From Croceivirga thetidis (GTDB taxonomy: Bacteria > Bacteroidota > Bacteroidia > Flavobacteriales > Flavobacteriaceae): a stretch of 64,000 nt of DNA. The position numbers were made by a program, and so were the translations under genes. The DNA lies in assembly GCF_012272815.1 (NCBI RefSeq), contig NZ_JAAWWL010000002.1:216280-280279 (forward strand), read 5' to 3'. Of the stretch, positions 1 through 64,000 are shown piece by piece; within the stretch, counting starts at the first letter, position 1, and each line of letters opens with the position of its first letter. The notes under the pieces are model-generated. The model made no database searches and had not been told where the DNA came from. It worked only from the letters and a program-made list of their open reading frames with translations.

Positions 1-458
1 ACCTTGATTTGGTGTCGGAGTTCGGCCACCAATCGGGTGGTATGGTGAGCTATGCGGCCACGGTTACCGACGGGGTACTGGATATCGGGTTCCTCCATGT
101 TGTGGAGAACCCCTTGGTCAACGCGATAGAGGTTATGCAAAGTACTGATACTGATGTGAGCTTGGTTATTTCTACAAATGATAATTTTTCAAAAAAGGAA
201 ACCGACTTAATCGTATATCCTAGTCCGATTAGCAGTGGCCAATCTCTAAATATCATTTTACCTCATTATTTGACTGGCGAAAACAATGTTTCGTTATCAT
301 TATTTCAATCAAATGGTAAAAAAGTCTTTGTTAAAGAATATTCAAGACCAAATAGCCAATTGGCCATACCATTATATAATTTGAATTCAGGAGTGTATCT
401 CTTGCAAATAAGCAACGGTAATGATTTCAATAAGGTTCATCGAATTTTGGTAAAATAG
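1..458 (+). CDS. C-terminal part of a secreted malectin-like protein with T9SS sorting domain (5' end outside window)
   Basis: The reading frame is open from the left edge of the window, so the true start lies upstream. The first ~45 visible residues contain FLHVVENPLVNAIEVM, which resembles the last strand of malectin-type carbohydrate-binding domains. The final ~80 residues (VYPSPISSGQSLNI, then SGVYLLQISNG, ending HRILVK) look like a type A C-terminal sorting domain of the type IX secretion system, so the protein is probably exported and anchored at the cell surface. The malectin-like part is much richer in GC than the sorting domain. The catalytic or main domain of this protein is not visible. 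The T9SS call is fairly sure, the malectin call moderate. Confidence 0.7.
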   Translation, partial: LDLVSEFGHQSGGMVSYAATVTDGVLDIGFLHVVENPLVNAIEVMQSTDTDVSLVISTNDNFSKKETDLIVYPSPISSGQSLNIILPHYLTGENNVSLSLFQSNGKKVFVKEYSRPNSQLAIPLYNLNSGVYLLQISNGNDFNKVHRILVK

Positions 459-657
459 CCCTTATACTGGTTGAATTTTCTTTTTTTCGCATCACTTTGA
501 AAAATGTTAAGAAATCTTCTCACATTATGTTGTTACCATACAATAAATAGTGACTCTTTGGGTTCTGTTATGGAAATAATTAAAGTGGTACACACCACCA
601 AAAGACTTCGAACTTTTTTGTCTTAAGTAATTTAGATATTTGCCAAAATTTAATTTA

Positions 658-2055
658 ATGCGTAGCGTAAAAAATATTTGTTGTATTGGTGCAGGTTATG
701 TTGGAGGGCCTACTATGGCGGTAATTGCACATGAATGTCCTGAAATTAATGTAACCGTTGTAGATATAAACCCTGAAAGGATTGCACAATGGAATGGTGA
801 CAATCTTGATGAGTTACCTATTTATGAGCCGGGTTTAAAAGAAATTGTGGCAAAATGTAGAGATAAAAATTTATTCTTTTCAACTGATGTTGAGGGTGCT
901 ATTGACAAATCAGAGGTAGTTTTTATCTCTGTAAATACACCTACCAAAACTTATGGTAAAGGCAAGGGTAAGGCGGCCGATTTGAAATATATTGAGCTTT
1001 GTGCAAGAACAATTGCTAAAGTTGCCAAATCCGATAAGATTATAATCGAGAAATCTACCCTTCCGGTACGAACTGCAGAAGCACTTAAAAGTATATTGAG
1101 TAATACGGGTAGTGGGGTAAATTTTGAAATTCTTTCAAACCCAGAATTTCTTGCAGAGGGCACGGCCGTGAACGATTTGATGAACCCTGACCGTGTTTTG
1201 ATAGGCGGTGATAATACACCATCAGGTATTGAGGCAAAAGAAGTGCTAAGTAAAATTTATGAACACTGGGTACCTGAAGAGAGAATATTAAAGACCAATG
1301 TGTGGTCTTCTGAACTATCAAAACTTGTAGCCAATGCTTTCTTGGCACAAAGAGTTTCTTCAATTAATTCAATTTCTGCCCTTTGTGAGAAAACAGACGC
1401 GAATATTGATGAAGTCTCTAAGGCTATCGGACTTGATAGTAGAATAGGACCAAAATTTCTAAAAGCATCAGTTGGTTTTGGAGGTTCTTGTTTTCAAAAA
1501 GACATTCTTAACCTTGTTTACATTGCACGATCATTAGGCTTAACAGAAGTTGCGGACTATTGGGAGCAAGTAATCATTATGAATGATTATCAAAAGTCTC
1601 GATTCGTAGATAAAATCATAACCTCTCAATACAATACCATAAATGGTAAGCGTATAGTGATTTATGGTTGGGCATTTAAAAAGGATACCAACGACACTCG
1701 GGAATCCGCTGCAATCTATGTAGTTGACGCACTTCTTGAAGAGAATGCTGAAATAATCGTTTATGATCCTAAAGTTTCAGAAGAAAGAATCTTTGCAGAC
1801 TTGGATTATTTAGGTACAAGGGACAGTTCTGAGAACAGGAAACGTGTGACCGTAGCAAATGACCCCATGGAAATTACTAAAAACGCACATGCCATAGCGA
1901 TTTTGACAGAATGGGACGAATTCAAGTCATATGATTGGAAAACCATTTACGAGAACATGATGAAACCTGCCTTTGTATTTGATGGTAGAAGATTGATGAC
2001 CAATAGTAATTTAAGGCAAATAGGTTTCGAATATTATAATTTAGGAGAGGTTTAG
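658..2055 (+). CDS. ugd: UDP-glucose 6-dehydrogenase
   Basis: Oxidises UDP-glucose to UDP-glucuronate with two NAD+ in the cytoplasm, supplying a uronic acid for surface polysaccharides. The N-terminal Rossmann motif GAGYVG is at residues 11-16, and the catalytic cysteine sits in FGGSCFQKD (Cys278). About 465 residues with the three UDPGDH domains resembles the longer, eukaryote-like subgroup. The frame is also open from a TTG at 640, but the ATG at 658 places the Rossmann strand at the usual distance from the N-terminus. It stands alone on the plus strand, convergent with the locus 1 operon. It could serve either polysaccharide locus, in particular the PssD/PssE glucuronosyltransferase-like pair of locus 2. 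Confidence 0.93.
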
Positions 2056-2114
2056 ATTCGCGATTTTAAATAATAACTTCGAATCCATTGATGAAATTTA
2101 GAAGATTGATTTTG

Positions 2115-2705
2115 TTACCTTAGAATTTTCCCAAAGGTTGAAAGAATCACACCTATATCCTTAAGTAAGTTTCTATTTTCCAGGTATTCAAGGTTTCTTT
2201 TTATTTTGTCTGGCATCAAAACCTCTTTGTAATATTTTTCTGGGTTTTCGATACCTTCCAATAACTCATTTTCATTGGAGTAGACCACCGAAGAAACATC
2301 AGTTATACCTGGGCGAAAATTTAAGACCTTAGCTTGTTCACTCGTATATAAATCAACATATTTTCTAACCTCTGGTCTCGGCCCTACCAAACTCATATCA
2401 CCCTTAACCACATTTAATAATTGAGGTAACTCATCTATCTTGAACTTTCTTAAGTAATACCCAATTTTGGTAATTCTGCTGTCTCTAGAGCTCGTAGTAA
2501 TTAAGCCCTCTTTATCAGCATTAGGTCTCATAGTTCTAAACTTAATTAACTTAAAGTCTCTGTTGAATCTACCAACCCTAGATTGGAGGTAGAAAATTGG
2601 TCCCTTTGAATCCAATTTTATGAGGACACCTACAATTGCAAATAAAGGGACGAGAATGAGAAATCCCAAGAGCGAACTAAAAAAGTCAAAACCTCTTTTA
2701 AACAT
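2115..2705 (-). CDS. Small phosphoglycosyl transferase initiating repeat-unit synthesis (PglC/WcfS type)
   Basis: Transfers a sugar-1-phosphate from a UDP-sugar to undecaprenyl phosphate, the first membrane step of repeat-unit assembly. At 196 residues it is the minimal monotopic form: one N-terminal hydrophobic re-entrant helix (about residues 8-30), the KFRTM motif near 56-60, the catalytic Asp91-Glu92 in KIDELPQ, and SLVGPRPE near 105-112. It is the last gene of the 12-gene minus-strand operon and overlaps the preceding aminotransferase gene by 8 bases, so the two are probably translationally coupled. That pairing resembles WcfR-WcfS of Bacteroides fragilis polysaccharide A, which suggests the 4-amino sugar made next door as substrate. 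The substrate is inferred. Confidence 0.9.
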   Translation of the reverse strand: MFKRGFDFFSSLLGFLILVPLFAIVGVLIKLDSKGPIFYLQSRVGRFNRDFKLIKFRTMRPNADKEGLITTSSRDSRITKIGYYLRKFKIDELPQLLNVVKGDMSLVGPRPEVRKYVDLYTSEQAKVLNFRPGITDVSSVVYSNENELLEGIENPEKYYKEVLMPDKIKRNLEYLENRNLLKDIGVILSTFGKILR

Positions 2706-3915
2706 TACTTGCCAAAGCTGCGTTATGTGCTTCCTTAACTACATTGCAAACAGTATCTATTTGTTCATCAGTTAATTGCGGGTAAATAGGAAGGCTGATT
2801 TCGTTTTTAAAATTGTTATATGCATTTGGGTGATTGTCAATATCATATCCCAATCCTTTGAAAAATGTAAGTAGTGGCATTGGAATAAAGTGAACATTCA
2901 GAGCAACGCCATTATTAGCTGCATCAGTAATTACGGCATCACGTTGCTCCTCCCCAAAATCAGCAATTCGTAGTGAGAAAATATGATAAGAAGACTCTCT
3001 TGTTTCGTCTTTATGTGGCGGGATTATTGCCCATTCGAATTTCGAAAAGAAATCTACATATCTATTGAAAACATATTTTCTTTTCTCCAAAAGTTCATCA
3101 TAAATACGCATTTGACCTAAACCTAGTGCAGCGTTTATATCGGGCATGTTAATTTTAAGTCCTAAGCCAACGATATCATATCTCCAGCCACCAGCTTTGG
3201 ATTTACTAAGCGCATCTTTCGTCTGACAGTTTAAGGACATCCTTCTCATTTCTGCATATAAATCTTCATTATTGAAGGGCTCAGGCATATTTATTACAAT
3301 CGCACCACCTTCAGCTGTAGTAACATTTTTAACTGCATGTAATGAGAAAATCGTTATGTCGGCTGTTTTACCAATACGATTTTCTTTATAGGTTGCACCT
3401 AGGGAGTGCGCTGCATCTGAAATTAGAAGAATTCTGTTTAAAGTCCTTTGAACTTCGGACGAAGGGTTGAACTTCCCTTTAATTTCTTCTTTTCTGACCA
3501 ATGCATTCAGTGCATCATAATCACACGGGAAACCAGCAAAATCTACTGGCATGATTGCCTTTGTTCTTGGTGTAATCGCTTGCTCAACCGCTTTGACTGA
3601 TATATTAAAATCAGTTCCGACATCTACCATTACAGGTTTTGCGCCAGCATGAATCACAGCTAAAGCTGTTGCGCTGTACGTATAACTTGGTATGATAACT
3701 TCATCACCTTCCTCAACTCCCAACCATTTCAGAATCATTATGGCTCCAGAGGTCCAAGAATTAATACAAAGTACGTTTGGTACACTTACAAATTTTGAAA
3801 TTTCTTGTTCTAGAAGCTTGACTTTTGGACCAGTGGTTATCCAACCCGATTCTAATGAATCAACTACTTCATCGATAATATCTTGGTTTATAAATGGAGG
3901 TGAAAAAGGTATCAT
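2698..3915 (-). CDS. DegT/DnrJ/EryC1/StrS sugar aminotransferase (WcfR/PglE-like)
   Basis: PLP-dependent transfer of an amino group to a 4-keto sugar nucleotide. Family signatures: GWITTGP near residue 25, the PLP-contacting Asp167 in SDAAHS, and the Schiff-base Lys196 in SLHAVKN. Length (405) is normal for the family. The likely substrate is the UDP-4-keto-2-acetamido-2,4,6-trideoxyhexose made by the PglF/WbpM-type dehydratase at 17691-19622, giving a 4-amino sugar for the adjacent phosphoglycosyl transferase. It sits 45 bases downstream of a GT4 gene and overlaps the next gene by 8 bases. The enzyme class is near certain; the sugar stereochemistry (gluco or galacto) cannot be read from the sequence. 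Confidence 0.9.
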   Translation of the reverse strand: MIPFSPPFINQDIIDEVVDSLESGWITTGPKVKLLEQEISKFVSVPNVLCINSWTSGAIMILKWLGVEEGDEVIIPSYTYSATALAVIHAGAKPVMVDVGTDFNISVKAVEQAITPRTKAIMPVDFAGFPCDYDALNALVRKEEIKGKFNPSSEVQRTLNRILLISDAAHSLGATYKENRIGKTADITIFSLHAVKNVTTAEGGAIVINMPEPFNNEDLYAEMRRMSLNCQTKDALSKSKAGGWRYDIVGLGLKINMPDINAALGLGQMRIYDELLEKRKYVFNRYVDFFSKFEWAIIPPHKDETRESSYHIFSLRIADFGEEQRDAVITDAANNGVALNVHFIPMPLLTFFKGLGYDIDNHPNAYNNFKNEISLPIYPQLTDEQIDTVCNVVKEAHNAALASNV

Positions 3916-3960
3916 TTTGTTTTTTATTTGAAGTTATGGTAGATTTCTTTTCAATATGTC

Positions 3961-5139
3961 TTATTGAGTTAAAATCTCAGTAATATTTTTAAGGTTCGCT
4001 TTTCTTGAAAGGTTTTGTTGGGCATAACTGTATCCGTTTTTGCCCATTTTTATTAATTCATTCAATTCAATTTTTAATATTTTTTCCATTTCATTTCTAA
4101 GCGCTAACTCATCTTCTGGTGGTACAACAAATCCGCAGTTGGCTTCATAAATACTATTCGCCGTATCACAATCTTCATCTATTGAGGCAAGAACTGGTTT
4201 TTTGGAAAACAAATAGGCTATAAATTTTGAAGGTGTAGCGGTTTTTCCAACACCTTTTTTTAAGCTAAGTAATAAAACATTTGCCTGAGCCTGAATTTCT
4301 GGAATTTGTTCGTAAGGGGCATCCCAGAATTCGATTTTATTATTATTCTGTGCCAACTTCATACAAGCCTCTTTATCGGAACCACTGCCAGCTATTATCA
4401 ACCTGCAGTCATTTTTTGTACCTAAATCTCCGAAAGCCTTAATCAATAAATCTACCCCCGCACTACTACTAACACTACCAGCATACATGAAAGTAAAATC
4501 TCTAGTTCCTTCCGAATTTGAAATGGATTTACTTAAAAAGTCATCGTCTTGCCAATTTCGTACAACGGAAACATGTTGTTGTGATAAAGGTCTGGTTGAT
4601 ACCAAATAATCTTTCATGCCATTTGATATTGCGATAACTCTAGAAGAGTTTTTCATCACATAATTTTCAAATGGCATAATAGTTTTTGAAATTACCTTTC
4701 CAACAATTTTAGAAGCCTTTTTAATATAAGATTCAGGATAAACATCTTGAACATGCATAATTACCGGAATCGAAAATTTCTTTGCTGTTTTAACTGTCAA
4801 ATATTGAGCAAAAATAGGCCAAGTATTGGCATAGATTTTTTCAATTTTAGCACTGTTTTCTTCTATAAATCTTTTCGAGGCCAAACCGAAACTTATACTT
4901 TCCCTAAGTCTGCCGATAAAACTTGATTTTGGGTGTATATACGAATCAGCTTGGTAATGGTCTACACCTTTGAATTCTATTTTTTGTTCTTCAAAATGGC
5001 GACCGAACGGTCTACTGGGCTTAGGTGAAAGTACGGTTACTTCATTTCCTAAGTCTACCAGTTTATTGGCAATATCTCTGGATAAGTTTGCCGAAACAAT
5101 TTGTTCTGGAGGAAAAACGCACGTAATAATTAATATCAT
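3961..5139 (-). CDS. Family 4 glycosyltransferase, possible L-FucNAc transferase (WbuB-like)
   Basis: GT-B fold retaining glycosyltransferase of about 392 residues. The N-terminal half holds ITCVFPPE and the VQDVYPES motif typical of WbuB-like enzymes; the C-terminal GT1/GT4 domain shows FMYAGSVSSSAGVDLLIKAF and a late TPSKFIAYLFSKKPVLAS stretch in the sugar-nucleotide site. In E. coli O26-type clusters WbuB follows the UDP-L-FucNAc genes fnlABC, and here the gene lies just past capG and a formyltransferase-like gene. FucNAc transfer is therefore a reasonable inference, not shown by the sequence. The first four bases overlap the end of the upstream gene (ATGA type), indicating operon coupling. 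Confidence 0.85.
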   Translation of the reverse strand: MILIITCVFPPEQIVSANLSRDIANKLVDLGNEVTVLSPKPSRPFGRHFEEQKIEFKGVDHYQADSYIHPKSSFIGRLRESISFGLASKRFIEENSAKIEKIYANTWPIFAQYLTVKTAKKFSIPVIMHVQDVYPESYIKKASKIVGKVISKTIMPFENYVMKNSSRVIAISNGMKDYLVSTRPLSQQHVSVVRNWQDDDFLSKSISNSEGTRDFTFMYAGSVSSSAGVDLLIKAFGDLGTKNDCRLIIAGSGSDKEACMKLAQNNNKIEFWDAPYEQIPEIQAQANVLLLSLKKGVGKTATPSKFIAYLFSKKPVLASIDEDCDTANSIYEANCGFVVPPEDELALRNEMEKILKIELNELIKMGKNGYSYAQQNLSRKANLKNITEILTQ

Positions 5140-5939
5140 AGTTGATTTTTGGTGCGGATTAAAAAAGACAAATCCGAAAGTTTAAAATAACTTCTCCCTG
5201 TGCGTCTCATGATTCGATGCAATTCCTTATTAGGCCAAGAATTGTATGATTCCATTATTTCAGGAGTATCAGTACTTTCTACGTTGTTTTCACTAAGGTT
5301 TTGAAAGCTTTTGCTTTTAATGAGTTCTGGAATAACCTGGGAGGCACGGAGCAATACCTCGCAATAGGTTCTAAATAGGCTCCATTTCTTATTTATGATT
5401 ATTTTTTCTTTCTTGATTATAGGGCCAGTATCGATACCCCCATCCATCATATAAAAGGAAATAAATATTTCTTCATCGCCTCTGCAAAAGGCCCATACAA
5501 CGGGTGATATTCCTTTATCTTTCGGTAAATCGGCGGCATGAACATTCATGATTCCAAATTTCAAAGAGTTAATGAAATCGGTTGGTATTATCATGTCAAA
5601 ATTAGCTGCCAAAGCTAAATCCGGCTTTGATTTAGAAATACCAAGAATGTCTTTTTTAGTAGAAACAAATTCCACAGGTATCCCGTTTTTTTTTGCAAAA
5701 TTTTTGATTGAAATATTCCTGAAGAAAATAGAGATTACCTGAACAAAAGACCGATAAATAAAGTATTGTAGACTAGTCTTCGCGTAAATTTTCTTTATTT
5801 TCTTTGAATCTTGATTAAAATTTGAAATAAATATTCTATCGATGTCAAGTGTTTTCAAAACCTGTGACATTGATAAAAAGGTGAATAAATTATCACCTGC
5901 AAATATTGAAATACTAAAATCTGTTTTAACCTTATTCAT
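5136..5939 (-). CDS. Formyltransferase-fold enzyme, probable sugar-nucleotide N-formyltransferase
   Basis: The segment around residues 100-185 carries the 10-formyl-THF-dependent formyltransferase triad: Asn132 and His134 in MNVHAADLP, and Asp170 in GGIDTGPII. It also has the conserved SPVVWAF loop found in methionyl-tRNA and sugar formyltransferases. The true fmt gene is elsewhere (58517-59479), so this copy, inside a polysaccharide operon, most likely formylates an amino sugar as WbkC or VioF do. The N-terminal ~85 residues (with an aromatic-rich stretch near 55-75) do not match the usual start of the fold, and the protein lacks an obvious C-terminal OB domain. No acetyltransferase of the PglD type is present in the window, so formylation may replace acetylation. 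Confidence 0.75.
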   Translation of the reverse strand: MNKVKTDFSISIFAGDNLFTFLSMSQVLKTLDIDRIFISNFNQDSKKIKKIYAKTSLQYFIYRSFVQVISIFFRNISIKNFAKKNGIPVEFVSTKKDILGISKSKPDLALAANFDMIIPTDFINSLKFGIMNVHAADLPKDKGISPVVWAFCRGDEEIFISFYMMDGGIDTGPIIKKEKIIINKKWSLFRTYCEVLLRASQVIPELIKSKSFQNLSENNVESTDTPEIMESYNSWPNKELHRIMRRTGRSYFKLSDLSFLIRTKNQL

Positions 5940-5966
5940 TGAAATCAGTTAAATAATGGAAGCAAC

Positions 5967-7103
5967 TTAATATTTTGACCAAACAACGCGATTGACATAG
6001 TCCGTGTAAGAAATAATGATACGGACTACCTTCTCACTTACGTTAGGCATACTGTAATCGGCCACTTCCCTAAAATTTCTTTTAGGGTTCAATTCTTGAA
6101 AATTTAATGCTTCCAAGCCTTGCATAATCCTCTCAGGATTTAAACCCACCATCATTACGGATGCTTCTTCCATAGCTTCTGGCCTTTCATGTGCTTCCCT
6201 AATATTCAAGGCTCTAAAATTTAATATTGAAGATTCTTCTGAAATGGTACCGCTATCAGATAAAACAGCGAAAGAGTTAATTTGAAGGGCGTTATAATCT
6301 GAAAAACCCAAAGGTTTTAAAAACTGAATGTTTTGATGGGTTTCCATTTTTTTAGAATCCAACATATTTCGTGTTCTAGGGTGAGTCGAAACGATTACAG
6401 GATAATCGTATTTCTCGGCAATTTGGTTTAATGACGTTATTAGGCCAGTAAAATTTTTAGGGTTATTAATATTCTCCTCACGATGCGAGGATACCACAAA
6501 ATATTTGCCTTTTTCCAAATTTAAATCTTGAAGAACTGATGAAGCCTGAATTTTGGATTCAAATTTATTCAGCACTTCATACATGGGACTCCCAGTTTTT
6601 ATTACCCTGTCAGGTGAAAGTCCTTCCCTAAGTAGATATTCTCTTGCAATATCACTGTATGTTAGATTGATATCTGCTACGTGGTCGACAATTTTTCTAT
6701 TTGTTTCTTCAGGAACCCTTTGGTCGAAACAACGATTACCCGCTTCCATATGAAAAACTGGAATCTTTCTTTTCTTTGCAGGAATGGCGCATAAGCATGA
6801 GTTTGTATCGCCTAAGACCAAAAATGCATCAGGATTTATTTCTTCGAGTAATGGATCGATTTTGATTAAGATATTTCCAACGGTCTCAGTTGCATTCTTA
6901 CCCGCTGCACCTAGGAAAAAATCTGGCTTACGAATTCCGAAATCTTCAAAGAAAATTTCGTTTAGCTCATAATCATAATTTTGCCCAGTATGAACTAAGG
7001 TGTGATCTATAGCTGTATTGGCATCCAATGCCTGTAATACACAGGCTAATCTTATAATTTCTGGTCTTGTGCCTACAACGGTTAAAACTTTTAACTTTTT
7101 CAA
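5967..7103 (-). CDS. capG: UDP-GlcNAc 2-epimerase family enzyme, UDP-L-FucNAc synthesis (CapG/FnlC/WbjD)
   Basis: Third step of UDP-N-acetyl-L-fucosamine synthesis: C2 epimerisation of the UDP-6-deoxy-L-talose product. The 378-residue protein has VGTRPEIIRL at the N-terminus, the HTGQNYDYELNEIFF loop, FHMEAGNRCFDQRVPEE, and the late SDSGTISEESS segment, all typical of the WecB/CapG family. The capE-(cupin)-capF-capG order argues for CapG rather than WecB. The start is a TTG at 7101-7103; there is no ATG between it and an upstream in-frame stop. It follows capF by 18 bases in the same operon. Confidence 0.9.
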   Translation of the reverse strand: MKKLKVLTVVGTRPEIIRLACVLQALDANTAIDHTLVHTGQNYDYELNEIFFEDFGIRKPDFFLGAAGKNATETVGNILIKIDPLLEEINPDAFLVLGDTNSCLCAIPAKKRKIPVFHMEAGNRCFDQRVPEETNRKIVDHVADINLTYSDIAREYLLREGLSPDRVIKTGSPMYEVLNKFESKIQASSVLQDLNLEKGKYFVVSSHREENINNPKNFTGLITSLNQIAEKYDYPVIVSTHPRTRNMLDSKKMETHQNIQFLKPLGFSDYNALQINSFAVLSDSGTISEESSILNFRALNIREAHERPEAMEEASVMMVGLNPERIMQGLEALNFQELNPKRNFREVADYSMPNVSEKVVRIIISYTDYVNRVVWSKY

Positions 7104-7121
7104 GATATGGTTCTTTAGGTT

Positions 7122-8267
7122 TTATTCAACGTTTTCAAAATAAGTATCAGCATCTTCTGGATCAAAGGGTTCGTTTATCCAAAAGAGGGTAATTAACTCC
7201 TCATCTCCGATATTAATTATGTTATGTGTATACCAGATTGGCATATCGACGTAGGCCGGTTCATCACCTGATATATCGTAATTGATAACTTCAGAAGTGC
7301 CTATTTTTCGGAGTTGAATTCTTGCTTTTCCCTTAATTACTGCGAATCTTTCCGCTTTTCTAGTGTGAAAATGATTGCCCCGGGTTATACCAGGCACCGT
7401 AGTAGAAAAAGAAAATTGACCAGAAGTTTGGGTCCTGGCAATTTCGACAAAACTCCCTCTAGGGTCGGTATGTTTGGTATATTTTACTGGGTAATGATCA
7501 TAAGGAATGTAACATCTAAAAGTGTTGAAGAGTGATTTTTCAAAATGGCTTTCGAGATTGGGGAATATTCCATTGCCCATGTAATCCTTTTTAAACTTTT
7601 TGAGCAATGCCAATATTTCAGAAACTTTTACAAAATGATTAGGTGCTATTTCGTATTCGAAGGCATTAACACCTATTTCCTTTAACTTTTCCGCTTTATT
7701 AAAAATTGTATCAATAAATATCTTGACCAAATCATTAATATAAATTAGGCCTACTTCACCATCATTTAATATGGTTGGTTGTTCATCATTGGCAACCTTG
7801 TGACAAAAAGTGGCAACAACAGAATTATAGTTTGGTTTACCAAATGGCCCAAATACATTCGGAATTGTGAGTGAAGAAAACTTTCCTGTTGATGACGATG
7901 CCCATTTTATAAAATCTTCTTTTCCTTTTTTCTTTGATTGACCATATAAGTTATCTTTTTTCTCTTGCGAAGATGAGGAAAAGATAATATGGGGGCTTGA
8001 ATCAGTTTTCTCGCAAGCCTTAATCAATTTGGTTACTAATTCCACATTAGTATCATAAATTACTTGCGGGTCATCGTGTCGATTCATAGCAGCCAGATGA
8101 ACGATTGTATCACAATCTGAAACAAATTCTTCTAACTTGCTTGAGTTTTCAAAATAGCTACGATTAAAAGGGATTAATTCAACATCATCCCTTAAAGATA
8201 AAGTCGTGAATAAGTGATTTCCAACAAAACCTGCTTGACCAGTAATTCCAATTTTAAGGTTACCCAT
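7122..8267 (-). CDS. capF: Bifunctional SDR-cupin reductase of UDP-L-FucNAc synthesis (CapF/FnlB/WbjC)
   Basis: Second enzyme of the UDP-L-FucNAc route. The N-terminal short-chain dehydrogenase domain has GITGQAGFVGNHL near residues 7-19, and the C-terminal ~115 residues form a metal-binding cupin (RGNHFHTRKAERFAVIKG). This two-domain layout is diagnostic of CapF: the cupin epimerises C3 and the SDR domain reduces C4. The SDR active-site Tyr-Lys is seen as YGQSKKKGKEDF. Length (381) matches the family (~370). Four bases separate it from the preceding cupin gene. Confident call. Confidence 0.93.
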   Translation of the reverse strand: MGNLKIGITGQAGFVGNHLFTTLSLRDDVELIPFNRSYFENSSKLEEFVSDCDTIVHLAAMNRHDDPQVIYDTNVELVTKLIKACEKTDSSPHIIFSSSSQEKKDNLYGQSKKKGKEDFIKWASSSTGKFSSLTIPNVFGPFGKPNYNSVVATFCHKVANDEQPTILNDGEVGLIYINDLVKIFIDTIFNKAEKLKEIGVNAFEYEIAPNHFVKVSEILALLKKFKKDYMGNGIFPNLESHFEKSLFNTFRCYIPYDHYPVKYTKHTDPRGSFVEIARTQTSGQFSFSTTVPGITRGNHFHTRKAERFAVIKGKARIQLRKIGTSEVINYDISGDEPAYVDMPIWYTHNIINIGDEELITLFWINEPFDPEDADTYFENVE

Positions 8268-8270
8268 TTT

Positions 8271-8702
8271 TTACCATTTTGCTTCCCACATTTCTACAGG
8301 AAATCTAAAATCATCATTTTTTGATTCCTCGATTCCGAAATTTGAAAATACCTGTAATCTCGAATTTAACGTATTGGCTTTTATGCCAGTTGCGAAACCT
8401 CCGGGTATTTCAAGAATTGATATTCCACTGTCTTTGAGTTCAATTTTTTGTGGAATTAAATTTTTTGAGGGGGACTGAAAGTCATTTATTTCCACCACAT
8501 TTATTGTGAATGAACCTGCAGTACAATGGAACCATTTTTTTTCGATTTGGTGTCCTGTCCAAGCCCTAATTGTATGAGTATCTCCAGGAAAAATCTCATA
8601 AAATCTTACGATTTCATCCATTTTGAAATGGTTAAAAAAACGTAGCGTGCCCCTTTCATCTTCAAATTTATCACCTTTGATAATTGAAGGTTTGATAATC
8701 AT
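8271..8702 (-). CDS. Stand-alone cupin, sugar epimerase-like protein between capE and capF
   Basis: A 143-residue single-domain protein of the RmlC-like/WxcM-C-terminal cupin type: EDERGTLRFFNHFKMDEIVRFYEIFPGD, then HTIRAWTGHQIEKKWFHC and IPGGFATGI. It contains His residues in the cupin core but not the full His-Lys-Tyr arrangement of true RmlC that I can verify by eye. Its 3' neighbour capF already carries a cupin epimerase domain. An extra 3- or 3,5-epimerase role or a ketoisomerase role in the same pathway is possible. The ATG overlaps the end of capE by four bases, so it is certainly co-translated with it. Function inferred from context only. Confidence 0.75.
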   Translation of the reverse strand: MIIKPSIIKGDKFEDERGTLRFFNHFKMDEIVRFYEIFPGDTHTIRAWTGHQIEKKWFHCTAGSFTINVVEINDFQSPSKNLIPQKIELKDSGISILEIPGGFATGIKANTLNSRLQVFSNFGIEESKNDDFRFPVEMWEAKW

Positions 8703-9703
8703 AATTCTTCTTTGATATAATCTAAAGAGAGTAATGTTTGACGTAATTCATCATCGGATAAATGATTAGTATTGTGTGAATGATAATCTTCAATACTGCT
8801 GATATCCTCTTGTCCTTCTGAAAAATATCTACTGTAATTCAAATCTCTATTATCAGCTGGAATTCGATAAAACTCACCCATGTCCTCGGCTTTTTGCATT
8901 TCTTCCCTTGTACAAAGAGTTTCATAAAGTTTTTCTCCGTGTCGGGTACCGATGACCTTAATTTCATTTTCAGACTTAAATATGGTCTTAATGGCTCTGG
9001 CCAAATCTCCTATGGTACTGGCAGGAGCCTTATTGACAAACAAATCTCCTTGCTTTCCATGTTCGAACGCAAATAGTACCAAATCAACAGCATCTTCTAG
9101 AGACATTAGAAAACGAGTCATATTGGGGTCGGTAACTGTTAGAGCGTTTCCTGATTTAATCTGGCTAACAAACAACGGAATTACAGAACCTCTAGAGGCC
9201 ATAACGTTTCCATATCTAGTTAGACAAACTGTAGTATCATCTTCAGGTATATTTCGTGAAGCCGCAACAGCCACTTTTTCCATTAACGCTTTACTGATAC
9301 CCATTGCATTAATAGGGTAAGCTGCTTTATCAGTACTAAGGCAAATAATTTTTTTCACTCCATTTTCGACAGCAGCATCGATGGTGTTTTGAGTTCCAAA
9401 AACGTTTGTTCTTGCCGCTTCAATTGGAAAAAACTCGCAAGATGGAACCTGTTTTAATGCTGCTGCATGAAAAACATAGTCCACTCCGCGCATTGCTCGG
9501 GCAACACTATTATAATCCCGGACATCGCCAATGTAGAATTTAACTTTTTTATTTTTAAGACGATTACGCATATCGTCCTGTTTTTTCTCGTCGCGGCTAA
9601 AAATTCTAATTTCGCCTATATCTGTTTCCAAAAATCGATTGAGAACAGCATTACCGAATGATCCTGTTCCTCCTGTGATAAGAAGCGTTTTTCCTTTGAA
9701 CAT
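8699..9703 (-). CDS. capE: UDP-GlcNAc 4,6-dehydratase/5-epimerase (CapE/FnlA/WbjB)
   Basis: First enzyme of UDP-L-FucNAc synthesis: dehydrates UDP-GlcNAc and inverts C5. The SDR nucleotide motif LLITGGTGSFGNAVL is at residues ~5-19. The active-site segment reads STDKAAYPINAMGISKALMEK, in which Met replaces the canonical Tyr of YxxxK, as is usual in this inverting dehydratase group. Length 334 fits CapE/FlaA1 soluble enzymes. It opens the capE-cupin-capF-capG cassette within the minus-strand operon and overlaps the cupin gene by four bases. High confidence because all three pathway enzymes are adjacent. Confidence 0.93.
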   Translation of the reverse strand: MFKGKTLLITGGTGSFGNAVLNRFLETDIGEIRIFSRDEKKQDDMRNRLKNKKVKFYIGDVRDYNSVARAMRGVDYVFHAAALKQVPSCEFFPIEAARTNVFGTQNTIDAAVENGVKKIICLSTDKAAYPINAMGISKALMEKVAVAASRNIPEDDTTVCLTRYGNVMASRGSVIPLFVSQIKSGNALTVTDPNMTRFLMSLEDAVDLVLFAFEHGKQGDLFVNKAPASTIGDLARAIKTIFKSENEIKVIGTRHGEKLYETLCTREEMQKAEDMGEFYRIPADNRDLNYSRYFSEGQEDISSIEDYHSHNTNHLSDDELRQTLLSLDYIKEEL

Positions 9704-9773
9704 TATTTAATGGAATTGATTTTTTTTGGTTTGGTCTAATTTGAAGGAATAACTCTTTTACTTTGCCAATGCT

Positions 9774-10934
9774 TTAGAGTAGAGGGTTATTTCCATTTAC
9801 TAAATTGTTTACAACTTTAATTTGATACTGAGGGTTGTAATAGTCATCTATTATTTTATAACAATTCTTTCTAATTTCTTCTCTTGAAAGCTTTTGTTCG
9901 AAAATCCAATATTCAACTTTTTCGACAATAGATTCAACACTATTTTCCTTAAACAACAAACCACTTTTTCCAGGATTTATTGCACCTGCCTCCGGCATTT
10001 GATTATAAAAATTATCATGAGTCAAAACAGGTGTTCCATAGCTTAGGCAATGAACAGCTGTAAGCCCAACATTACCCGGACTAATGCATAAATCAGAGGC
10101 TGAAATAAGTTCAGCTAGTTTTTCTTCAGAATAACAAGGACCATAAAAGTGACAGCTTTTATTCTGAATACTAGGTTCCACTAAAGTTGATAGTTGATTT
10201 TGCATGGGCCCATCACCTACAATCAAAAGGTTAAGGCCAAAGCCTTTTTCTAGTAACTGATTGTATGCATTCATTAATAAATCCAATTTTTTTATTGCAG
10301 TTAATCTACCAATGAAAAGAAGCGTTGGTTTTTCTGCATCACTAAAAAATGGCAGTGCTGATTTTTTATCTATTAGTTCAATCTTGCTACGTAACGAAAG
10401 ACTTTTTTCATAATCGAGCGAATTAAAAATGACATTTAGCTTATGTTTATTGAAACCAAGTTCGGACATAAGTGTTTTAGCCCTTCTTTCATAGAGTAGG
10501 TGGGCATGTGCCAAACGATAAAACAATATTCTTAAGAACTTTTTCAATCCTTTTTCATTACCATAAATTCCATGGCTCCAAAACACAACTTTTTTTCCTC
10601 TTAGTTTAAGAATAATGGAAATTATCCAGTTTGTGATTACCCAAGCATCACCGGTAATTATGGCAACATCTAATTTTGATGAGAGCGCCTTAGTAATAGC
10701 ACCGCTTTGCCATATTAGGTATTTTTTTTTGAGGTATCTGTTTTTCAGAAATTCGATTCGATTTCTATAAGGCTCGAAATCTTCAGTTTCAAAATCAATT
10801 TGCTTAATTCCCGAAGAAGTTTCTTTGCCACATAAAAATGAGTATTCGTTTTCCTGATTTTTTAAAATATTAAGCCATAGAAGCTGTCTATAATGCGGTG
10901 CTAGGTTAGTAAAAAAATATACTTTCTTTCCCAT
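9774..10934 (-). CDS. Family 4 glycosyltransferase of locus 1
   Basis: A 386-residue GT-B glycosyltransferase. The C-terminal donor-binding half is clear: LLFIGRLTAIKKLDLLMNAY near residue 210, LLIVGDGPMQNQL, and SDLCISPGNVGLTAVHCLSYGTPV, whose acidic/aromatic loop precedes the usual donor-site position. The N-terminal half (LAPHYRQLLW and a stretch of hydrophobic helix near residue 105) is the less conserved acceptor domain and suggests membrane association. It lies between the polymerase gene and capE in the operon, 22 bases after the polymerase gene. Donor and acceptor cannot be assigned. Confidence 0.87.
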   Translation of the reverse strand: MGKKVYFFTNLAPHYRQLLWLNILKNQENEYSFLCGKETSSGIKQIDFETEDFEPYRNRIEFLKNRYLKKKYLIWQSGAITKALSSKLDVAIITGDAWVITNWIISIILKLRGKKVVFWSHGIYGNEKGLKKFLRILFYRLAHAHLLYERRAKTLMSELGFNKHKLNVIFNSLDYEKSLSLRSKIELIDKKSALPFFSDAEKPTLLFIGRLTAIKKLDLLMNAYNQLLEKGFGLNLLIVGDGPMQNQLSTLVEPSIQNKSCHFYGPCYSEEKLAELISASDLCISPGNVGLTAVHCLSYGTPVLTHDNFYNQMPEAGAINPGKSGLLFKENSVESIVEKVEYWIFEQKLSREEIRKNCYKIIDDYYNPQYQIKVVNNLVNGNNPLL

Positions 10935-10956
10935 AGATTAATAGTTAGGATTTGGA

Positions 10957-12153
10957 TTAAGCACCAATGAGTTGGTCAGAAGTTCTTGTTTGTGCTTTGT
11001 AAACAATTATAGCTCCCATTGGTAGAAAAAGTAGGGTTGAACCAATTAGAGAACCTGAAAATAGACTTAAAGATAACCCTTGAATAAAAATTTGAAATAA
11101 GAACAAGTCCCCTTTTTTTAAGTTCAATGAACTGAAAAATGTGGCTATCAAAAGAGAAAATAAAATTATAGAACCGACCAAGCCAGTGGCCATTAAAGTC
11201 TCTAAAATCATATTATGTGGATATTCGCGGCCTATTTCAACACGACCTCCAAATACCATATTATCCATAAAGTGTTCAATAGTATCCGCCCAAATTGATG
11301 ACCTTCCACTACCACCATCTTCTTTTGTGTTTTCAATTCTGCTTATTATACCACTCCCACTAGCTTCAATTGCCCATATGATTACAGGTATAGCAAGAAT
11401 TGAACTTGCAAGCATTTGTATTCTTGTCTTTAACGGGCTATACGCTAGAAAAACCAAAAAGCTAAGAAATAAAGCAACAACTGAACCTCTTGAGGAACCG
11501 AGAAGGAACATTATGAAGCTCAAAACTAGAGTGGCCAACAAGTAAATTCTTTGATATTTCGTATTTCCCTTAACAACAAGTAGTTTAAAAATACATAACA
11601 CCATTGTTAATGATCCTGAATATGATAAAGCCAATGGACTTAAGGTTTGTTCGCCTGTTTCATAAGTTAAATAACTTATTCGACCAACATCAGAGCCTAA
11701 AGTACCACCGTAGGTATATAAAGCGAAAATTCCTAATACAAAACCTGAGAATATTAAACCATTCAACATTACTTCCTTGTATTTGTGGAAGTCAATTATG
11801 GTAAATGTTATGTAAGGTAATATAACGTAAGACACGCCGTAAAAAATGTATTCAAACCATGGTCTCATCAATTCACCATCTATTGCAACGTTTTGCGTCG
11901 TTAGAACTTTAAAAAAGTAGAAAGCCCAAAACAAAACGAATGCAAATACAACCAAAGACTTTTTTTTATTACTAAAATTCGAAACACTTTTGGTTATTAT
12001 GAATATCATAATTCCCATCAACAATAGTCTTAAAGGAACAGAGTATAGACGTGAGAGGGAAGTCAGCCCCAGGGAATGTAAGATGGCAAGACCTACATAA
12101 TATCCACTATATGCAAAAAATGCTAAGAAAAATATCAACCGACTGAAATCCAT
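10957..12153 (-). CDS. O-antigen/capsule polymerase-like membrane protein (Wzy)
   Basis: A polytopic membrane protein of 398 residues with about ten hydrophobic segments. It has the O-antigen ligase/polymerase signature: GSSRGSVVALFLSFL in a central helix and a large periplasmic loop with GRSSIWADTIEHFMDN followed by GREYPHNMILETLMATG. The HN pair in this loop is characteristic of the Wzy_C/WaaL superfamily. With a Wzx flippase and an initiating transferase in the same operon, the role as the repeat-unit polymerase of locus 1 is more likely than a ligase. Hydrophobicity and placement support the call; specificity is unknown. Confidence 0.85.
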   Translation of the reverse strand: MDFSRLIFFLAFFAYSGYYVGLAILHSLGLTSLSRLYSVPLRLLLMGIMIFIITKSVSNFSNKKKSLVVFAFVLFWAFYFFKVLTTQNVAIDGELMRPWFEYIFYGVSYVILPYITFTIIDFHKYKEVMLNGLIFSGFVLGIFALYTYGGTLGSDVGRISYLTYETGEQTLSPLALSYSGSLTMVLCIFKLLVVKGNTKYQRIYLLATLVLSFIMFLLGSSRGSVVALFLSFLVFLAYSPLKTRIQMLASSILAIPVIIWAIEASGSGIISRIENTKEDGGSGRSSIWADTIEHFMDNMVFGGRVEIGREYPHNMILETLMATGLVGSIILFSLLIATFFSSLNLKKGDLFLFQIFIQGLSLSLFSGSLIGSTLLFLPMGAIIVYKAQTRTSDQLIGA

Positions 12154-12167
12154 TATTTTTTTTTCAT

Positions 12168-13169
12168 TTAATCGTGTATATGATGGATATACTTCTCTTC
12201 CAGTTTTTTTGCAATTGCCTCTTGTGAGTAATTCTTCATTACAAAATTGCGAAGATTTGGTTGATATTTAGTTTTTCCTTCCAAAATTCTGACAATTGCG
12301 CCACCAATAGAATCCACATTGTATGGATCCACTAATTCGGCCATACCTTCGTAATATTCTTTTGGGCCTCCGATATTGGTTAAAACAATTTCACAACCCA
12401 TGACTGCCGCATCAAGAGCTACTATGCCGACTCCTTCATTTAAACTGGGCAGGGCAAACACTTTAGCTTCTCTGTAAAGTTCAATCTTTTTTTCTTCAGA
12501 AATAAAACCCAGGACCTTAATATTTTTTGCTCCATTAATTTCTTTTCTAATCTTAGAAAATTGTTTTTCAGAACCTGCGTTACCAGCTAATACTAGATCA
12601 AAATTGAATTTTTTCGATGCCTGAACAAGCCTAAGCACATTTTTTCTTTCGTGGTGCAAAGAACTAATGTGTAAACAAAATGGTTTTTTATGAACCAAAT
12701 CAATAGGTTGATCAGGAACTAAACCAATACCTAAAGGTACCGTTGAAATCTTTTCTGGATTTGTATTGAGATAATTAGCTTCGTAAGAACTTCTGACAAA
12801 TGCCCCTTTTGTTAAAGGCAAAGTTTTTTTTAATGTGAAAGTCGGAGACCATAATCTTAACTTGGAGCTTCCCAAGTATGTACTTAATTTGTAGAAAAAA
12901 GGATTCGCCACCGAATCTATTATAGGTGAAATAATTATGTTTTCATTTTTGCTTCTTAAAGCATTAACGAAAGGGTATAGCCACATTCCTGTGCCAAAAA
13001 TGTGAATTACATCAAATTTCTCCCATGAATAATTGCCCCAATCATTGATTTCAGTGATTGTATGCCCTCTTAATTCCAAATTATTTTTCCAGGTGATCGC
13101 TTGAGACCTAATTCCATTGGAACTCCCCGAAATAACTGCTGAGGGCACTAGTACAAATGCAATATTCAT
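12168..13169 (-). CDS. Family 4 glycosyltransferase of locus 1
   Basis: A 333-residue GT4-type enzyme. The N-terminus has ASAI-type acceptor-domain features (FVLVPSAVISGSSNGIRSQ, then DVIHIFGTGMWLYPFVNAL). The C-terminal domain shows PFCLHISSLHHERKNVLRLV, FDLVLAGNAGSEKQF, and the donor-site segment VFALPSLNEGVGIVALDAAVMG with the expected E-x7-E-like acidic spacing. It sits 12 bases after the flippase gene and 14 before the polymerase gene, so it belongs to the locus 1 operon. Probably adds one sugar of the repeat unit on the cytoplasmic face. Confidence 0.86.
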   Translation of the reverse strand: MNIAFVLVPSAVISGSSNGIRSQAITWKNNLELRGHTITEINDWGNYSWEKFDVIHIFGTGMWLYPFVNALRSKNENIIISPIIDSVANPFFYKLSTYLGSSKLRLWSPTFTLKKTLPLTKGAFVRSSYEANYLNTNPEKISTVPLGIGLVPDQPIDLVHKKPFCLHISSLHHERKNVLRLVQASKKFNFDLVLAGNAGSEKQFSKIRKEINGAKNIKVLGFISEEKKIELYREAKVFALPSLNEGVGIVALDAAVMGCEIVLTNIGGPKEYYEGMAELVDPYNVDSIGGAIVRILEGKTKYQPNLRNFVMKNYSQEAIAKKLEEKYIHHIHD

Positions 13170-13181
13170 TGGCTAATAGGT

Positions 13182-14624
13182 TTATAAAGAAGGTTTTACA
13201 AAGAAATTTGCAATAATTTTTTTGAAAAATGCTCTTTCAAAAAATAGTGCTGATAGTGCATAAATTGAAATGAATATTACCATCAATATGTAATGGTTGA
13301 AGTTCGGAATTGTATACTGTAACCCATAGCAAAGAATGGAAGCTAGCATCGCTGCAACCAATGGCGATTTGATGGCTTTAAAAGGCTCTGAAAACCCAAG
13401 ATTTATTTCTTTATTTAAGACGATGGTTGCTGTCCCCACAAGAATAATTGAATTTATTGGCAGCGCCATAGAAGCTCCAATTATCCCAAAATACTTAGCA
13501 CCGAAATACAGTAAGGGAACCAAGACGAAAAGATTCACTAAAGCAATCAATTTGAATTCTAACTTAGGTTTGCCTTTGGCCCTTAGCATAGCGTCAAATC
13601 CGTTGGATAAAACATTGATTACCATAGCTATTGCAATTATTCTTAATGGTGTAACGGTTTCAGACCATTGATCACCGAAAAACTCTATTATTACGTCTTC
13701 AGCAAAATAGACCAAAAATGCCATAACCGGATATACCATTAATGCATTTACTTTCATTATGGTTAAGAAAAACAACTTCAATTTGGCTTTGTCGTCCTGA
13801 TGATTACTAAAAACGGGATATATGACCTTGTTGGTTATCCGGACAAGAAAGCTTGCCAAATGGTCTGTTAGGGTAATGGCCAAAGTATAAGCACCAAGTA
13901 AATCTTTACCCATGAATTTTCCAATTATAAGTTTGTCAACATTACCCATTATTGATCTGGTAAGGGAAGTTCCAGTTGAAAACATTCCAAAACTGAAAAT
14001 TTCGTCAAAGTATGCTTTTTTCCATTCTAGTTTTGGCATCCAACGCGTAAAATAAATAAGTGTTGGAAGCGCTAAACCTATGGCCAAAACTTGATTAACA
14101 ACCAATGCCCAGACCCCAAAGTCAAAATACGCCATTGCCACTGCAATAACCCCAGCAATTAAAGTAGCAATGTTAAATGCTTTCGCAAGTGATTTGAAGT
14201 CTAATTTCCTTGTGAGTATTGTTGATGGAATTAATGAAAAAGGTTGTATCAAAATGGGAAGACTAAGAAAAGGTAGGATTGTCTTAAGTACTTTTTCGTC
14301 ATAGAAGTTGGCCACAATAGGGGCCAAAACAAAACTCAATAAAAAATAAAGAACAACACTAAAGCAAAGGTTAGTCCAAAAGGCTGTATTGTATAATATT
14401 TCGGCCTCGTGATCTTCCTTTTTTTGAATCAATGCAGCATTCATTCCCAATTGGGCAATCGCTTGTGTGATTCCTATGAAAATCATACACATGCCAATTA
14501 ATCCGAACGCTTCGGGTAAAAGCAGTTTGGCAAGTAAAAGTTTTAGCGCAAACTTCATTATTGAATCGAATACCAACTCAATTGAAGCCCATTTTAATCC
14601 ATTAAAAATTTCTTTATAATTCAC
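13182..14624 (-). CDS. Polysaccharide repeat-unit flippase (Wzx/WzxC-like, MOP superfamily)
   Basis: A 480-residue protein with 12 or more predicted membrane helices and the WzxC/TuaB-type start (LKWASIELVFDSIMKFALKLLLAKLLLPEAFG compressed here to its key features: FGLIGMCMIF and ALIQKKEDHE). Members of this family move undecaprenyl-linked repeat units across the inner membrane. The start is GTG at 14622-14624. It is the first gene of the minus-strand operon, so the promoter should lie in the 179-base divergent region up to 14803. Confident on family; the cargo is inferred from the operon. Confidence 0.88.
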   Translation of the reverse strand: MNYKEIFNGLKWASIELVFDSIMKFALKLLLAKLLLPEAFGLIGMCMIFIGITQAIAQLGMNAALIQKKEDHEAEILYNTAFWTNLCFSVVLYFLLSFVLAPIVANFYDEKVLKTILPFLSLPILIQPFSLIPSTILTRKLDFKSLAKAFNIATLIAGVIAVAMAYFDFGVWALVVNQVLAIGLALPTLIYFTRWMPKLEWKKAYFDEIFSFGMFSTGTSLTRSIMGNVDKLIIGKFMGKDLLGAYTLAITLTDHLASFLVRITNKVIYPVFSNHQDDKAKLKLFFLTIMKVNALMVYPVMAFLVYFAEDVIIEFFGDQWSETVTPLRIIAIAMVINVLSNGFDAMLRAKGKPKLEFKLIALVNLFVLVPLLYFGAKYFGIIGASMALPINSIILVGTATIVLNKEINLGFSEPFKAIKSPLVAAMLASILCYGLQYTIPNFNHYILMVIFISIYALSALFFERAFFKKIIANFFVKPSL

Positions 14625-14688
14625 AAATTATTACAATCGGATACACGCTAGAAACGCCTTAGATGGATAACTATTATATTTTACCGGG

Positions 14689-14712
14689 AATTTCATAAGG
14701 TAATATGAAATT
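14689..14712. promoter_or_regulatory. Perfect 9-bp inverted repeat in the divergent wzx/GT2 region
   Basis: AATTTCATA at 14689-14697 and TATGAAATT at 14704-14712 are exact reverse complements separated by six bases. The element lies 65 bases upstream of the wzx GTG on one side and 92 bases upstream of the GT2 ATG on the other. A two-fold symmetric site in a divergent promoter region is what an operator for a dimeric regulator would look like. No regulator gene is nearby, so this role is an inference. Confidence 0.45.
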
Positions 14713-14756
14713 AAAAGTTTTGATGTTCGTTACATATTTCGATGATAAATATTGTT

Positions 14757-14774
14757 GGGGCTGAATCGAGCCCC
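14757..14774. promoter_or_regulatory. GC-rich stem-loop upstream of the GT2 gene
   Basis: GGGGCT (14757-14762) and AGCCCC (14769-14774) pair perfectly around a six-base loop, in an otherwise very AT-rich spacer. There is no T-tract after it in either direction, so it is not a standard intrinsic terminator. It ends 29 bases before the GT2 start codon and could act in the 5' untranslated region of that gene. Role unknown. Confidence 0.35.
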
Positions 14775-14803
14775 TATCCTAACCACGAAACAATCTCAAA
14801 AGT

Positions 14804-15850
14804 ATGTTAATTTCTTTCGTAGTTCCGGTTTACAATGCAGAAGATACTGTTGAAAATTGTGTAAACTCAATACTAAACCAAAGTTTTGAATCATTTGAGG
14901 TAATACTGGTCAATGACGGAAGTACGGATGGTTCACTTGAAATTTGCAATAAATTCTCAAGGCATCCAAAGGTCAAAATTATTAATCAAGCAAATGCAGG
15001 TGTTTCTGCATCAAGAAACAGAGGAATTGAATTGTCTAAAGGAACACATATTTGCTTCATTGATTCTGACGATTGGATAGATAGCTCTTATTTAAAGGAC
15101 TTTATTTCTGAGTTTGAGGATGATACTACTTTAATTATTCAGGATATTCTTAAAGATTTTAAGTCGTACGAAGAAGTTAATGCAAATTATAAGCCTGCGG
15201 AAATCACACTTGATAATAAAAACCTTCTTTTACAAGATTATGGCTTATTGAGACATGGTTATCCCTTTTGTAAGTTCTATTCGGCAGAAATCATAAAAAA
15301 AAATAACCTGAAGTTTTATGAGGATTTAGACTTTAGTGAGGATTTAATATTCTTTGTTGAATATTTGACTCATGTCAACAAATTAAAATTTTTAGACAGC
15401 ACCAATTATCATTATTTAATATCTCTTGAAGGTTCTTTGTCAAAACGATATTTTCATTTTGAATCTGAATTGCGAAGTTTAAACCTTATTAAAGATAGAT
15501 TTGAAAAATTATTTGAAAATTCAGAGTTGGACCAGAAAAGTATTGCCATCGTAAACTACGCTAAAGGATACCCTACCACAAGAGTACTTGAGTCAATGTT
15601 TAGACAGCAAATCAGCTTTTCTAAAAATGAAAGACTTGATAAAATTTCTCTTCTGGGAACCAAGGAGCATAAGGCTTATTATAGTGCGTACAATCAAGGA
15701 TTTGTAAAAAAAATTGCTGCAAGGCTCTTCTCAAAAGGGTATTATAGATTATTCGATAGTTATTTGAATACCTTATTTTTTGTTCGATATAGGTTTGGTA
15801 AGTATTGGATAAAATATAGAACCAGACTAAAAAGATATAGAATCATATAA
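14804..15850 (+). CDS. Family 2 glycosyltransferase
   Basis: GT-A fold enzyme of 348 residues. The first 100 residues carry the GT2 landmarks: SFVVPVYNAEDTVENCVNSIL, VNDGSTDGS, SASRNRGIELSKG and FIDSDDWI, in which the DSDD aspartates bind metal and UDP-sugar. The C-terminal ~100 residues are basic with a short amphipathic end, suggesting inner-membrane association. It is transcribed divergently from the locus 1 operon and convergently with the beta-helix gene, so it is on its own transcript. It is probably part of the same polysaccharide pathway. Confidence 0.88.
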   Translation: MLISFVVPVYNAEDTVENCVNSILNQSFESFEVILVNDGSTDGSLEICNKFSRHPKVKIINQANAGVSASRNRGIELSKGTHICFIDSDDWIDSSYLKDFISEFEDDTTLIIQDILKDFKSYEEVNANYKPAEITLDNKNLLLQDYGLLRHGYPFCKFYSAEIIKKNNLKFYEDLDFSEDLIFFVEYLTHVNKLKFLDSTNYHYLISLEGSLSKRYFHFESELRSLNLIKDRFEKLFENSELDQKSIAIVNYAKGYPTTRVLESMFRQQISFSKNERLDKISLLGTKEHKAYYSAYNQGFVKKIAARLFSKGYYRLFDSYLNTLFFVRYRFGKYWIKYRTRLKRYRII

Positions 15851-15884
15851 TTTGGAATACCCTTTTTCAATACAAAAACGTGAC

Positions 15885-17180
15885 CTATTGAGCGCATTCA
15901 ATTGATTCGATTTTACCCAATTCAAGATCAATTAGTCCATTTAAACCCTTGTTACCTCCAATTTTTATAACTCCAAAGTATGGCTCATCACTTTCAAAGC
16001 CATATTCATAAATTCTACTTCTACCGTCAAACCTATTTTTGCAAATTAAAATATCACCTATTAAGTCTTGATAAAATGCAATATCGGTTCTTATGAAAGT
16101 ACAATTTTTTATTTCAAGGTTATCTTGACGATTAATGATCAATCTACCTTCATAACCTTCTGAATTATCAAAAGTGCAGCCAATGAATTTTACACCTTTG
16201 GCTGCTTCATTCTGTATCATATTGCCCATTGCAACTAAACCAGCAGATTCAATTGCAGATGATAACTTCTTATTATTTGATGACGGACTTTTAAATCTGG
16301 TATTTCGAAATTGCACCCCACCAGTTAAACCTTTAACCGCCCTTCTAGAAAAATTTTTCAATTCCATATTCTCAAAAACGAATTTAGAATCGTTAATATC
16401 ACTAACCATTTGTTCAAAGTGAACCAAATCACCATCGTCTCCCCATGCACCATCAAATACACTATTTGTCCAACTTATTTTAGTTGAAGGGCCAGAATAA
16501 CCATATCTAAAAATCAAACATCTAGAAGCACCTTTAGAATCTCCAATTATTCCATTACTTGCCGTATCTATATCCTTGCAATCGCAATTATCAAACGTGG
16601 CATCGCCATGACTATTGGGATGTTCAGTCACCTCATATCTAAATGCATAGGCTGCCATTCCCCTAGAACTTAATTCCCTAACATCAACATTGCTAAAATT
16701 GACAACAGAATGAATCCAAAATCCTATTCCTATTAGATAATTCCCTTCAATTGTGAGATTTGACATTTCTAAAAGCCCAGATTCCTTTTTTATATGAAAG
16801 GCCTGTTCGAGATAGGAGTTTGTTATTATGGTCGAATTGTTCCAATGAATACTTTGGTCTCCTTGATTGTCAATAACCAGTAATTTAGAAATCAAAAATG
16901 TTGAACCCTCATCCGCATAAAGTTCTTTACCAGAATCCAGGGCCCTTTGTAAAGCCTCTGTGTCGTCTACCTTACCGTTACCTACAACTCCGAAATGCGC
17001 GAGGTTTATCTTTTTAAGGTTCTTATATTTCGAAATATCTACATGCCTTAACATCATATTTTGAATTGCGATTTCGCAAGACAAAGTATCTTTAGTTTCT
17101 TGCAATTGAGAAGATTTGGTTGAAGGTTTTATCGTCGTTGTAAAAAGAGCGAAAAAAAGTATATAGATTATTGTTTTCAA
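15885..17180 (-). CDS. Exported right-handed beta-helix protein (pectate-lyase-superfamily type)
   Basis: Begins with a signal-peptide-like hydrophobic segment (residues 3-17) after a TTG start at 17178-17180. That start directly follows an in-frame stop and is needed to keep the signal peptide. Residues ~58-95 have the pectate lyase/Pectate_lyase_3 entry motif AHFGVVGNGKVDDTEALQRAL. The remainder reads as short alternating beta strands with repeated Asn/Asp-rich turns (NSTIITNS, LTIEGNYLIG, NCDCKDIDTASNGI, CTFDNSEGYEG), as expected of a parallel beta-helix. It may cleave, epimerise or bind a polysaccharide in the periplasm or outside the cell. No catalytic residues can be fixed by eye. It sits between the two arms of locus 1, so its substrate may be that polysaccharide. 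Confidence 0.7.
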   Translation of the reverse strand: MKTIIYILFFALFTTTIKPSTKSSQLQETKDTLSCEIAIQNMMLRHVDISKYKNLKKINLAHFGVVGNGKVDDTEALQRALDSGKELYADEGSTFLISKLLVIDNQGDQSIHWNNSTIITNSYLEQAFHIKKESGLLEMSNLTIEGNYLIGIGFWIHSVVNFSNVDVRELSSRGMAAYAFRYEVTEHPNSHGDATFDNCDCKDIDTASNGIIGDSKGASRCLIFRYGYSGPSTKISWTNSVFDGAWGDDGDLVHFEQMVSDINDSKFVFENMELKNFSRRAVKGLTGGVQFRNTRFKSPSSNNKKLSSAIESAGLVAMGNMIQNEAAKGVKFIGCTFDNSEGYEGRLIINRQDNLEIKNCTFIRTDIAFYQDLIGDILICKNRFDGRSRIYEYGFESDEPYFGVIKIGGNKGLNGLIDLELGKIESIECAQ

Positions 17181-17690
17181 ATTCTAATTTTTCTAATGAA
17201 TGATTATACAAGCTAAACAAATATTATTCCATTTGAATCAAAAAAAAGCTGAAATTCATAAACAATAAATCACTTGATTTTTATTCTTCTGAATTATAGA
17301 TACTTCAATTAACTATCGAATGCCCTTCACAATAATTGAAGTACTAAACGTTATATCAAATGAAAAATAAGTTGAATTGAAACGAAATCAGCCCTGCAAT
17401 ATCACAAGGATTGTTATGTTAAATAGACTTTAAACCTGTAATCTTTTGTTTTTAACGAATATTTTAAGCAAAGACAACCCTTGTGTACTCATTAACCTTA
17501 ATTTAGTAGTGAGTTTCAACCCCAATAAACACTGCAATACTATCATGAATCAAGAGATTTCTAGTGTCGAGAGCATTGAAAAATCTTATTTCGAATTTTT
17601 TATTTTCTCAATTTTTCCAGAAAAAATCTTCCAAAGGGATTTCTTGTTTCTAAGTAGTTCGATGCAGTATAAAAAACAACAAACAAGAGT
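17181..17690. other. 510-base intergenic leader between the beta-helix gene and the pglF-like gene
   Basis: An AT-rich divergent spacer without a convincing gene. It must hold the promoters of the beta-helix gene (leftward) and of the export module (rightward). I find a perfect 11-bp inverted repeat at 17301-17343 but no clear TAnnTTTG promoter box. A frame running from a TTG at 17446 to 17694, overlapping the next start by ATGA, has no recognisable protein features and is treated as chance. Confidence 0.6.
17301..17343. repeat. Perfect 11-bp inverted repeat with 21-base spacer
   Basis: TACTTCAATTA at 17301-17311 is exactly complementary to TAATTGAAGTA at 17333-17343. The spacing (centres 32 bases apart, about three helical turns) suits two operator half-sites on one DNA face, or an RNA stem with a large loop if transcribed. 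It lies 121 bases upstream of the beta-helix start and 347 bases upstream of the pglF-like start. Function inferred only from position and symmetry. Confidence 0.5.
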
Positions 17691-19622
17691 ATGATTGAAC
17701 GTATATTTCTTGGACGAGAGTGGAAAGTTGTACCAAAGGGAATAGTATTGGCCCTTGACATGACCATCATCTCTGTCACTTTTTTTCTTGCTTATTTAAT
17801 TAGATTTAATCTCAGTCTGGATTTTGATGTTCAAATGCTTTGGAAACAATTACCATTGGTTTGGGTAATGTTTTTAATTTCTTTTTTGATTATTGGATCT
17901 TACAATAGTTTGATAAGGCATACAGGTATAAAGGATGTTTATTCCATTTTTAATGCTGTATGTTTAGCGAGTATCGGATTAATTGTCGGCGTTATTTTGA
18001 ATAAGTATGCCCAATTCTTTCCAAACTTTACGATACCCTTATCAATCATTATTATTAATAGCATGTTAGCTTTTATTGGTCTAACAGTTGTGCGTTATTT
18101 TTTAAAAACCGTCTACGACCATCTTATAAAGAGCAACGGTAAAACTTCAAAACATGTTTTGATTTATGGAGCAGGCGAATCTGGCATAATCACTTATCAA
18201 ACCCTTGCTAATCATTCTAAAATGCAAGTTCGGGTTGTTGGTTTTGTTGATAATGACATTCGTAAAGTTGGAAAATTAATCAACGGCGTTCGTGTTTTCG
18301 ACAAAAAGGTCCTGACGGAAGAGTTTATTTTATTAAACGGAATTTCAGAAGTAATTTTCTGTATTCAGAACATTGCCCCGAAGAAGTTGAGAGATCGCGT
18401 TAACGAACTCGTAGACCTTCCTGTTAAGGTGAAAATAGTTCCTCCTGTTGAGGATTGGATAAACGGAGAATTAAAAGTTTCTCAGATCAAAAATGTTCAG
18501 ATTGAAGATTTACTCGATCGTCCTCCGATACAAATAAAAAATAGTAAGGTAGCCAATGATTTCGATGGCCAAGTAATTATGGTAACAGGGGCCGCTGGTT
18601 CCATCGGTAGTGAGCTTGTTAGACAAATATCAAGGTACACTTACAAGAATTTAATTTTAATTGACCAAGCGGAATCCGCATTATACGACTTACAGCAAGA
18701 GCTGAAACAATCGGGGCGGCATAATTTCGTGCCAATAGTTGCAGATATTAGAGATAAAAGCAACATGAGAGCTCTTATTCAGGAATATAAACCAACAAGA
18801 TTTTTTCATGCAGCAGCTTACAAGCATGTTCCACTAATGGAAGCAAATCCGTATGAAGCGATTAAAATCAATGTAGTTGGGACTAAGAATATCGTTGATT
18901 TGAGTATTGAATTTGGGGTGGAAAAATTCGTTTTTGTTTCAACAGATAAAGCCGTAAATCCTACAAATGTGATGGGATGTACAAAACGAATAGCTGAAAT
19001 GTACATAAGCTGCCGTCAGCAAGAGGGTAAGACCAAGTTTATTACTACAAGATTTGGAAATGTTCTTGGTTCAAATGGCTCGGTTATTCCATTATTTCGC
19101 AAGCAAATTGAAAAAGGGGGCCCTTTAACAGTTACCCATAAAGATATTACCCGATACTTTATGACAATTCCTGAGGCTTCTCAATTGGTCTTAGAAGCTG
19201 GTGCTATGGGTAATGGAGGTGAAATCTTCATTTTTGATATGGGTGAATCAGTTAAAATATTTGATTTGGCTAAAAATATGATCAGGTTATCTGGGCTAAG
19301 GTATCCCGAGGATATCGATATTAAAATAACAGGATTAAGACCAGGCGAAAAGTTGTACGAAGAATTACTTGCAAATGGCGAGAATACTTTACCCACTTAC
19401 AACGAGAAAATCATGATTAGTAAAGTTAGAGAGATTGATTATGCCCTAATTAGGTCGAGTATTGATGAACTTTGCGTATCAAATCTTTTTTATCGGGATA
19501 AAATTATCCCAATGATGAAAAAGATTGTGCCGGAATATATTTCTAACAACTCCCAATTTAGTAGATTTGATAAATCTCCTACAAAAGAACCAGTTGATAA
19601 AAAAGAGGAGATAGCTAACTAA
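17691..19622 (+). CDS. Membrane-bound UDP-HexNAc 4,6-dehydratase (PglF/WbpM/CapD family)
   Basis: Removes water from UDP-GlcNAc to give the UDP-4-keto-6-deoxy sugar used by sugar aminotransferases. At 643 residues it is the long form: four N-terminal membrane helices (about residues 15-120), a first Rossmann-like CoA-binding-type domain with HVLIYGAGESG near 160, and a C-terminal SDR domain with VTGAAGSIGSELVRQ near 300. The active site has STDKAVNPTNVMGCTKRIAE, where Met takes the place of the catalytic Tyr as in WbpM/PglF; Cys in MGCTK (commonly small Ala/Ser) is a minor oddity. It opens the plus-strand export module and probably provides the substrate of the DegT aminotransferase at 2698-3915. 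Confidence 0.9.
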   Translation: MIERIFLGREWKVVPKGIVLALDMTIISVTFFLAYLIRFNLSLDFDVQMLWKQLPLVWVMFLISFLIIGSYNSLIRHTGIKDVYSIFNAVCLASIGLIVGVILNKYAQFFPNFTIPLSIIIINSMLAFIGLTVVRYFLKTVYDHLIKSNGKTSKHVLIYGAGESGIITYQTLANHSKMQVRVVGFVDNDIRKVGKLINGVRVFDKKVLTEEFILLNGISEVIFCIQNIAPKKLRDRVNELVDLPVKVKIVPPVEDWINGELKVSQIKNVQIEDLLDRPPIQIKNSKVANDFDGQVIMVTGAAGSIGSELVRQISRYTYKNLILIDQAESALYDLQQELKQSGRHNFVPIVADIRDKSNMRALIQEYKPTRFFHAAAYKHVPLMEANPYEAIKINVVGTKNIVDLSIEFGVEKFVFVSTDKAVNPTNVMGCTKRIAEMYISCRQQEGKTKFITTRFGNVLGSNGSVIPLFRKQIEKGGPLTVTHKDITRYFMTIPEASQLVLEAGAMGNGGEIFIFDMGESVKIFDLAKNMIRLSGLRYPEDIDIKITGLRPGEKLYEELLANGENTLPTYNEKIMISKVREIDYALIRSSIDELCVSNLFYRDKIIPMMKKIVPEYISNNSQFSRFDKSPTKEPVDKKEEIAN

Positions 19623-19643
19623 TAAACATTCATTCTTTGTCTG

Positions 19644-20405
19644 ATGAGAAATTCTTTAAAGTTTTTAATGGCCTTAAATTTATTAATAACAGGGTTTTCG
19701 TGCACTTCTACCAAGGAACTGATTTATTTTGAAGACGCTGAAGAATTTGAAACATTAGTAAACGAGAACACCTTTGAATCTAAATTCAAGGTTGACGATT
19801 TAGTCGCCATCCATATTTCATCTTTAAATCCTGAGGCCAGTGCTCCATTTAATCTATTTAGAGGGGCAGAGGAAGGTGGCATCGCACCAGAGCAGGTGGA
19901 TTATCTGATTGATAAAAATGGAGAAATCGATTTTCCTGTAATAGGTAAAATTAAAATTGCTGGATTAACTCCAAGTGGAACTCGTGCTCTTTTGACAGAA
20001 AGACTTGCCGATTATCTTAAAGATCCCATTATCAATATTAGAATCAGAAATTTTACCGTAACAGTTTTAGGTGCGGTCAATAGACCTGGTGCGTATGCAG
20101 TCAATGGAGAGTAGATAACTATTATGGAAGCATTAGGACTTGCTGGGGACATCACTATCAAAGGAAGACGAGATAATGTAATGGTAGTACGTGATTTTGA
20201 TGGAACTAAGGTTTACAATAGAATAAATCTCAACACCAAAGAGGCACTTAAATCTCCTGTATATTATTTAACTCAGAATGATGTTGTTATTGTTGAGCCC
20301 AATAAATCTGGTAAAACCGAATCATCACTTGACCAAAGAGCAACCATAGTAGTTTCCATTTTATCCGTTGTTGTAACATCGGCTGTGGTAATCCTAACCA
20401 GATAA
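19644..20405 (+). pseudogene. Wza-like polysaccharide export lipoprotein interrupted by an in-frame TAG
   Basis: Two pieces in the same frame are separated only by TAG at 20112-20114. The first (156 residues) has a lipoprotein signal with Cys in TGFSCTSTKE, the poly-export motif DLVAIHISSLNPEASAPFNL and most of the first beta-grasp domain. The second piece continues ITIMEALGLAGDITIKG through the SLBB domain to a C-terminal membrane helix (ATIVVSILSVVVTSAVVIL). The intact paralogue at 39295-40101 aligns across the break (EKISILEALARAGDITI), so the ancestral gene was about 253 codons with a sense codon (perhaps Lys or Gln) at the TAG. An ATG at 20124 with GGAGAG at 20106-20111 could allow reinitiation. 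It may be a pseudogene, a split gene, a suppressed stop or a sequencing error. Confidence 0.85.
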
Positions 20406-20430
20406 ACTTCTCAAAAATTTAATTTAACCT

Positions 20431-22812
20431 ATGGAAAGGGGAGATTTAGACTTAAATGAAATTGTCAATAGCTACCTCAAGCATTGGAAATGGTTTGTAT
20501 TGAGTATTTGTGCTGCCTTTTTGATGGCATTTTTGTATTTAAGGTATTCTGTGCCCAAATTCGAAGTTGCAGCCAAAATCCAAATTATTGAAGATAAAAG
20601 TTCGGGTTCTGAGCTCAGCGTACTTCAAGAACTAGATGTTTTAAGTGGTCGTGAGGCTACAAAAATTACTGATGAAGTTGAGTTATTGAAATCTCGGGAC
20701 AACTTTATTAAAGTAGTCAGGAAACTGAAACTTAATATTGAGTATAATTTATTGGGCAATGTTAGAAGTGGTGATTTATACAACAATCATCCATTTGAGA
20801 TTTTAATGTCATCAGATACTGTTCCTATTAGTTCGTCCCATGATTTTTTTGTGAGAATTCTTAATGAGAATGAATTCATGTATTCATTAAAAAGGGACCA
20901 AGAAGGAAAAAAGATGACCTTCGGAACCGAAATAAACGCAGATGAAATTGGAGACATTACTTTGGTTCCAAACCTGGAGAAAATCTCAAGGTACAAGAAT
21001 AAAATACTCGGTATTTCCATCAAAGAAGAATCTTCTGTAGCTGATAGTTATAGGGGTAGGGTTTCCGTAGTTCCTAAAGATAAAATATCTACGGTATTGA
21101 ATATCTCGATGAAAGATGCTGTACCCGAACGGGCCATTGATGTCATTAATTTACTCATCGAACAGAATAATGAAAATGAAGTAGAGTCTAAAAAGGCCAT
21201 TGCAGACAGAACAAGTAGGTTTATAGAAGATAGGATTGCAGATATTTATTCAAACCTATCCACCATTGATCAAGAATCAGAAACTTTTAAAGAGAGTAGG
21301 GGAATTGCAGATTTGGGTTCTCAATCAAATGTAAATTTTCAACAAAGCGCTGCAAGTGAACAAGAGCTCAGGAGTGCAAATATTCAATTGAATATTGCCG
21401 AATCCATGCAAAGTCTGATAAATCAACAAGACGGATTCGAAGTAATTCCGAATGTTGGCTTGTCAGATCCTAGTATTGATAATGCTGCAACCCGCTATAA
21501 TGAATTAGTTGCTCAAAGAAATCGATTATTGGAAAGTTCAAACGAAAAAAACCCAATAATTGTGAATCTTGATCAGCAATTGTCAACTCTAAAGCGGACA
21601 ATGCAATCAAGTTTAAATAATGTTACGAACAATCTTAACCTCAGGGTCAATAGCTTAAGTAAACAACTTTCTCAAATCAATTCACGAATATATGCTGCAC
21701 CAGGTAACGAGACAGCATTGAGGGATATTTCAAGAAAACAACAGACTACTGAGTCTTTATATCTCTATTTATTGCAAAAAAGTGAAGAAGCCCAAATTGC
21801 ATTCGCATCTGCAGCTCCAAAGTCTAAGATTATAAATAGAGCGCACTTGGTTAGTAATACACCGGTTGAACCAAAGAACAAGATTATCTACTTAGCAGCC
21901 ATTTTAGCTGGACTTATGATTCCATTTGCAATTATTTATCTAAATGGCCTTCTTGACAATAAGGTTAGCAATATGGTTACATTACAGAAGTATCTTGGTA
22001 ATAATTTTGTTGTCTTAGCCGAAGTACCGAAGGTGAATTCCAAAGAAGATATTTTAGTTAAAAAGGGAGATCGTTCAATCTTATCTGAATCACTTAGAAT
22101 TCTAAGAACAAATCTTGATTATATTCTTAAATCAAGAGGAAAATCTTCAAATGGTAAAGTGACCCTCGTAACATCTAGTGTTTCGGGTGAAGGAAAAACA
22201 TTTATAAGTTCTAATCTCTCAATGACTTTAGCTTCGGCTGGTAAAAAGGTACTTCTATTAGGTGCTGATATCCGAAATCCTAAGGTATTTGAGTTTTTTA
22301 AGTCTGAAGGAGTCAACAATCGTGCTCAGATTAGTTATGGATTGACTGATTATCTATTTCAGGAGGATATAAACTTGAAAGATTTAATTCACAATATCGA
22401 AGAAAACGAAATAGGCATCGATGTTATTTACTCCGGTAAAATTCCTCCGAATCCTTCCGAGCTTCTTTTAAGTGAGCGTTTAGAGGGTTTATTTGAAAAT
22501 CTGCGAGCGAAATATGATTATATAATTGTCGATTCTGCGCCTATTTTAGCAGTAACCGATTCACTTTTGCTTGAGAAGTATACCGATCAAGTAATCTATG
22601 TTACAAAGTCTAAGAGTACAGAAAGAAAAGTACTTGAATTTCCTTTGAACCTGCACAAAGAAGGGAAGATTAGAAACCTTTCATTCGTAGTCAATTCTGT
22701 AAAAGAAACCAATCTTGGTTATGGTGGGAAGTATGGTTATGGATATGGTCAGACTCAAAAGAAATGGTGGCAATTTGACATACCTTTTTTAAAGTCTAAA
22801 AAGGCCTCATAA
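20431..22812 (+). CDS. Wzc-type chain-length regulator and bacterial tyrosine autokinase (locus 1)
   Basis: Inner-membrane co-polymerase controlling polysaccharide chain length and export through cycles of tyrosine phosphorylation. Layout of 793 residues: first membrane helix near residues 20-35, periplasmic Wzz domain with coiled coil (about 250-430), second helix near 485-505, then the cytoplasmic BY-kinase domain. The kinase shows Walker A in SSVSGEGKTF (about 580-590), a Walker A' of LLLGADIRNP, and Walker B in YIIVDSAPIL. The C-terminus has a Tyr cluster (GYGGKYGYGYG) as autophosphorylation sites. It sits 25 bases after the interrupted wza-like gene and ends convergent, overlapping the phosphatase gene by six bases. 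Confidence 0.92.
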   Translation: MERGDLDLNEIVNSYLKHWKWFVLSICAAFLMAFLYLRYSVPKFEVAAKIQIIEDKSSGSELSVLQELDVLSGREATKITDEVELLKSRDNFIKVVRKLKLNIEYNLLGNVRSGDLYNNHPFEILMSSDTVPISSSHDFFVRILNENEFMYSLKRDQEGKKMTFGTEINADEIGDITLVPNLEKISRYKNKILGISIKEESSVADSYRGRVSVVPKDKISTVLNISMKDAVPERAIDVINLLIEQNNENEVESKKAIADRTSRFIEDRIADIYSNLSTIDQESETFKESRGIADLGSQSNVNFQQSAASEQELRSANIQLNIAESMQSLINQQDGFEVIPNVGLSDPSIDNAATRYNELVAQRNRLLESSNEKNPIIVNLDQQLSTLKRTMQSSLNNVTNNLNLRVNSLSKQLSQINSRIYAAPGNETALRDISRKQQTTESLYLYLLQKSEEAQIAFASAAPKSKIINRAHLVSNTPVEPKNKIIYLAAILAGLMIPFAIIYLNGLLDNKVSNMVTLQKYLGNNFVVLAEVPKVNSKEDILVKKGDRSILSESLRILRTNLDYILKSRGKSSNGKVTLVTSSVSGEGKTFISSNLSMTLASAGKKVLLLGADIRNPKVFEFFKSEGVNNRAQISYGLTDYLFQEDINLKDLIHNIEENEIGIDVIYSGKIPPNPSELLLSERLEGLFENLRAKYDYIIVDSAPILAVTDSLLLEKYTDQVIYVTKSKSTERKVLEFPLNLHKEGKIRNLSFVVNSVKETNLGYGGKYGYGYGQTQKKWWQFDIPFLKSKKAS

Positions 22813-23532
22813 TTTATTTGAAATCAAATTTTGAACTTTTGATATTGTATTTGGCCTTAGGGTGATTCGCTTGATATGTTTAATTTGACTTAGAAAATGA
22901 ACATCACTACCTATGAAATCATACATATCTTTTTCCAATAGTTTCAATGCGGTTTTTCGTACATCCTTGCCATAATAATCACCCAGAGAAAGTATATTAA
23001 GTTGAAACTTTATCCCAAGGTTTTTGAAGTATTCGAACTTCGAAAAATCTTTGTGATAGTAGCTATACCTTTCAGGATGTGCCAAGACAGGAAACAGTCT
23101 TTTACTTTGAATTTGGTTTACTGCAATTTCAAAATTGATACTTGGTTGTAAAAAGGACATTTCGACCAGTAGGTGATCTTTCCCCAAAGGCATAACTTCA
23201 TTTTTTGACAAAATGTTTTCGAAATTATCATCAATCATATGTTCTGCCGCTGGAACAATATTAACGTTTAAACCTTCTTTTTTAATACCAGCAAGTAGTC
23301 GATTATAAGCCTTATTTATAATGTCAGGAGTATTCTCATAATAGTTGTTCATGATATGCGGAGTGCATATAAAACTATTAACACCAATCTCTCTAAATTC
23401 CTTTATAATTTCAATGGATTCCTCAACATTTTTTGCTCCATCATCAATACCAGGAAGTATATGATTATGTATGTCAACAAAGCCTTCAAGGTAATCCACC
23501 AAGAAATCTTTTTTAGTAAAAAAACTAAACAT
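22807..23532 (-). CDS. PHP-domain protein-tyrosine phosphatase (CpsB/YwqE type)
   Basis: Metal-dependent phosphatase likely to remove phosphate from the Tyr cluster of the neighbouring Wzc kinase. PHP signatures: FVDIHNHILPGIDDG near the N-terminus, CTPHIMNNYY, VEMSFLQPS, LAHPERYSYY and FIGSDVH near the C-terminus, which together provide the His/Asp metal ligands. An upstream in-frame TTG at 23553 exists, but the ATG at 23532 starts the protein at the normal distance from the PHP motif (241 residues). The gene is convergent with the kinase gene and lies 48 bases downstream of mnmE on the same strand. Confidence 0.9.
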   Translation of the reverse strand: MFSFFTKKDFLVDYLEGFVDIHNHILPGIDDGAKNVEESIEIIKEFREIGVNSFICTPHIMNNYYENTPDIINKAYNRLLAGIKKEGLNVNIVPAAEHMIDDNFENILSKNEVMPLGKDHLLVEMSFLQPSINFEIAVNQIQSKRLFPVLAHPERYSYYHKDFSKFEYFKNLGIKFQLNILSLGDYYGKDVRKTALKLLEKDMYDFIGSDVHFLSQIKHIKRITLRPNTISKVQNLISNKL

Positions 23533-23580
23533 GTCCCACCAATAAGGCTGCAAATATACAACGCTAGGGTATTTAGGAAT

Positions 23581-24933
23581 TTATTTGCCAATGCAAAAAT
23601 TCGAAAATATATTGCCTAAAAGGTCGTCGGAGGTAACAGAACCTGTGATTTCGCCTAAATGGTGCAGGGCTTGACGAATATCAATTGCCAATAGGTCACT
23701 TGGAATATCCTCATTTAAACCTGACTTAACTTTTTGTATTTCTTCAAGTGATTTTACGAGTGAACCGTAATGCCTGCTATTGGTTACAATTGTGCTATCG
23801 TGTTTAATGCTCCCTGCTAGAGACTTTTTTAACAGCTGTTTTTGCAATTCTGAAATACCAATTTTTGACTTCGCAGAAAGTTTTATTATTTCGGAATTGA
23901 CAGAATCTAAATTGAATTCATCAATTTTATTTGCAACAAAAATGAGTTCTTTCTCAGGATATTCCGCTTGCAGTGCTTTTAAATCAATTGATCCTACCTT
24001 ACTTGCTTCAAAAAGGTAAATAATCAATGAAGCTTCTTCAATTTTTCGAAAAGTTCGTTCGATACCTATTTTTTCGATAGTATCTGAGGTTTGTCGAATT
24101 CCCGCCGTATCAATAAAACGAAAAGCAATACCATCAATTACGATTTGATCTTCGACTGTATCTCTTGTGGTTCCTGGTATATTACTAACGATGGCGCGTT
24201 CTTCATTTAGGAGTGCATTCAACAAAGTAGATTTACCAACGTTCGGCTCACCTACAATTGCGACGGGAATTCCATTTTTTATAACATTACCAAATGCGAA
24301 TGAGTCAATCAAGTTCTTTAACACCTCAGTAATCTTATTAAGTAATTGATGGAGTTTCGTCCTATCAGCGAATTCTACGTCCTCTTGTGCAAAGTCTAAT
24401 TCCAATTCAATTAAAGAGGCAAAATTCAGTAATTGCTCTCGTAAATCATTGATTTGAAGACTAAAGCCACCTCTCATCTGTTGAATCGCAACTTTGTGGG
24501 CTGATTCATTTTCACTGGCAATAAGATCTGCTACAGCCTCTGCCTGACTTAGGTCCATTTTACCATTCAAAAATGCCCTGAGCGTAAATTCACCAGCTTT
24601 CGCCATTCTGCAACCATTTCTTAGAAACAATTGAATTAGCTGATCTTGTATGTATCTAGAGCCGTGACAAGAAATTTCAACCACGTTTTCTCCGGTATAC
24701 GAATTAGGACCTTTAAATAAAGAAATCAGCACTTTATCCAATACTTTTTGACCGTCGAGGATATGACCAAGATGGATCGTGTGGCTCTTTTGATTTGTTA
24801 AAGATTTTCCGCGAACAGATTGAAATTGTTTTTCTGCAATTTCAATAGCATCTTTTCCGGAAATCCTGATAACAGCTATGGCCCCGGTACCAGAGGGAGT
24901 AGCTAAGGCAATAATCGTTTCATCATGTTGCAT
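23581..24933 (-). CDS. mnmE: tRNA uridine-5-carboxymethylaminomethyl modification GTPase MnmE
   Basis: With MnmG it modifies U34 of certain tRNAs. The N-terminal formyl-THF-binding domain starts DETIIALATPSGTGAIAVIRISG; the helical domain encloses a G domain with GEPNVGKSTLLN (G1), GTTRDT (G2), DTAG (G3, DTAGIRQT) and NKID (G4). The invariant C-terminal Cys-x-Gly-Lys is present as FCIGK. Length 450 is typical. An in-frame TTG lies at 24948, but the ATG at 24933 gives the usual MnmE N-terminus. Monocistronic or co-transcribed with the phosphatase gene downstream. Confidence 0.96.
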   Translation of the reverse strand: MQHDETIIALATPSGTGAIAVIRISGKDAIEIAEKQFQSVRGKSLTNQKSHTIHLGHILDGQKVLDKVLISLFKGPNSYTGENVVEISCHGSRYIQDQLIQLFLRNGCRMAKAGEFTLRAFLNGKMDLSQAEAVADLIASENESAHKVAIQQMRGGFSLQINDLREQLLNFASLIELELDFAQEDVEFADRTKLHQLLNKITEVLKNLIDSFAFGNVIKNGIPVAIVGEPNVGKSTLLNALLNEERAIVSNIPGTTRDTVEDQIVIDGIAFRFIDTAGIRQTSDTIEKIGIERTFRKIEEASLIIYLFEASKVGSIDLKALQAEYPEKELIFVANKIDEFNLDSVNSEIIKLSAKSKIGISELQKQLLKKSLAGSIKHDSTIVTNSRHYGSLVKSLEEIQKVKSGLNEDIPSDLLAIDIRQALHHLGEITGSVTSDDLLGNIFSNFCIGK

Positions 24934-25013
24934 TTTGCAAAAATACAAAGAAGCCTAGTGTAACATTTTTACAATTCTAGCTACCTATAAATACATCATC
25001 AATCAAAATAATT

Positions 25014-25373
25014 ATGGAATTAGTTAGTACCACTTCACTTAGAAAAGACAACACTTTAGTAGCAATAACCCATTTAACTCAATTATTACATTATGTTACT
25101 GGTTTTGGAGGGTTTATTGTGCCACTCATAATTTGGGCCACATCACGTAATAACGTTGAAGGAATGGATGAACATGGCAAGTCAATTATCAACTTTCAGT
25201 TAAGTATGCTACTTTACATCGTTTTAAGCATTCCTGCTATTTTGCTTTTAGGCTTGGGGATTTTAACGTTTATAGGTGTCGGAATTATTGGTTTTATTCT
25301 TCCGATAATCAATGCTATAAAAGCGTCAAATGGAGAGCCACCTTCCTATTTCTTGACGATTAAGTTTTTCTAA
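25014..25373 (+). CDS. DUF4870-type small membrane protein
   Basis: A 119-residue protein with three hydrophobic stretches (about residues 28-48, 62-90 and 92-105) and the DUF4870 features AITHLTQLLHYVTGFGGFIVPLIIW and DEHGKSIINFQLS. Members are small integral membrane proteins without an established function. It is divergent from mnmE, with 80 bases between their starts, and is followed by a strong hairpin that also serves dnaN from the other side. Confidence 0.85.
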   Translation: MELVSTTSLRKDNTLVAITHLTQLLHYVTGFGGFIVPLIIWATSRNNVEGMDEHGKSIINFQLSMLLYIVLSIPAILLLGLGILTFIGVGIIGFILPIINAIKASNGEPPSYFLTIKFF

Positions 25374-25411
25374 AAGATTGGGTGCAATTCTAAACTCGGA
25401 TCTAATAAAAA

Positions 25412-25438
25412 AGCGTCAAGGTGAATATCCTTGGCGCT
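25412..25438. terminator. Bidirectional intrinsic terminator between DUF4870 and dnaN
   Basis: AGCGTCAAGG (25412-25421) pairs with CCTTGGCGCT (25429-25438), a ten-base stem with one G-T wobble and a seven-base loop. It is flanked by AATAAAAA on the left and TAATATTT on the right, so it can end transcripts arriving from either of the two convergent genes. Confidence 0.8.
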
Positions 25439-25464
25439 AATATTTAGGTTGGAAAGTTAAGTAT

Positions 25465-26583
25465 TTAATTGTTTAGCATCACTGGCATTACAAGCATGGT
25501 CACTTGTTCACCTTCATCCAATCCATCAGTCGGCGTTAGAATTCCGGCTCGGTTTGGAAGGCTCATTTCTAACGAAACTTCATCTGAAGACAAGTTGTTG
25601 AGCATTTCGACCAAAAAACGAGAATTGAAACCTATTTGCATATCATCACCTTGATATGCACACGAGAGACGTTCTTCTGCTTTATTGCTGTAATCTACAT
25701 CCTCTGCTGATATATTTAATTCAGCACCTGCAATCTTTAGTCTAATTTGATGTGTGGTTTTATTCGAAAAAATTGAAACCCGACGTACAGAACTCAAGAA
25801 TTGATTTCGAGCAATGGTTAACTTGTTTGGATTCTCTTTTGGTATTACTGCTTCGTAATTTGGATATTTTCCATCAATCAAACGACAGATTAGTTCCGTG
25901 CTATCAAAACTGAATTTGGCGTTACTCTCGTTGTATTCAATTTTAACTTCAGATTCAGAGCCAGCTAAAATTCCTTTTAAAAGATTTAGAGGCTTTTTAG
26001 GCATTATAAATTCTGCAACCTCAGAAGCTTTTAAATCATTTCTCTCGTATTTGACAAGCTTATGGGCATCTGTTGATACAAAAGTCAAATTTTCAGGAGA
26101 AAATTGAAAAAATACGCCGCTCATTACGGGTCTTAAATCGTCATTACCAGCTGCGAATATCGTTTTGGCCACTGCCGTAGCTAAAATGTCTCCTAAAATT
26201 GTCGTTGAACTTGGATTTGATAATTCAACAGCTTTCGGAAACTCGTTACCATCTGCATAAGCAACTGCATATTTACCGTGGTTAGAACTGATTTCCATCG
26301 TATTGTTATCTTCAACCACGAATGTCAATGGTTGCTCTGGAAAAGTCTTAAGGGTATCAAGGAGTAACCTTGCTGGTACCGCTATAGTTCCTTCCGCATC
26401 TGAATCAACCTCAAGAACTGAGCTCATGGTGGTCTCCAAATCGGATGCTGATACAGTGAGTTTATTTTTGTTTAAATCAAATAGAAAATTATCTAGTATC
26501 GGCAAAGTGTTGCTGCTGTTAATAACTCCTCCCAATACCTGAAGGTTTTTCAATAAATACGTACTTGATACGATGAATCTCAT
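25465..26583 (-). CDS. dnaN: DNA polymerase III beta subunit (sliding clamp)
   Basis: Ring-shaped processivity clamp of the replicase. The 372-residue protein has the expected three clamp domains: N-terminal MRFIVSSTYLLKNLQVLGGVINSSNTLPILDNFL, the central VMSGVFFQFSPENLTFVSTDAHKLV, and the C-terminal NSRFLVEMLNNL with the last residues MLVMPVMLNN forming the conserved clamp end. It stands alone here rather than beside dnaA or recF, which is common in Bacteroidota; its upstream neighbour is the gldF-gldG fusion on the same strand, 149 bases away. Confidence 0.97.
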   Translation of the reverse strand: MRFIVSSTYLLKNLQVLGGVINSSNTLPILDNFLFDLNKNKLTVSASDLETTMSSVLEVDSDAEGTIAVPARLLLDTLKTFPEQPLTFVVEDNNTMEISSNHGKYAVAYADGNEFPKAVELSNPSSTTILGDILATAVAKTIFAAGNDDLRPVMSGVFFQFSPENLTFVSTDAHKLVKYERNDLKASEVAEFIMPKKPLNLLKGILAGSESEVKIEYNESNAKFSFDSTELICRLIDGKYPNYEAVIPKENPNKLTIARNQFLSSVRRVSIFSNKTTHQIRLKIAGAELNISAEDVDYSNKAEERLSCAYQGDDMQIGFNSRFLVEMLNNLSSDEVSLEMSLPNRAGILTPTDGLDEGEQVTMLVMPVMLNN

Positions 26584-26656
26584 TAAAAAAAGAATTTAAC
26601 TTATGCGAAAATGCCCTTAAAGATAATCGTAACTATGCTCGACACATCGCTAAGCA

Positions 26657-26664
26657 CAAATATA
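26657..26664 (-). promoter_or_regulatory. Possible dnaN promoter, -7 element
   Basis: On the minus strand the sequence TATATTTG matches the Bacteroidota -7 consensus TAnnTTTG, 73 bases upstream of the dnaN start codon. I do not see a clean TTTG -33 element at the usual 19-21 base spacing, so this is only a candidate. Confidence 0.35.
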
Positions 26665-26732
26665 TTTTAAAAGCATACGCATTTAAAACTTAGTTATTAA
26701 CACAAGGAGCAAATAACACCGTAAATTCTAAT

Positions 26733-29120
26733 TTATACGGTAAACTGGCGTTTTCTATAAATGTGAAATATACTGCCAAAAAGTAATATTAGAAGAAAGG
26801 GAACGAGGATGGTAATCACTTGCCATTTTACTTTATTGGCCATAATTTTTTGGGGATCCAACAAGGGTATATCGACTTCTTTCGCACGAATTTTTAAAAG
26901 CCCGGTATCATCAAGTAAATAGTTAACACAATTGATAAGGAATTCCTTGTTTCCATAAAAATTATTAGTCCATTTATCATAACCTAGCTCTAAAGGCTGT
27001 CCATTTCTTAGTTGATTTTTAATGATGTCTCCATCAGAAATTATAATCATTTTATTGTCAGGACCCACATCTAAGTTTTCAGCAATCTTTATTGGAGCTA
27101 TTCTATTACTGTAGGCAGATTTAAATTCGCCTTCCAAAAGCACTGCGAGTGGAAGATTTCCCTTACCAACATATGATTCTTTTGGTTTTTGTTCTGTTAT
27201 TGATGATAGCTTTATTTCTGACGGAATACCTTCTTCTTGTGAAAGGGGTGAGGAACGTAATAAAATAGTTTTTGAATTTTGGTTTGACAGCGTATCGATT
27301 GTATTGGCGAATTGCATCCGTACCGCTTCAATATTAGTATTAATAGGATGGTCATTCTTTGAAAAGACCATGGGGTTGTAGACCCAAGGTAAAGGATTGT
27401 AATTCGAATCAGAATTCGAACCGGTAGCTAAAACAATTGGTGTGTTATAAAGGTCATTGACCAATACAGGGTTTAATCTAACACCGTATTTGAAGAAAAA
27501 ATCCGTCAAATTCAAATCCTTAAGAGTTGCGATAGATGACCCTTTTTCATTGAATAGGCTATCCAATTCCATAGCAACTTTGTCTAGCAACCAAATTGAT
27601 TTACCTCCCTCAACCACAAACTGGTCCAGAACATATTTTTCTTCATCTGTAAAAGCCTCTGTCGGTTTTGCTATAAGTGCTAAATCAAAGGTTTGTAATT
27701 CCTTCAGTGTCTTTTGCGGACTAGAAGCTACAGAGTCAAGAGTAAATGCCGCGATATTGTAATATTCTCGAATTGAAGTTAGAAAGTCAGTGATGTAGAT
27801 ATCATCAAGCTCTCCATTGCCTTTTAAGACTGCAATCCTCTTTTTTTCTAAGATGTTCAATTTGGTGAAAGCATCGGCAAATGCGTATTCCAATTGTTGT
27901 ACGGAATTATTAACGCGTTCTTCTGTATTTGCTCCCAGCGTGTTTTTAAGAAGAGGAACCTTTACCGTTTTATTTCCTGAGTTTACCATGGCCCATGGGA
28001 AAACGAATTCACGTGAGACTTTACCATCTTCTTGAATAGTAACATCGGCGGGTGCAAGCCCTATTTGCTGCAAATCTGAAATTGTTTGTTGTTGATTTGA
28101 GGTGTCTTCTAGTGGATTGACCAGGTTGTAGCTCAGATTTTTGTTTTCTGCCTTAAAAGCATCTAATAACTGAGTGGTTTCTGCTTGCAGCCTGGCAAAT
28201 TCGGAAGGTAGGTTACCCTCAAGTAAAATATCAACAATAACCGGCGAGTCAAAGTCTTCAACGGTTAATTTGGCTTCTTGCGAAAGGGTATACCTTTTAT
28301 CTTTTGTTAAATCGAAACGATAATTTGCGAATCGACCTAGACAAATGAGAAGGATTAACACTGACACCACCTTTATAAACGAAATTTTGTTTGATGGTGA
28401 GGTACTAATATTTCTGCTGGTCAACCAATGAAAAAGAATTGTCAAGGAAAGAAAATAGCATACGTTTTGGATGCTTATTACCCCTTTTGCAATATTGTCA
28501 AAATGATATTTTGCCCCAAGTGACTGAATCCATCGTTGCTGTTTTCCGTCTTCAAAAAGGCTAGCTACGGATTCGAATCCATAAAAAAAGAAAAAACTTA
28601 TGGTAACTGCTAAAAGAAATGATACTATCTGGTTTTGTGTGAGACTAGAAGAAAATAAGCCAATTGAAACATAGGTGGCGATTAAGAATAGTATACCAAA
28701 ATAAGAGCCAAGTACTTGTCCAAAATCATAGTTACCTTTCACAATACCCAAATCGGAAATAGCAAACACATATATAATAGTAGGTAGGACAGCAATTACA
28801 CATAAAACGAAATAGGCTAAAAACTTACCAAGGGTTAGTTGATTAGTCGTAAGTGGCTTTATAAGGAGCAATTCAATGGTTCCAAGACTTTTTTCTTCGG
28901 CGAAACTTTTCATAGTTAGCGCTGGAATCAAAAACAAGAATACCCATGGTGCTAAAAGAAAGAAAAGGCTTAAATCTGCGAAACCATAATCCAGAATGTT
29001 AAATGGGCCCTTGAATACCCAAAGAAATAACCCACTCAGAACCAAGAATAGGCTAAGGATGAGATAACCGATTAATGACGAAAAAAAGGATTGAATTTCT
29101 TTCTTGAAAATTGCGTACAT
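26733..29120 (-). CDS. Fused gliding-motility ABC transporter permease and substrate-binding-like subunits (GldF-GldG)
   Basis: One frame of 795 codons carries two proteins that are usually separate. Residues ~1-240 form a GldF/ABC-2 permease with six membrane helices (start MYAIFKKEIQSFFSSLIGYL; EEKSLGTIELLLIKPLT). After a short Ser-rich linker (SRNISTSPSNK), residues ~250-795 form GldG: a membrane helix, RFDLTKDKRYTLSQEAK, a long periplasmic ABC-type uncharacterised domain, and a final helix (VITILVPFLLILLFGS). With GldA the two are thought to form an ABC transporter involved in gliding. The frame is open 12 codons further upstream, but ATG 29120 matches the GldF start. Downstream of the ABM-like gene by 2 bases, so co-transcribed. 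Confidence 0.88.
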   Translation of the reverse strand: MYAIFKKEIQSFFSSLIGYLILSLFLVLSGLFLWVFKGPFNILDYGFADLSLFFLLAPWVFLFLIPALTMKSFAEEKSLGTIELLLIKPLTTNQLTLGKFLAYFVLCVIAVLPTIIYVFAISDLGIVKGNYDFGQVLGSYFGILFLIATYVSIGLFSSSLTQNQIVSFLLAVTISFFFFYGFESVASLFEDGKQQRWIQSLGAKYHFDNIAKGVISIQNVCYFLSLTILFHWLTSRNISTSPSNKISFIKVVSVLILLICLGRFANYRFDLTKDKRYTLSQEAKLTVEDFDSPVIVDILLEGNLPSEFARLQAETTQLLDAFKAENKNLSYNLVNPLEDTSNQQQTISDLQQIGLAPADVTIQEDGKVSREFVFPWAMVNSGNKTVKVPLLKNTLGANTEERVNNSVQQLEYAFADAFTKLNILEKKRIAVLKGNGELDDIYITDFLTSIREYYNIAAFTLDSVASSPQKTLKELQTFDLALIAKPTEAFTDEEKYVLDQFVVEGGKSIWLLDKVAMELDSLFNEKGSSIATLKDLNLTDFFFKYGVRLNPVLVNDLYNTPIVLATGSNSDSNYNPLPWVYNPMVFSKNDHPINTNIEAVRMQFANTIDTLSNQNSKTILLRSSPLSQEEGIPSEIKLSSITEQKPKESYVGKGNLPLAVLLEGEFKSAYSNRIAPIKIAENLDVGPDNKMIIISDGDIIKNQLRNGQPLELGYDKWTNNFYGNKEFLINCVNYLLDDTGLLKIRAKEVDIPLLDPQKIMANKVKWQVITILVPFLLILLFGSIFHIYRKRQFTV

Positions 29121-29122
29121 AT

Positions 29123-29419
29123 CTAATTTAAAATGAACCTTTTGGATACACTCCACGCTTCAGGTTTAGCTGCAAAAAGCACTTTGGTTTTCGACCATGT
29201 TTTTCTAAAGAATTCAGAATTCCTATAATTTTCAAGGGCATTTTCGGTTTCCCAAAAACTATAAGTGAAGAAGGTTGTCTTATCATTTTTATCTTGAAAT
29301 AATTCTAAATGTTGACATCCCGCAAAATTTCGTATCTGATCTTTACTTTCCTCAAAAATATTTTCAAAACTAGAAATATTTTCAGGTTTGAAAACCAACT
29401 TAACGATTCTAACCAGCAT
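29123..29419 (-). CDS. Small antibiotic-biosynthesis-monooxygenase-like (ABM) protein
   Basis: A 98-residue ferredoxin-like alpha/beta protein: MLVRIVKLVFKPENISSFENIFEESKDQIRNF followed by CQHLELFQDKNDKTTFFTYSFWETENALENY, the pattern of the ABM/YgiN quinol-monooxygenase group. Members may act as cofactor-free monooxygenases or heme-related proteins, often with unknown substrate. The start codon overlaps the stop of the upstream SAM-hydrolase-like gene (TAATG), and two bases separate it from gldFG, so the three form one operon. Confidence 0.8.
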   Translation of the reverse strand: MLVRIVKLVFKPENISSFENIFEESKDQIRNFAGCQHLELFQDKNDKTTFFTYSFWETENALENYRNSEFFRKTWSKTKVLFAAKPEAWSVSKRFILN

Positions 29420-30249
29420 TATAAAAAGTTTACGGTTATCATTTCACGGTGATTAAGACCTACAAGCGTTTCTGCGCTCCCAGCTCCCTTAGAATTACTT
29501 TTATATATGGCCAACTCCAAAAATCCAGATGAATTAAATATTGCTAAGAACTTACCACCAGATCTACGGTTATTTTCTGGTAAATTAAAATCAATGAATT
29601 CGTTATAGCGCGTATGAACTGATGTCAGTTTTTCTCGCCGCGCTATTATTTCAAAAGAACGCCCTTTTCTGTAGGCCTCGAAAACGCTTTTACTAATGTT
29701 GGTAACAACGTTCCCATAGTTATCTACGTAAATAATATTGCCTATTAGGGTATCTCCATTGTTTTCTATTCGTGGTTCAAAGTCTTTTGCTTCTTTAAGT
29801 TCATCAAAAGGTTTGCTTACCAATTCCAGTTTACCTCCTCGTGCAAGATGACACGCCACAACGGCAAATATGTCACGAAGAGGAAATGGTCCTTTATCCA
29901 TTTTAGGCAATTCTATTTTGGTGATTTTTGATGGCTTTATACCTTCTGAAATAAGCGAAATAACCCCATTATTTGCTCCAATGAAATAATGCTCGTTCAA
30001 AAGAATGGCTATGGGTTCATTATCGGGCGAAGGTTCTGAATCCACACCGTAGATGTGAATACTGCCCTCAGGGAAATTTTTATAAGCATTTTTCAAGATG
30101 TACGCGCATTCGGGAATGTTGAAAAATGGAACTTCGTGGGAGATATCAACAATATTGGCTTCAGGTAGTTCAGACAGAATTCGCCCTTTAACGGCTGCCA
30201 CAGAATGGTCTTTTGTACCAAAATCAGTAGTTAGGGTGATGATTGCCAT
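29419..30249 (-). CDS. S-adenosyl-L-methionine hydroxide adenosyltransferase family protein
   Basis: The family hydrolyses SAM to adenosine and methionine. The protein starts MAIITLTTDFGTKDHSVAAVKG, the classic DUF62 N-terminus with the substrate-binding Asp; ISHEVPFFNIPECAYIL and NYGNVVTNIS in the C-terminal beta-barrel domain also match. The central loop, normally VDPGVGT, reads VDSEPSPDN here, a Bacteroidota-like variant. The frame is open for 35 more codons upstream (to 30354), but the ATG at 30249 gives the canonical start. It heads the operon with the ABM and gldFG genes and is divergent from phoH. Confidence 0.88.
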   Translation of the reverse strand: MAIITLTTDFGTKDHSVAAVKGRILSELPEANIVDISHEVPFFNIPECAYILKNAYKNFPEGSIHIYGVDSEPSPDNEPIAILLNEHYFIGANNGVISLISEGIKPSKITKIELPKMDKGPFPLRDIFAVVACHLARGGKLELVSKPFDELKEAKDFEPRIENNGDTLIGNIIYVDNYGNVVTNISKSVFEAYRKGRSFEIIARREKLTSVHTRYNEFIDFNLPENNRRSGGKFLAIFNSSGFLELAIYKSNSKGAGSAETLVGLNHREMITVNFL

Positions 30250-30294
30250 ACCTAAGTGTTGATATATTTTTAATGCTTGGCGCCGATTTTTGGT

Positions 30295-30302
30295 TATGTT
30301 TG
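30295..30302 (+). promoter_or_regulatory. Candidate phoH promoter -7 element
   Basis: TATGTTTG fits the Bacteroidota TAnnTTTG consensus and lies 68 bases before the TTG start of phoH in the divergent spacer. A matching -33 TTTG at the right distance was not found, so confidence is limited. Confidence 0.35.
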
Positions 30303-30369
30303 TTTGTAAAAGTAGCAAAAAGCTTTCACTGGATTTAGACGAATTAAAACCCACAAACAGTAATTCCTA

Positions 30370-31329
30370 TTGAACGAATTAATACTAGAACTGACTGAGA
30401 TTAGTCCTCGTGAATTTTTTGGACTTCAAAATGAAAATATTGAACTGCTAAAAAAGTACTTTCCAAAGCTTAAAATAGTAGCTCGCGGTAATAAAATCAA
30501 GGTATATGGTGATGAAGAACGCTTAGAAGAATTCGATAAGCGTTTTGACATGATTGCTGAGCATTTTGCCAAATACAATAAAATTGACGAGAATTCCATC
30601 GAAAGGCTGTTGACCACAAACAACTCTGAAAACATCAAATCTTCAAATGAAAGTCATGAGGTTTTGGTACATGGGGTGAGTGGTAAATTGATAAAAGCAC
30701 AAACGGCCAATCAAAGACGTTTGGTTGATGCGTGTATGAAAGATGACATGGTTTTCGCTATAGGACCTGCTGGTACTGGAAAAACATATACAGGGGTCGC
30801 CCTTGCCGTTAAAGCACTTAAGGAAAAACAAGTTCGTAGAATTATACTTACTCGCCCAGCTGTTGAGGCAGGTGAGAATCTTGGATTTTTACCAGGAGAT
30901 TTAAAGGAAAAATTAGACCCATACATGCAACCTTTGTATGATGCCTTAAGGGATATGATTCCTTCCGAAAAATTAGAAAAATATATTGAAGATGGCACGA
31001 TTCAAATAGCTCCGATGGCATTTATGCGAGGTAGAACTTTGGATAATGCTTTTGTAATATTGGATGAGGCCCAGAATACAACCCATGCCCAAATGAAAAT
31101 GTTTTTGACCCGAATGGGAAAAAACGCGAAGTTTCTATTAACAGGCGACCCTGGTCAAATAGACCTACCTAGGCGAGTGATTTCTGGTCTAAAAGAAGCA
31201 CTACTTATTTTAAAAAATGTTCAGGGTATTAGCATTATCCACTTAGATGACAAAGACGTTATTCGCCACAAATTGGTGAAAAAAGTCATCGACGCCTACA
31301 AGAATATAGAGCATCAAAATCAATATTAA
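30370..31329 (+). CDS. phoH: PhoH family ATPase
   Basis: A 319-residue P-loop protein: an N-terminal KH-like segment (FPKLKIVARGNKIKVYGDEE), then the PhoH ATPase with Walker A GPAGTGKT near residue 137, RIILTRPAVEAGENLGFLPGDL, and Walker B FVILDEAQNTT. The family is linked to RNA metabolism and, in the YbeZ branch, to ribosome and rRNA processing with YbeY. The start is TTG (LNELILELTEISPREFFG), which is the only in-frame start that keeps the conserved N-terminus. The stop codon is directly followed by the purC ATG, so the genes are coupled. Confidence 0.93.
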   Translation: MNELILELTEISPREFFGLQNENIELLKKYFPKLKIVARGNKIKVYGDEERLEEFDKRFDMIAEHFAKYNKIDENSIERLLTTNNSENIKSSNESHEVLVHGVSGKLIKAQTANQRRLVDACMKDDMVFAIGPAGTGKTYTGVALAVKALKEKQVRRIILTRPAVEAGENLGFLPGDLKEKLDPYMQPLYDALRDMIPSEKLEKYIEDGTIQIAPMAFMRGRTLDNAFVILDEAQNTTHAQMKMFLTRMGKNAKFLLTGDPGQIDLPRRVISGLKEALLILKNVQGISIIHLDDKDVIRHKLVKKVIDAYKNIEHQNQY

Positions 31330-32286
31330 ATGGCTTCAAAAACTTTGATGGATACCAACTTCCAGTTCTCTGGTCAGAAATCTGTGTACAGAGGTAAAGT
31401 GAGGGAAGTTTACCATTTGGATAATGATTTGTTGGTAATGGTAGCAACAGACAGATTATCAGCCTTCGATGTCGTTATGCCAAAAGGTATTCCTTTCAAG
31501 GGGCAAATTTTGAATCAAATAGCAACCAAAATGATGAAGGCTACTGAGGATATTGTACCGAATTGGTTACTAGCCACTCCTGACCCTAATGTTGCTATAG
31601 GTAAAGCGTGTGAACCGTTTAAGGTAGAAATGGTCATCAGAGGTTATCTTTCGGGGCATGCAGCTCGAGAATATAAAGCAGGTAAGCGACTACTTTGTGG
31701 TGTACCCATGCCAGAAGGAATGATTGAAAATGACAAGTTTCCTGAACCAATTATAACGCCGGCCACCAAGGCAGAAAAAGGCGATCATGACGAAGATATT
31801 TCAAGAGAGGATATTCTTGAAAAGGGGATAGTTTCTAAAGCTGATTACGAGCTTTTAGAAAAATATACTCGAGCATTGTTTGAAAGAGGTACAGCATTAG
31901 CGGCAGAGCGAAATTTAATATTGGTCGATACGAAATATGAATTTGGCAAGACAGTTGATGGTAAGATAGTTTTGATTGATGAAATCCATACTCCGGACTC
32001 TTCGCGATATTTTTACGCAGAAGGTTATCAAGAAAGACAAGGTAGGGGTGAGCCCCAAAAGCAACTCTCAAAAGAATTCGTGCGTCAATGGTTAATTTCC
32101 AATGATTTTCAAGGGTTAGAAGGTCAAACTGTACCGAATATGTCTGATGAATATATTGAATCAGTTTCTGATAGGTATATTGAATTGTACGAGAACATTA
32201 CCGGGGAGGCTTTTGAAAAGGCTGATGTCTCCAATATACATGAACGTATAGGACAAAATGTTGCCAATTTTCTGAATACCTTTTGA
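31330..32286 (+). CDS. purC: Phosphoribosylaminoimidazole-succinocarboxamide synthase (SAICAR synthase)
   Basis: Joins CAIR and aspartate in purine synthesis. Signatures: [39 protein letters not shown] split over residues ~20-58, [20 protein letters not shown] (SAICAR signature 1), and [29 protein letters not shown] (signature 2). At 318 residues it is the longer Bacteroidota/eukaryote-like version. It begins immediately after the phoH stop codon. Confidence 0.96.
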
Positions 32287-32339
32287 ACCAAGCAAGTTTA
32301 AGCTTGTGGTTTGGCATTTTGATTTCATATCTTTCGGTA

Positions 32340-32594
32340 ATGCAACCAACCGACCGAAAAAAATACTGGCAGACCAACCTTAAATATTTAGCAATTCTTC
32401 TTTCCATTTGGTTTTTAGTCTCTTACGGCTTTGGAATCTTATTGGTAGATGAATTAAATGCCTTCAACCTTGGGGGATTCAAACTCGGCTTCTGGTTTGC
32501 GCAACAAGGTTCTATTTATGTTTTTGTCGTCTTGATTTTTGTTTATGTACGATTGATGAACCGACTGGATAAGAAATACAATCTAGACGAATGA
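32340..32594 (+). CDS. DUF4212 small subunit of a sodium/solute symporter
   Basis: An 84-residue protein with two membrane helices: NLKYLAILLSIWFLVSYGFG and QGSIYVFVVLIFVYVRLMNRLD, and the DUF4212 pattern WFAQQG between them. Such proteins accompany SSS-family transporters of the VC_2705 type. The frame opens at a TTG overlapping purC (32283), but ATG 32340 (MQPTDRKKYW) gives the typical cytoplasmic N-terminus. The last four bases overlap the start of the symporter gene, consistent with subunits made together. Confidence 0.87.
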   Translation: MQPTDRKKYWQTNLKYLAILLSIWFLVSYGFGILLVDELNAFNLGGFKLGFWFAQQGSIYVFVVLIFVYVRLMNRLDKKYNLDE

Positions 32595-34369
32595 TGGGTA
32601 TACAAACATGGACCTTTATTATCGTTGGACTCACTTTTGCCTTATATATTGGTATTGCCATTTGGTCGCGTGCAGCTTCAACCAAAGAATTTTATATCGC
32701 AGGTGGTGGGGTCTCTCCTTTGGCCAATGGTCTAGCAACAGCGGCAGATTGGATGTCCGCAGCCTCCTTTTTGGGTATGGCTGGGATTATTGCTTTCTCA
32801 GGCTATGACGGATCCGTTTATTTAATGGGTTGGACCGGAGGTTACGTCTTATTGGCACTGCTTTTGGCCCCATATCTAAGAAAGTTCGGAAAGTTTACAG
32901 TACCTGACTTTATTGGTGATAGGTATTATTCCAATTTGGCTAGAACAGTAGCTGTCATTGCGGCGCTGTTTGTATCCTTTACGTATGTGGCTGGCCAAAT
33001 GCGTGGGGTAGGGGTTGTATTCTCAAGATTTTTAGATGTTGAGGTGAATACAGGTGTCTATATTGGAATGGCTGTTGTTCTGTTCTATGCTTTTTTAGGA
33101 GGAATGAAGGGGATAACCTATACCCAAGTGGCCCAGTATTGTGTTTTGATATTCGCCTTTATGGTTCCTGCAATTTTTATTTCCCTGATGGCTACTGGTA
33201 ATCCAATTCCCCAACTAGGTATGGGTTCAACTGGAAGCGATGGAGTGTACCTCTTGGATAAATTGGATGGATTAATGACCGATTTGGGCTTTACGGCTTA
33301 TACCGATGGTACGAAATCGACCATGGATGTTTTTATGATTACCGCCGCCCTTATGTTAGGTACTGCGGGATTGCCCCATGTTATTATTCGTTTTTTTACC
33401 GTACCAAAGGTCAAAGATGCCCGTAAATCTGCTGGGTACGCCTTACTTTTTATTGCCATTTTGTACACAACAGCACCAGCAATAGCAGTTTTCGCCAGAA
33501 CCAATTTAATGGAAACTGTTCAAGACACCCCATATGGTGATATCCCCTCTTGGTTCAAAAAGTGGGAAGCAACAGGACTTATTGCATGGACCGATAAAAA
33601 TGGAGATGGAAAGATTCAGTATTTACCGGGTTCAGCCTTAGATGGTAAAAAGCCATTGTTTATTCAGGGTAAAGGAACGAATGGTCAACGTTTGATTTCA
33701 AACCCAAGCAAAACCGCTAATGAACTATATGTGGATCGGGATATAACAGTTTTGGCAAACCCTGAAATCGCTGGTTTGCCCAATTGGATTATTGCGTTGG
33801 TAGCAGCAGGTGGTTTGGCTGCGGCACTTTCTACAGCGGCTGGCTTGCTTTTAGTGATTTCCACTTCAATATCCCATGACCTTATTAAGAAGCAATTTGC
33901 TCCTGAAATTTCAGACAAAAAAGAACTTCTAATAGCGCGGTTGTCTTCATTGTTGGCTGTCATAGTGGCTGGTTATTTTGGTATCAATCCTCCTGGTTTT
34001 GTGGCATCGGTGGTTGCTTTGGCCTTCGGTCTGGCGGCATCATCATTTTTCCCTGTAATTGTGATGGGTATTTTCAGTAAGCGAATGAACCGTGAAGGTG
34101 CCATCGCGGGTATGATTTCCGGTTTAGCAATTACCTGTTACTATATCGCCCGGTTTAAATTGGGGTGGATAGGTAACCCAGAGGCAAGTACTGCAAACGA
34201 TTGGTGGTTTGGCATCTCACCAGAAGGTTTTGGTACCATAGGTATGCTGGTCAATTTCGGAGTGGCTCTAATAGTATCTAGGTTTACTCCTTCACCACCT
34301 GATGATGTGAAAGAAATCGTCGAAAATATCCGAATACCAAGTGGGGTTGGGGATGCTTCCAAGCATTAA
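32591..34369 (+). CDS. Sodium:solute symporter, VC_2705/ActP-like, probably acetate uptake
   Basis: An SSS-family transporter of 592 residues with about 13 helices. Family motifs: FYIAGGGVSPLANGLATAADWMSAASFLGM, YVAGQMRGVG, and the late GLAAALSTAAGLLLVISTSISHDL. Between helices, residues ~318-375 form a hydrophilic insertion containing an EF-hand-like DKNGDGKIQYL loop. The DUF4212 partner upstream and the acetyl-CoA synthetase gene downstream point to acetate or another short carboxylate as substrate. The gene starts with two ATGs within the previous coding end. Confidence 0.9.
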   Translation: MMGIQTWTFIIVGLTFALYIGIAIWSRAASTKEFYIAGGGVSPLANGLATAADWMSAASFLGMAGIIAFSGYDGSVYLMGWTGGYVLLALLLAPYLRKFGKFTVPDFIGDRYYSNLARTVAVIAALFVSFTYVAGQMRGVGVVFSRFLDVEVNTGVYIGMAVVLFYAFLGGMKGITYTQVAQYCVLIFAFMVPAIFISLMATGNPIPQLGMGSTGSDGVYLLDKLDGLMTDLGFTAYTDGTKSTMDVFMITAALMLGTAGLPHVIIRFFTVPKVKDARKSAGYALLFIAILYTTAPAIAVFARTNLMETVQDTPYGDIPSWFKKWEATGLIAWTDKNGDGKIQYLPGSALDGKKPLFIQGKGTNGQRLISNPSKTANELYVDRDITVLANPEIAGLPNWIIALVAAGGLAAALSTAAGLLLVISTSISHDLIKKQFAPEISDKKELLIARLSSLLAVIVAGYFGINPPGFVASVVALAFGLAASSFFPVIVMGIFSKRMNREGAIAGMISGLAITCYYIARFKLGWIGNPEASTANDWWFGISPEGFGTIGMLVNFGVALIVSRFTPSPPDDVKEIVENIRIPSGVGDASKH

Positions 34370-34413
34370 ATTTCAATTGACATTTTTTATTTTTATACAA
34401 AGCATTTACAGTA

Positions 34414-36321
34414 ATGAGCAACTACCATATCAAACATCTCGAAGAATATTTTCAAGTGTATCGTAAATCGGTACGTAATCCTGAGTCGTTTTGGGAAGAA
34501 ATAGCAGAGGAGCATTTTGTATGGCGCAAGCGTTGGGACAAGGTTTTGGATTGGGATTTTACCAAACCTGAAATCAAATGGTTTGAGGGAGCGAAATTGA
34601 ACATTACTGAAAACTGTATTGATCGGCATCTTCACATTAGAGGTGACAAAACGGCGATATTATTTGAGCCCAACGACCCAAATGAGAACGCCCAGCATAT
34701 TACCTATAATCAGTTGCATGCCCGGGTAAGTCAATTTGCCAATGTCTTAAAATCCAAGGGAATACAAAAAGGGGATAGGGTTGTTATTTATTTACCGATG
34801 ATTCCTGAATTAGCGATTTCAGTTTTGGCTTGTGCTAGAATTGGCGCTATTCACTCAGTGGTTTTTGCAGGTTTTTCGGCTACCGCTTTGGCAACTCGCA
34901 TCAACGATTGTGAAGCAAAAATGGTCTTGACCTCTGACGGTAGCTATAGGGGTTCAAAGACCATTGATTTAAAAGGAATTGTTGATGAGGCCTTAATCAA
35001 TTGTCCGGGTGTCGAAAAGGTTCTTGTGGCAAAAAGGATAAATTCTGACATACATATGGAATCAGGCCGTGATGAATGGTTAATGCCACTTTTGGATGAT
35101 GCCAGTGATGAATGTGAACCCGAGATTATGGATGCCGAAGACCCTTTGTTCATTTTGTACACTTCAGGTTCTACCGGCAAACCAAAGGGTATGATGCATA
35201 CCACGGCAGGTTATATGGTCTACACCGCTTTTACCTTTAAAAATGTTTTCCAGTATCGAGAAAATGATGTGTATTGGTGTACTGCTGATATTGGTTGGAT
35301 AACCGGACACTCTTACATCGTTTATGGTCCGCTAGCAAATGGAGCAACCACGGTTATGTTTGAGGGTGTACCTAGCTATCCTGACTTTGGTCGTTTCTGG
35401 GAAATTGTTGAAAAACATAAAATCACGCAATTTTACACGGCTCCAACTGCTATTCGTGCCTTGGCAAAAGAAAACCTGGATTTTGTTTCAAATAGGAATT
35501 TATCCAGTTTAAAGGTTTTGGGTACTGTCGGAGAACCTATAAATGAAGAAGCATGGCATTGGTACAATGATCATGTCGGTGAAAAAAAATGTCCAATAGT
35601 AGATACCTGGTGGCAAACAGAAACAGGGGGAATCTTGATTTCACCTATTCCATTTTCAACGCCCACAAAACCAACATATGCTACATTACCCATGCCGGGA
35701 ATCCAACCTGCTTTGATGGATGAAAATGGGAATGAGATTTTCGGTAATCAAGTTGATGGTCGATTGTGTATCAAATTTCCTTGGCCATCGATTGCAAGAA
35801 CTATTTGGGGTAACCATCAACGCTATAAAGACACTTACTTTTCGGCCTATGAGAATAGTTATTTCACCGGTGACGGAGCACTGCGAGATGAGGTAGGCTA
35901 TTACAGAATTACGGGTCGAGTTGACGATGTCATAATCGTTTCAGGACATAATTTGGGTACCGCACCAATAGAAGATGCCATCAACGAACATCCTGCTGTT
36001 GCTGAATCGGCAATAGTTGGATTTCCACATGATATAAAAGGAAATGCCCTCTATGGTTACGTGACCTTAAAAGAGACGGGAGAAAATAGGGACAGGGATA
36101 ACCTTCGTAAGGAGATTAATCAACAGATAGCCGATAAAATAGGTCCGATTGCTAAGCTCGATAAGATTCAATTTACCGTTGGATTACCAAAAACCAGAAG
36201 CGGAAAAATCATGCGTAGAATTTTGCGTAAAATTGCTTCTAAAGAGACAAGTAACTTAGGTGATACCTCTACTTTGTTGAACCCCGAGGTAGTTCAAAAA
36301 ATTATGGATGAGGCACTTTAA
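34414..36321 (+). CDS. acs: Acetyl-coenzyme A synthetase
   Basis: Activates acetate with ATP and CoA through acetyl-AMP. The 635-residue ANL enzyme has the AMP-binding motif YTSGSTGKPKG near residue 250, DTWWQTETGG near 395, the hinge YYRITGRVDDVIIVSGHNLGT split over residues 495-515, and the C-terminal regulatory lysine in KTRSGKIMRR. Its position 44 bases after the symporter suggests an acetate uptake and activation operon. The stop codon region TTAA overlaps the stop of the convergent secreted-protein gene. Confidence 0.96.
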   Translation: MSNYHIKHLEEYFQVYRKSVRNPESFWEEIAEEHFVWRKRWDKVLDWDFTKPEIKWFEGAKLNITENCIDRHLHIRGDKTAILFEPNDPNENAQHITYNQLHARVSQFANVLKSKGIQKGDRVVIYLPMIPELAISVLACARIGAIHSVVFAGFSATALATRINDCEAKMVLTSDGSYRGSKTIDLKGIVDEALINCPGVEKVLVAKRINSDIHMESGRDEWLMPLLDDASDECEPEIMDAEDPLFILYTSGSTGKPKGMMHTTAGYMVYTAFTFKNVFQYRENDVYWCTADIGWITGHSYIVYGPLANGATTVMFEGVPSYPDFGRFWEIVEKHKITQFYTAPTAIRALAKENLDFVSNRNLSSLKVLGTVGEPINEEAWHWYNDHVGEKKCPIVDTWWQTETGGILISPIPFSTPTKPTYATLPMPGIQPALMDENGNEIFGNQVDGRLCIKFPWPSIARTIWGNHQRYKDTYFSAYENSYFTGDGALRDEVGYYRITGRVDDVIIVSGHNLGTAPIEDAINEHPAVAESAIVGFPHDIKGNALYGYVTLKETGENRDRDNLRKEINQQIADKIGPIAKLDKIQFTVGLPKTRSGKIMRRILRKIASKETSNLGDTSTLLNPEVVQKIMDEAL

Positions 36322-38318
36322 AATAGCAGTTTAAACGTCTGGTTGTGCTCTAAATTGAGAAGTTGCAAAAAGTAAAGGTTGTTTCTCGGTAAAAAGGAAA
36401 CATCCAAGTCTATATTTTCTCCACAACGATTTTCTAAGAATAACAATTTTGCCGTTAAATCGAAAATTTTGAGGTTAACACAATCGGCATTCTGCTTTCG
36501 AATTCTTATAGTTGATTCCCGAACTGGATTTTCGGCTACTATTGCATATTGCTGATTTACCTCTTCTTCACTTAGCGTATCGTTTTCTGTATTCTCACCA
36601 TCTTCATTCGAATCATCATCATTGTCATCTGAGGAATCAGAATCTGGAAAAGCAATATTTCCACATTCCGAATTTGAATTTTGATTCGCGGGTAAAATAG
36701 CTGTCTCACCACCCATTGCTAGGTACAGACCCCAACCAGCCCCAGCTTCTGTTGGTAAACCAGCAAGACTTGTCGGTCTATAGGTCGGATAACCATTTCT
36801 TTCAATAATGTCCTCGAACAACTGATTATTGTAAAAGCGATTTGCCATCGCGTAAATAGCTGTCATGGTCTGGTCTCGATTGTCGATAAGAATTCCATTT
36901 TGGTTGTATCTATTCCCGACAACTCCACCTTCATCTTCGCCTTTTAGATAGCCAGCTATATTTTCCAATACCAACTCCAAACCCTTTGAACCCCCACTCG
37001 TTGGGGTTTCCCAAGGACTTCGATACAATTCATCACTCCCCATACTAGAGGTATAGGACCAATATTTGTCGGCATCACTCAAAGAACCATTTTTTACTCC
37101 GACCTCATGGGTACGGGCCCAAGCCAATAATATCGCCGAAGAGAGCTCTGGATAGACCATGGGAAAATTATTGGTAATTGAATTGCTTCCAAGACGGTAC
37201 ATTTCATGATGGGTGCCATCAGGGTAGATACCAAGGGCTACATAAACTTTGAAAACATCATAAGCCCAAGCTTCCAAATCTTTATCATCGAAATACGTAG
37301 CATAGGTTTTGACCAACAGAGGGTATATAAGTTCACGATTGTTTAATGTAAATCGCTGAGCCTCAGTAACCCGATTAACGCCATTTCCATCACCATCAAA
37401 ATAAGTATAGGCCTGATCAATTCCAGAGCCTGCAAATGATTGTGTAGGTGAAAAGTTTCCATCAAAGGCTCGCCAATTTGTTCCGAATGAATTCACAAAA
37501 AAACGATTGTATTGGGCATATGCCCATCTCGTCCAATCTAAAATCCAATAGTTTACAAACTCCTCATTTTGAGTGAAATCAGATTCATCTTTGATGATTT
37601 CTTTTATAAGTCCGTACGAATGAAGAACCTTAACGATTTTCATTGCTGATATGTAAAAAGGTTCCCCTCGTTGTATGCCAACCCTATTTGATTTTGCTGT
37701 TTGAGGTGTATGATCAAATCGTATTGTTTGGCCATAACTTGGATTATTTCTACCGGGTTCGCCTAACTCTCGATTAGCACCGCCATTGCTTGCATCAAGT
37801 TTGTCGTCATTGGCCATAGCCACAATTTCTTTCCAAACCGCTCTTGCTAGTTCTTTGGCAATTGTGTTGGATGGCTTGGAGATACCTGCAATTTCATAGT
37901 CAACCTCAGAAAAACTCAAGGCAAAGGCTAAATTTGCCGCTTCATGTAAACGTTCCGAACTATAATTATTATTTGGGTAGGTTCCCTCTTGTGCACTATT
38001 AGCTCGCCTGTAATGTGGCTCATAACGCTGACTTGTCTGTGAAGGATTCAGAGGTAGTAGACCATTAAAATCATAAAAATTATCCCACCTACCACTATCT
38101 GCAACTCCACTAAGGATTACATCTCGATAAAATTGTGATACATCCTCATTCATCATTTGTGTTTCGTTAACATGGTTTGGATAGCTAAAATTGCACAAAA
38201 CCCTATTTGAATATATCTCTCCTTCAGCCTCTGTGAATACGCCTTGGACTTTCATTTTAATCTGTCCGGAGCATGAAATAAGGCTAAGAAGAAGGAAAAC
38301 TAAAGAAGAAGTTCTCAT
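36318..38318 (-). CDS. Large secreted protein with acidic linker and T9SS-like C-terminal domain; possible polysaccharide lyase
   Basis: A 666-residue exported protein. The N-terminus is a signal peptide with a lipobox-like LISC (Cys16). Residues ~30-550 are rich in Trp, Tyr and helical segments (WDNFYDFNGLLPL, ARAVWKEIVAMA, YPDGTHHEMYRLG, AWARTHE), reminiscent of alpha/alpha-toroid polysaccharide lyases such as alginate or PL8-type enzymes, but I cannot fix catalytic residues. A run of Asp/Ser/Glu/Asn (DSDSSDDNDDDS) near residues 565-590 is a linker to a final ~75-residue domain (NPVRESTIRI, LYFLQLLN) like a T9SS sorting domain. The ATG at 38318 was chosen over an open frame 12 codons longer because it begins the signal peptide. 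It sits beside locus 2. Confidence 0.65.
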   Translation of the reverse strand: MRTSSLVFLLLSLISCSGQIKMKVQGVFTEAEGEIYSNRVLCNFSYPNHVNETQMMNEDVSQFYRDVILSGVADSGRWDNFYDFNGLLPLNPSQTSQRYEPHYRRANSAQEGTYPNNNYSSERLHEAANLAFALSFSEVDYEIAGISKPSNTIAKELARAVWKEIVAMANDDKLDASNGGANRELGEPGRNNPSYGQTIRFDHTPQTAKSNRVGIQRGEPFYISAMKIVKVLHSYGLIKEIIKDESDFTQNEEFVNYWILDWTRWAYAQYNRFFVNSFGTNWRAFDGNFSPTQSFAGSGIDQAYTYFDGDGNGVNRVTEAQRFTLNNRELIYPLLVKTYATYFDDKDLEAWAYDVFKVYVALGIYPDGTHHEMYRLGSNSITNNFPMVYPELSSAILLAWARTHEVGVKNGSLSDADKYWSYTSSMGSDELYRSPWETPTSGGSKGLELVLENIAGYLKGEDEGGVVGNRYNQNGILIDNRDQTMTAIYAMANRFYNNQLFEDIIERNGYPTYRPTSLAGLPTEAGAGWGLYLAMGGETAILPANQNSNSECGNIAFPDSDSSDDNDDDSNEDGENTENDTLSEEEVNQQYAIVAENPVRESTIRIRKQNADCVNLKIFDLTAKLLFLENRCGENIDLDVSFLPRNNLYFLQLLNLEHNQTFKLLF

Positions 38319-38556
38319 AATTATGATGATAAATCGAGGAATGAAGTTTACCAAATTTTCTTTCTATATACGCACAAATTTACTGGTAAGGATGTGACCT
38401 AGGTATTAATTTTGTTACTAATTAATAAAGCAGTTAACCGATGAAATTTGTAATTCGGCAAAAATTATTTTTATAGGGGTTTAATTGGCTGAAATTTGAA
38501 TTTAGATTACCATAATAACACCATTAACAAAACCATTACTAAACAAACACTACCAA

Positions 38557-39294
38557 ATGGATATTCAAGCCATACTTGAAAGCACCCCTCAACGAACGAG
38601 AATAAAATCTCATGACCGCTTTCAACATCTTATTTCCATTGACGATTGGTTAGACCTCTGGTCTACTGTAAGTATTGACGAAATTAAAATCGTTCGACCG
38701 CAATACCGAGTGTTGAAGCGTGTGTTTGATTTTGTTTTCTCAACTTTAGTAATTGTTTTAGTGCTTTCTTGGCTTACACCACTTTTATTAATTCTAATTA
38801 AAGCAGAGTCAAAAGGGCCCCTAATTTTCAAACAGCTTAGACATGGGCATTTAGGGGGTGAGTTTTATTGCTATAAATTTAGGTCTATGCGTGTCAATAC
38901 GCTTAGTGATAAGCAAATGGCGAAAAAAGGAGATCCAAGAATAACAAAAGTTGGCCGTTTTATCAGAAAAACAAATATTGATGAACTGCCCCAATTTCTT
39001 AATGTATTTTTGGGCCAAATGAGTGTAGTTGGACCCAGACCCCACATGGTCACGCAAATGAACTCTTTTGAGGACTTAATAGAATATTATTCACTACGTC
39101 ACTACGTTAAGCCCGGTGTCACAGGTTTGGCCCAGGTCATGGGTTATCGAGGAGAGATTAAAACCATCAATGATATAAGAAATAGAATCAGGATGGATGT
39201 ATTTTATTTCACTAAATGGACTTTTGGTCTTGACCTTAAAATTATTTGGCTTACGCTCAAAAATATTGTTGAATACAAAAACATGGGATATTAG
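38557..39294 (+). CDS. Initiating phosphoglycosyl transferase of locus 2 (WcaJ C-terminal type)
   Basis: A 245-residue sugar-1-phosphate transferase: an unusual soluble N-terminal stretch of ~50 residues (STPQRTRIKSHDRFQHLISIDDW), one hydrophobic helix near 57-82, KAESKGPLIFKQLRHG, YKFRSMR near 106-112, catalytic Asp142-Glu143 in TNIDELPQ, and VVGPRPHM. It is shorter than full WcaJ, having lost the first four helices and the CoA-binding domain. It starts the locus 2 operon; the wza-like ATG follows its stop codon directly. The 238-base spacer upstream ends in an unstructured A/C-rich leader. Confidence 0.9.
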   Translation: MDIQAILESTPQRTRIKSHDRFQHLISIDDWLDLWSTVSIDEIKIVRPQYRVLKRVFDFVFSTLVIVLVLSWLTPLLLILIKAESKGPLIFKQLRHGHLGGEFYCYKFRSMRVNTLSDKQMAKKGDPRITKVGRFIRKTNIDELPQFLNVFLGQMSVVGPRPHMVTQMNSFEDLIEYYSLRHYVKPGVTGLAQVMGYRGEIKTINDIRNRIRMDVFYFTKWTFGLDLKIIWLTLKNIVEYKNMGY

Positions 39295-40101
39295 ATGCAG
39301 GCATTAGCAAAGGAAGTGTATCAGAACAATTGGCCAAAATTCATCATCGTTTTAACAATTTTCATTTTCACATCATGTGGGAATTTGAAGGATGCGACTT
39401 ACTTTAACGATGTTCCCCAAAACTATGAGTTTAATGCTCCTGTAGGGGTATCGGAGATAAAAGCCAACGATTTATTAGGAATCAGTGTCAATAGTATTAA
39501 TCCTGAAGCATCAGAAATGTTCAATCTTTCGCTTCAGTCTACTTTCGAAACTACTACTGCCTCAGGTCAATTATCAAAACTTTCTGGCTATTTGGTCGAC
39601 ACCGAGGGTTACCTGAAAATACCAGTTTTAGGAAGCATTAAGGTGGCGGGAATGACCAAGTTGGAACTGGAAGATTTTCTTGAAAAAGAATTGGTACGCA
39701 GGGAACTTTTAGTTGAACCTTCCGTAAAAATTCGAAATCTGAATTTTAAGGTTTCTGTTTTGGGCGAAGTCAACAGTCCAACAGTGATAACGGTTCCAAA
39801 TGAAAAGATTTCAATATTAGAGGCTTTGGCCAGAGCAGGTGATATTACAATAGACGGTAATAAAAAAGATGTGCTCTTGATGCGGGAACTTGAAAAGGAT
39901 GGCTACGGTAAATTTATGGTTCGAATCGATTTGACTTCAGATGATATTTTAGAATCACCTTATTATTTTCTTAGGTCAAATGATGTTATATACGTAAAAC
40001 CTACCAAGAATAAAGTAGATGCCAATACTGCAGCGATTCGTTGGATTCCTGTAATTTTAAGTTCACTTTCATTGGCAATCTTAGTAATAACAACGAGATA
40101 G
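39295..40101 (+). CDS. Wza-like outer-membrane polysaccharide export lipoprotein (locus 2)
   Basis: Intact paralogue of the interrupted gene at 19644-20405. After ~25 residues comes the lipoprotein signal (FIFTSCGNLKD), then the poly-export domain with NDLLGISVNSINPEASEMFNL, the SLBB domain (FKVSVLGEVNSPTVITVPNEKISILEALARAGDI broken here to its key parts), and a C-terminal membrane helix (IPVILSSLSLAILVI). The family forms the export channel of capsule or exopolysaccharide. Four bases separate it from the wzc gene. At 268 residues it is of the short Bacteroidota form without the long Wza alpha-barrel. Confidence 0.9.
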   Translation: MQALAKEVYQNNWPKFIIVLTIFIFTSCGNLKDATYFNDVPQNYEFNAPVGVSEIKANDLLGISVNSINPEASEMFNLSLQSTFETTTASGQLSKLSGYLVDTEGYLKIPVLGSIKVAGMTKLELEDFLEKELVRRELLVEPSVKIRNLNFKVSVLGEVNSPTVITVPNEKISILEALARAGDITIDGNKKDVLLMRELEKDGYGKFMVRIDLTSDDILESPYYFLRSNDVIYVKPTKNKVDANTAAIRWIPVILSSLSLAILVITTR

Positions 40102-40105
40102 ATTT

Positions 40106-42391
40106 ATGAGTAATTCGAAATCTTCTGAATTGGCAGAGTTGAAAGACTTTATGTCGACGGTATGGTCGTATTGGCCCTTATTTGTTATTGTTCTTTCCAC
40201 TTCCATATTATTTTCAGCGATTTACATTAGGTCCCAATTACCTCAATATAAAATCACTTCGAGCATCCTTATCAACGATATGAAAAAGGGTGCGGCAAAC
40301 GCTCGAATGTCCGATGTTATCAATCCATTTCAGAACAAGCAGCTTGTTGATAATGAAATCGAAATCTTAAGATCAAGGGATATTTTGAGTAAAGTTGTTG
40401 ATGATATGAATTTATCCGTTGGGATAATGGTTGATACTAGCCCAAAGGACAAGCCAGTTTTTGCAGAATCATTCTCAATTGAATATAAGGAAATTGATCC
40501 CTTGGTTTGGGAAGATATTGATGAACCAAACAAGTATTACTTTCAAATAGAAAATGGCCAGGTTCTCCTCGAAGGAAAGAGATATGACCTTAATACTTGG
40601 ATTCCGGTTAAGGAAACAGAAGTCAAATTCGTTCCTAAAAAAGAAGATCTCAGAATTGGCGAAAATTTCTACTTCGAACTATATGATAGGGAAGCTGTAG
40701 TCGAAGACCTGATAGATGGATTGGAAGTTGAATCGACTAGTAAGTTGTCAACTGTAGCTAAACTTGAACTGGAGCACTCTGTACCAGCAATGGGTGAAGC
40801 CATAATGGATAGGGTAATTAAATTTTATTACCAACGTGCCTCAGATAACAAAATGAAAATTGCGGAAACAACTATGAATTACATTCAACAAAGAATGGAT
40901 AGTGTTTCAAGTTTGATTGCAAATCTTAATAAGGAAATAGAAGAGTTAAGAAACACCGAGGGTTTAATTGACTTAAGTGAGCAGGGTAAATTGTATTTAA
41001 GTGATGTTGGCGCATTTGATCGTCAACGTTCCGGTCTTCAAACACAACTCGCTGTATTAAATCAGGTTGAAGGATATATTGATAATGGTAGTGGCAGCGT
41101 ACCTTCAAGCGTTGGGGTAAATGACCCAAACCTTAATATGCTTCTAGAGAAGTTATACAATTCACAGATTGAATATGAACGTCTCAAAAAGACTACTGGA
41201 GCAAATAATCCTTTGTTGAAATCTGTGAAAAGGGATATTGATAAATTAAAACCCAGTATTATCGAAAATGTTCAAAGTCAACGTAAAAACCTTACGGCGG
41301 CCTTGGGCAATGTTAATTACAACATTGGAAAATTTAGTGGTTCCTTAAAAGAATTACCAGCAAAAGAAAGACAATTGGTTGAAATGACACGTCGCAAAGA
41401 AGTTGAAACCAATTTGTTTACCTATTTGCAAAACCAAAGAGAAGAAATTACACTTTCAAGTGTTCCAGATTTTTATGAGGCCAATATTGTGGAACACCCA
41501 AACCATTCTTCCATTCCTACTAGTCCAAAAAAATCAATCATTTTTTTGATTGCTCTAATTCTAGGATTTGGAGCATGTATGGTTTATGTAATTAAAAAAG
41601 AATTCCTTAATAATAAGATACTTTATCGCAGAGATATCGAGAAGTATACCAAATTGCCAGTAATGGCTGAGATTCCTTTTATTAAAATTGCCAAAACCAG
41701 TAGGATTAGAAGTAAGGATAGGCTACTTCTAGATAATACTTTTAGGGGTTTGGGAATTCAACTCGGATTGTACAAGAATGAAGCAAAATGCAGAACCTTA
41801 ATGGTGACCTCTTCAATACCAGGAGAAGGGAAGAGTTTTGTTTCTGAAAACCTTGCGAGAACACTTTCCAAATTAGGAAAGAAGGTGGTATTAATTGATT
41901 CTGACTTTTTGAAGCCCAGAATTTCTCGAAATCATAGATTGGAAAACGATTTAGGACTTTTAGATTTCTTCAAAGGCATTGAAGAGTTAAATCAAGTAAT
42001 TTATCTGGTCTACGGTAATGATAATCTTAAAATTGTCAGCGCTGGTAAATATTTTAAAAATTATGCAAGTGTTTTAGATGCCCAAAAATTTGAGTACTTC
42101 TTAGAGCATTTAAAAAAGGATAATGATTTTGTAATAATTGATTCAGCCCCACTAAATATAATAACCGATTTCGGATTCTTTGCCCCTTATGTCGAAAGAA
42201 CCCTTTTAGTAGTTAGACACAATTATACCCCAGAAGCGGTATTAGAAAACATGGAAAGAACTGAAATTCATAAAAAGTTGGTGAATCCCAGCATTATTTT
42301 CAACTACGTTAAAAATTCAAGTGTGTTGCAAAAAGGGGCCAATTATGGGTATCAGTATTTCGGAAAAAACAAGTACGGGGTAAACGCCTAG
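40106..42391 (+). CDS. Wzc-type chain-length regulator and tyrosine autokinase (locus 2)
   Basis: A 761-residue inner-membrane co-polymerase with two membrane helices (about residues 20-38 and 475-495) around a periplasmic Wzz domain with coiled coil. The kinase domain has Walker A in SSIPGEGKSF near 568-578, a Walker A' VVLIDSDFLKP in which the usual Arg is Leu, and Walker B VIIDSAPL. The C-terminal tail NYGYQYFGKNKYG provides four tyrosines. It follows the wza-like gene directly and precedes the flippase by 21 bases. No phosphatase gene accompanies this locus, so the PHP phosphatase of locus 1 may serve both. Confidence 0.9.
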   Translation: MSNSKSSELAELKDFMSTVWSYWPLFVIVLSTSILFSAIYIRSQLPQYKITSSILINDMKKGAANARMSDVINPFQNKQLVDNEIEILRSRDILSKVVDDMNLSVGIMVDTSPKDKPVFAESFSIEYKEIDPLVWEDIDEPNKYYFQIENGQVLLEGKRYDLNTWIPVKETEVKFVPKKEDLRIGENFYFELYDREAVVEDLIDGLEVESTSKLSTVAKLELEHSVPAMGEAIMDRVIKFYYQRASDNKMKIAETTMNYIQQRMDSVSSLIANLNKEIEELRNTEGLIDLSEQGKLYLSDVGAFDRQRSGLQTQLAVLNQVEGYIDNGSGSVPSSVGVNDPNLNMLLEKLYNSQIEYERLKKTTGANNPLLKSVKRDIDKLKPSIIENVQSQRKNLTAALGNVNYNIGKFSGSLKELPAKERQLVEMTRRKEVETNLFTYLQNQREEITLSSVPDFYEANIVEHPNHSSIPTSPKKSIIFLIALILGFGACMVYVIKKEFLNNKILYRRDIEKYTKLPVMAEIPFIKIAKTSRIRSKDRLLLDNTFRGLGIQLGLYKNEAKCRTLMVTSSIPGEGKSFVSENLARTLSKLGKKVVLIDSDFLKPRISRNHRLENDLGLLDFFKGIEELNQVIYLVYGNDNLKIVSAGKYFKNYASVLDAQKFEYFLEHLKKDNDFVIIDSAPLNIITDFGFFAPYVERTLLVVRHNYTPEAVLENMERTEIHKKLVNPSIIFNYVKNSSVLQKGANYGYQYFGKNKYGVNA

Positions 42392-42412
42392 TTACTCCTT
42401 GATACTGTAGAA

Positions 42413-43816
42413 ATGATTAGAAAACTTTTCTCAAACATAGTTTTTAAGAATTTCTCTTTCCTGACGATTGGATCTGTTTTAAGTCAATTAATCAGTGTAT
42501 TTACTATTCTGAAGATAACCAGTGTTGTTTCTCCTGGGGATTATGGCCTATATACCTTTTTAATTTCTCAAGGTCTTTTGCTTGTAAAAGTGGGGAACTT
42601 GGGCAATACCAATATTGTGATTCGTTCCGTTGCTAGAAACGGAGATTTGGCTAAAGACTATTTGTCAAACACCAGCCTTCTTCGTCTTTTGGCAATCATT
42701 GCTTTAACAGGTTTTTATCTCGTTTACAATTCTTTTTTTGGAACCCTTAATGCTACTCAAGTAGGATTAATATTTCTATTCTCACTCTTCAACTGTTTTT
42801 CATACTTATTTGAATGGATTTTTACCGGTAATCAGAGGATATTTCCCATATCTGTTATTGGTCTTATTTACAGTGTTTTGTGGTTTGCAATAGTGTTTTT
42901 TGTTCCATTGGAAAAGATTTCGGCAACAACCTTATTTGCACTTTATGTAACAGCAAACTTTGTTAAATGTGCAATACTATATTTCACTTTGCTAACCAAT
43001 AATCTTATAAAGGGTTCTATAAAGAGGTTTAAAGAATCAGTAAGTACCCTCATGAGGGAAAGTTGGCCATATTTAGCCATGATTTTAGTTATGTTGCCAC
43101 TTACGAATTTGACACATAATTTTTTGGATCTCAATTCCACAAACGAAGAGATTGGTTATTTTAATTTGGCTCAGAGATTTATTGGCCCCGTAGGTTTGGT
43201 GATTTCCATGTTATTGACTGCTCTTTTTCCTAACCTTGCCGTAATGTGGGAAAAAAATCCTGACAAGTTTAGGTTCAATGTGGCAAAAGGTTTTCGACTC
43301 TACATGTTGGTTTCAGCCTTTGGCTGTTTTGCGTTTACCATCTTCTCTGAAGATTTAATTAAAGCTATTTTCAAAGAAGAGTATTATAGTGCGATCTTGG
43401 TTTGCCAGATTCAGGTTTGGTATGTCTTTCTCACTTCAGTCGATAGTTTTATCGGTACAATTTTGGGAGCTACGAATAAGGAAAAGTTGATACTTCGTTT
43501 TGGAATTGTCTACTTTTTTCTTTGCACGCCTTCTCTTTTTTTAGGGAGTCACTATGGAGCTCAAGGCCTTTCTTGGTCATATATAATTTCTTTTGGTGCC
43601 GGATTAATATATGCTTGGGTAATTTTTCAACGCAAGCTTCAACTCAAAGTGGAAAAAGAACTTGAAACAATTGCATTGGTCTTAGCTTTCGGACTTTTTG
43701 CTTATTTGTCAGCGGCATATTTCAATTTATGGCAAAAAGTTCTACTATTTGTAACAGTCTTGGGTATGTTCACATTTTACACTACCCGTATTTTCAAAAA
43801 ACTTAAAACCACATGA
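42413..43816 (+). CDS. Polysaccharide repeat-unit flippase (Wzx, locus 2)
   Basis: A 467-residue MOP-superfamily flippase with about 12-14 membrane helices; the N-terminal FLTIGSVLSQLISVFTILKITSVVSPGDYGLYTFL region is a hallmark of polysaccharide transporters, of which only short parts are quoted (GSVLSQL, SPGDYGLYTF). It probably translocates the lipid-linked repeat unit of locus 2. The end overlaps the start of the polymerase gene by four bases (ATGA). Confidence 0.88.
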   Translation: MIRKLFSNIVFKNFSFLTIGSVLSQLISVFTILKITSVVSPGDYGLYTFLISQGLLLVKVGNLGNTNIVIRSVARNGDLAKDYLSNTSLLRLLAIIALTGFYLVYNSFFGTLNATQVGLIFLFSLFNCFSYLFEWIFTGNQRIFPISVIGLIYSVLWFAIVFFVPLEKISATTLFALYVTANFVKCAILYFTLLTNNLIKGSIKRFKESVSTLMRESWPYLAMILVMLPLTNLTHNFLDLNSTNEEIGYFNLAQRFIGPVGLVISMLLTALFPNLAVMWEKNPDKFRFNVAKGFRLYMLVSAFGCFAFTIFSEDLIKAIFKEEYYSAILVCQIQVWYVFLTSVDSFIGTILGATNKEKLILRFGIVYFFLCTPSLFLGSHYGAQGLSWSYIISFGAGLIYAWVIFQRKLQLKVEKELETIALVLAFGLFAYLSAAYFNLWQKVLLFVTVLGMFTFYTTRIFKKLKTT

Positions 43817-45042
43817 GAAAGATTTTAAGTTTATTGGCTATCATTTTTGTTATGGCAGGTTCAATTCGATTTTTTGAACCAGCTTTTGTAGAAGATTCAA
43901 TATTAAACTATTTACAATATTTAAGTGTTCTTGTGGCGGTGACACTGTCGTTACCTCATATGATTAAACCACCCTTTGGATTTAATTTTCCTGTTTATTT
44001 ATTACTGATTGCCGTGATTTTTTCAATTTTCATGGCAGTGATTTTTTGGGATCAAGGTATCAAGGATTCTCTATTGGCAACATTCGAATATTTCATAATC
44101 TTCTTTTATTTCTTTTTGGTGTCTTCAACTATTTCGCTTCAAACATTGGAAAGAATCATTATCGGATTTGGAATTGTTTACATTTTACTATATGCCTTTC
44201 AGTTCGTCAGTGGATCCACCATTTATTTCGGAAAATCTTTATGGGGAGATGAATTCATTGAATCCAGAGGAGTGGTACGTATAATTTTTCCGGCTGGGGG
44301 TATATTGTATCTTTCCACGTTTCTTGCTTTTACAAAATCATTGACAGCCAAAGGCCTCAAGAAATGGCTCTGGATTTTATTTTCAATGTTTGGAATTCTA
44401 GCCCCTATTCTTCAGGTTACACGTCAGTTTATTGCTGGTGTCATTCTAATTTTAATATTACATATAATCATTAGTTTATCTCCTGTTAAGAAAACATTCT
44501 TGGCCTTAATGTTCTTGTTAGCGGGCCTACTTATTCTCAATACCGACTTACCATTAGTTAAAGGGCTTCAAGAACAAACTACCGACGATTTAGGACAGGG
44601 AAAGGATTATATTCGCGTACAAGCTGGAAAGTATTTTCTAACCGAGTTTTCTCCAAACACAACAACTGGAATATTTGGAAATGGAGTGGCGTATTCCGGA
44701 GTCTCCAATTATGGCTCGTTTGTAGATATGTTGCAATACACCCAAGAATACTTTTTGTCAGATCTAGGTATCATTACGGTTTACGTTCAATTTGGAGTCT
44801 TGGCTATTTTGTCTTTTATAGTCATTTGGATTTTAAGTATCACGGTTCCTTTAGATGCTAATTATTATTACCTGAAATATTATTTATGGCTGCTATTGAT
44901 AACCTCATTGACTTGGTATTCGGTCTATCATCACCATTACTTATTCTGTAATGTTCTGGTTTTGGCCATGTACCAAAGGGCAAGTAAAAATTTTAAGGAA
45001 GAAAAAATCAACGGTAAACTTGTTCTTGATGAAACTAAATGA
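43813..45042 (+). CDS. Polysaccharide polymerase-like membrane protein (Wzy, locus 2)
   Basis: A 409-residue hydrophobic protein with about ten helices and a periplasmic loop between residues ~250 and 310 (RVQAGKYFLTEFSPNTTTGIFG). There is little sequence identity to recognised Wzy proteins, as is normal; the call rests on topology, the pattern TRQFIAGVILILILH, and its place between wzx and the glycosyltransferases. It overlaps the flippase gene by four bases and the next gene by 14. Confidence 0.72.
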   Translation: MRKILSLLAIIFVMAGSIRFFEPAFVEDSILNYLQYLSVLVAVTLSLPHMIKPPFGFNFPVYLLLIAVIFSIFMAVIFWDQGIKDSLLATFEYFIIFFYFFLVSSTISLQTLERIIIGFGIVYILLYAFQFVSGSTIYFGKSLWGDEFIESRGVVRIIFPAGGILYLSTFLAFTKSLTAKGLKKWLWILFSMFGILAPILQVTRQFIAGVILILILHIIISLSPVKKTFLALMFLLAGLLILNTDLPLVKGLQEQTTDDLGQGKDYIRVQAGKYFLTEFSPNTTTGIFGNGVAYSGVSNYGSFVDMLQYTQEYFLSDLGIITVYVQFGVLAILSFIVIWILSITVPLDANYYYLKYYLWLLLITSLTWYSVYHHHYLFCNVLVLAMYQRASKNFKEEKINGKLVLDETK

Positions 45043-46117
45043 TAAAAAATCCTTGGTTTCAGTGGTCATGCCTGTTTACAACGCTGAGAATTATCTTGAA
45101 GAAGCTGTGGAAAGCATCTTAAATCAATCTTATGACAATTTCGAACTGTTGATTATTAATGATGGGTCAGTCGATAATTCAAAGTCGATTGCCGAATCTT
45201 TATGTAAAAAGGACAATAGGTTGATTTATCTTGAGAATAAGGATAATAAAGGTGTCGCGTTTACAAGAAATGTAGGTCTAAGAAATTCCAATGGAAATTT
45301 TATATGTTGGATGGATAGTGACGACACTTGCGATACTCAAAGATTGGAGAAGCAAGTTGACTTTCTATCCAGAAATCCGGAAATAGGTGCTGTTGGAACA
45401 CAAATTGAACGATTTAATCAGAACGGAAGTTTTGAACAAACTTCGTTGAATTCAAATCCGGAATACATAAAAGCATCTTTATTATTTAGACCGGCCGCCG
45501 TTCCTAATGCAACGATAATGCTGAGGAATGAATTGATTAAGAAATACAACCTTTCCTACAATGAACAACTGCGTATAGGTGAGGACTATGGTTTTGTAAC
45601 CCAATGCTCACATCATTTTCGTATTTCAATCTTGCCAGAAATTCTTTACAGCTATAGGATTGCTGAAAATAGTATCACAGAATTTTTTAATTCTAAATCC
45701 AAGGAGACTTTTGAACATGTAAAGAGAGTATATAAGTTTCAATTGAATAAAATTGGTTTAGAAGTTAGCGAAGATGAGCTTTTGACCCATGACGCTGTTT
45801 GCAATTCTGAGATGATTACCCGCTATGGGATCTATAAGCAAGGAGTTGATTTGATGTCAAGAATCGAAAATGCCAACAAAACATCGAACATTTATGACAA
45901 AGAACAATTAAAACAGGTTTTAAAAACTCAGTACGTTTTCTTTGGCAAAAAAGCAGGCCCGATTGGTTTACGAGCATTGATATTTTATACAAAATTGGGC
46001 TTCAAATTAGGTTATGGTAATGGTTTTAAAAATTGGTTGAAAATTGCGGTGCGTTGCTTATTAAAATATGAAGGATTTGAGTTTGAATGGCCTAGGGCCT
46101 TGGGATTTAAAACCTAA
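45029..46117 (+). CDS. Family 2 glycosyltransferase (locus 2)
   Basis: GT-A enzyme of 362 residues: VSVVMPVYNAENYLEEAVESIL, INDGSVDNS, AFTRNVGLRNSNG and WMDSDDTCD with the metal-binding aspartates. The frame is open further upstream, but the ATG at 45029 gives the usual short lead into the first beta strand and a 14-base overlap with the polymerase gene. Donor and acceptor unknown. Confidence 0.9.
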   Translation: MKLNDKKSLVSVVMPVYNAENYLEEAVESILNQSYDNFELLIINDGSVDNSKSIAESLCKKDNRLIYLENKDNKGVAFTRNVGLRNSNGNFICWMDSDDTCDTQRLEKQVDFLSRNPEIGAVGTQIERFNQNGSFEQTSLNSNPEYIKASLLFRPAAVPNATIMLRNELIKKYNLSYNEQLRIGEDYGFVTQCSHHFRISILPEILYSYRIAENSITEFFNSKSKETFEHVKRVYKFQLNKIGLEVSEDELLTHDAVCNSEMITRYGIYKQGVDLMSRIENANKTSNIYDKEQLKQVLKTQYVFFGKKAGPIGLRALIFYTKLGFKLGYGNGFKNWLKIAVRCLLKYEGFEFEWPRALGFKT

Positions 46118-46146
46118 TGTGAATAATATTGATTGGGACCACAAAT

Positions 46147-47181
46147 ATGAACACTAACCACAAACACATATTTACCTTCAAACTAACGGAAAATCAGCGT
46201 AGTCAATGGATGACGATGTTTGATGAATACAATAATGCCAAGTTTACGCAACATCCAGATTGGCCATTATTGTCTCAACCAAATCGTAAGGTAAATTACT
46301 TTATGTTATACGCTAATGATGGTAAACTACTTGCAGTTAGTACCATAGTTGAGAATCGGATTGTTGCCAATATTCTCTGGGGTCCATTATGCGATTCTTC
46401 TGAACTTTTTGTTGATAGTGTAGAAATAATAAGAAAATATTACAAAAGGAAAAACAGATTTGCCGTGCTCCGAGTAACGCATCCCAGCGTTATTTCATCA
46501 GTTACAGAATCATTGGAATATGCACTTTACAAAAGGGCTAGGTTCAAGCAATATATAAACGATAAAAACCTTTTTTCCATAGCGGTAAATTTAGAAAAGA
46601 GTAAGGATGAAATTCTTACTTCATTTAAAAATAGTAATAAACGCGGTGTAAAAAAAGGGATTAAAGAAGGCTTTGAAGTACGGGAGATAAATGACACTTC
46701 TGAGGTGAAAAAGTTTGCCTCCATATTCGATGAAATGATTGATGCACGAGGGATTGAAAATCAATTTTTAGATACGGCAAATTCGTTTTGTGAAATTTTG
46801 AATTCATTCCAAGAAAAAAAATATGGTAAAATACTGGCCATTTACAATAAGGACAATATAATGATGGGTGGTATTGTGATACTATTTAAAGATGACTTTG
46901 CCTATTATGATATTGGTGCTTCAAGTCCTGAGTTTCGAAAAAAACCGATTATGCACAGTTTGTTTTACAAGGCCATGCTGCTTTGCAAAGAAAGGGGTCA
47001 TAAGTGGTTTGACCTTGGCGGATATAGTCTGATTAGTAAAGATGGAGATCAAGTAACCAACATAAATAAGTTCAAAGAAGGTTTTGCTGGTGTACCCCAG
47101 ATTTATCCGAAAAGAATGTATTTCATACTAAATCCATGGATAAATGGACTTTATAGTCTGGTTATGAAGATTAAAGGGTGA
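46147..47181 (+). CDS. FemAB/GNAT-like aminoacyl- or acyltransferase in the polysaccharide operon
   Basis: A 344-residue protein with tandem GNAT-like domains as in FemX and the CelD/FemAB-related group found in exopolysaccharide loci: FTQHPDWPLL near the N-terminus, SFKNSNKRGVKKGIKEGFEVRE in the middle, and the C-terminal YDIGASSPEFRKKPIMHSLFYKAM with KWFDLGGY. FemAB-type enzymes add amino acids from aminoacyl-tRNA to peptidoglycan; versions in polysaccharide clusters may decorate the glycan with an amino acid or acyl group. ATG 46147 preferred over a TTG at 46129. Confidence 0.78.
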   Translation: MNTNHKHIFTFKLTENQRSQWMTMFDEYNNAKFTQHPDWPLLSQPNRKVNYFMLYANDGKLLAVSTIVENRIVANILWGPLCDSSELFVDSVEIIRKYYKRKNRFAVLRVTHPSVISSVTESLEYALYKRARFKQYINDKNLFSIAVNLEKSKDEILTSFKNSNKRGVKKGIKEGFEVREINDTSEVKKFASIFDEMIDARGIENQFLDTANSFCEILNSFQEKKYGKILAIYNKDNIMMGGIVILFKDDFAYYDIGASSPEFRKKPIMHSLFYKAMLLCKERGHKWFDLGGYSLISKDGDQVTNINKFKEGFAGVPQIYPKRMYFILNPWINGLYSLVMKIKG

Positions 47182-47218
47182 CCGATAAAACAAAGAATAG
47201 CCATTTTCTATTTAAAAT

Positions 47219-48298
47219 ATGAGCTCTAAAAAGAAGATATTGGTGGTCGCAAAGGATCAATTTGGTTACAGTACAACCTTGTTCAAACATTGCCAATACC
47301 TACAAAATAAATTTGATGTTTGCTATTTAGGTTGGGATTATCAGAGACCCGAAATTAAAATGACCGGGATTGAGATAAAACATGTATCAAGACTCGGGAA
47401 TAAGGTTAGAAGAACTTTGCGATTAATTAATGCAATTAAGGCAGAACTATCAAAGTGTCATTTGGCCTTTGGTACGTATTTTTTGGGAATTTCATTGTTG
47501 AAAATTCTCATATCGGGTAAAAGATATATTCTATACATAGACACACTTCACGTAGAACATGGAGGATTGAAAAAATTAGTAAGTGATTCCATCCTTCGAT
47601 TTGAACTTTTCTTTTTTTCTGAGGTAATGGTCATTAGTCGTGGAGTAGCCCAAAGAATTGGATTTAAAAATTATCAAATCTTACCCTTAGGGGGGGAGTC
47701 TTTCAAAATCAATTTTGAAAAACAAGATGAGAAATTGAGTTTACTGTACGTCGGAACACTCGGACGCAGAAAAATAATGGAGTGCGTTCAAGGTTATCAT
47801 AAGTTTCTAAGCTCAAAAAAGGACGAGCACAAATATATTTTTAGAATTGTCGGTGATTCTGATACCGGAGAACAGGAAGAAATTGACGCTTATATCCAAC
47901 AGAACAACTTAGGAAATAATATTAAAATGTACGGATACGTTCCGCAGCACGAGTTGTATACGATTTATGATAAATCAAATCTTGGAATATCTTTTATTCC
48001 CCTTTTTGAAGAGTATGACAAACAACCACCGACCAAAACATATGAATACTTGGTATCTGGATTGCCAATAATAGCAACTGCTACAACCGCCAACAAAGAA
48101 ATAGTTACCAAAAAGGATGGCCTGCTTATAAATGACAGTTCAGAAGATTTTTGTACTGCGCTAGAAAAAATGTGTGGTACCATCGATAGCTATAATTCCA
48201 ACGATATCCAAAAAAGAAATGAAAGGTATAAGTGGAAGTATGTAGTGGAGAGAAATTTAATTCCCGTTTTAACAGATACCAAAAAAGAATTGGCATGA
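47219..48298 (+). CDS. Family 4 glycosyltransferase (locus 2)
   Basis: A 359-residue GT4-like enzyme. N-terminal domain ILVVAKDQFGYSTTLFKHCQYL; C-terminal domain LLYVGTLGRRKIMECVQGY, FRIVGDSDTGEQEEI and the donor-binding KTYEYLVSGLPIIATATTANKEIV segment. The stop codon overlaps the start of the next glycosyltransferase (ATGA). Probably adds a sugar of the locus 2 repeat unit. Confidence 0.87.
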   Translation: MSSKKKILVVAKDQFGYSTTLFKHCQYLQNKFDVCYLGWDYQRPEIKMTGIEIKHVSRLGNKVRRTLRLINAIKAELSKCHLAFGTYFLGISLLKILISGKRYILYIDTLHVEHGGLKKLVSDSILRFELFFFSEVMVISRGVAQRIGFKNYQILPLGGESFKINFEKQDEKLSLLYVGTLGRRKIMECVQGYHKFLSSKKDEHKYIFRIVGDSDTGEQEEIDAYIQQNNLGNNIKMYGYVPQHELYTIYDKSNLGISFIPLFEEYDKQPPTKTYEYLVSGLPIIATATTANKEIVTKKDGLLINDSSEDFCTALEKMCGTIDSYNSNDIQKRNERYKWKYVVERNLIPVLTDTKKELA

Positions 48299-49419
48299 AT
48301 ATTCTTCATTTAGAACGGAAATTTCCAGGGTCGACGGAAACTTTTATCGTCAACCAGATTAACATGTTGCCTAAATACGAGCATTCCGTATTCACCATTG
48401 ACTTTATTGACGAGTTGAAGTCGATTGCTAAGGTATATCACCCTCCAAAAAAGAACATTCTTTCAGCAAAAGTAATGTTGGCAAACGAAGTTGCTTTTTT
48501 TAAAGAAAAGATCGAAGCTATAAACCCTGATATCATACATGGACATTTTATTACCGATGCCTGTGTGTTTAGGCCGGTCACAAAAAAGATGAATGTACCT
48601 AAAATCTGTTCATGTTATGGGTATGATGTTTCGGTAATACCAGTAAAGTTCAAACACTTCTATAAGTTCTTTTATAAACCAATAATTGCGGAATACGACC
48701 TTTTTTTGGCAATGACAGATGAGATGCAGAAGGATCTATTGGAAATGGGTTTTCCCGAAGAAAAAGTGACAGTTCATTATCATGGTGTAGATACCCAGAA
48801 ATTTAGTTTACCACGAATTTATAAGGCAAATATTTCAAAATTAAATATACTCACTGTTGCTAGTTTATTAGAGGTCAAAGGTCATGAGACGGTATTGAGA
48901 GCTTTGGCACATGCTAAACAAAATCAAGATGATTTTCAGTTTGAATATGATATTGTAGGTCAAGGAGCGCTAAAGGATTATTTGGTCAATCTTGCCAAAT
49001 CATTGGATATAAGCGATTTCGTTAGATTTCATGGAGCGATTAGTCATGGAGATGAGTTTATGCAACTCTTAAAAAAAGCAGATGTTTTCGCTCATCCTAG
49101 TGTTACAACAAAAGACAATGATAAAGAAGGGATTCCTGGTGCAATAGTAGAAGCAATGGCAAGCGGATTACCTGTAATTGCGACCGAACATGGTGGTATT
49201 CCGTATGTTGTGACTGATTCAAAAAATGGGTTCTTAATAAAGGAAAAGGATTACCAAACCATGGCTGGCCTATTTTACAAACTGTTCTCAGATCCCAATA
49301 TTAGAAGTACAATTGGTAAATCGGCCCAAGAGTATGCCCTGGAACATTTAGACCTATTGAAGAAATCAAAAGACCTCGAAAGAATTTACGAGTCTTTAAT
49401 AACCAAACAAAACCATTAA
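48295..49419 (+). CDS. Family 4 glycosyltransferase (locus 2)
   Basis: A 374-residue GT4 enzyme with a clear family pattern: FPGSTETFIVNQI at the N-terminus (a motif of colanic acid/WcaL-type transferases), VHYHGVDTQKF, LLEVKGHETVLRAL and the donor-site DVFAHPSVTTKDNDKEGIPGAIVEAMASG segment with its two glutamates. ATG 48295 was chosen over a longer open frame because it gives the canonical first strand MNILHL. It overlaps the upstream gene by four bases and is two bases from asnB. Confidence 0.9.
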   Translation: MNILHLERKFPGSTETFIVNQINMLPKYEHSVFTIDFIDELKSIAKVYHPPKKNILSAKVMLANEVAFFKEKIEAINPDIIHGHFITDACVFRPVTKKMNVPKICSCYGYDVSVIPVKFKHFYKFFYKPIIAEYDLFLAMTDEMQKDLLEMGFPEEKVTVHYHGVDTQKFSLPRIYKANISKLNILTVASLLEVKGHETVLRALAHAKQNQDDFQFEYDIVGQGALKDYLVNLAKSLDISDFVRFHGAISHGDEFMQLLKKADVFAHPSVTTKDNDKEGIPGAIVEAMASGLPVIATEHGGIPYVVTDSKNGFLIKEKDYQTMAGLFYKLFSDPNIRSTIGKSAQEYALEHLDLLKKSKDLERIYESLITKQNH

Positions 49420-49421
49420 AT

Positions 49422-51308
49422 ATGTGCGGCATTGTCGGCTCTATTAACGTTAATCCAGTAGGGAATTCTTTGGAACTTATTCACCATAGAGGTCCAGACT
49501 ATCAAGATTCAATTATTGAAAAATTTGCTGGCAATGAAGTTTTTCTAGGACACACAAGACTATCGATTTTAGATCTTTCAGAAAGTGGAAATCAGCCAAT
49601 GCTATCACAGTGTGGCAATTACGCAATCATTTTTAATGGGGAGATATATAATCATTTAGAACTCCGTAAAAAACTAACGAGTGTTTCGTTTAAAGGCACC
49701 TCCGATACGGAGACCATACTATACTACATAAAGGAATTCGGCATTGATGGTGTCCGAGATTTTAATGGAATCTTCGCCCTTGCATTCATAGATAAGAAAA
49801 AAGATAAATTTTTTCTTGCAAGAGATATGTTCGGAGTCAAACCTCTATACTACTACCATAAAGAAAATAAGCTGATTTTTGGTTCGGAAATAAAGGTGAT
49901 AAAAGATAATCCTGAATATGAAAAGCAGGTCGACCTTAATGCCTTAAATACTTTTCTTGCTTTTAGATATAACCCTGCACCTGACACTATTTTTAAGGAT
50001 ATTAAGAAACTTGAGGCAGCCAGTTATATAGTTTTTGATGCCAATATGAATGTGAGTCATGTTGACTACTGGCCTAGAAAACAAAGAATAAATTTTTCAA
50101 TTACTGAAGACGAAGCAACCGAACAGTACTGTTTTCTTTTTGAACAGGCGATTAAAAGACAAGCTTTGAGTGATGTGCCCATTGGGGTTTTGTTAAGTGG
50201 TGGGTTGGATTCGGCAATGGTCGGCTCAATGATGGCCAAACACTCAAATCAACAAATCAAGACGTTTACTGTTGGATTCAGGGGGAAAGGAAATTTCAAT
50301 GAGATGGATGATGCGCGAATTACAGCTGAATTCATCAACTCTGACCATTATGATGTTTTTATGAACATTGAACAATTTTTAGAAACATTTTCAATGTCAT
50401 ACTATCATACCGAAGAGCCAATTGCCACGGCTACAATACCACCATTGTATCATGTTTCGAAACTGGCGAATGAGCATGTGAAAGTTGTTATGAGCGGACA
50501 AGGGGCCGATGAGCCTATGGCCGGATATAAAAGATATAGAGGCGAAAAAATAATAGCGGACTATGGAAAGTTTCTTTCTTTATTGCCATTAGGACAAATC
50601 AAAAAAATGTTTCCTGCCAATCCCACATTACAAAGGGGGATTTACTCGTTAGGATTCAAGAAGGAAACTGAAAGGTTTTCTGCAATTTTCACCTTGTTCA
50701 CACCAGAATTTAAAAATTCACTTTTAAAAAGTGATTATAAACAGATTATCGATGGGAATTTAGCAAGTTCATTTTCAAATCTTCTAGAATTGACCGATTC
50801 AAAAGCTCACTCTCTAAACAGACTATTATATTTAGATACAAGGAGTCTTTTACCTGATAGTTTGCTTTTGTTCAATGATAAAATAACAATGGCACATTCC
50901 ATCGAAAATAGGGTGCCTTTTCTAGATAACGACTTATTGGAATTTGTTGAAAGCTTGCCTGTAGAATTTAAATTAAGGGGAAAGAAAACGAAATACATTC
51001 AAAAAAGAGCTGCAGCGCAGTTTTTGCCTGACCATATTATTAATCGAAAGAAAAGGGCATTTGAAACGCCTGTTGGAGAATGGTTTAAGAATGAGTTGGG
51101 TGATACTTTGATTGAATTAATAAATCAATCAAACTCCTTCAGTTCTGAATTTTTCAACATCAATTTTATTGAAGAAATGATTCAAATGCATAAAGCAAAA
51201 AAGCGTGATTACGAAAAGCATCTTTTCATTTTGTTGTCTCTTGAATATTGGTATCAGAATTTTTTCCAGCCGAATTTTGCTAGCCATAAACAAACCGTTA
51301 CAAACTAG
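49422..51308 (+). CDS. asnB: Asparagine synthetase-like glutamine amidotransferase
   Basis: Two-domain enzyme of 628 residues. The N-terminal class II glutaminase has the catalytic Cys2 (MCGIVG) and FNGEIYNH; the C-terminal synthetase domain has the pyrophosphate loop SGGLDSAMVG near residue 260. Copies inside O-antigen and capsule loci (for example WbpS) amidate the carboxyl of uronic acids rather than making asparagine, which is the preferred reading here. The gene is two bases from the GT4 before it and six from the pssD-like gene after it, so it belongs firmly to the locus. Confidence 0.92.
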   Translation: MCGIVGSINVNPVGNSLELIHHRGPDYQDSIIEKFAGNEVFLGHTRLSILDLSESGNQPMLSQCGNYAIIFNGEIYNHLELRKKLTSVSFKGTSDTETILYYIKEFGIDGVRDFNGIFALAFIDKKKDKFFLARDMFGVKPLYYYHKENKLIFGSEIKVIKDNPEYEKQVDLNALNTFLAFRYNPAPDTIFKDIKKLEAASYIVFDANMNVSHVDYWPRKQRINFSITEDEATEQYCFLFEQAIKRQALSDVPIGVLLSGGLDSAMVGSMMAKHSNQQIKTFTVGFRGKGNFNEMDDARITAEFINSDHYDVFMNIEQFLETFSMSYYHTEEPIATATIPPLYHVSKLANEHVKVVMSGQGADEPMAGYKRYRGEKIIADYGKFLSLLPLGQIKKMFPANPTLQRGIYSLGFKKETERFSAIFTLFTPEFKNSLLKSDYKQIIDGNLASSFSNLLELTDSKAHSLNRLLYLDTRSLLPDSLLLFNDKITMAHSIENRVPFLDNDLLEFVESLPVEFKLRGKKTKYIQKRAAAQFLPDHIINRKKRAFETPVGEWFKNELGDTLIELINQSNSFSSEFFNINFIEEMIQMHKAKKRDYEKHLFILLSLEYWYQNFFQPNFASHKQTVTN

Positions 51309-51314
51309 TTCATA

Positions 51315-51803
51315 ATGTCAAGAAATTCTAAAAAAAAGAAGATTATTCTTATTTGTTCTGATGGCGGACATTTCGCCCAGATTAGGGAATTGGAGCCTTT
51401 GTTTACGAAATATGATTACCTAATCGTAACTGAAAAGTCAAAAGCGACAATACCAATGGCTGAACGCTACAACATGAAATTTTTAAAAAGCCGTCCAAAA
51501 GGTAGTGGACGAGGCTTAGGATTTTATTTTTCGGTATTGCAGAATCTATTTTTATCCATTGGAATTTTAATAGGGCACTACCCCAAAGTGGTAATAACTA
51601 CGGGCAGTCATACGGCCTTACCCATGTGTTTTCTGGCAAAATTAGTAGGTTCTAAAGTAGTTTGGATTTTATCTTTTGCACGAGTCAAATCAAAAGCATT
51701 TTCAGCAAATATTGCGTATCCAATCTGTAATCGATTTATAGTTCAATGGCCCGAAATGACAAAACACTATAAAAAGGCAATTCACCTAGGAGGAATTTAT
51801 TAA
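51315..51803 (+). CDS. PssD/Alg14-like glycosyltransferase membrane subunit
   Basis: A 162-residue N-terminal half of a split GT-B enzyme: KKKIILICSDGGHFAQIRELEPL and TTGSHTALPMCFLAKLVGSKVVW, matching the PssD/Cps14F/Alg14 family with a membrane-contacting hydrophobic patch (FYFSVLQNLFLSIGILIG). It recruits the catalytic partner, encoded 12 bases downstream. In Rhizobium and Streptococcus these pairs add beta-1,4-linked glucuronic acid or galactose, so UDP-glucuronate from ugd may be the donor. Confidence 0.87.
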   Translation: MSRNSKKKKIILICSDGGHFAQIRELEPLFTKYDYLIVTEKSKATIPMAERYNMKFLKSRPKGSGRGLGFYFSVLQNLFLSIGILIGHYPKVVITTGSHTALPMCFLAKLVGSKVVWILSFARVKSKAFSANIAYPICNRFIVQWPEMTKHYKKAIHLGGIY

Positions 51804-51815
51804 AGTAGATTTAGT

Positions 51816-52295
51816 ATGATATTCGTTACCCTTGGCACATTCCCAGTTCCGTTCACGAGGCCTTTAAAAGAGCTAGAAGACCTTTGTAGAAAAAAAATAA
51901 TCGACGAAAAAATCGTTGTACAATCAGGTCATACTGAATTCGTGTCAGAATTTATGGAGGTAAGTCCATTTATGCCTCCAGATAAAATCAATGAATTGAC
52001 CAAAGCTGCTAGTTTGATAATTACCCATGCAGGCACAGGTTCACTAATTAAAGCCGTGCGGTTAAAAAAGAAAGTAATTGCCATACCAAGACTATACAAG
52101 TTAGGAGAAAATGTAGATGATCACCAACTTGATATATTGGAAATTTTCACGGAAAAGGGATATGTTTTACCATGGCACGAAGATGATAAGTTAGAAAGGC
52201 TTTTGAACGATTTAAAATCGTTTCAACCAAACGAATATGTTTCGAAGAAACAAGTAATAATTGATTATTTAGAAAATTATATTAATTCCTTATAA
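51816..52295 (+). CDS. PssE/Alg13-like catalytic glycosyltransferase subunit
   Basis: A 159-residue C-terminal half of the split GT-B pair: IFVTLGTFPVPFTRPLKEL at the N-terminus and the donor-binding ITHAGTGSLIKAVRLKKKVIAIPRL in the middle, typical of PssE/Cps14G/Alg13. It works with the preceding PssD-like protein; neither is expected to act alone. Eight bases separate it from the Gfo/Idh gene. Confidence 0.88.
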   Translation: MIFVTLGTFPVPFTRPLKELEDLCRKKIIDEKIVVQSGHTEFVSEFMEVSPFMPPDKINELTKAASLIITHAGTGSLIKAVRLKKKVIAIPRLYKLGENVDDHQLDILEIFTEKGYVLPWHEDDKLERLLNDLKSFQPNEYVSKKQVIIDYLENYINSL

Positions 52296-52303
52296 GTATT
52301 AAG

Positions 52304-53314
52304 ATGGTAAAAATTGCTTTGATAGGAGCCGGTAAGATGGGTATTTCACACCTCTCTATTCTTGGTGCCCACAAAGATGTTGAGGTTGTTGGTGTTTGTG
52401 ATAAGTCTAAACTGGTTATTGGAGCTTTAAAAAGTTACAGTAAATTTCCTTGTTATACCGACTTCGATAAAATGTTGGATGAAGCTAAACCGGATGCAGT
52501 CGTAGTGGCGCTCCCAACAAAACTGCATCATATAATTGTAAAAAAGCTGTTGGAAAGAAATATCCATGTTTTCGTCGAAAAACCGTTTTGCCTAACACTT
52601 GAAGAAGGTATGGAATTGACCCAAATGGCCAATGATAGGAAGGTTATTAACCAAGTGGGCTATCACAATAAGTTTATTGGAACATTTAACGAGGTTAAAA
52701 ACCTGTTGCAAAATAAAGCTATTGGAGAGATTCAACACTTTTTGGCGGAGGCGTACGGCCCTGTCGTAATTAAGAAGAAACAAGATACCTGGCGTTCTGA
52801 CCCAAGCCAAGGTGGTGGTTGTTTACTTGATTACGCCTCTCATGTTATTGATTTGGTTAACTTTTTAGTAGGACCAATTAAAGGACAAAAGGGAACTTTA
52901 CTAAAAACGATTTATTCTAAAAAAGTTGAAGACGCGGTTTATTCATTGCTTGAATTGGAGAATGGAATAACTGGTAACTTATCAGTTAACTGGAGCGATG
53001 AGACTTATAGAAAAATGTCGACAAGTATTACAGTTCAAGGATCGAATGGTAAAATAGTTTCAGATGCTAATGAGCTTAAGGTATACATAAAAGACCCAAA
53101 GAAAGTAAAGGGTTACAATAAGGGGTGGAATGTAAAATATGTTACGGACTTGACGCCACAGGTAGATTTTTATTTAAGAGGGGAGGAGTATTCAAGCCAA
53201 ATGGATTATTTCGTTAGGTCAATAGAAAGTGGTAAACCAAACGAAATAAACAATTTTCAAAGTGCTTTTCATACTGATAAAGTAATTGCTGAATTAAGAA
53301 ATGCCAACAAATAG
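52304..53314 (+). CDS. Gfo/Idh/MocA family oxidoreductase
   Basis: NAD(P)-dependent sugar or sugar-nucleotide dehydrogenase of 336 residues. The Rossmann motif ALIGAGKMGISHL is at residues 4-16 and the family EKP motif occurs as HVFVEKPFCLTLEEG. GGGCLLDYASHVIDLVNFL supplies the conserved Asp-x3-His pair of the active site. In surface-polysaccharide loci such enzymes (WlbA, for example) oxidise C3 of a UDP-sugar. It overlaps, or abuts, the unrecognised 292-residue gene that follows, suggesting that both act on one sugar. Confidence 0.88.
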   Translation: MVKIALIGAGKMGISHLSILGAHKDVEVVGVCDKSKLVIGALKSYSKFPCYTDFDKMLDEAKPDAVVVALPTKLHHIIVKKLLERNIHVFVEKPFCLTLEEGMELTQMANDRKVINQVGYHNKFIGTFNEVKNLLQNKAIGEIQHFLAEAYGPVVIKKKQDTWRSDPSQGGGCLLDYASHVIDLVNFLVGPIKGQKGTLLKTIYSKKVEDAVYSLLELENGITGNLSVNWSDETYRKMSTSITVQGSNGKIVSDANELKVYIKDPKKVKGYNKGWNVKYVTDLTPQVDFYLRGEEYSSQMDYFVRSIESGKPNEINNFQSAFHTDKVIAELRNANK

Positions 53315-54179
53315 TACAACAATGGATAAAATATTATACGGGGATAACCAATTTTTTGCCGTAAACCATATTTCAGACTCAAAGTCCAGGGAGCAAGCAA
53401 TTCGTTTCCAAAAGGATGAGGCCATCTTTAGAACAATAAATTATGCCGTTGATGAAGGGGTAAATACATTTATGTGTACCACACATGATAGAATTGCACG
53501 AGTTTGTGATCATGTAAGAAAGAACCCTGAATATTATAAAGATTTTAAAATCTATCCATGTATGCCATACGCTCATAAATATGCTAATGCTGTTACGGAA
53601 CTGGGTATTGCGGGTACTATAAAACAGTACATGCCGGATAATATTTTTGGTGCGGCTTTTAAAGGCGGTAAATCACTATTGTCAAAAGATTATCTCGGAA
53701 TTATGGAACTTTTGGTGGATGCGGAATTAAAAATGTTCAAAGGCATTAAAACTCCGGTAATCTGGATCCAAAATGTAGTTACTGATCTTATTTTAGGATT
53801 AGGGATGACGGAGGTTTTGGTAAGGTTCAATGATTATGTTCAAAAGAAGTATAATGCAGAAGCAGGATTTATAACCATGAACATGCCTTTATTGATTGAT
53901 GAACTAAAAAAGGTAGGAATGGATAATCCAATCATCTGTGCATCTATAAACAAGGCGAATTTTAGAATGTCTGGTGGCAAAGAGCTTTATGAAGAGACAT
54001 TGAAACATACTACGGCAAGGGTTGTTGCAATGCAGGTAATGGGCGGGGGTGCAATACCACCTCAAGAGGCACTTGAATACGTTTGTGGGTTACCGAATAT
54101 TGAGTCTATCCTCTTTGGGGCCTCATCCAAAGCCAACATTCAGAATACGGTTCAGACAATAAATAAATTAAAAAGCTAG
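53301..54179 (+). CDS. Unrecognised protein paired with Gfo/Idh; possible TIM-barrel enzyme
   Basis: A 292-residue protein I cannot place in a named family. The N-terminus reads ILYGDNQFFAVNHISD, followed by alternating strand/helix segments (FRTINYAVDEGVNTFMC, PVIWIQNVVTDLILGLG, IICASINKANFRMSGG, ARVVAMQVMGGGAIPPQEAL) and an end SILFGASSKANIQNTV that resembles the last strand of aldo-keto-reductase or aldolase barrels. No signal or membrane segment. If the ATG at 53301 is used it overlaps the Gfo/Idh gene by 14 bases; ATG 53322 (MDKILYG) is equally likely and avoids the overlap. It probably modifies the same sugar as the oxidoreductase. Confidence 0.6.
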   Translation: MPTNSTTMDKILYGDNQFFAVNHISDSKSREQAIRFQKDEAIFRTINYAVDEGVNTFMCTTHDRIARVCDHVRKNPEYYKDFKIYPCMPYAHKYANAVTELGIAGTIKQYMPDNIFGAAFKGGKSLLSKDYLGIMELLVDAELKMFKGIKTPVIWIQNVVTDLILGLGMTEVLVRFNDYVQKKYNAEAGFITMNMPLLIDELKKVGMDNPIICASINKANFRMSGGKELYEETLKHTTARVVAMQVMGGGAIPPQEALEYVCGLPNIESILFGASSKANIQNTVQTINKLKS

Positions 54180-54193
54180 ACGATTTTCAAGGA

Positions 54194-55057
54194 ATGCTTA
54201 AAAGGAGCTTCTTTTTTATACTACGCTATTCCGGCTTGCGATTTCTTTTCTGGAAAGCTTTTCAACGAAAAGGAATAACGGTCTTAATGTACCATGATAT
54301 AGATTATAATAGCTTCGAAAAGCACATAAAATATCTAGCATCTAGGTATTCTATCATTTCAATGAATGATTTTTTAAAACAACGCAAAGGTGAAATGACA
54401 TTACCTGAGTATAGTGTAGTCCTAACTTTTGACGATGGTCATAAAAGAAACTATGAGTTATTGCCACTGATAAAAAGGTATAATATTCCCGTTACGATAT
54501 TTCTTTGTAGTGGAATTATAGATACGAATAGGAGGTATTGGTTTTTGAATCAATTGGATGATTTGGTAATTCAAGGGCTGAAAAAACTTCAGAATGATGA
54601 AAGATTGGGTGAGTTGGCTGGGTTGGGATATACCGAAAAAAAAGAGTATACAGAGCGCCAGGCGTTGAATAAAATGGAGATTGAAGAAATGAAAAGTGCA
54701 GTGAATTTTCAGTCCCATACCGTTTTTCACCCTATTCTTCCAAATTGCACGGATAAAGATTCAGAGCAAGAAATTGCCCTTTCTAAAAGGCAATTGGAAA
54801 TGAAGTATGGATTCGAAATAAATGCATTCGCTTATCCAAATGGTGACTATACCAGTAGAGAAATAGACTTCTTAAAATCAGCTGGTTACAAAGCAGCCTT
54901 TACGACAAAGAAGGGTTACAACAGTCTCAAAACCAATAACCATGAATTGCAAAGATTTGATAGTAACGATGCTCAGGATATTAATGAATTTGCCGTACGT
55001 TCAAGTGGCTTATGGGAATATTTGAAAGATCCAAAATCTATATTGTCGCTTTTTTAA
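54194..55057 (+). CDS. Polysaccharide deacetylase (NodB domain)
   Basis: A 287-residue carbohydrate esterase family 4 protein. Motif 1 LTFDDGHKRN (metal/catalytic Asp-Asp), motif 2 FQSHTVFHPIL (two metal-binding His) and the motif 3-like FAYPNGDYT are all present. There is a short hydrophobic N-terminus but no clear signal peptide, so it may act on the cytoplasmic or lipid-linked intermediate. It removes N-acetyl groups in known members. Last gene of the locus 2 operon, followed by a terminator. Confidence 0.88.
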   Translation: MLKRSFFFILRYSGLRFLFWKAFQRKGITVLMYHDIDYNSFEKHIKYLASRYSIISMNDFLKQRKGEMTLPEYSVVLTFDDGHKRNYELLPLIKRYNIPVTIFLCSGIIDTNRRYWFLNQLDDLVIQGLKKLQNDERLGELAGLGYTEKKEYTERQALNKMEIEEMKSAVNFQSHTVFHPILPNCTDKDSEQEIALSKRQLEMKYGFEINAFAYPNGDYTSREIDFLKSAGYKAAFTTKKGYNSLKTNNHELQRFDSNDAQDINEFAVRSSGLWEYLKDPKSILSLF

Positions 55058-55085
55058 GGTTTAATGGTTATTCAGTTGAGTCTCT

Positions 55086-55108
55086 AACATGATCAAAATC
55101 ATGTTTTT
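55086..55108 (+). terminator. Intrinsic terminator of the locus 2 operon
   Basis: AACATGAT (55086-55093) and ATCATGTT (55098-55105) form a perfect eight-base stem with a CAAA loop, running into TTTTT (55104-55108). It is 29 bases after the deacetylase stop codon. Confidence 0.75.
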
Positions 55109-55157
55109 CTAGAGTTCTTTACAATAGTTTTAAGCCAAGTTTCTAAATAACTGGGCA

Positions 55158-55820
55158 ATGAAAAAAGCTATATTCCTTTTCTCTTTTCTTTTTTTGGGAT
55201 GTTCTAGTATTAGTGTGGTTAACAGTTGGAAAAATCCAGAAATTGTTCTTTTCGATGCAAACAAGGTTTTGATTGTTGGGTTGACTCCAGATTCAAGTAT
55301 TCAGGAAAATTTTGAGACTAAGATGCAAGCTGAATTTGAAAGATTTGGTGTTGCATCGATGCGGAGCATCGATTTGTTTGACATTGAATTCACTTCATCA
55401 GAAAAATCGGAAGCAGAACTCAATGAATTTGAAGAACTTTTGATTCAAAGGGACTTTGATGCTATTCTTTTTACAAAAGTTATTGGTTTTGAAAGCAAAA
55501 AAACTTTAGGGCAAAAGATTGATGATTTTGCTAAGACTATTTATGGTTCTTTTCAAGAGGATTATCTGAGTAATCAAAAGATTTATTTCGAAGATGAATA
55601 CCGCAAGGAATTTATGGTATATAACCTTCAAACTTCTTTGTATTGTATTTGCGTTGGTAAAGAACGGGAACTTATTTGGCGAGGAACTCTTGATGTTAAT
55701 GACAAAAAGAATATGAAAAGGGTACTAAATGAATACGTTGATTTCATAGTTGACAGCCTACAAAAAGAAAACATCATTTTTAGAGATGCTTTGAGTTACA
55801 ATGCTTCATTTGGCTTATGA
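55158..55820 (+). CDS. Hypothetical lipoprotein
   Basis: A 220-residue protein with a lipoprotein signal (FLFLGCSSISVVNSW; Cys at residue 15) and a soluble alpha/beta domain with VLIVGLTPDSSIQENFETKM and FDAILFTKVIGFE. The pattern (lipobox, VNSWKNPE, then a nucleotide-binding-like strand order) resembles Bacteroidota lipoproteins of the DUF4136-like group, but I do not recognise a function. It stands alone between the locus 2 terminator and the tRNA gene. Confidence 0.65.
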   Translation: MKKAIFLFSFLFLGCSSISVVNSWKNPEIVLFDANKVLIVGLTPDSSIQENFETKMQAEFERFGVASMRSIDLFDIEFTSSEKSEAELNEFEELLIQRDFDAILFTKVIGFESKKTLGQKIDDFAKTIYGSFQEDYLSNQKIYFEDEYRKEFMVYNLQTSLYCICVGKERELIWRGTLDVNDKKNMKRVLNEYVDFIVDSLQKENIIFRDALSYNASFGL

Positions 55821-55900
55821 ACTGGGAAGTTTTTTGAAACTATATATCATTTAGAATATAACTTGGCCAACATCCAATCTTGATAAAAGTATTCGGAGTC

Positions 55901-55940
55901 AAAAAAAAACCCAAAGATTCAAAATGAATCAGAGGGTTTT
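55901..55940 (-). terminator. Intrinsic terminator of the tRNA-Met gene
   Basis: On the minus strand AAAACCC pairs with GGGTTTT around an inner GATTC/GAATC stem with a three-base internal loop, ending in a run of nine T (the A-run at 55901-55909). It follows the tRNA 3' end by two bases. Confidence 0.75.
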
Positions 55941-55942
55941 TG

Positions 55943-56016
55943 TAGCGAGAGGGGGACTTGAACCCCCGACCTCAGGGTTATGAATCCTGCGCTCTAACCA
56001 CCTGAGCTACCTCGCC
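55943..56016 (-). tRNA. tRNA-Met (CAT anticodon)
   Basis: A 74-base cloverleaf on the minus strand: acceptor GGCGAGG/TCTCGCT with two G-U pairs, D stem GCTC/GAGC, anticodon stem CAGGA/CCCTG with loop TTCATAA, and a strong T stem GGGGG/CCCCC with loop TTCAAGT. The terminal CCA is not encoded. The CAT loop and absence of an initiator C1-A72 mismatch point to elongator methionine tRNA; a tRNA-Ile2 (lysidine) identity cannot be fully excluded from the anticodon alone. Confidence 0.92.
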
Positions 56017-56034
56017 ATGGTGTTTTAGCGGGTG

Positions 56035-56066
56035 CAAATATACAGGTAAAAATCCTCCACTTCAAA
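56035..56066 (-). promoter_or_regulatory. Bacteroidota-type promoter of the tRNA-Met gene
   Basis: On the minus strand TTTG (56063-56066) is followed after exactly 20 bases by TATATTTG (56035-56042), a full match to the TTTG-N19/20-TAnnTTTG consensus of the Bacteroidota primary sigma factor. It ends 18 bases before the mature tRNA 5' end. Confidence 0.75.
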
Positions 56067-56143
56067 ATTCAAGAATATTTTATGTAATGCAATTTATTTT
56101 TTTATATTACCACATCAATAACCATTAAAAAAAATCTACTTGA

Positions 56144-56530
56144 ATGGGGGACAAAATGAAGTTTGAAATAGAGTTTGTAATACAATCTTCACCTCAGCTA
56201 TTGTACCAATATATATCCACGCCATCTGGCCTTTCAGAATGGTTTGCGGATAACGTGAATTCACGGGGTGAAAAATTCATATTTATTTGGGATGGTGCTG
56301 AGGAAACTGCAAAATTATTAAAACGTAAGTCTGACGAATTTGTTAGGTTCGCTTGGGAAGAGAACGAAGATGATGGAAGCTTTTTTGAAATGAGGATTAT
56401 CGTTGATGACATAACCAAAGATGTTTCTTTATTTATTTCTGATTTTGCCGAAGAAGATGAGATGGATGAGGCTAAAATGCTTTGGGAAAACCAAGTTGGA
56501 GATTTAAAACAGGTTTTGGGATCGAAGTAA
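56144..56530 (+). CDS. START-like domain protein
   Basis: A 128-residue SRPBCC/START-like protein common in Bacteroidota: FEIEFVIQSSPQLLYQYISTPSGLSEWFADNVNS followed by FIFIWDGAEETAKLL and an acidic C-terminal helix (EDEMDEAKMLWENQ). The fold forms a hydrophobic ligand pocket; ligand and role are unknown. Start codons at 56144 and 56156 are both possible (MGDKMKFEIE); the first was kept because the homologues I recall carry a few residues before KFE. It precedes the class-IV aminotransferase-like gene by 44 bases. Confidence 0.82.
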   Translation: MGDKMKFEIEFVIQSSPQLLYQYISTPSGLSEWFADNVNSRGEKFIFIWDGAEETAKLLKRKSDEFVRFAWEENEDDGSFFEMRIIVDDITKDVSLFISDFAEEDEMDEAKMLWENQVGDLKQVLGSK

Positions 56531-56574
56531 GTCGTCTTTAAATTCCGGTCACGGCGATAAATAGCTCAACTTTC

Positions 56575-57417
56575 ATGGTTAATTTTGATGGACGACTGAT
56601 TCAAGGGTCGTCAGATTTCCTGAATCACCAAAATCGTGCGTTTAAATTTGGTGACGCCATTTTTGAACGTTTACGTTTAATTTCTGGAAAACTAGTTTTT
56701 TGGGAAGATCACTACTTCAGGTTAATTTCTAGCATGCGTATTCTACGAATGAAAATACCCATGGAATTTACTATGGAATTTTTCGAACAGGAAATTAGCA
56801 GATTAACAACTGAAAATTCAGCTGAAGCAAATTTTGAAGTACATCTGTTCATATTTAGAAAGAATTCTGAAGGTCTAAGCCAAGGCCAAAATTTGGTTTC
56901 CTATCTCATTGAGTTAAAACCTCTTGCCGAGACCTTTTATCAAATAAAAAGCAAACCTTTTGAGTTAGAATTGTTCAAGGATTATTATATCGCTCCTGGC
57001 TTGCTATCATCTTTATCGTCATCGAATAATCTTGTATTAACGGTGGCAGAAATTTTTAGTAAAGAGAACGACTACGATGCTTGTTTTTTATTGAATTCCA
57101 ATAAGAGTGTCATTGGAACCACAAAAGGGAATATCTTCCTTGTGAAAGAAAATCTAGTGAAAACGCCACAGGTTTCAGAAGGAGTGAAGAATACGGTAAT
57201 AAGAAAAAACGTTGCTGGAATTTTTGAAAAATGGGATGATTATGAATTTCAACAAGAACCGGTATCCCCATTTGAATTACAAAAGGCAGACGAACTTTTT
57301 GTTGTAGATGATATCTTGGGCATTATACCAGTTTCAAAGTATCGTAAAAAGGAATACAGTAATGAAGTCGCCAAAAAGCTTGTAGGACGATTAAATACTT
57401 TGGCTCGCCTATCTTAG
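56575..57417 (+). CDS. Class-IV aminotransferase homologue lacking the PLP lysine
   Basis: A 280-residue protein of the branched-chain aminotransferase/aminodeoxychorismate lyase fold: NRAFKFGDAIFERLRLISGKLVFWEDHYFRL near the N-terminus and FELQKADELFVVDDILGI near the end are typical. The segment that normally holds the Schiff-base Lys (LxSLKTxNxL) reads LLSSLSSSNNL here, with Ser148 (TCG) in place of Lys. The motif that normally supplies the Glu contacting the pyridine nitrogen (VxExxxxNxF) reads VIGTTKGNIF, with Gly181. The frame is intact and its length normal, so it is probably expressed, but it should not do PLP chemistry by the usual mechanism. Its end overlaps yqgE by four bases, convergent. 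Confidence 0.85.
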   Translation: MVNFDGRLIQGSSDFLNHQNRAFKFGDAIFERLRLISGKLVFWEDHYFRLISSMRILRMKIPMEFTMEFFEQEISRLTTENSAEANFEVHLFIFRKNSEGLSQGQNLVSYLIELKPLAETFYQIKSKPFELELFKDYYIAPGLLSSLSSSNNLVLTVAEIFSKENDYDACFLLNSNKSVIGTTKGNIFLVKENLVKTPQVSEGVKNTVIRKNVAGIFEKWDDYEFQQEPVSPFELQKADELFVVDDILGIIPVSKYRKKEYSNEVAKKLVGRLNTLARLS

Positions 57418-57962
57418 TTTAGATTAGGATTCTCAGGTGCATTTGACCAAATTAGGTATTCGCCACCAAGCTCCATCATTTCTTCTTTCCAAAAAGCTGA
57501 AGAGGATTTTTGAATTAAATCGCTGCTATACGTGTTTGGTACCACAACCCAAGATTTTGAATCCAGTTCCTTATCCAATTGAAAGGTATCCCAACCAGAA
57601 TATCCGAGAAAAAACCGGATATCATTTTCATTGATTACACCATTATTGAGAAGCTCAACAATATTTTCAAAGTCCCCTCCCCAAAAAATACCATCTGAAA
57701 TTTCAATACTATCCTTTATGAGGTGCGGTACTTTATGAATAAAGTAAAGATTGTCTTGTTCAACTGGGCCACCGTTAAAAACCCTTAGGGGCACTTTTAT
57801 TTCGCTTACTAAATCACTAATGTCATATTCCAAGGGTTTGTTTAAAATAAAACCAACAGAGCCTTCCGCATTATGTTCTGCAAGGAGAATCACTGAGCGA
57901 TTAAAAGAAACATCACCTGTTAAGGTGGGTTCTGCAATAAGTAGCTTTCCTTTCTGTGGCAT
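57414..57962 (-). CDS. yqgE: YqgE/AlgH family protein
   Basis: A 182-residue DUF179 protein: GKLLIAEPTLTGDVSFNRSVILLAEHN, GFILNKPL, and NGGPVEQDNLYFIH with FFLGYSGWDTFQLDKEL, all diagnostic of the YqgE/AlgH family. The molecular role is not established; AlgH was first linked to alginate regulation in Pseudomonas. It lies downstream of the HU gene on the same strand, separated by an intrinsic terminator. Confidence 0.93.
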   Translation of the reverse strand: MPQKGKLLIAEPTLTGDVSFNRSVILLAEHNAEGSVGFILNKPLEYDISDLVSEIKVPLRVFNGGPVEQDNLYFIHKVPHLIKDSIEISDGIFWGGDFENIVELLNNGVINENDIRFFLGYSGWDTFQLDKELDSKSWVVVPNTYSSDLIQKSSSAFWKEEMMELGGEYLIWSNAPENPNLN

Positions 57963-58021
57963 GACAATTAATGACTACACTATTTTACTTAAATGTAGCA
58001 TTAAAACTTAAATAAAAAAAT

Positions 58022-58048
58022 AAAGCGCTTCAAATCTTGAAGCGCTTT
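58022..58048. terminator. Strong intrinsic terminator after the HU gene
   Basis: AAAGCGCTTCAA and TTGAAGCGCTTT form a perfect 12-base stem around a three-base loop, with AT-rich flanks on both sides. It sits between the HU stop codon and the yqgE start and should end the HU transcript. Confidence 0.85.
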
Positions 58049-58071
58049 ACTTATTCGTTGATGGTAGATTG

Positions 58072-58344
58072 TTAGTTTACCGCGCTGCCCAATTCGGCAC
58101 CAGCTTTAAACTTTACCACATTTTTGGCAGCAATCTTGATGGTTTGACCAGTCTGAGGATTTCTTCCTTCTCTTGCGTTTCTTCTAGAAACTGACCATGA
58201 GCCAAAACCTACCAATGAGACTCTTCCTCCTTTTTTAAGTGTTCCCTCTACATTACCCAAAAAAGATTCCAATGCTTTTTTAGCAGCAGCTTTAGTGATG
58301 CCTGCATCTGCAGCCATTGCATCGATTAATTCCGTTTTGTTCAT
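58072..58344 (-). CDS. HU family DNA-binding protein
   Basis: A 90-residue HU/IHF protein: NKTELIDAMAADAGITKAAAKKALESFL at the dimerising N-terminus, the DNA-binding arm VGFGSWSVSRRNAREGRNPQTG, and the end VVKFKAGAELGSAV. Bends and compacts DNA as a homodimer. A good Bacteroidota promoter lies upstream and a strong terminator downstream, so it is a single-gene, probably highly expressed unit. Confidence 0.96.
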   Translation of the reverse strand: MNKTELIDAMAADAGITKAAAKKALESFLGNVEGTLKKGGRVSLVGFGSWSVSRRNAREGRNPQTGQTIKIAAKNVVKFKAGAELGSAVN

Positions 58345-58388
58345 AATTAACTATTATTAAATGTTGTTAAAAAAACTTTAATGCGGAA

Positions 58389-58418
58389 CAAATTTATACG
58401 TTAAAGCTAACGACACAA
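58389..58418 (-). promoter_or_regulatory. HU gene promoter
   Basis: On the minus strand TTG (58416-58418) precedes TAAATTTG (58389-58396) by 19 bases, matching the Bacteroidota promoter pattern. The -7 box lies 44 bases before the HU start codon. Confidence 0.65.
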
Positions 58419-58516
58419 GTAAAACTCCGGTAAATACTTGTTTTTGTTAATAACTTAGGGGGTTTGTTGATAAAAGTGAATGTTTTTAACGCTTGAAAGC
58501 CCCGTTAATAAAGGGA

Positions 58517-59479
58517 CTACCGAAGAAAAGCGTTTTCACCTATATTAGTTCCGTTAAGAAAATCAGCTATTTTCATTTTCTTTTTACCAGCCATTTGCAT
58601 TTCAATTATGCTGATAAATCCTTGTTCCACCGCTACTAAGAATTCTTTCTTTGTAGTTATTATTTTACCATATTCATAAACATGCTCTTCGATAATCATG
58701 TTGGCTCTATAAATTTTTAATGATATTTCCTTTTGACCATTGATTAGAGTTGTCCATGCGGCAGGATAGGGGCTTAACCCACGAATATGATTATATATTT
58801 GATTGATTGAATCCCCCCAATTAATCTTGCAGATATCTTTATTTAGTTTGGAAGCTGATTTCAAGTCTTCCTTTTCAACCTGTTTTGTTACGGTTACCTT
58901 ATCCTCTTCTATGAGTTTTACGGTATCTAAAATTGCCTTCGCCCCAAGAATCATTAGTTTGTCATGTAGTTTTCCCGCGTTCTCATTAGGTTCTATTTCT
59001 ACTTTTTCTTGTAAAATCATTTGACCCGTATCAATTTTTTCATCAATTAAAAAGGTAGTTACCCCAGTTTCAACTTCTCCATTTATTATAGCCCAATTAA
59101 TTGGAGCGGCCCCTCTGTATTCAGGCAACAAAGAGGCATGGAGATTAAATGTGCCATATGTGGGCATTTGCCAAACTACTTTTGGTAGCATTCTAAATGC
59201 AACCACGATTTGTAAATTGGCATTAAGGGATTCCAGTTCTTCTATGAATTTTTCGTCTTTAAGATTAGTGGGCTGGAGAATTTTTAGGCCTTTATCCAAA
59301 GCGAACTTTTTAACTTCTGATTCCCGAAGTTTTTGCCCTCTACCAGCTGGTTTATCGGGCGCAGTAATTACTGCGACTATCGTATATCCTTCTTGTAATA
59401 AAAGACTTAATCCGGCAACAGCAAAAGCCGGTGTTCCCATAAAGACTATTCTTAATTCTCTTTTTTTAGACTTTAGCAT
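58517..59479 (-). CDS. fmt: Methionyl-tRNA formyltransferase
   Basis: Formylates initiator Met-tRNA. The 320-residue enzyme has LRIVFMGTPAFAV at the N-terminus, the catalytic NLHASLLPEYRGAAPINWAI (Asn and His of the triad) and DEKIDTGQMIL (Asp), plus a C-terminal OB-fold domain (GLSPYPAAWTTLINGQ). This identifies the true fmt, so the formyltransferase fold gene at 5136-5939 is a separate enzyme. Overlaps the recQ end by 14 bases. Confidence 0.96.
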   Translation of the reverse strand: MLKSKKRELRIVFMGTPAFAVAGLSLLLQEGYTIVAVITAPDKPAGRGQKLRESEVKKFALDKGLKILQPTNLKDEKFIEELESLNANLQIVVAFRMLPKVVWQMPTYGTFNLHASLLPEYRGAAPINWAIINGEVETGVTTFLIDEKIDTGQMILQEKVEIEPNENAGKLHDKLMILGAKAILDTVKLIEEDKVTVTKQVEKEDLKSASKLNKDICKINWGDSINQIYNHIRGLSPYPAAWTTLINGQKEISLKIYRANMIIEEHVYEYGKIITTKKEFLVAVEQGFISIIEMQMAGKKKMKIADFLNGTNIGENAFLR

Positions 59480-61361
59480 ACCTATTTATTGCATCTATTT
59501 TAATTCGACCATCATCTAACAGCTCTTTTAAAGCGGTCAATAACTCCATTTTATCGTACGGAAGGATTCTAGTTAATTCCCTTGAACTAAGATTTCTTGA
59601 TTTTAATTCATTAAGTAGCTCAAATTTTATATCATCCCGATTGAAACTAGATGAATTGTTCTTTTTACATATATCACAAATACCACAGTTTTCGGCTTGG
59701 GTTTCGTCAAAGTAATTCAATAAGAACTTACTTCTGCATTTTTTTAAATTGTCAATGTAGCGAATTACGGTATTGAAATTCTGTCTTTTAATCTTATTCC
59801 TATGCGCTAATTTTTTTGCCACTGGATTTATAGATAATTCATCTTCTCTTTGTACCAAAAAAGTTAGTTCCAAGTCTTCGTCAGCAACATTAAATTCTAG
59901 AAAATTCTTCTTTTCAAGATGTTTTATTTCTTCTTTGATTTTTTTTGTTTGCAGCCCGGTTTTTTTTGATATCAGATTTAAATCAATCCTTGTTTCAAAA
60001 TCAAATACACCTCCGTAAGTTCTTAGAATAGTTTGAACTAGTTTCTTAGATTGGGCATTCTTGACATAATAATCTAGTAATTCTCCTTTATTAGCGGTAA
60101 ATAGAATAGTGGTTTTTTCTCTGAATCGCTGTGAAAATGATAGTATACCATTGACATCCAATATTCTCAACACCTCGAATGTTTTGTTTTTTTTGAAGCC
60201 ATATTTCTCACAGAAATCTCTAAAATTTAAATTGAAAGTCTCATTAAATCCTTCACCATATGCAATCTGAAAATGTGAATTCAGTTTTTTATAGACTTTT
60301 TTTACAAATTCTATTGTCGGAAGCGTATTGATAAATTGATTCTCGGCATTGATTTTGTCCGCTTTGTTCGTAATTAGAATTGCATTCGCCAAATGACCAT
60401 CACGTCCTGCACGCCCTGCCTCTTGAAAGTAGTTTTCAATATTCTCGGGTAATTGGTAGTGAATAACGGTTCTTACATTTGATTTGTCTATACCCATGCC
60501 AAAGGCATTGGTCGAAACCATTATCTTGAACTTCTCTAAAGTCCAATTAGTTAATTTTTCTTTTTTTTCATCTTGAGATAAGCCTCCGTGATAATAATCT
60601 GCACCAAAACCATTCGCTTTTAGATATTTGACCAAGGACACAGTTGTTCTTCTGTTTCTTACATAAACAATTGCACTACCTTCGTCAGTACTCAGCCTAT
60701 TCTTCAATGCGAAATATTTGTCTTCGGTATTGTCTATTTGATAGGAAATATTTTTTCTATTAAATGAATCTTTAAAAAAGGTCACTTCATCTAAAAGTAA
60801 TGTCGACAAAATATCATTAACCACTTTTTTGGTAGCTGTTGCCGTCAATGAAATAAAGGGAGTATTAGGGGCAACATTTTTTAAACTGACGCACTTTAGA
60901 TATGCAGGTCTAAAATCATGTCCCCATTGCGATATGCAATGAACTTCATCAATTGCAATTAGATTCACGTTCATTTCACGTATGCGTTCCAATACCATTT
61001 CTTGTTGTAATCTTTCAGGAGATAAGTATAAGAACTTGTAATTTCCATAAACGCAGTTATCAAGAAGCTCAATAACTTCTTGATGGTTAATTCCACCAAT
61101 TAAGGCAAGCGCTTTTATCCCCTTGCTCTTCAATGCATTGACTTGGTCCTGAATAAGGGCTATCAATGGAGATACCACGATACAAATGCCCTCATTAATT
61201 AGTGCTGGAATTTGAAAACAAATTGATTTACCACCACCCGTGGGCATTAGGGCAAGAACATTTTTTCGATTTAAGACTGTATTTATTATTGCCTCTTGAG
61301 AGCCTCGAAATTCATTGATTCCCCAATATTTTTCAGCTATTTCAATTGGTTTTTTATGCAT
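59466..61361 (-). CDS. recQ: RecQ-family ATP-dependent DNA helicase with C-terminal zinc cluster
   Basis: A 631-residue superfamily 2 helicase: FRGSQEAIINTVL, Walker A MPTGGGKSICFQ, the DEVH box in AIDEVHCISQWGHDFRP, and motif VI QEAGRAGRDG near residue 315. The RecQ zinc cysteines (CRSKFLLNYF then CGICDIC) are at residues ~542-567, about 225 residues after motif VI, instead of directly behind the helicase core as in E. coli RecQ. Winged-helix-like segments (LISKKTGLQTKKIKEEI) lie between. The C-terminus ends with another short helical HTH-like stretch (SSRELTRILPYDKMELL). The start codon overlaps the stop of the upstream ATPase gene. Confidence 0.92.
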   Translation of the reverse strand: MHKKPIEIAEKYWGINEFRGSQEAIINTVLNRKNVLALMPTGGGKSICFQIPALINEGICIVVSPLIALIQDQVNALKSKGIKALALIGGINHQEVIELLDNCVYGNYKFLYLSPERLQQEMVLERIREMNVNLIAIDEVHCISQWGHDFRPAYLKCVSLKNVAPNTPFISLTATATKKVVNDILSTLLLDEVTFFKDSFNRKNISYQIDNTEDKYFALKNRLSTDEGSAIVYVRNRRTTVSLVKYLKANGFGADYYHGGLSQDEKKEKLTNWTLEKFKIMVSTNAFGMGIDKSNVRTVIHYQLPENIENYFQEAGRAGRDGHLANAILITNKADKINAENQFINTLPTIEFVKKVYKKLNSHFQIAYGEGFNETFNLNFRDFCEKYGFKKNKTFEVLRILDVNGILSFSQRFREKTTILFTANKGELLDYYVKNAQSKKLVQTILRTYGGVFDFETRIDLNLISKKTGLQTKKIKEEIKHLEKKNFLEFNVADEDLELTFLVQREDELSINPVAKKLAHRNKIKRQNFNTVIRYIDNLKKCRSKFLLNYFDETQAENCGICDICKKNNSSSFNRDDIKFELLNELKSRNLSSRELTRILPYDKMELLTALKELLDDGRIKIDAINRYAKV

Positions 61362-61924
61362 TAAGAGATGTCAGTATTATCTAGTACGTAAGCAACGCGT
61401 TCTTCAATACTACCTTTTGGAACCATATCAACTTTGTATCCAAAACGTTTATAGGTATTCATTAAATTTTCGTGAAGAGCTTTAGCCTCTTCAAATGTTT
61501 CTAATCTTTCATTGTCTCGAACATATATTTCCTTCCAAGGGGGAAGTATAAATACTTTGTCATACCTATGTACTTTGCAAATCTCAATAAAGCTGTCATC
61601 ATAATTTTGGTCGAAATAATCCATGTAGGCCAATACATCTGGAGTACCCCTATCAAAGAAACATATTTCTTCTTCCAAGTTTTTAGATTCGAGTAAATGT
61701 CGAAGTCTTCCTTCCAACAAAAAGGAATTAAATTTTAGTGGATCATCAACAAAAACAAGGGGATTAGAAACTTGTTCTTTTTCAGTACCTGCTTCTAGCG
61801 CAGCGGCGGTCATCGTTCTTATTATTTCATGAAAACATTTGTAACCACGTTCTTCCAATGTATTTACCAATACGGTTTTACCTGTTCCAGGAGCGCCTGT
61901 TACCACTACTTTTTTTGAAGCCAA
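61361..61924 (-). CDS. Small AAA/P-loop ATPase, NadR/Ttd14-like
   Basis: A 187-residue P-loop protein with Walker A VVVTGAPGTGKTVL near residue 8, the nucleoside-kinase-like FFDRGTPDVLAYMDYF, and KVFILPPWKEIYVRDNERLETFEEA, which resembles the AAA_28/NadR C-terminal kinase group. It may be a nucleotide or nicotinamide riboside kinase-like enzyme; substrate unknown. The start is TTG (61922-61924); no ATG precedes the P-loop. It heads a minus-strand operon with recQ and fmt. Confidence 0.8.
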   Translation of the reverse strand: MASKKVVVTGAPGTGKTVLVNTLEERGYKCFHEIIRTMTAAALEAGTEKEQVSNPLVFVDDPLKFNSFLLEGRLRHLLESKNLEEEICFFDRGTPDVLAYMDYFDQNYDDSFIEICKVHRYDKVFILPPWKEIYVRDNERLETFEEAKALHENLMNTYKRFGYKVDMVPKGSIEERVAYVLDNTDIS

Positions 61925-61990
61925 AAGATTATTATTTGTGTAGACAAAGTAATGAATATACTAAATGGAAAAAAATAGCCTAGCAACATC

Positions 61991-61998
61991 TATCTTTG
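61991..61998 (+). promoter_or_regulatory. Candidate promoter -7 element of the DUF493 gene
   Basis: TATCTTTG matches TAnnTTTG and lies 13 bases before the DUF493 ATG, which would give a very short leader. No clear -33 box at the normal distance. Confidence 0.4.
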
Positions 61999-62011
61999 TC
62001 AAAAAAATGGT

Positions 62012-62299
62012 ATGGATCCAAAAGACCCAGATGAATTTTATGCAAGATTGAGAGATCAATTACTTGAAGACACCAAATGGCCTTCAGATTATCTCTACAA
62101 ATTCATCATACCAACAGACGACGAAAAGAGCGCGCAAATCAATAAAATATTTGATAATACTGGTGCTGTAATTCAATCTAAGAAATCTAAAAATGGAAAA
62201 TACACAAGTATTTCGGTAAATGTGAGAATGAATGGTCCCGAAGATGTTATTGCGAAATACAAAGAAGTCTCTAAAGTAGAAGGTGTAATTTCACTTTAG
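62012..62299 (+). CDS. DUF493 family protein (YbeD-like)
   Basis: A 95-residue ferredoxin-like protein: WPSDYLYKFIIPTDDEKSAQINKIF, then KYTSISVNVRMNGPEDVIAKYKEVSKVEGVISL, the full DUF493 pattern. The E. coli relative YbeD is a small allosteric-domain-like protein near the lipoate genes; the role in Bacteroidota is unknown. It starts a plus-strand run with the DUF4290 gene and murA. Confidence 0.9.
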   Translation: MDPKDPDEFYARLRDQLLEDTKWPSDYLYKFIIPTDDEKSAQINKIFDNTGAVIQSKKSKNGKYTSISVNVRMNGPEDVIAKYKEVSKVEGVISL

Positions 62300-62366
62300 A
62301 CAACTGGTATATTTTTATTATTTTGCAGCCTTAAGAATACTTTCCTTTTAATTTAATTTCCACAAT

Positions 62367-63014
62367 TTGGTATCAATTGATGATTTAGAATACAATACAG
62401 AGCGGCCACATTTGCATATACCCGAATATGGCAGACATTTTCAAAAAATGGTCGACCATGCTGTCTCAATAGAAGATAGGGAAGAAAGAAATAAAGTAGC
62501 CCAAGCTATAATCAGTGTTATGGGCAATTTACAACCTCACTTGCGTGATGTTCCTGATTTCCAGCATAAACTTTGGGATCAGCTATTTATAATGTCCGAC
62601 TTTAAACTTGAGGTCGATTCACCATTTCCTATTACAGCGAAGGAGGTATTGCAGCAACGTCCTGAACCATTGGAATATCCTCAGAATCATCCAAAATATA
62701 GGTTTTACGGTAACAATATCAAACGTATGATTGATGTTGCTGTAAATTGGGAAAAAGGAGACTTACGTGATGGGTTGGAATATGCCATTGCGAATCACAT
62801 GAAAAAATGCTATCTAAATTGGAACAAGGATTCGGTAGAAGACACTGTAATTTTTGACCACTTAAAAGAATTAAGCAATGGCGCAATTGATTTGGCTCCA
62901 GATGGGGAAAATCTCACAGAAAGCAATCAATTTTTAAAGAACAGATCCAATAAAGGAAATAGAAGTGGTGGAAGAAAGAACCAACGAAACCACAGAAATA
63001 AAAAGCGTCATTAA
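62367..63014 (+). CDS. DUF4290 protein
   Basis: A 215-residue Bacteroidota-specific protein: LEYNTERPHLHIPEYGRHFQKMVDHAV near the N-terminus, FPITAKEVLQQRPEPLEYPQ and MKKCYLNWNKDSVEDTVIFDHLKELS. The last ~25 residues are strongly basic (NRSGGRKNQRNHRNKKRH), suggesting nucleic acid or ribosome contact. The start is probably TTG at 62367, as no ATG precedes the conserved N-terminus. It almost always sits before murA, as here (16 bases). Confidence 0.9.
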   Translation: MVSIDDLEYNTERPHLHIPEYGRHFQKMVDHAVSIEDREERNKVAQAIISVMGNLQPHLRDVPDFQHKLWDQLFIMSDFKLEVDSPFPITAKEVLQQRPEPLEYPQNHPKYRFYGNNIKRMIDVAVNWEKGDLRDGLEYAIANHMKKCYLNWNKDSVEDTVIFDHLKELSNGAIDLAPDGENLTESNQFLKNRSNKGNRSGGRKNQRNHRNKKRH

Positions 63015-63030
63015 ATAGACTTCAACCTAG

Positions 63031-64000
63031 ATGGGAACATTTCGAATTGAAGGGGGCCACAAATTAGCGGGTGAAATCACACCTCAAGGCGCCAAAAACG
63101 AAGCATTGCAAATTCTATGTGCAGTGCTGCTCACTCCCGAAAAAGTAACAATCAATAATATACCTGATATTATTGATGTCAATAAGTTAATTGCCCTACT
63201 TGAAGACTTAGGTGTTAAAATTCAGAAAAAAGGTAAAGGTTCTTACACCTTCAAAGCAGATGATGTTAATCTAGAATATCTTCAATCAGCTCAATTCAAA
63301 CAAGATGGCCGAGGTCTTAGGGGTTCTATTATGTTGGTTGGACCCTTACTAGGAAGATTCGGCACAGGGTATATACCCAAACCTGGAGGAGATAAAATCG
63401 GAAGAAGAAGATTAGATACCCATTTCGAAGGCTTTATTAAGCTGGGAGCAAAATTCAGATACAACAAAGAGGAGTATTTCTACGGAGTAGAAGCGGATAA
63501 ATTGGTAGGCACTTATATGTTACTGGATGAGGCTTCGGTTACAGGAACCGCCAATATCGTAATGGCAGCTGTACTGGCAGAGGGCACCACTACCATTTAC
63601 AATGCCGCTTGCGAACCTTATTTGCAACAGCTTTGCAAAATGCTTGTTCGTATGGGTGCAAAAATCTCTGGTATTGGTTCAAACCTTCTAACTATTGAAG
63701 GTGTAGAAAGATTAGGAGGAACAGAGCATACTATGCTTCCAGACATGATTGAGATAGGAAGTTGGGTTGGTTTGGCGGCCATGACCAGGAGCGAATTAAC
63801 CATTAAAAATGTCAGTTGGGATAATTTGGGACAAATACCAAATGCTTTTAAAAAGCTTGGGATTCAGATGCACCTTAAAGGAGATGACATTTATATTCCT
63901 CCGCATACCGATGGTTACGAAATACAAAATTATATAGATGGTTCAATTTTGACGATTGCCGATGCGCCATGGCCAGGTTTGACACCAGACTTATTAAGTA
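63031..64000 (+). CDS. murA: UDP-N-acetylglucosamine 1-carboxyvinyltransferase, 5' part (runs off the window)
   Basis: First committed step of peptidoglycan synthesis: adds enolpyruvate to UDP-GlcNAc. The visible 323 codons start MGTFRIEGGHKLAGEITPQGAKNEALQI, with the UDP-GlcNAc-binding KNEAL segment, GRGLRGSIMLVGPLLGRFG, and the active-site loop PKPGGDKIGRRRLDTH. Residue 121 is Asp (GAT at 63391-63393) where most MurA enzymes have the Cys that fosfomycin alkylates. The frame has no stop before the window ends; the remaining ~110 residues lie outside. Confidence 0.96.
   Translation, partial: MGTFRIEGGHKLAGEITPQGAKNEALQILCAVLLTPEKVTINNIPDIIDVNKLIALLEDLGVKIQKKGKGSYTFKADDVNLEYLQSAQFKQDGRGLRGSIMLVGPLLGRFGTGYIPKPGGDKIGRRRLDTHFEGFIKLGAKFRYNKEEYFYGVEADKLVGTYMLLDEASVTGTANIVMAAVLAEGTTTIYNAACEPYLQQLCKMLVRMGAKISGIGSNLLTIEGVERLGGTEHTMLPDMIEIGSWVGLAAMTRSELTIKNVSWDNLGQIPNAFKKLGIQMHLKGDDIYIPPHTDGYEIQNYIDGSILTIADAPWPGLTPDLLS

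Follow-up and report, generated by a model that had tools for sequence, protein, structure and literature searches.

An In-Frame Stop Codon Divides the OPX Gene of Locus 1

In the window, which is the whole stretch of 64,000 nucleotides of Croceivirga thetidis contig NZ_JAAWWL010000002.1 that was analyzed, the gene for the Wza-like export lipoprotein (OPX) of polysaccharide locus 1 contains an amber codon, which raises the question of whether this gene has been lost, is expressed as two polypeptides, is read through, or appears broken due to a sequencing error. The host is a marine member of the Flavobacteriaceae, and Croceivirga radicis from the same genus served for comparison. The coordinates of all features are collected in Table 1.

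The 5' piece of the gene comprises 156 codons from an ATG at position 19644 to the TAG and encodes a hydrophobic N-terminus, a lipobox-like Cys20, the Poly_export domain, and the first strands of an SLBB domain, whereby the N-terminus and Cys20 were recognized by reading only and the Cys is aligned in relatives. Downstream of the TAG, an in-frame ATG at 20124 opens an ORF of 93 codons without a signal peptide. The first-pass annotation had placed the TAG in frame with both halves and had described a similarity to the intact paralogue of locus 2 that runs through it. Both observations were confirmed, since the two pieces share one frame when compared with relatives and since residues 11–262 of the 268 residues of the paralogue, used as a query, align at 38% identity with one TAG inside. 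With the C. radicis orthologue as a query, the window gene is matched with E = 7.8e-122, and thus the OPX match across the stop is not due to chance.

Table 1. Positions of the features of loci 1 and 2 in the window and the data on which each assignment is based.
Feature	Position	Strand	Basis
Polysaccharide dehydratase (Polysacc_synt_2, CapD/WbpM-like), full length, upstream	17691..19622	+	77.5% identical to C. radicis, residues 1–627 of 643
5' piece of the locus 1 OPX gene	19644..20114	+	Poly_export, Pfam PF02563, E = 3.9e-15, residues 47–134; translation
GGAGAG, Shine-Dalgarno-like by sequence	20106..20111	+	Encodes conserved Gly-Glu (79/80 relatives)
In-frame TAG	20112..20114	+	Sense codon at this column in 80/80 relatives
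3' piece: remainder of SLBB and C-terminal hydrophobic helix	20115..20405	+	Sequence; predicted structure of C. radicis orthologue
Wzc-like co-polymerase and tyrosine kinase, full length	20431..22812	+	63.8% identical to C. radicis, 793 vs. 788 aa
CpsB/CapC-type phosphatase, full length	22807..23553	-	Comparison with relatives, Pfam
Locus 2 polysaccharide cluster, variable slot beside tRNA-Met	38557..55057	+	Pfam, comparison with C. radicis, genus search
Locus 2 OPX paralogue	39295..40101	+	Sole intact Poly_export gene detected in the genome

The dehydratase, the Wzc-like kinase, and the CpsB/CapC phosphatase of locus 1 are collinear with those of C. radicis. Locus 1 had been described as a complete assembly operon with a Wzc kinase, which holds for the adjoining export genes, as these are full length, while most of the remaining genes carry Pfam domains and were assigned by Pfam only. 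Stops that were flagged in the Wzc rows of six relatives were read as natural ends (residues 783–785 of 793). On the minus strand, positions 2115–14624 harbor a sugar cluster with Polysacc_synt_2, epimerase/Polysacc_synt_C, UDP-GlcNAc 2-epimerase, formyltransferase, Wzy-like, and Wzx-like genes, which we take to resemble an L-FucNAc-type set. When its 12 ORFs were compared to 56 kb of C. radicis, nine were unmatched and three matched weakly (24–36% identity), although the export genes are common to both. An ORF of 431 codons (15885–17180), which separates this cluster from the export genes, has no Pfam match at 1e-5 and no match in the compared C. radicis stretch.

The Stop Codon Is Found in None of the Relatives Examined

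Besides the window's own locus, 94 loci were fetched from relatives (L002–L095), of which 92 matched the 5' piece and two (L013 and L015) did not. All 92 matching loci show an uninterrupted open frame with the 3' piece in the same frame, and the gap between the matches of the two pieces is exactly one codon except in L012, L014, and L033, where the matches end slightly short. As L002/L047 and L006/L056 each represent the same record, at most 90 of these 92 loci are distinct. A contig scan yielded a sense codon at the column of the stop in 80 of 80 loci, whereby this and all further column counts out of 80 refer to the best 80 of 135 relatives and the 55 weaker ones lie outside the count. Among the relatives examined, the stop is peculiar to the window.

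The same picture was obtained at the family level, where a survey of 299 genomes with the C. radicis OPX as a query gave matches at E ≤ 1e-30 in 213. Stops were flagged in two of the 150 matches listed, and only the TAG of the window is truly internal. The other one, a TAA in genome G100, was rejected as a second case because it is the natural gene end, as judged from L087, whose contig is of equal length and whose open frame passes through the two pieces before ending normally. Within the genus, OPX matches occur in 10 of 11 genomes, including the window genome. Nine of the ten genus-mates have one uninterrupted OPX each, located at positions orthologous to locus 1, and no OPX match was found in the tenth (G001), a genome of 92% completeness in 300 contigs. 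Among the 11 genomes, only the window genome has two OPX matches, and these are also its only two Poly_export matches. As judged from these genomes, the OPX of locus 1 is the core OPX of the genus. A lineage-specific lesion set against intact orthologues is the pattern of a pseudogene, and the OPX is uninterrupted in all 92 matched loci and all nine matched genus-mates.

The Stop Lies Within the SLBB Domain and the Downstream Piece Shows No Detectable Decay

The column of the stop corresponds to residue 157 of the C. radicis orthologue, which is located in a loop between a strand (149–152) and a helix (160–167) of the predicted fold, a model of middling confidence (mean pLDDT 73, pTM 0.55). 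In the paralogue, Pfam assigns residues 152–234 to SLBB_2, and the stop column aligns in the first part of that stretch. A split at a domain boundary was therefore rejected, as Pfam, alignment, and predicted structure all place the stop inside SLBB. According to a section of PMC9603273, Poly_export is succeeded by one or more SLBB domains in every OPX protein. The N-terminal Poly_export domain (PF02563) is present in the 5' piece, and a Pfam match to SLBB was found in neither piece; the predicted stub of 156 residues does not conform to this rule.

Downstream of the stop, one of 42 conserved columns is changed, and 22 of the 80 relatives show as many changes or more. The dN between the window gene and C. 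radicis is 0.12 (dS 1.8), which is similar to the values of 0.10–0.14 for the intact pairs of C. radicis with five others. The synonymous sites are near or beyond saturation, with dS saturated in most pairs, and hence the stop is not datable by dN/dS. Changes affect 5 of 60 conserved columns in the 5' piece, a number that none of the 80 relatives reaches; since this does not differ significantly from the neighboring dehydratase and kinase genes (18 of 476; Fisher p 0.16), it was not taken as decay. Overall, neither the conserved columns, compared with 80 relatives, nor dN revealed any detectable decay in the downstream piece. This suggests that the stop is recent, or an error, or, as the least likely option, that the tail is still used.

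A Second, Sporadic OPX Locus Is Present in the Window Genome

Locus 2 is situated in a variable slot (36318–55820), which is flanked by a block common to C. radicis that ends at 36321 and, on the other side, by a tRNA-Met (55942–56016) followed by shared genes from 56144 onward. In C. radicis, the slot contains DUF294/CBS, PSCyt, and DUF1501-type genes beside a tRNA-Met. An ORF of 678 codons at 36318–38354 gave no Pfam match at 1e-5 and no match in the 10 genus-mates at E ≤ 1e-50. None of the 10 genus-mates showed the OPX kind of locus 2, which at E ≤ 1e-60 occurs in 10 of 299 family genomes from 10 genera, including the window genome. By this scattered distribution, locus 2 is to be regarded as an extra, sporadic locus.

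It could be that the second OPX made the first one dispensable. Nine further genomes carry the locus 2 kind; eight of them keep an uninterrupted locus 1 kind (63–71% identity to C. radicis), and in the ninth, G281, the best locus 1 match reaches 44%. The second OPX alone was therefore rejected as an explanation for the loss; redundancy may permit such a loss and, given eight genomes in which both kinds are intact, does not predict it. As to the suggestion in the first-pass annotation that locus 1 may borrow the OPX of locus 2, a part of PMC9603273 reports that three OPX proteins coexist in M. xanthus, each of them essential for its own polymer, a pattern that by analogy would speak against an easy exchange of OPX proteins. 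The core OPX is broken in the only genus member, among those examined, that has a second, sporadic OPX locus, which makes the window genome a clean natural setting for testing the interchangeability of OPX proteins between polysaccharide systems in Bacteroidota.

The Interruption Is Probably a Recent Loss of Function

Taken together, the data point to an ordinary and recent nonsense change by which the core OPX gene lost its function, an explanation that we consider probable. A single nonsense change in this lineage would have cut the lipoprotein gene within SLBB, so that translation would halt after 156 residues. The predicted product is a lipoprotein stub that keeps Poly_export and lacks the complete SLBB domain and the C-terminal helix, and the downstream piece would be a remnant too young to show decay. 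With such a stub, the polymer of locus 1 is most likely not exported normally. We infer that the change is natural or was acquired in culture and does not stem from base calling. Among the four options raised in the first-pass annotation, recent loss is the best supported, and a broken export lipoprotein in locus 1 agrees with a predicted stub that ends inside SLBB. The first observation itself was correct, and the event is mainly an ordinary one that involves no new mechanism. Against a loss stand the tail, which bears no sign of decay as independent proof of it, as well as the eight genomes mentioned above that keep the locus 1 kind intact beside the second OPX. A phase-variable or shuffled cassette was rejected because the DNA of the locus 1 OPX is present in a single copy, with no second copy or silent cassette in the window genome.

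The strongest competitor, although unlikely, is an error in the sequence or its consensus, in which case the cell would have a sense codon and make the full-length protein. This would fit with a stop that is unique among the relatives examined and with a downstream piece that is normally constrained and free of further lesions. However, the assembly of the 3.7 Mb genome is good (6 contigs, 99.99% complete), no long homopolymer was seen at the site by reading, and the neighboring export genes are full length. In addition, the frame is kept, which means that the lesion is of the substitution type and not an indel.

Arrangements that would preserve function were given little weight. It is improbable that the OPX consists of two polypeptides, a lipoprotein half and a restarted half with the C-terminal helix whose start is driven by A-3/A-6 and not by a Shine-Dalgarno (SD) sequence, or that the locus 1 kinase now works through the locus 2 OPX. 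Termination followed by reinitiation at the ATG at 20124, whereby both halves are made and assemble, appears slightly less probable still. This ATG is in frame, lies nine bases past the stop with an A at -3 and -6, and precedes a conserved tail. In PMC6847099, A-3 is given as a positive determinant in F. johnsoniae and A-6 is named in a section title, and one survey describes SD motifs as typically dispensable for (re)initiation in Bacteroidetes (excerpt of PMC6728339). Yet none of the 92 matched loci of relatives is split, so that a split conserved in relatives was not found; the cut falls inside SLBB; the restarted fragment would lack a signal peptide although its place of work is the periplasm; and a competing out-of-frame ATG at 20104 opens just 4 codons. 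The GGAGAG hexamer had been suggested as a restart signal. Its position was verified, as it abuts the TAG and is separated from the ATG by 12 bases, but this meaning did not stand, because the hexamer is ordinary coding sequence for a Gly-Glu that is conserved in 79 of 80 relatives, and because SD motifs are reported, in a part of PMC9976891, not to be recognized by the ribosomes of Bacteroidia or flavobacteria. Of the 80 relatives, 27 have Met at the column of the ATG, 50 have Leu, and 3 have Phe. An SD-like motif at most 20 bases upstream of it occurs in 43 of the 80 intact relatives, 9 of which also have the ATG. At gene starts, SD motifs were found in 0 of 42 window ORFs, the same as at a control position (0 of 42), and in 0 of 55 in the loci of seven relatives vs. 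7 of 55 at the control position, which is a depletion. Reinitiation is thus disfavored, since both GGAGAG and the ATG consist of coding letters of intact relatives and a signal peptide is missing.

Programmed readthrough or recoding of the TAG to give the full-length protein is highly improbable, even though the frame is open and conserved on both sides of the codon. Release factor 1 is intact (an ORF of 358 codons), a genome search for PylS gave no match, and TAG terminates 11 of the 49 mechanical window ORFs of at least 150 aa. None of the 34 tRNAs read has a CUA anticodon; these come from a non-exhaustive survey, as 150 of 315 candidates were scored in the RF00005 search and Ile-GAT and Ala-TGC tRNAs, expected in rRNA operons, are absent from its list. 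TAG recoding was rejected on these grounds, with neither a suppressor tRNA among the 34 read, nor PylS, nor a stop at this column in any of the relatives examined. A readthrough-stimulating RNA structure was likewise rejected, as the RNA around the stop folds with a z of 1.19 and an equal or better fold was obtained for 181 of 200 shuffles. Least probable of all is a 156-residue stub that functions as a minimal exporter, its path being completed by the locus 2 OPX or an unknown porin: short class 3 OPX proteins without an outer-membrane helix exist, but no OPX protein is without an SLBB domain (both from a section of PMC9603273), and Pfam finds none in the stub.

Comparison With Known Export Systems

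At the sequence level, matches to E. coli Wza (2J58) and to the class 3 protein WzaB of M. xanthus (9N9A) were obtained with the 5' piece as well as with the paralogue, and both proteins are also matched by the fold predicted for the C. radicis orthologue, with E of about 1e-12 and a TM-score by query length of 0.30–0.47. A further likeness to the Wza/OPX family is the Wzc-like kinase gene that adjoins the OPX gene of locus 1. In contrast to this family, the window frame stops within SLBB, so that the predicted product would lack the complete SLBB domain. Loss-of-function nonsense alleles, in the form of single premature stops, occur in capsule and EPS export genes. Like these alleles, the window gene has one premature stop while the remaining export set is apparently intact; unlike them, it belongs to a genome whose variable slot carries a second OPX locus.
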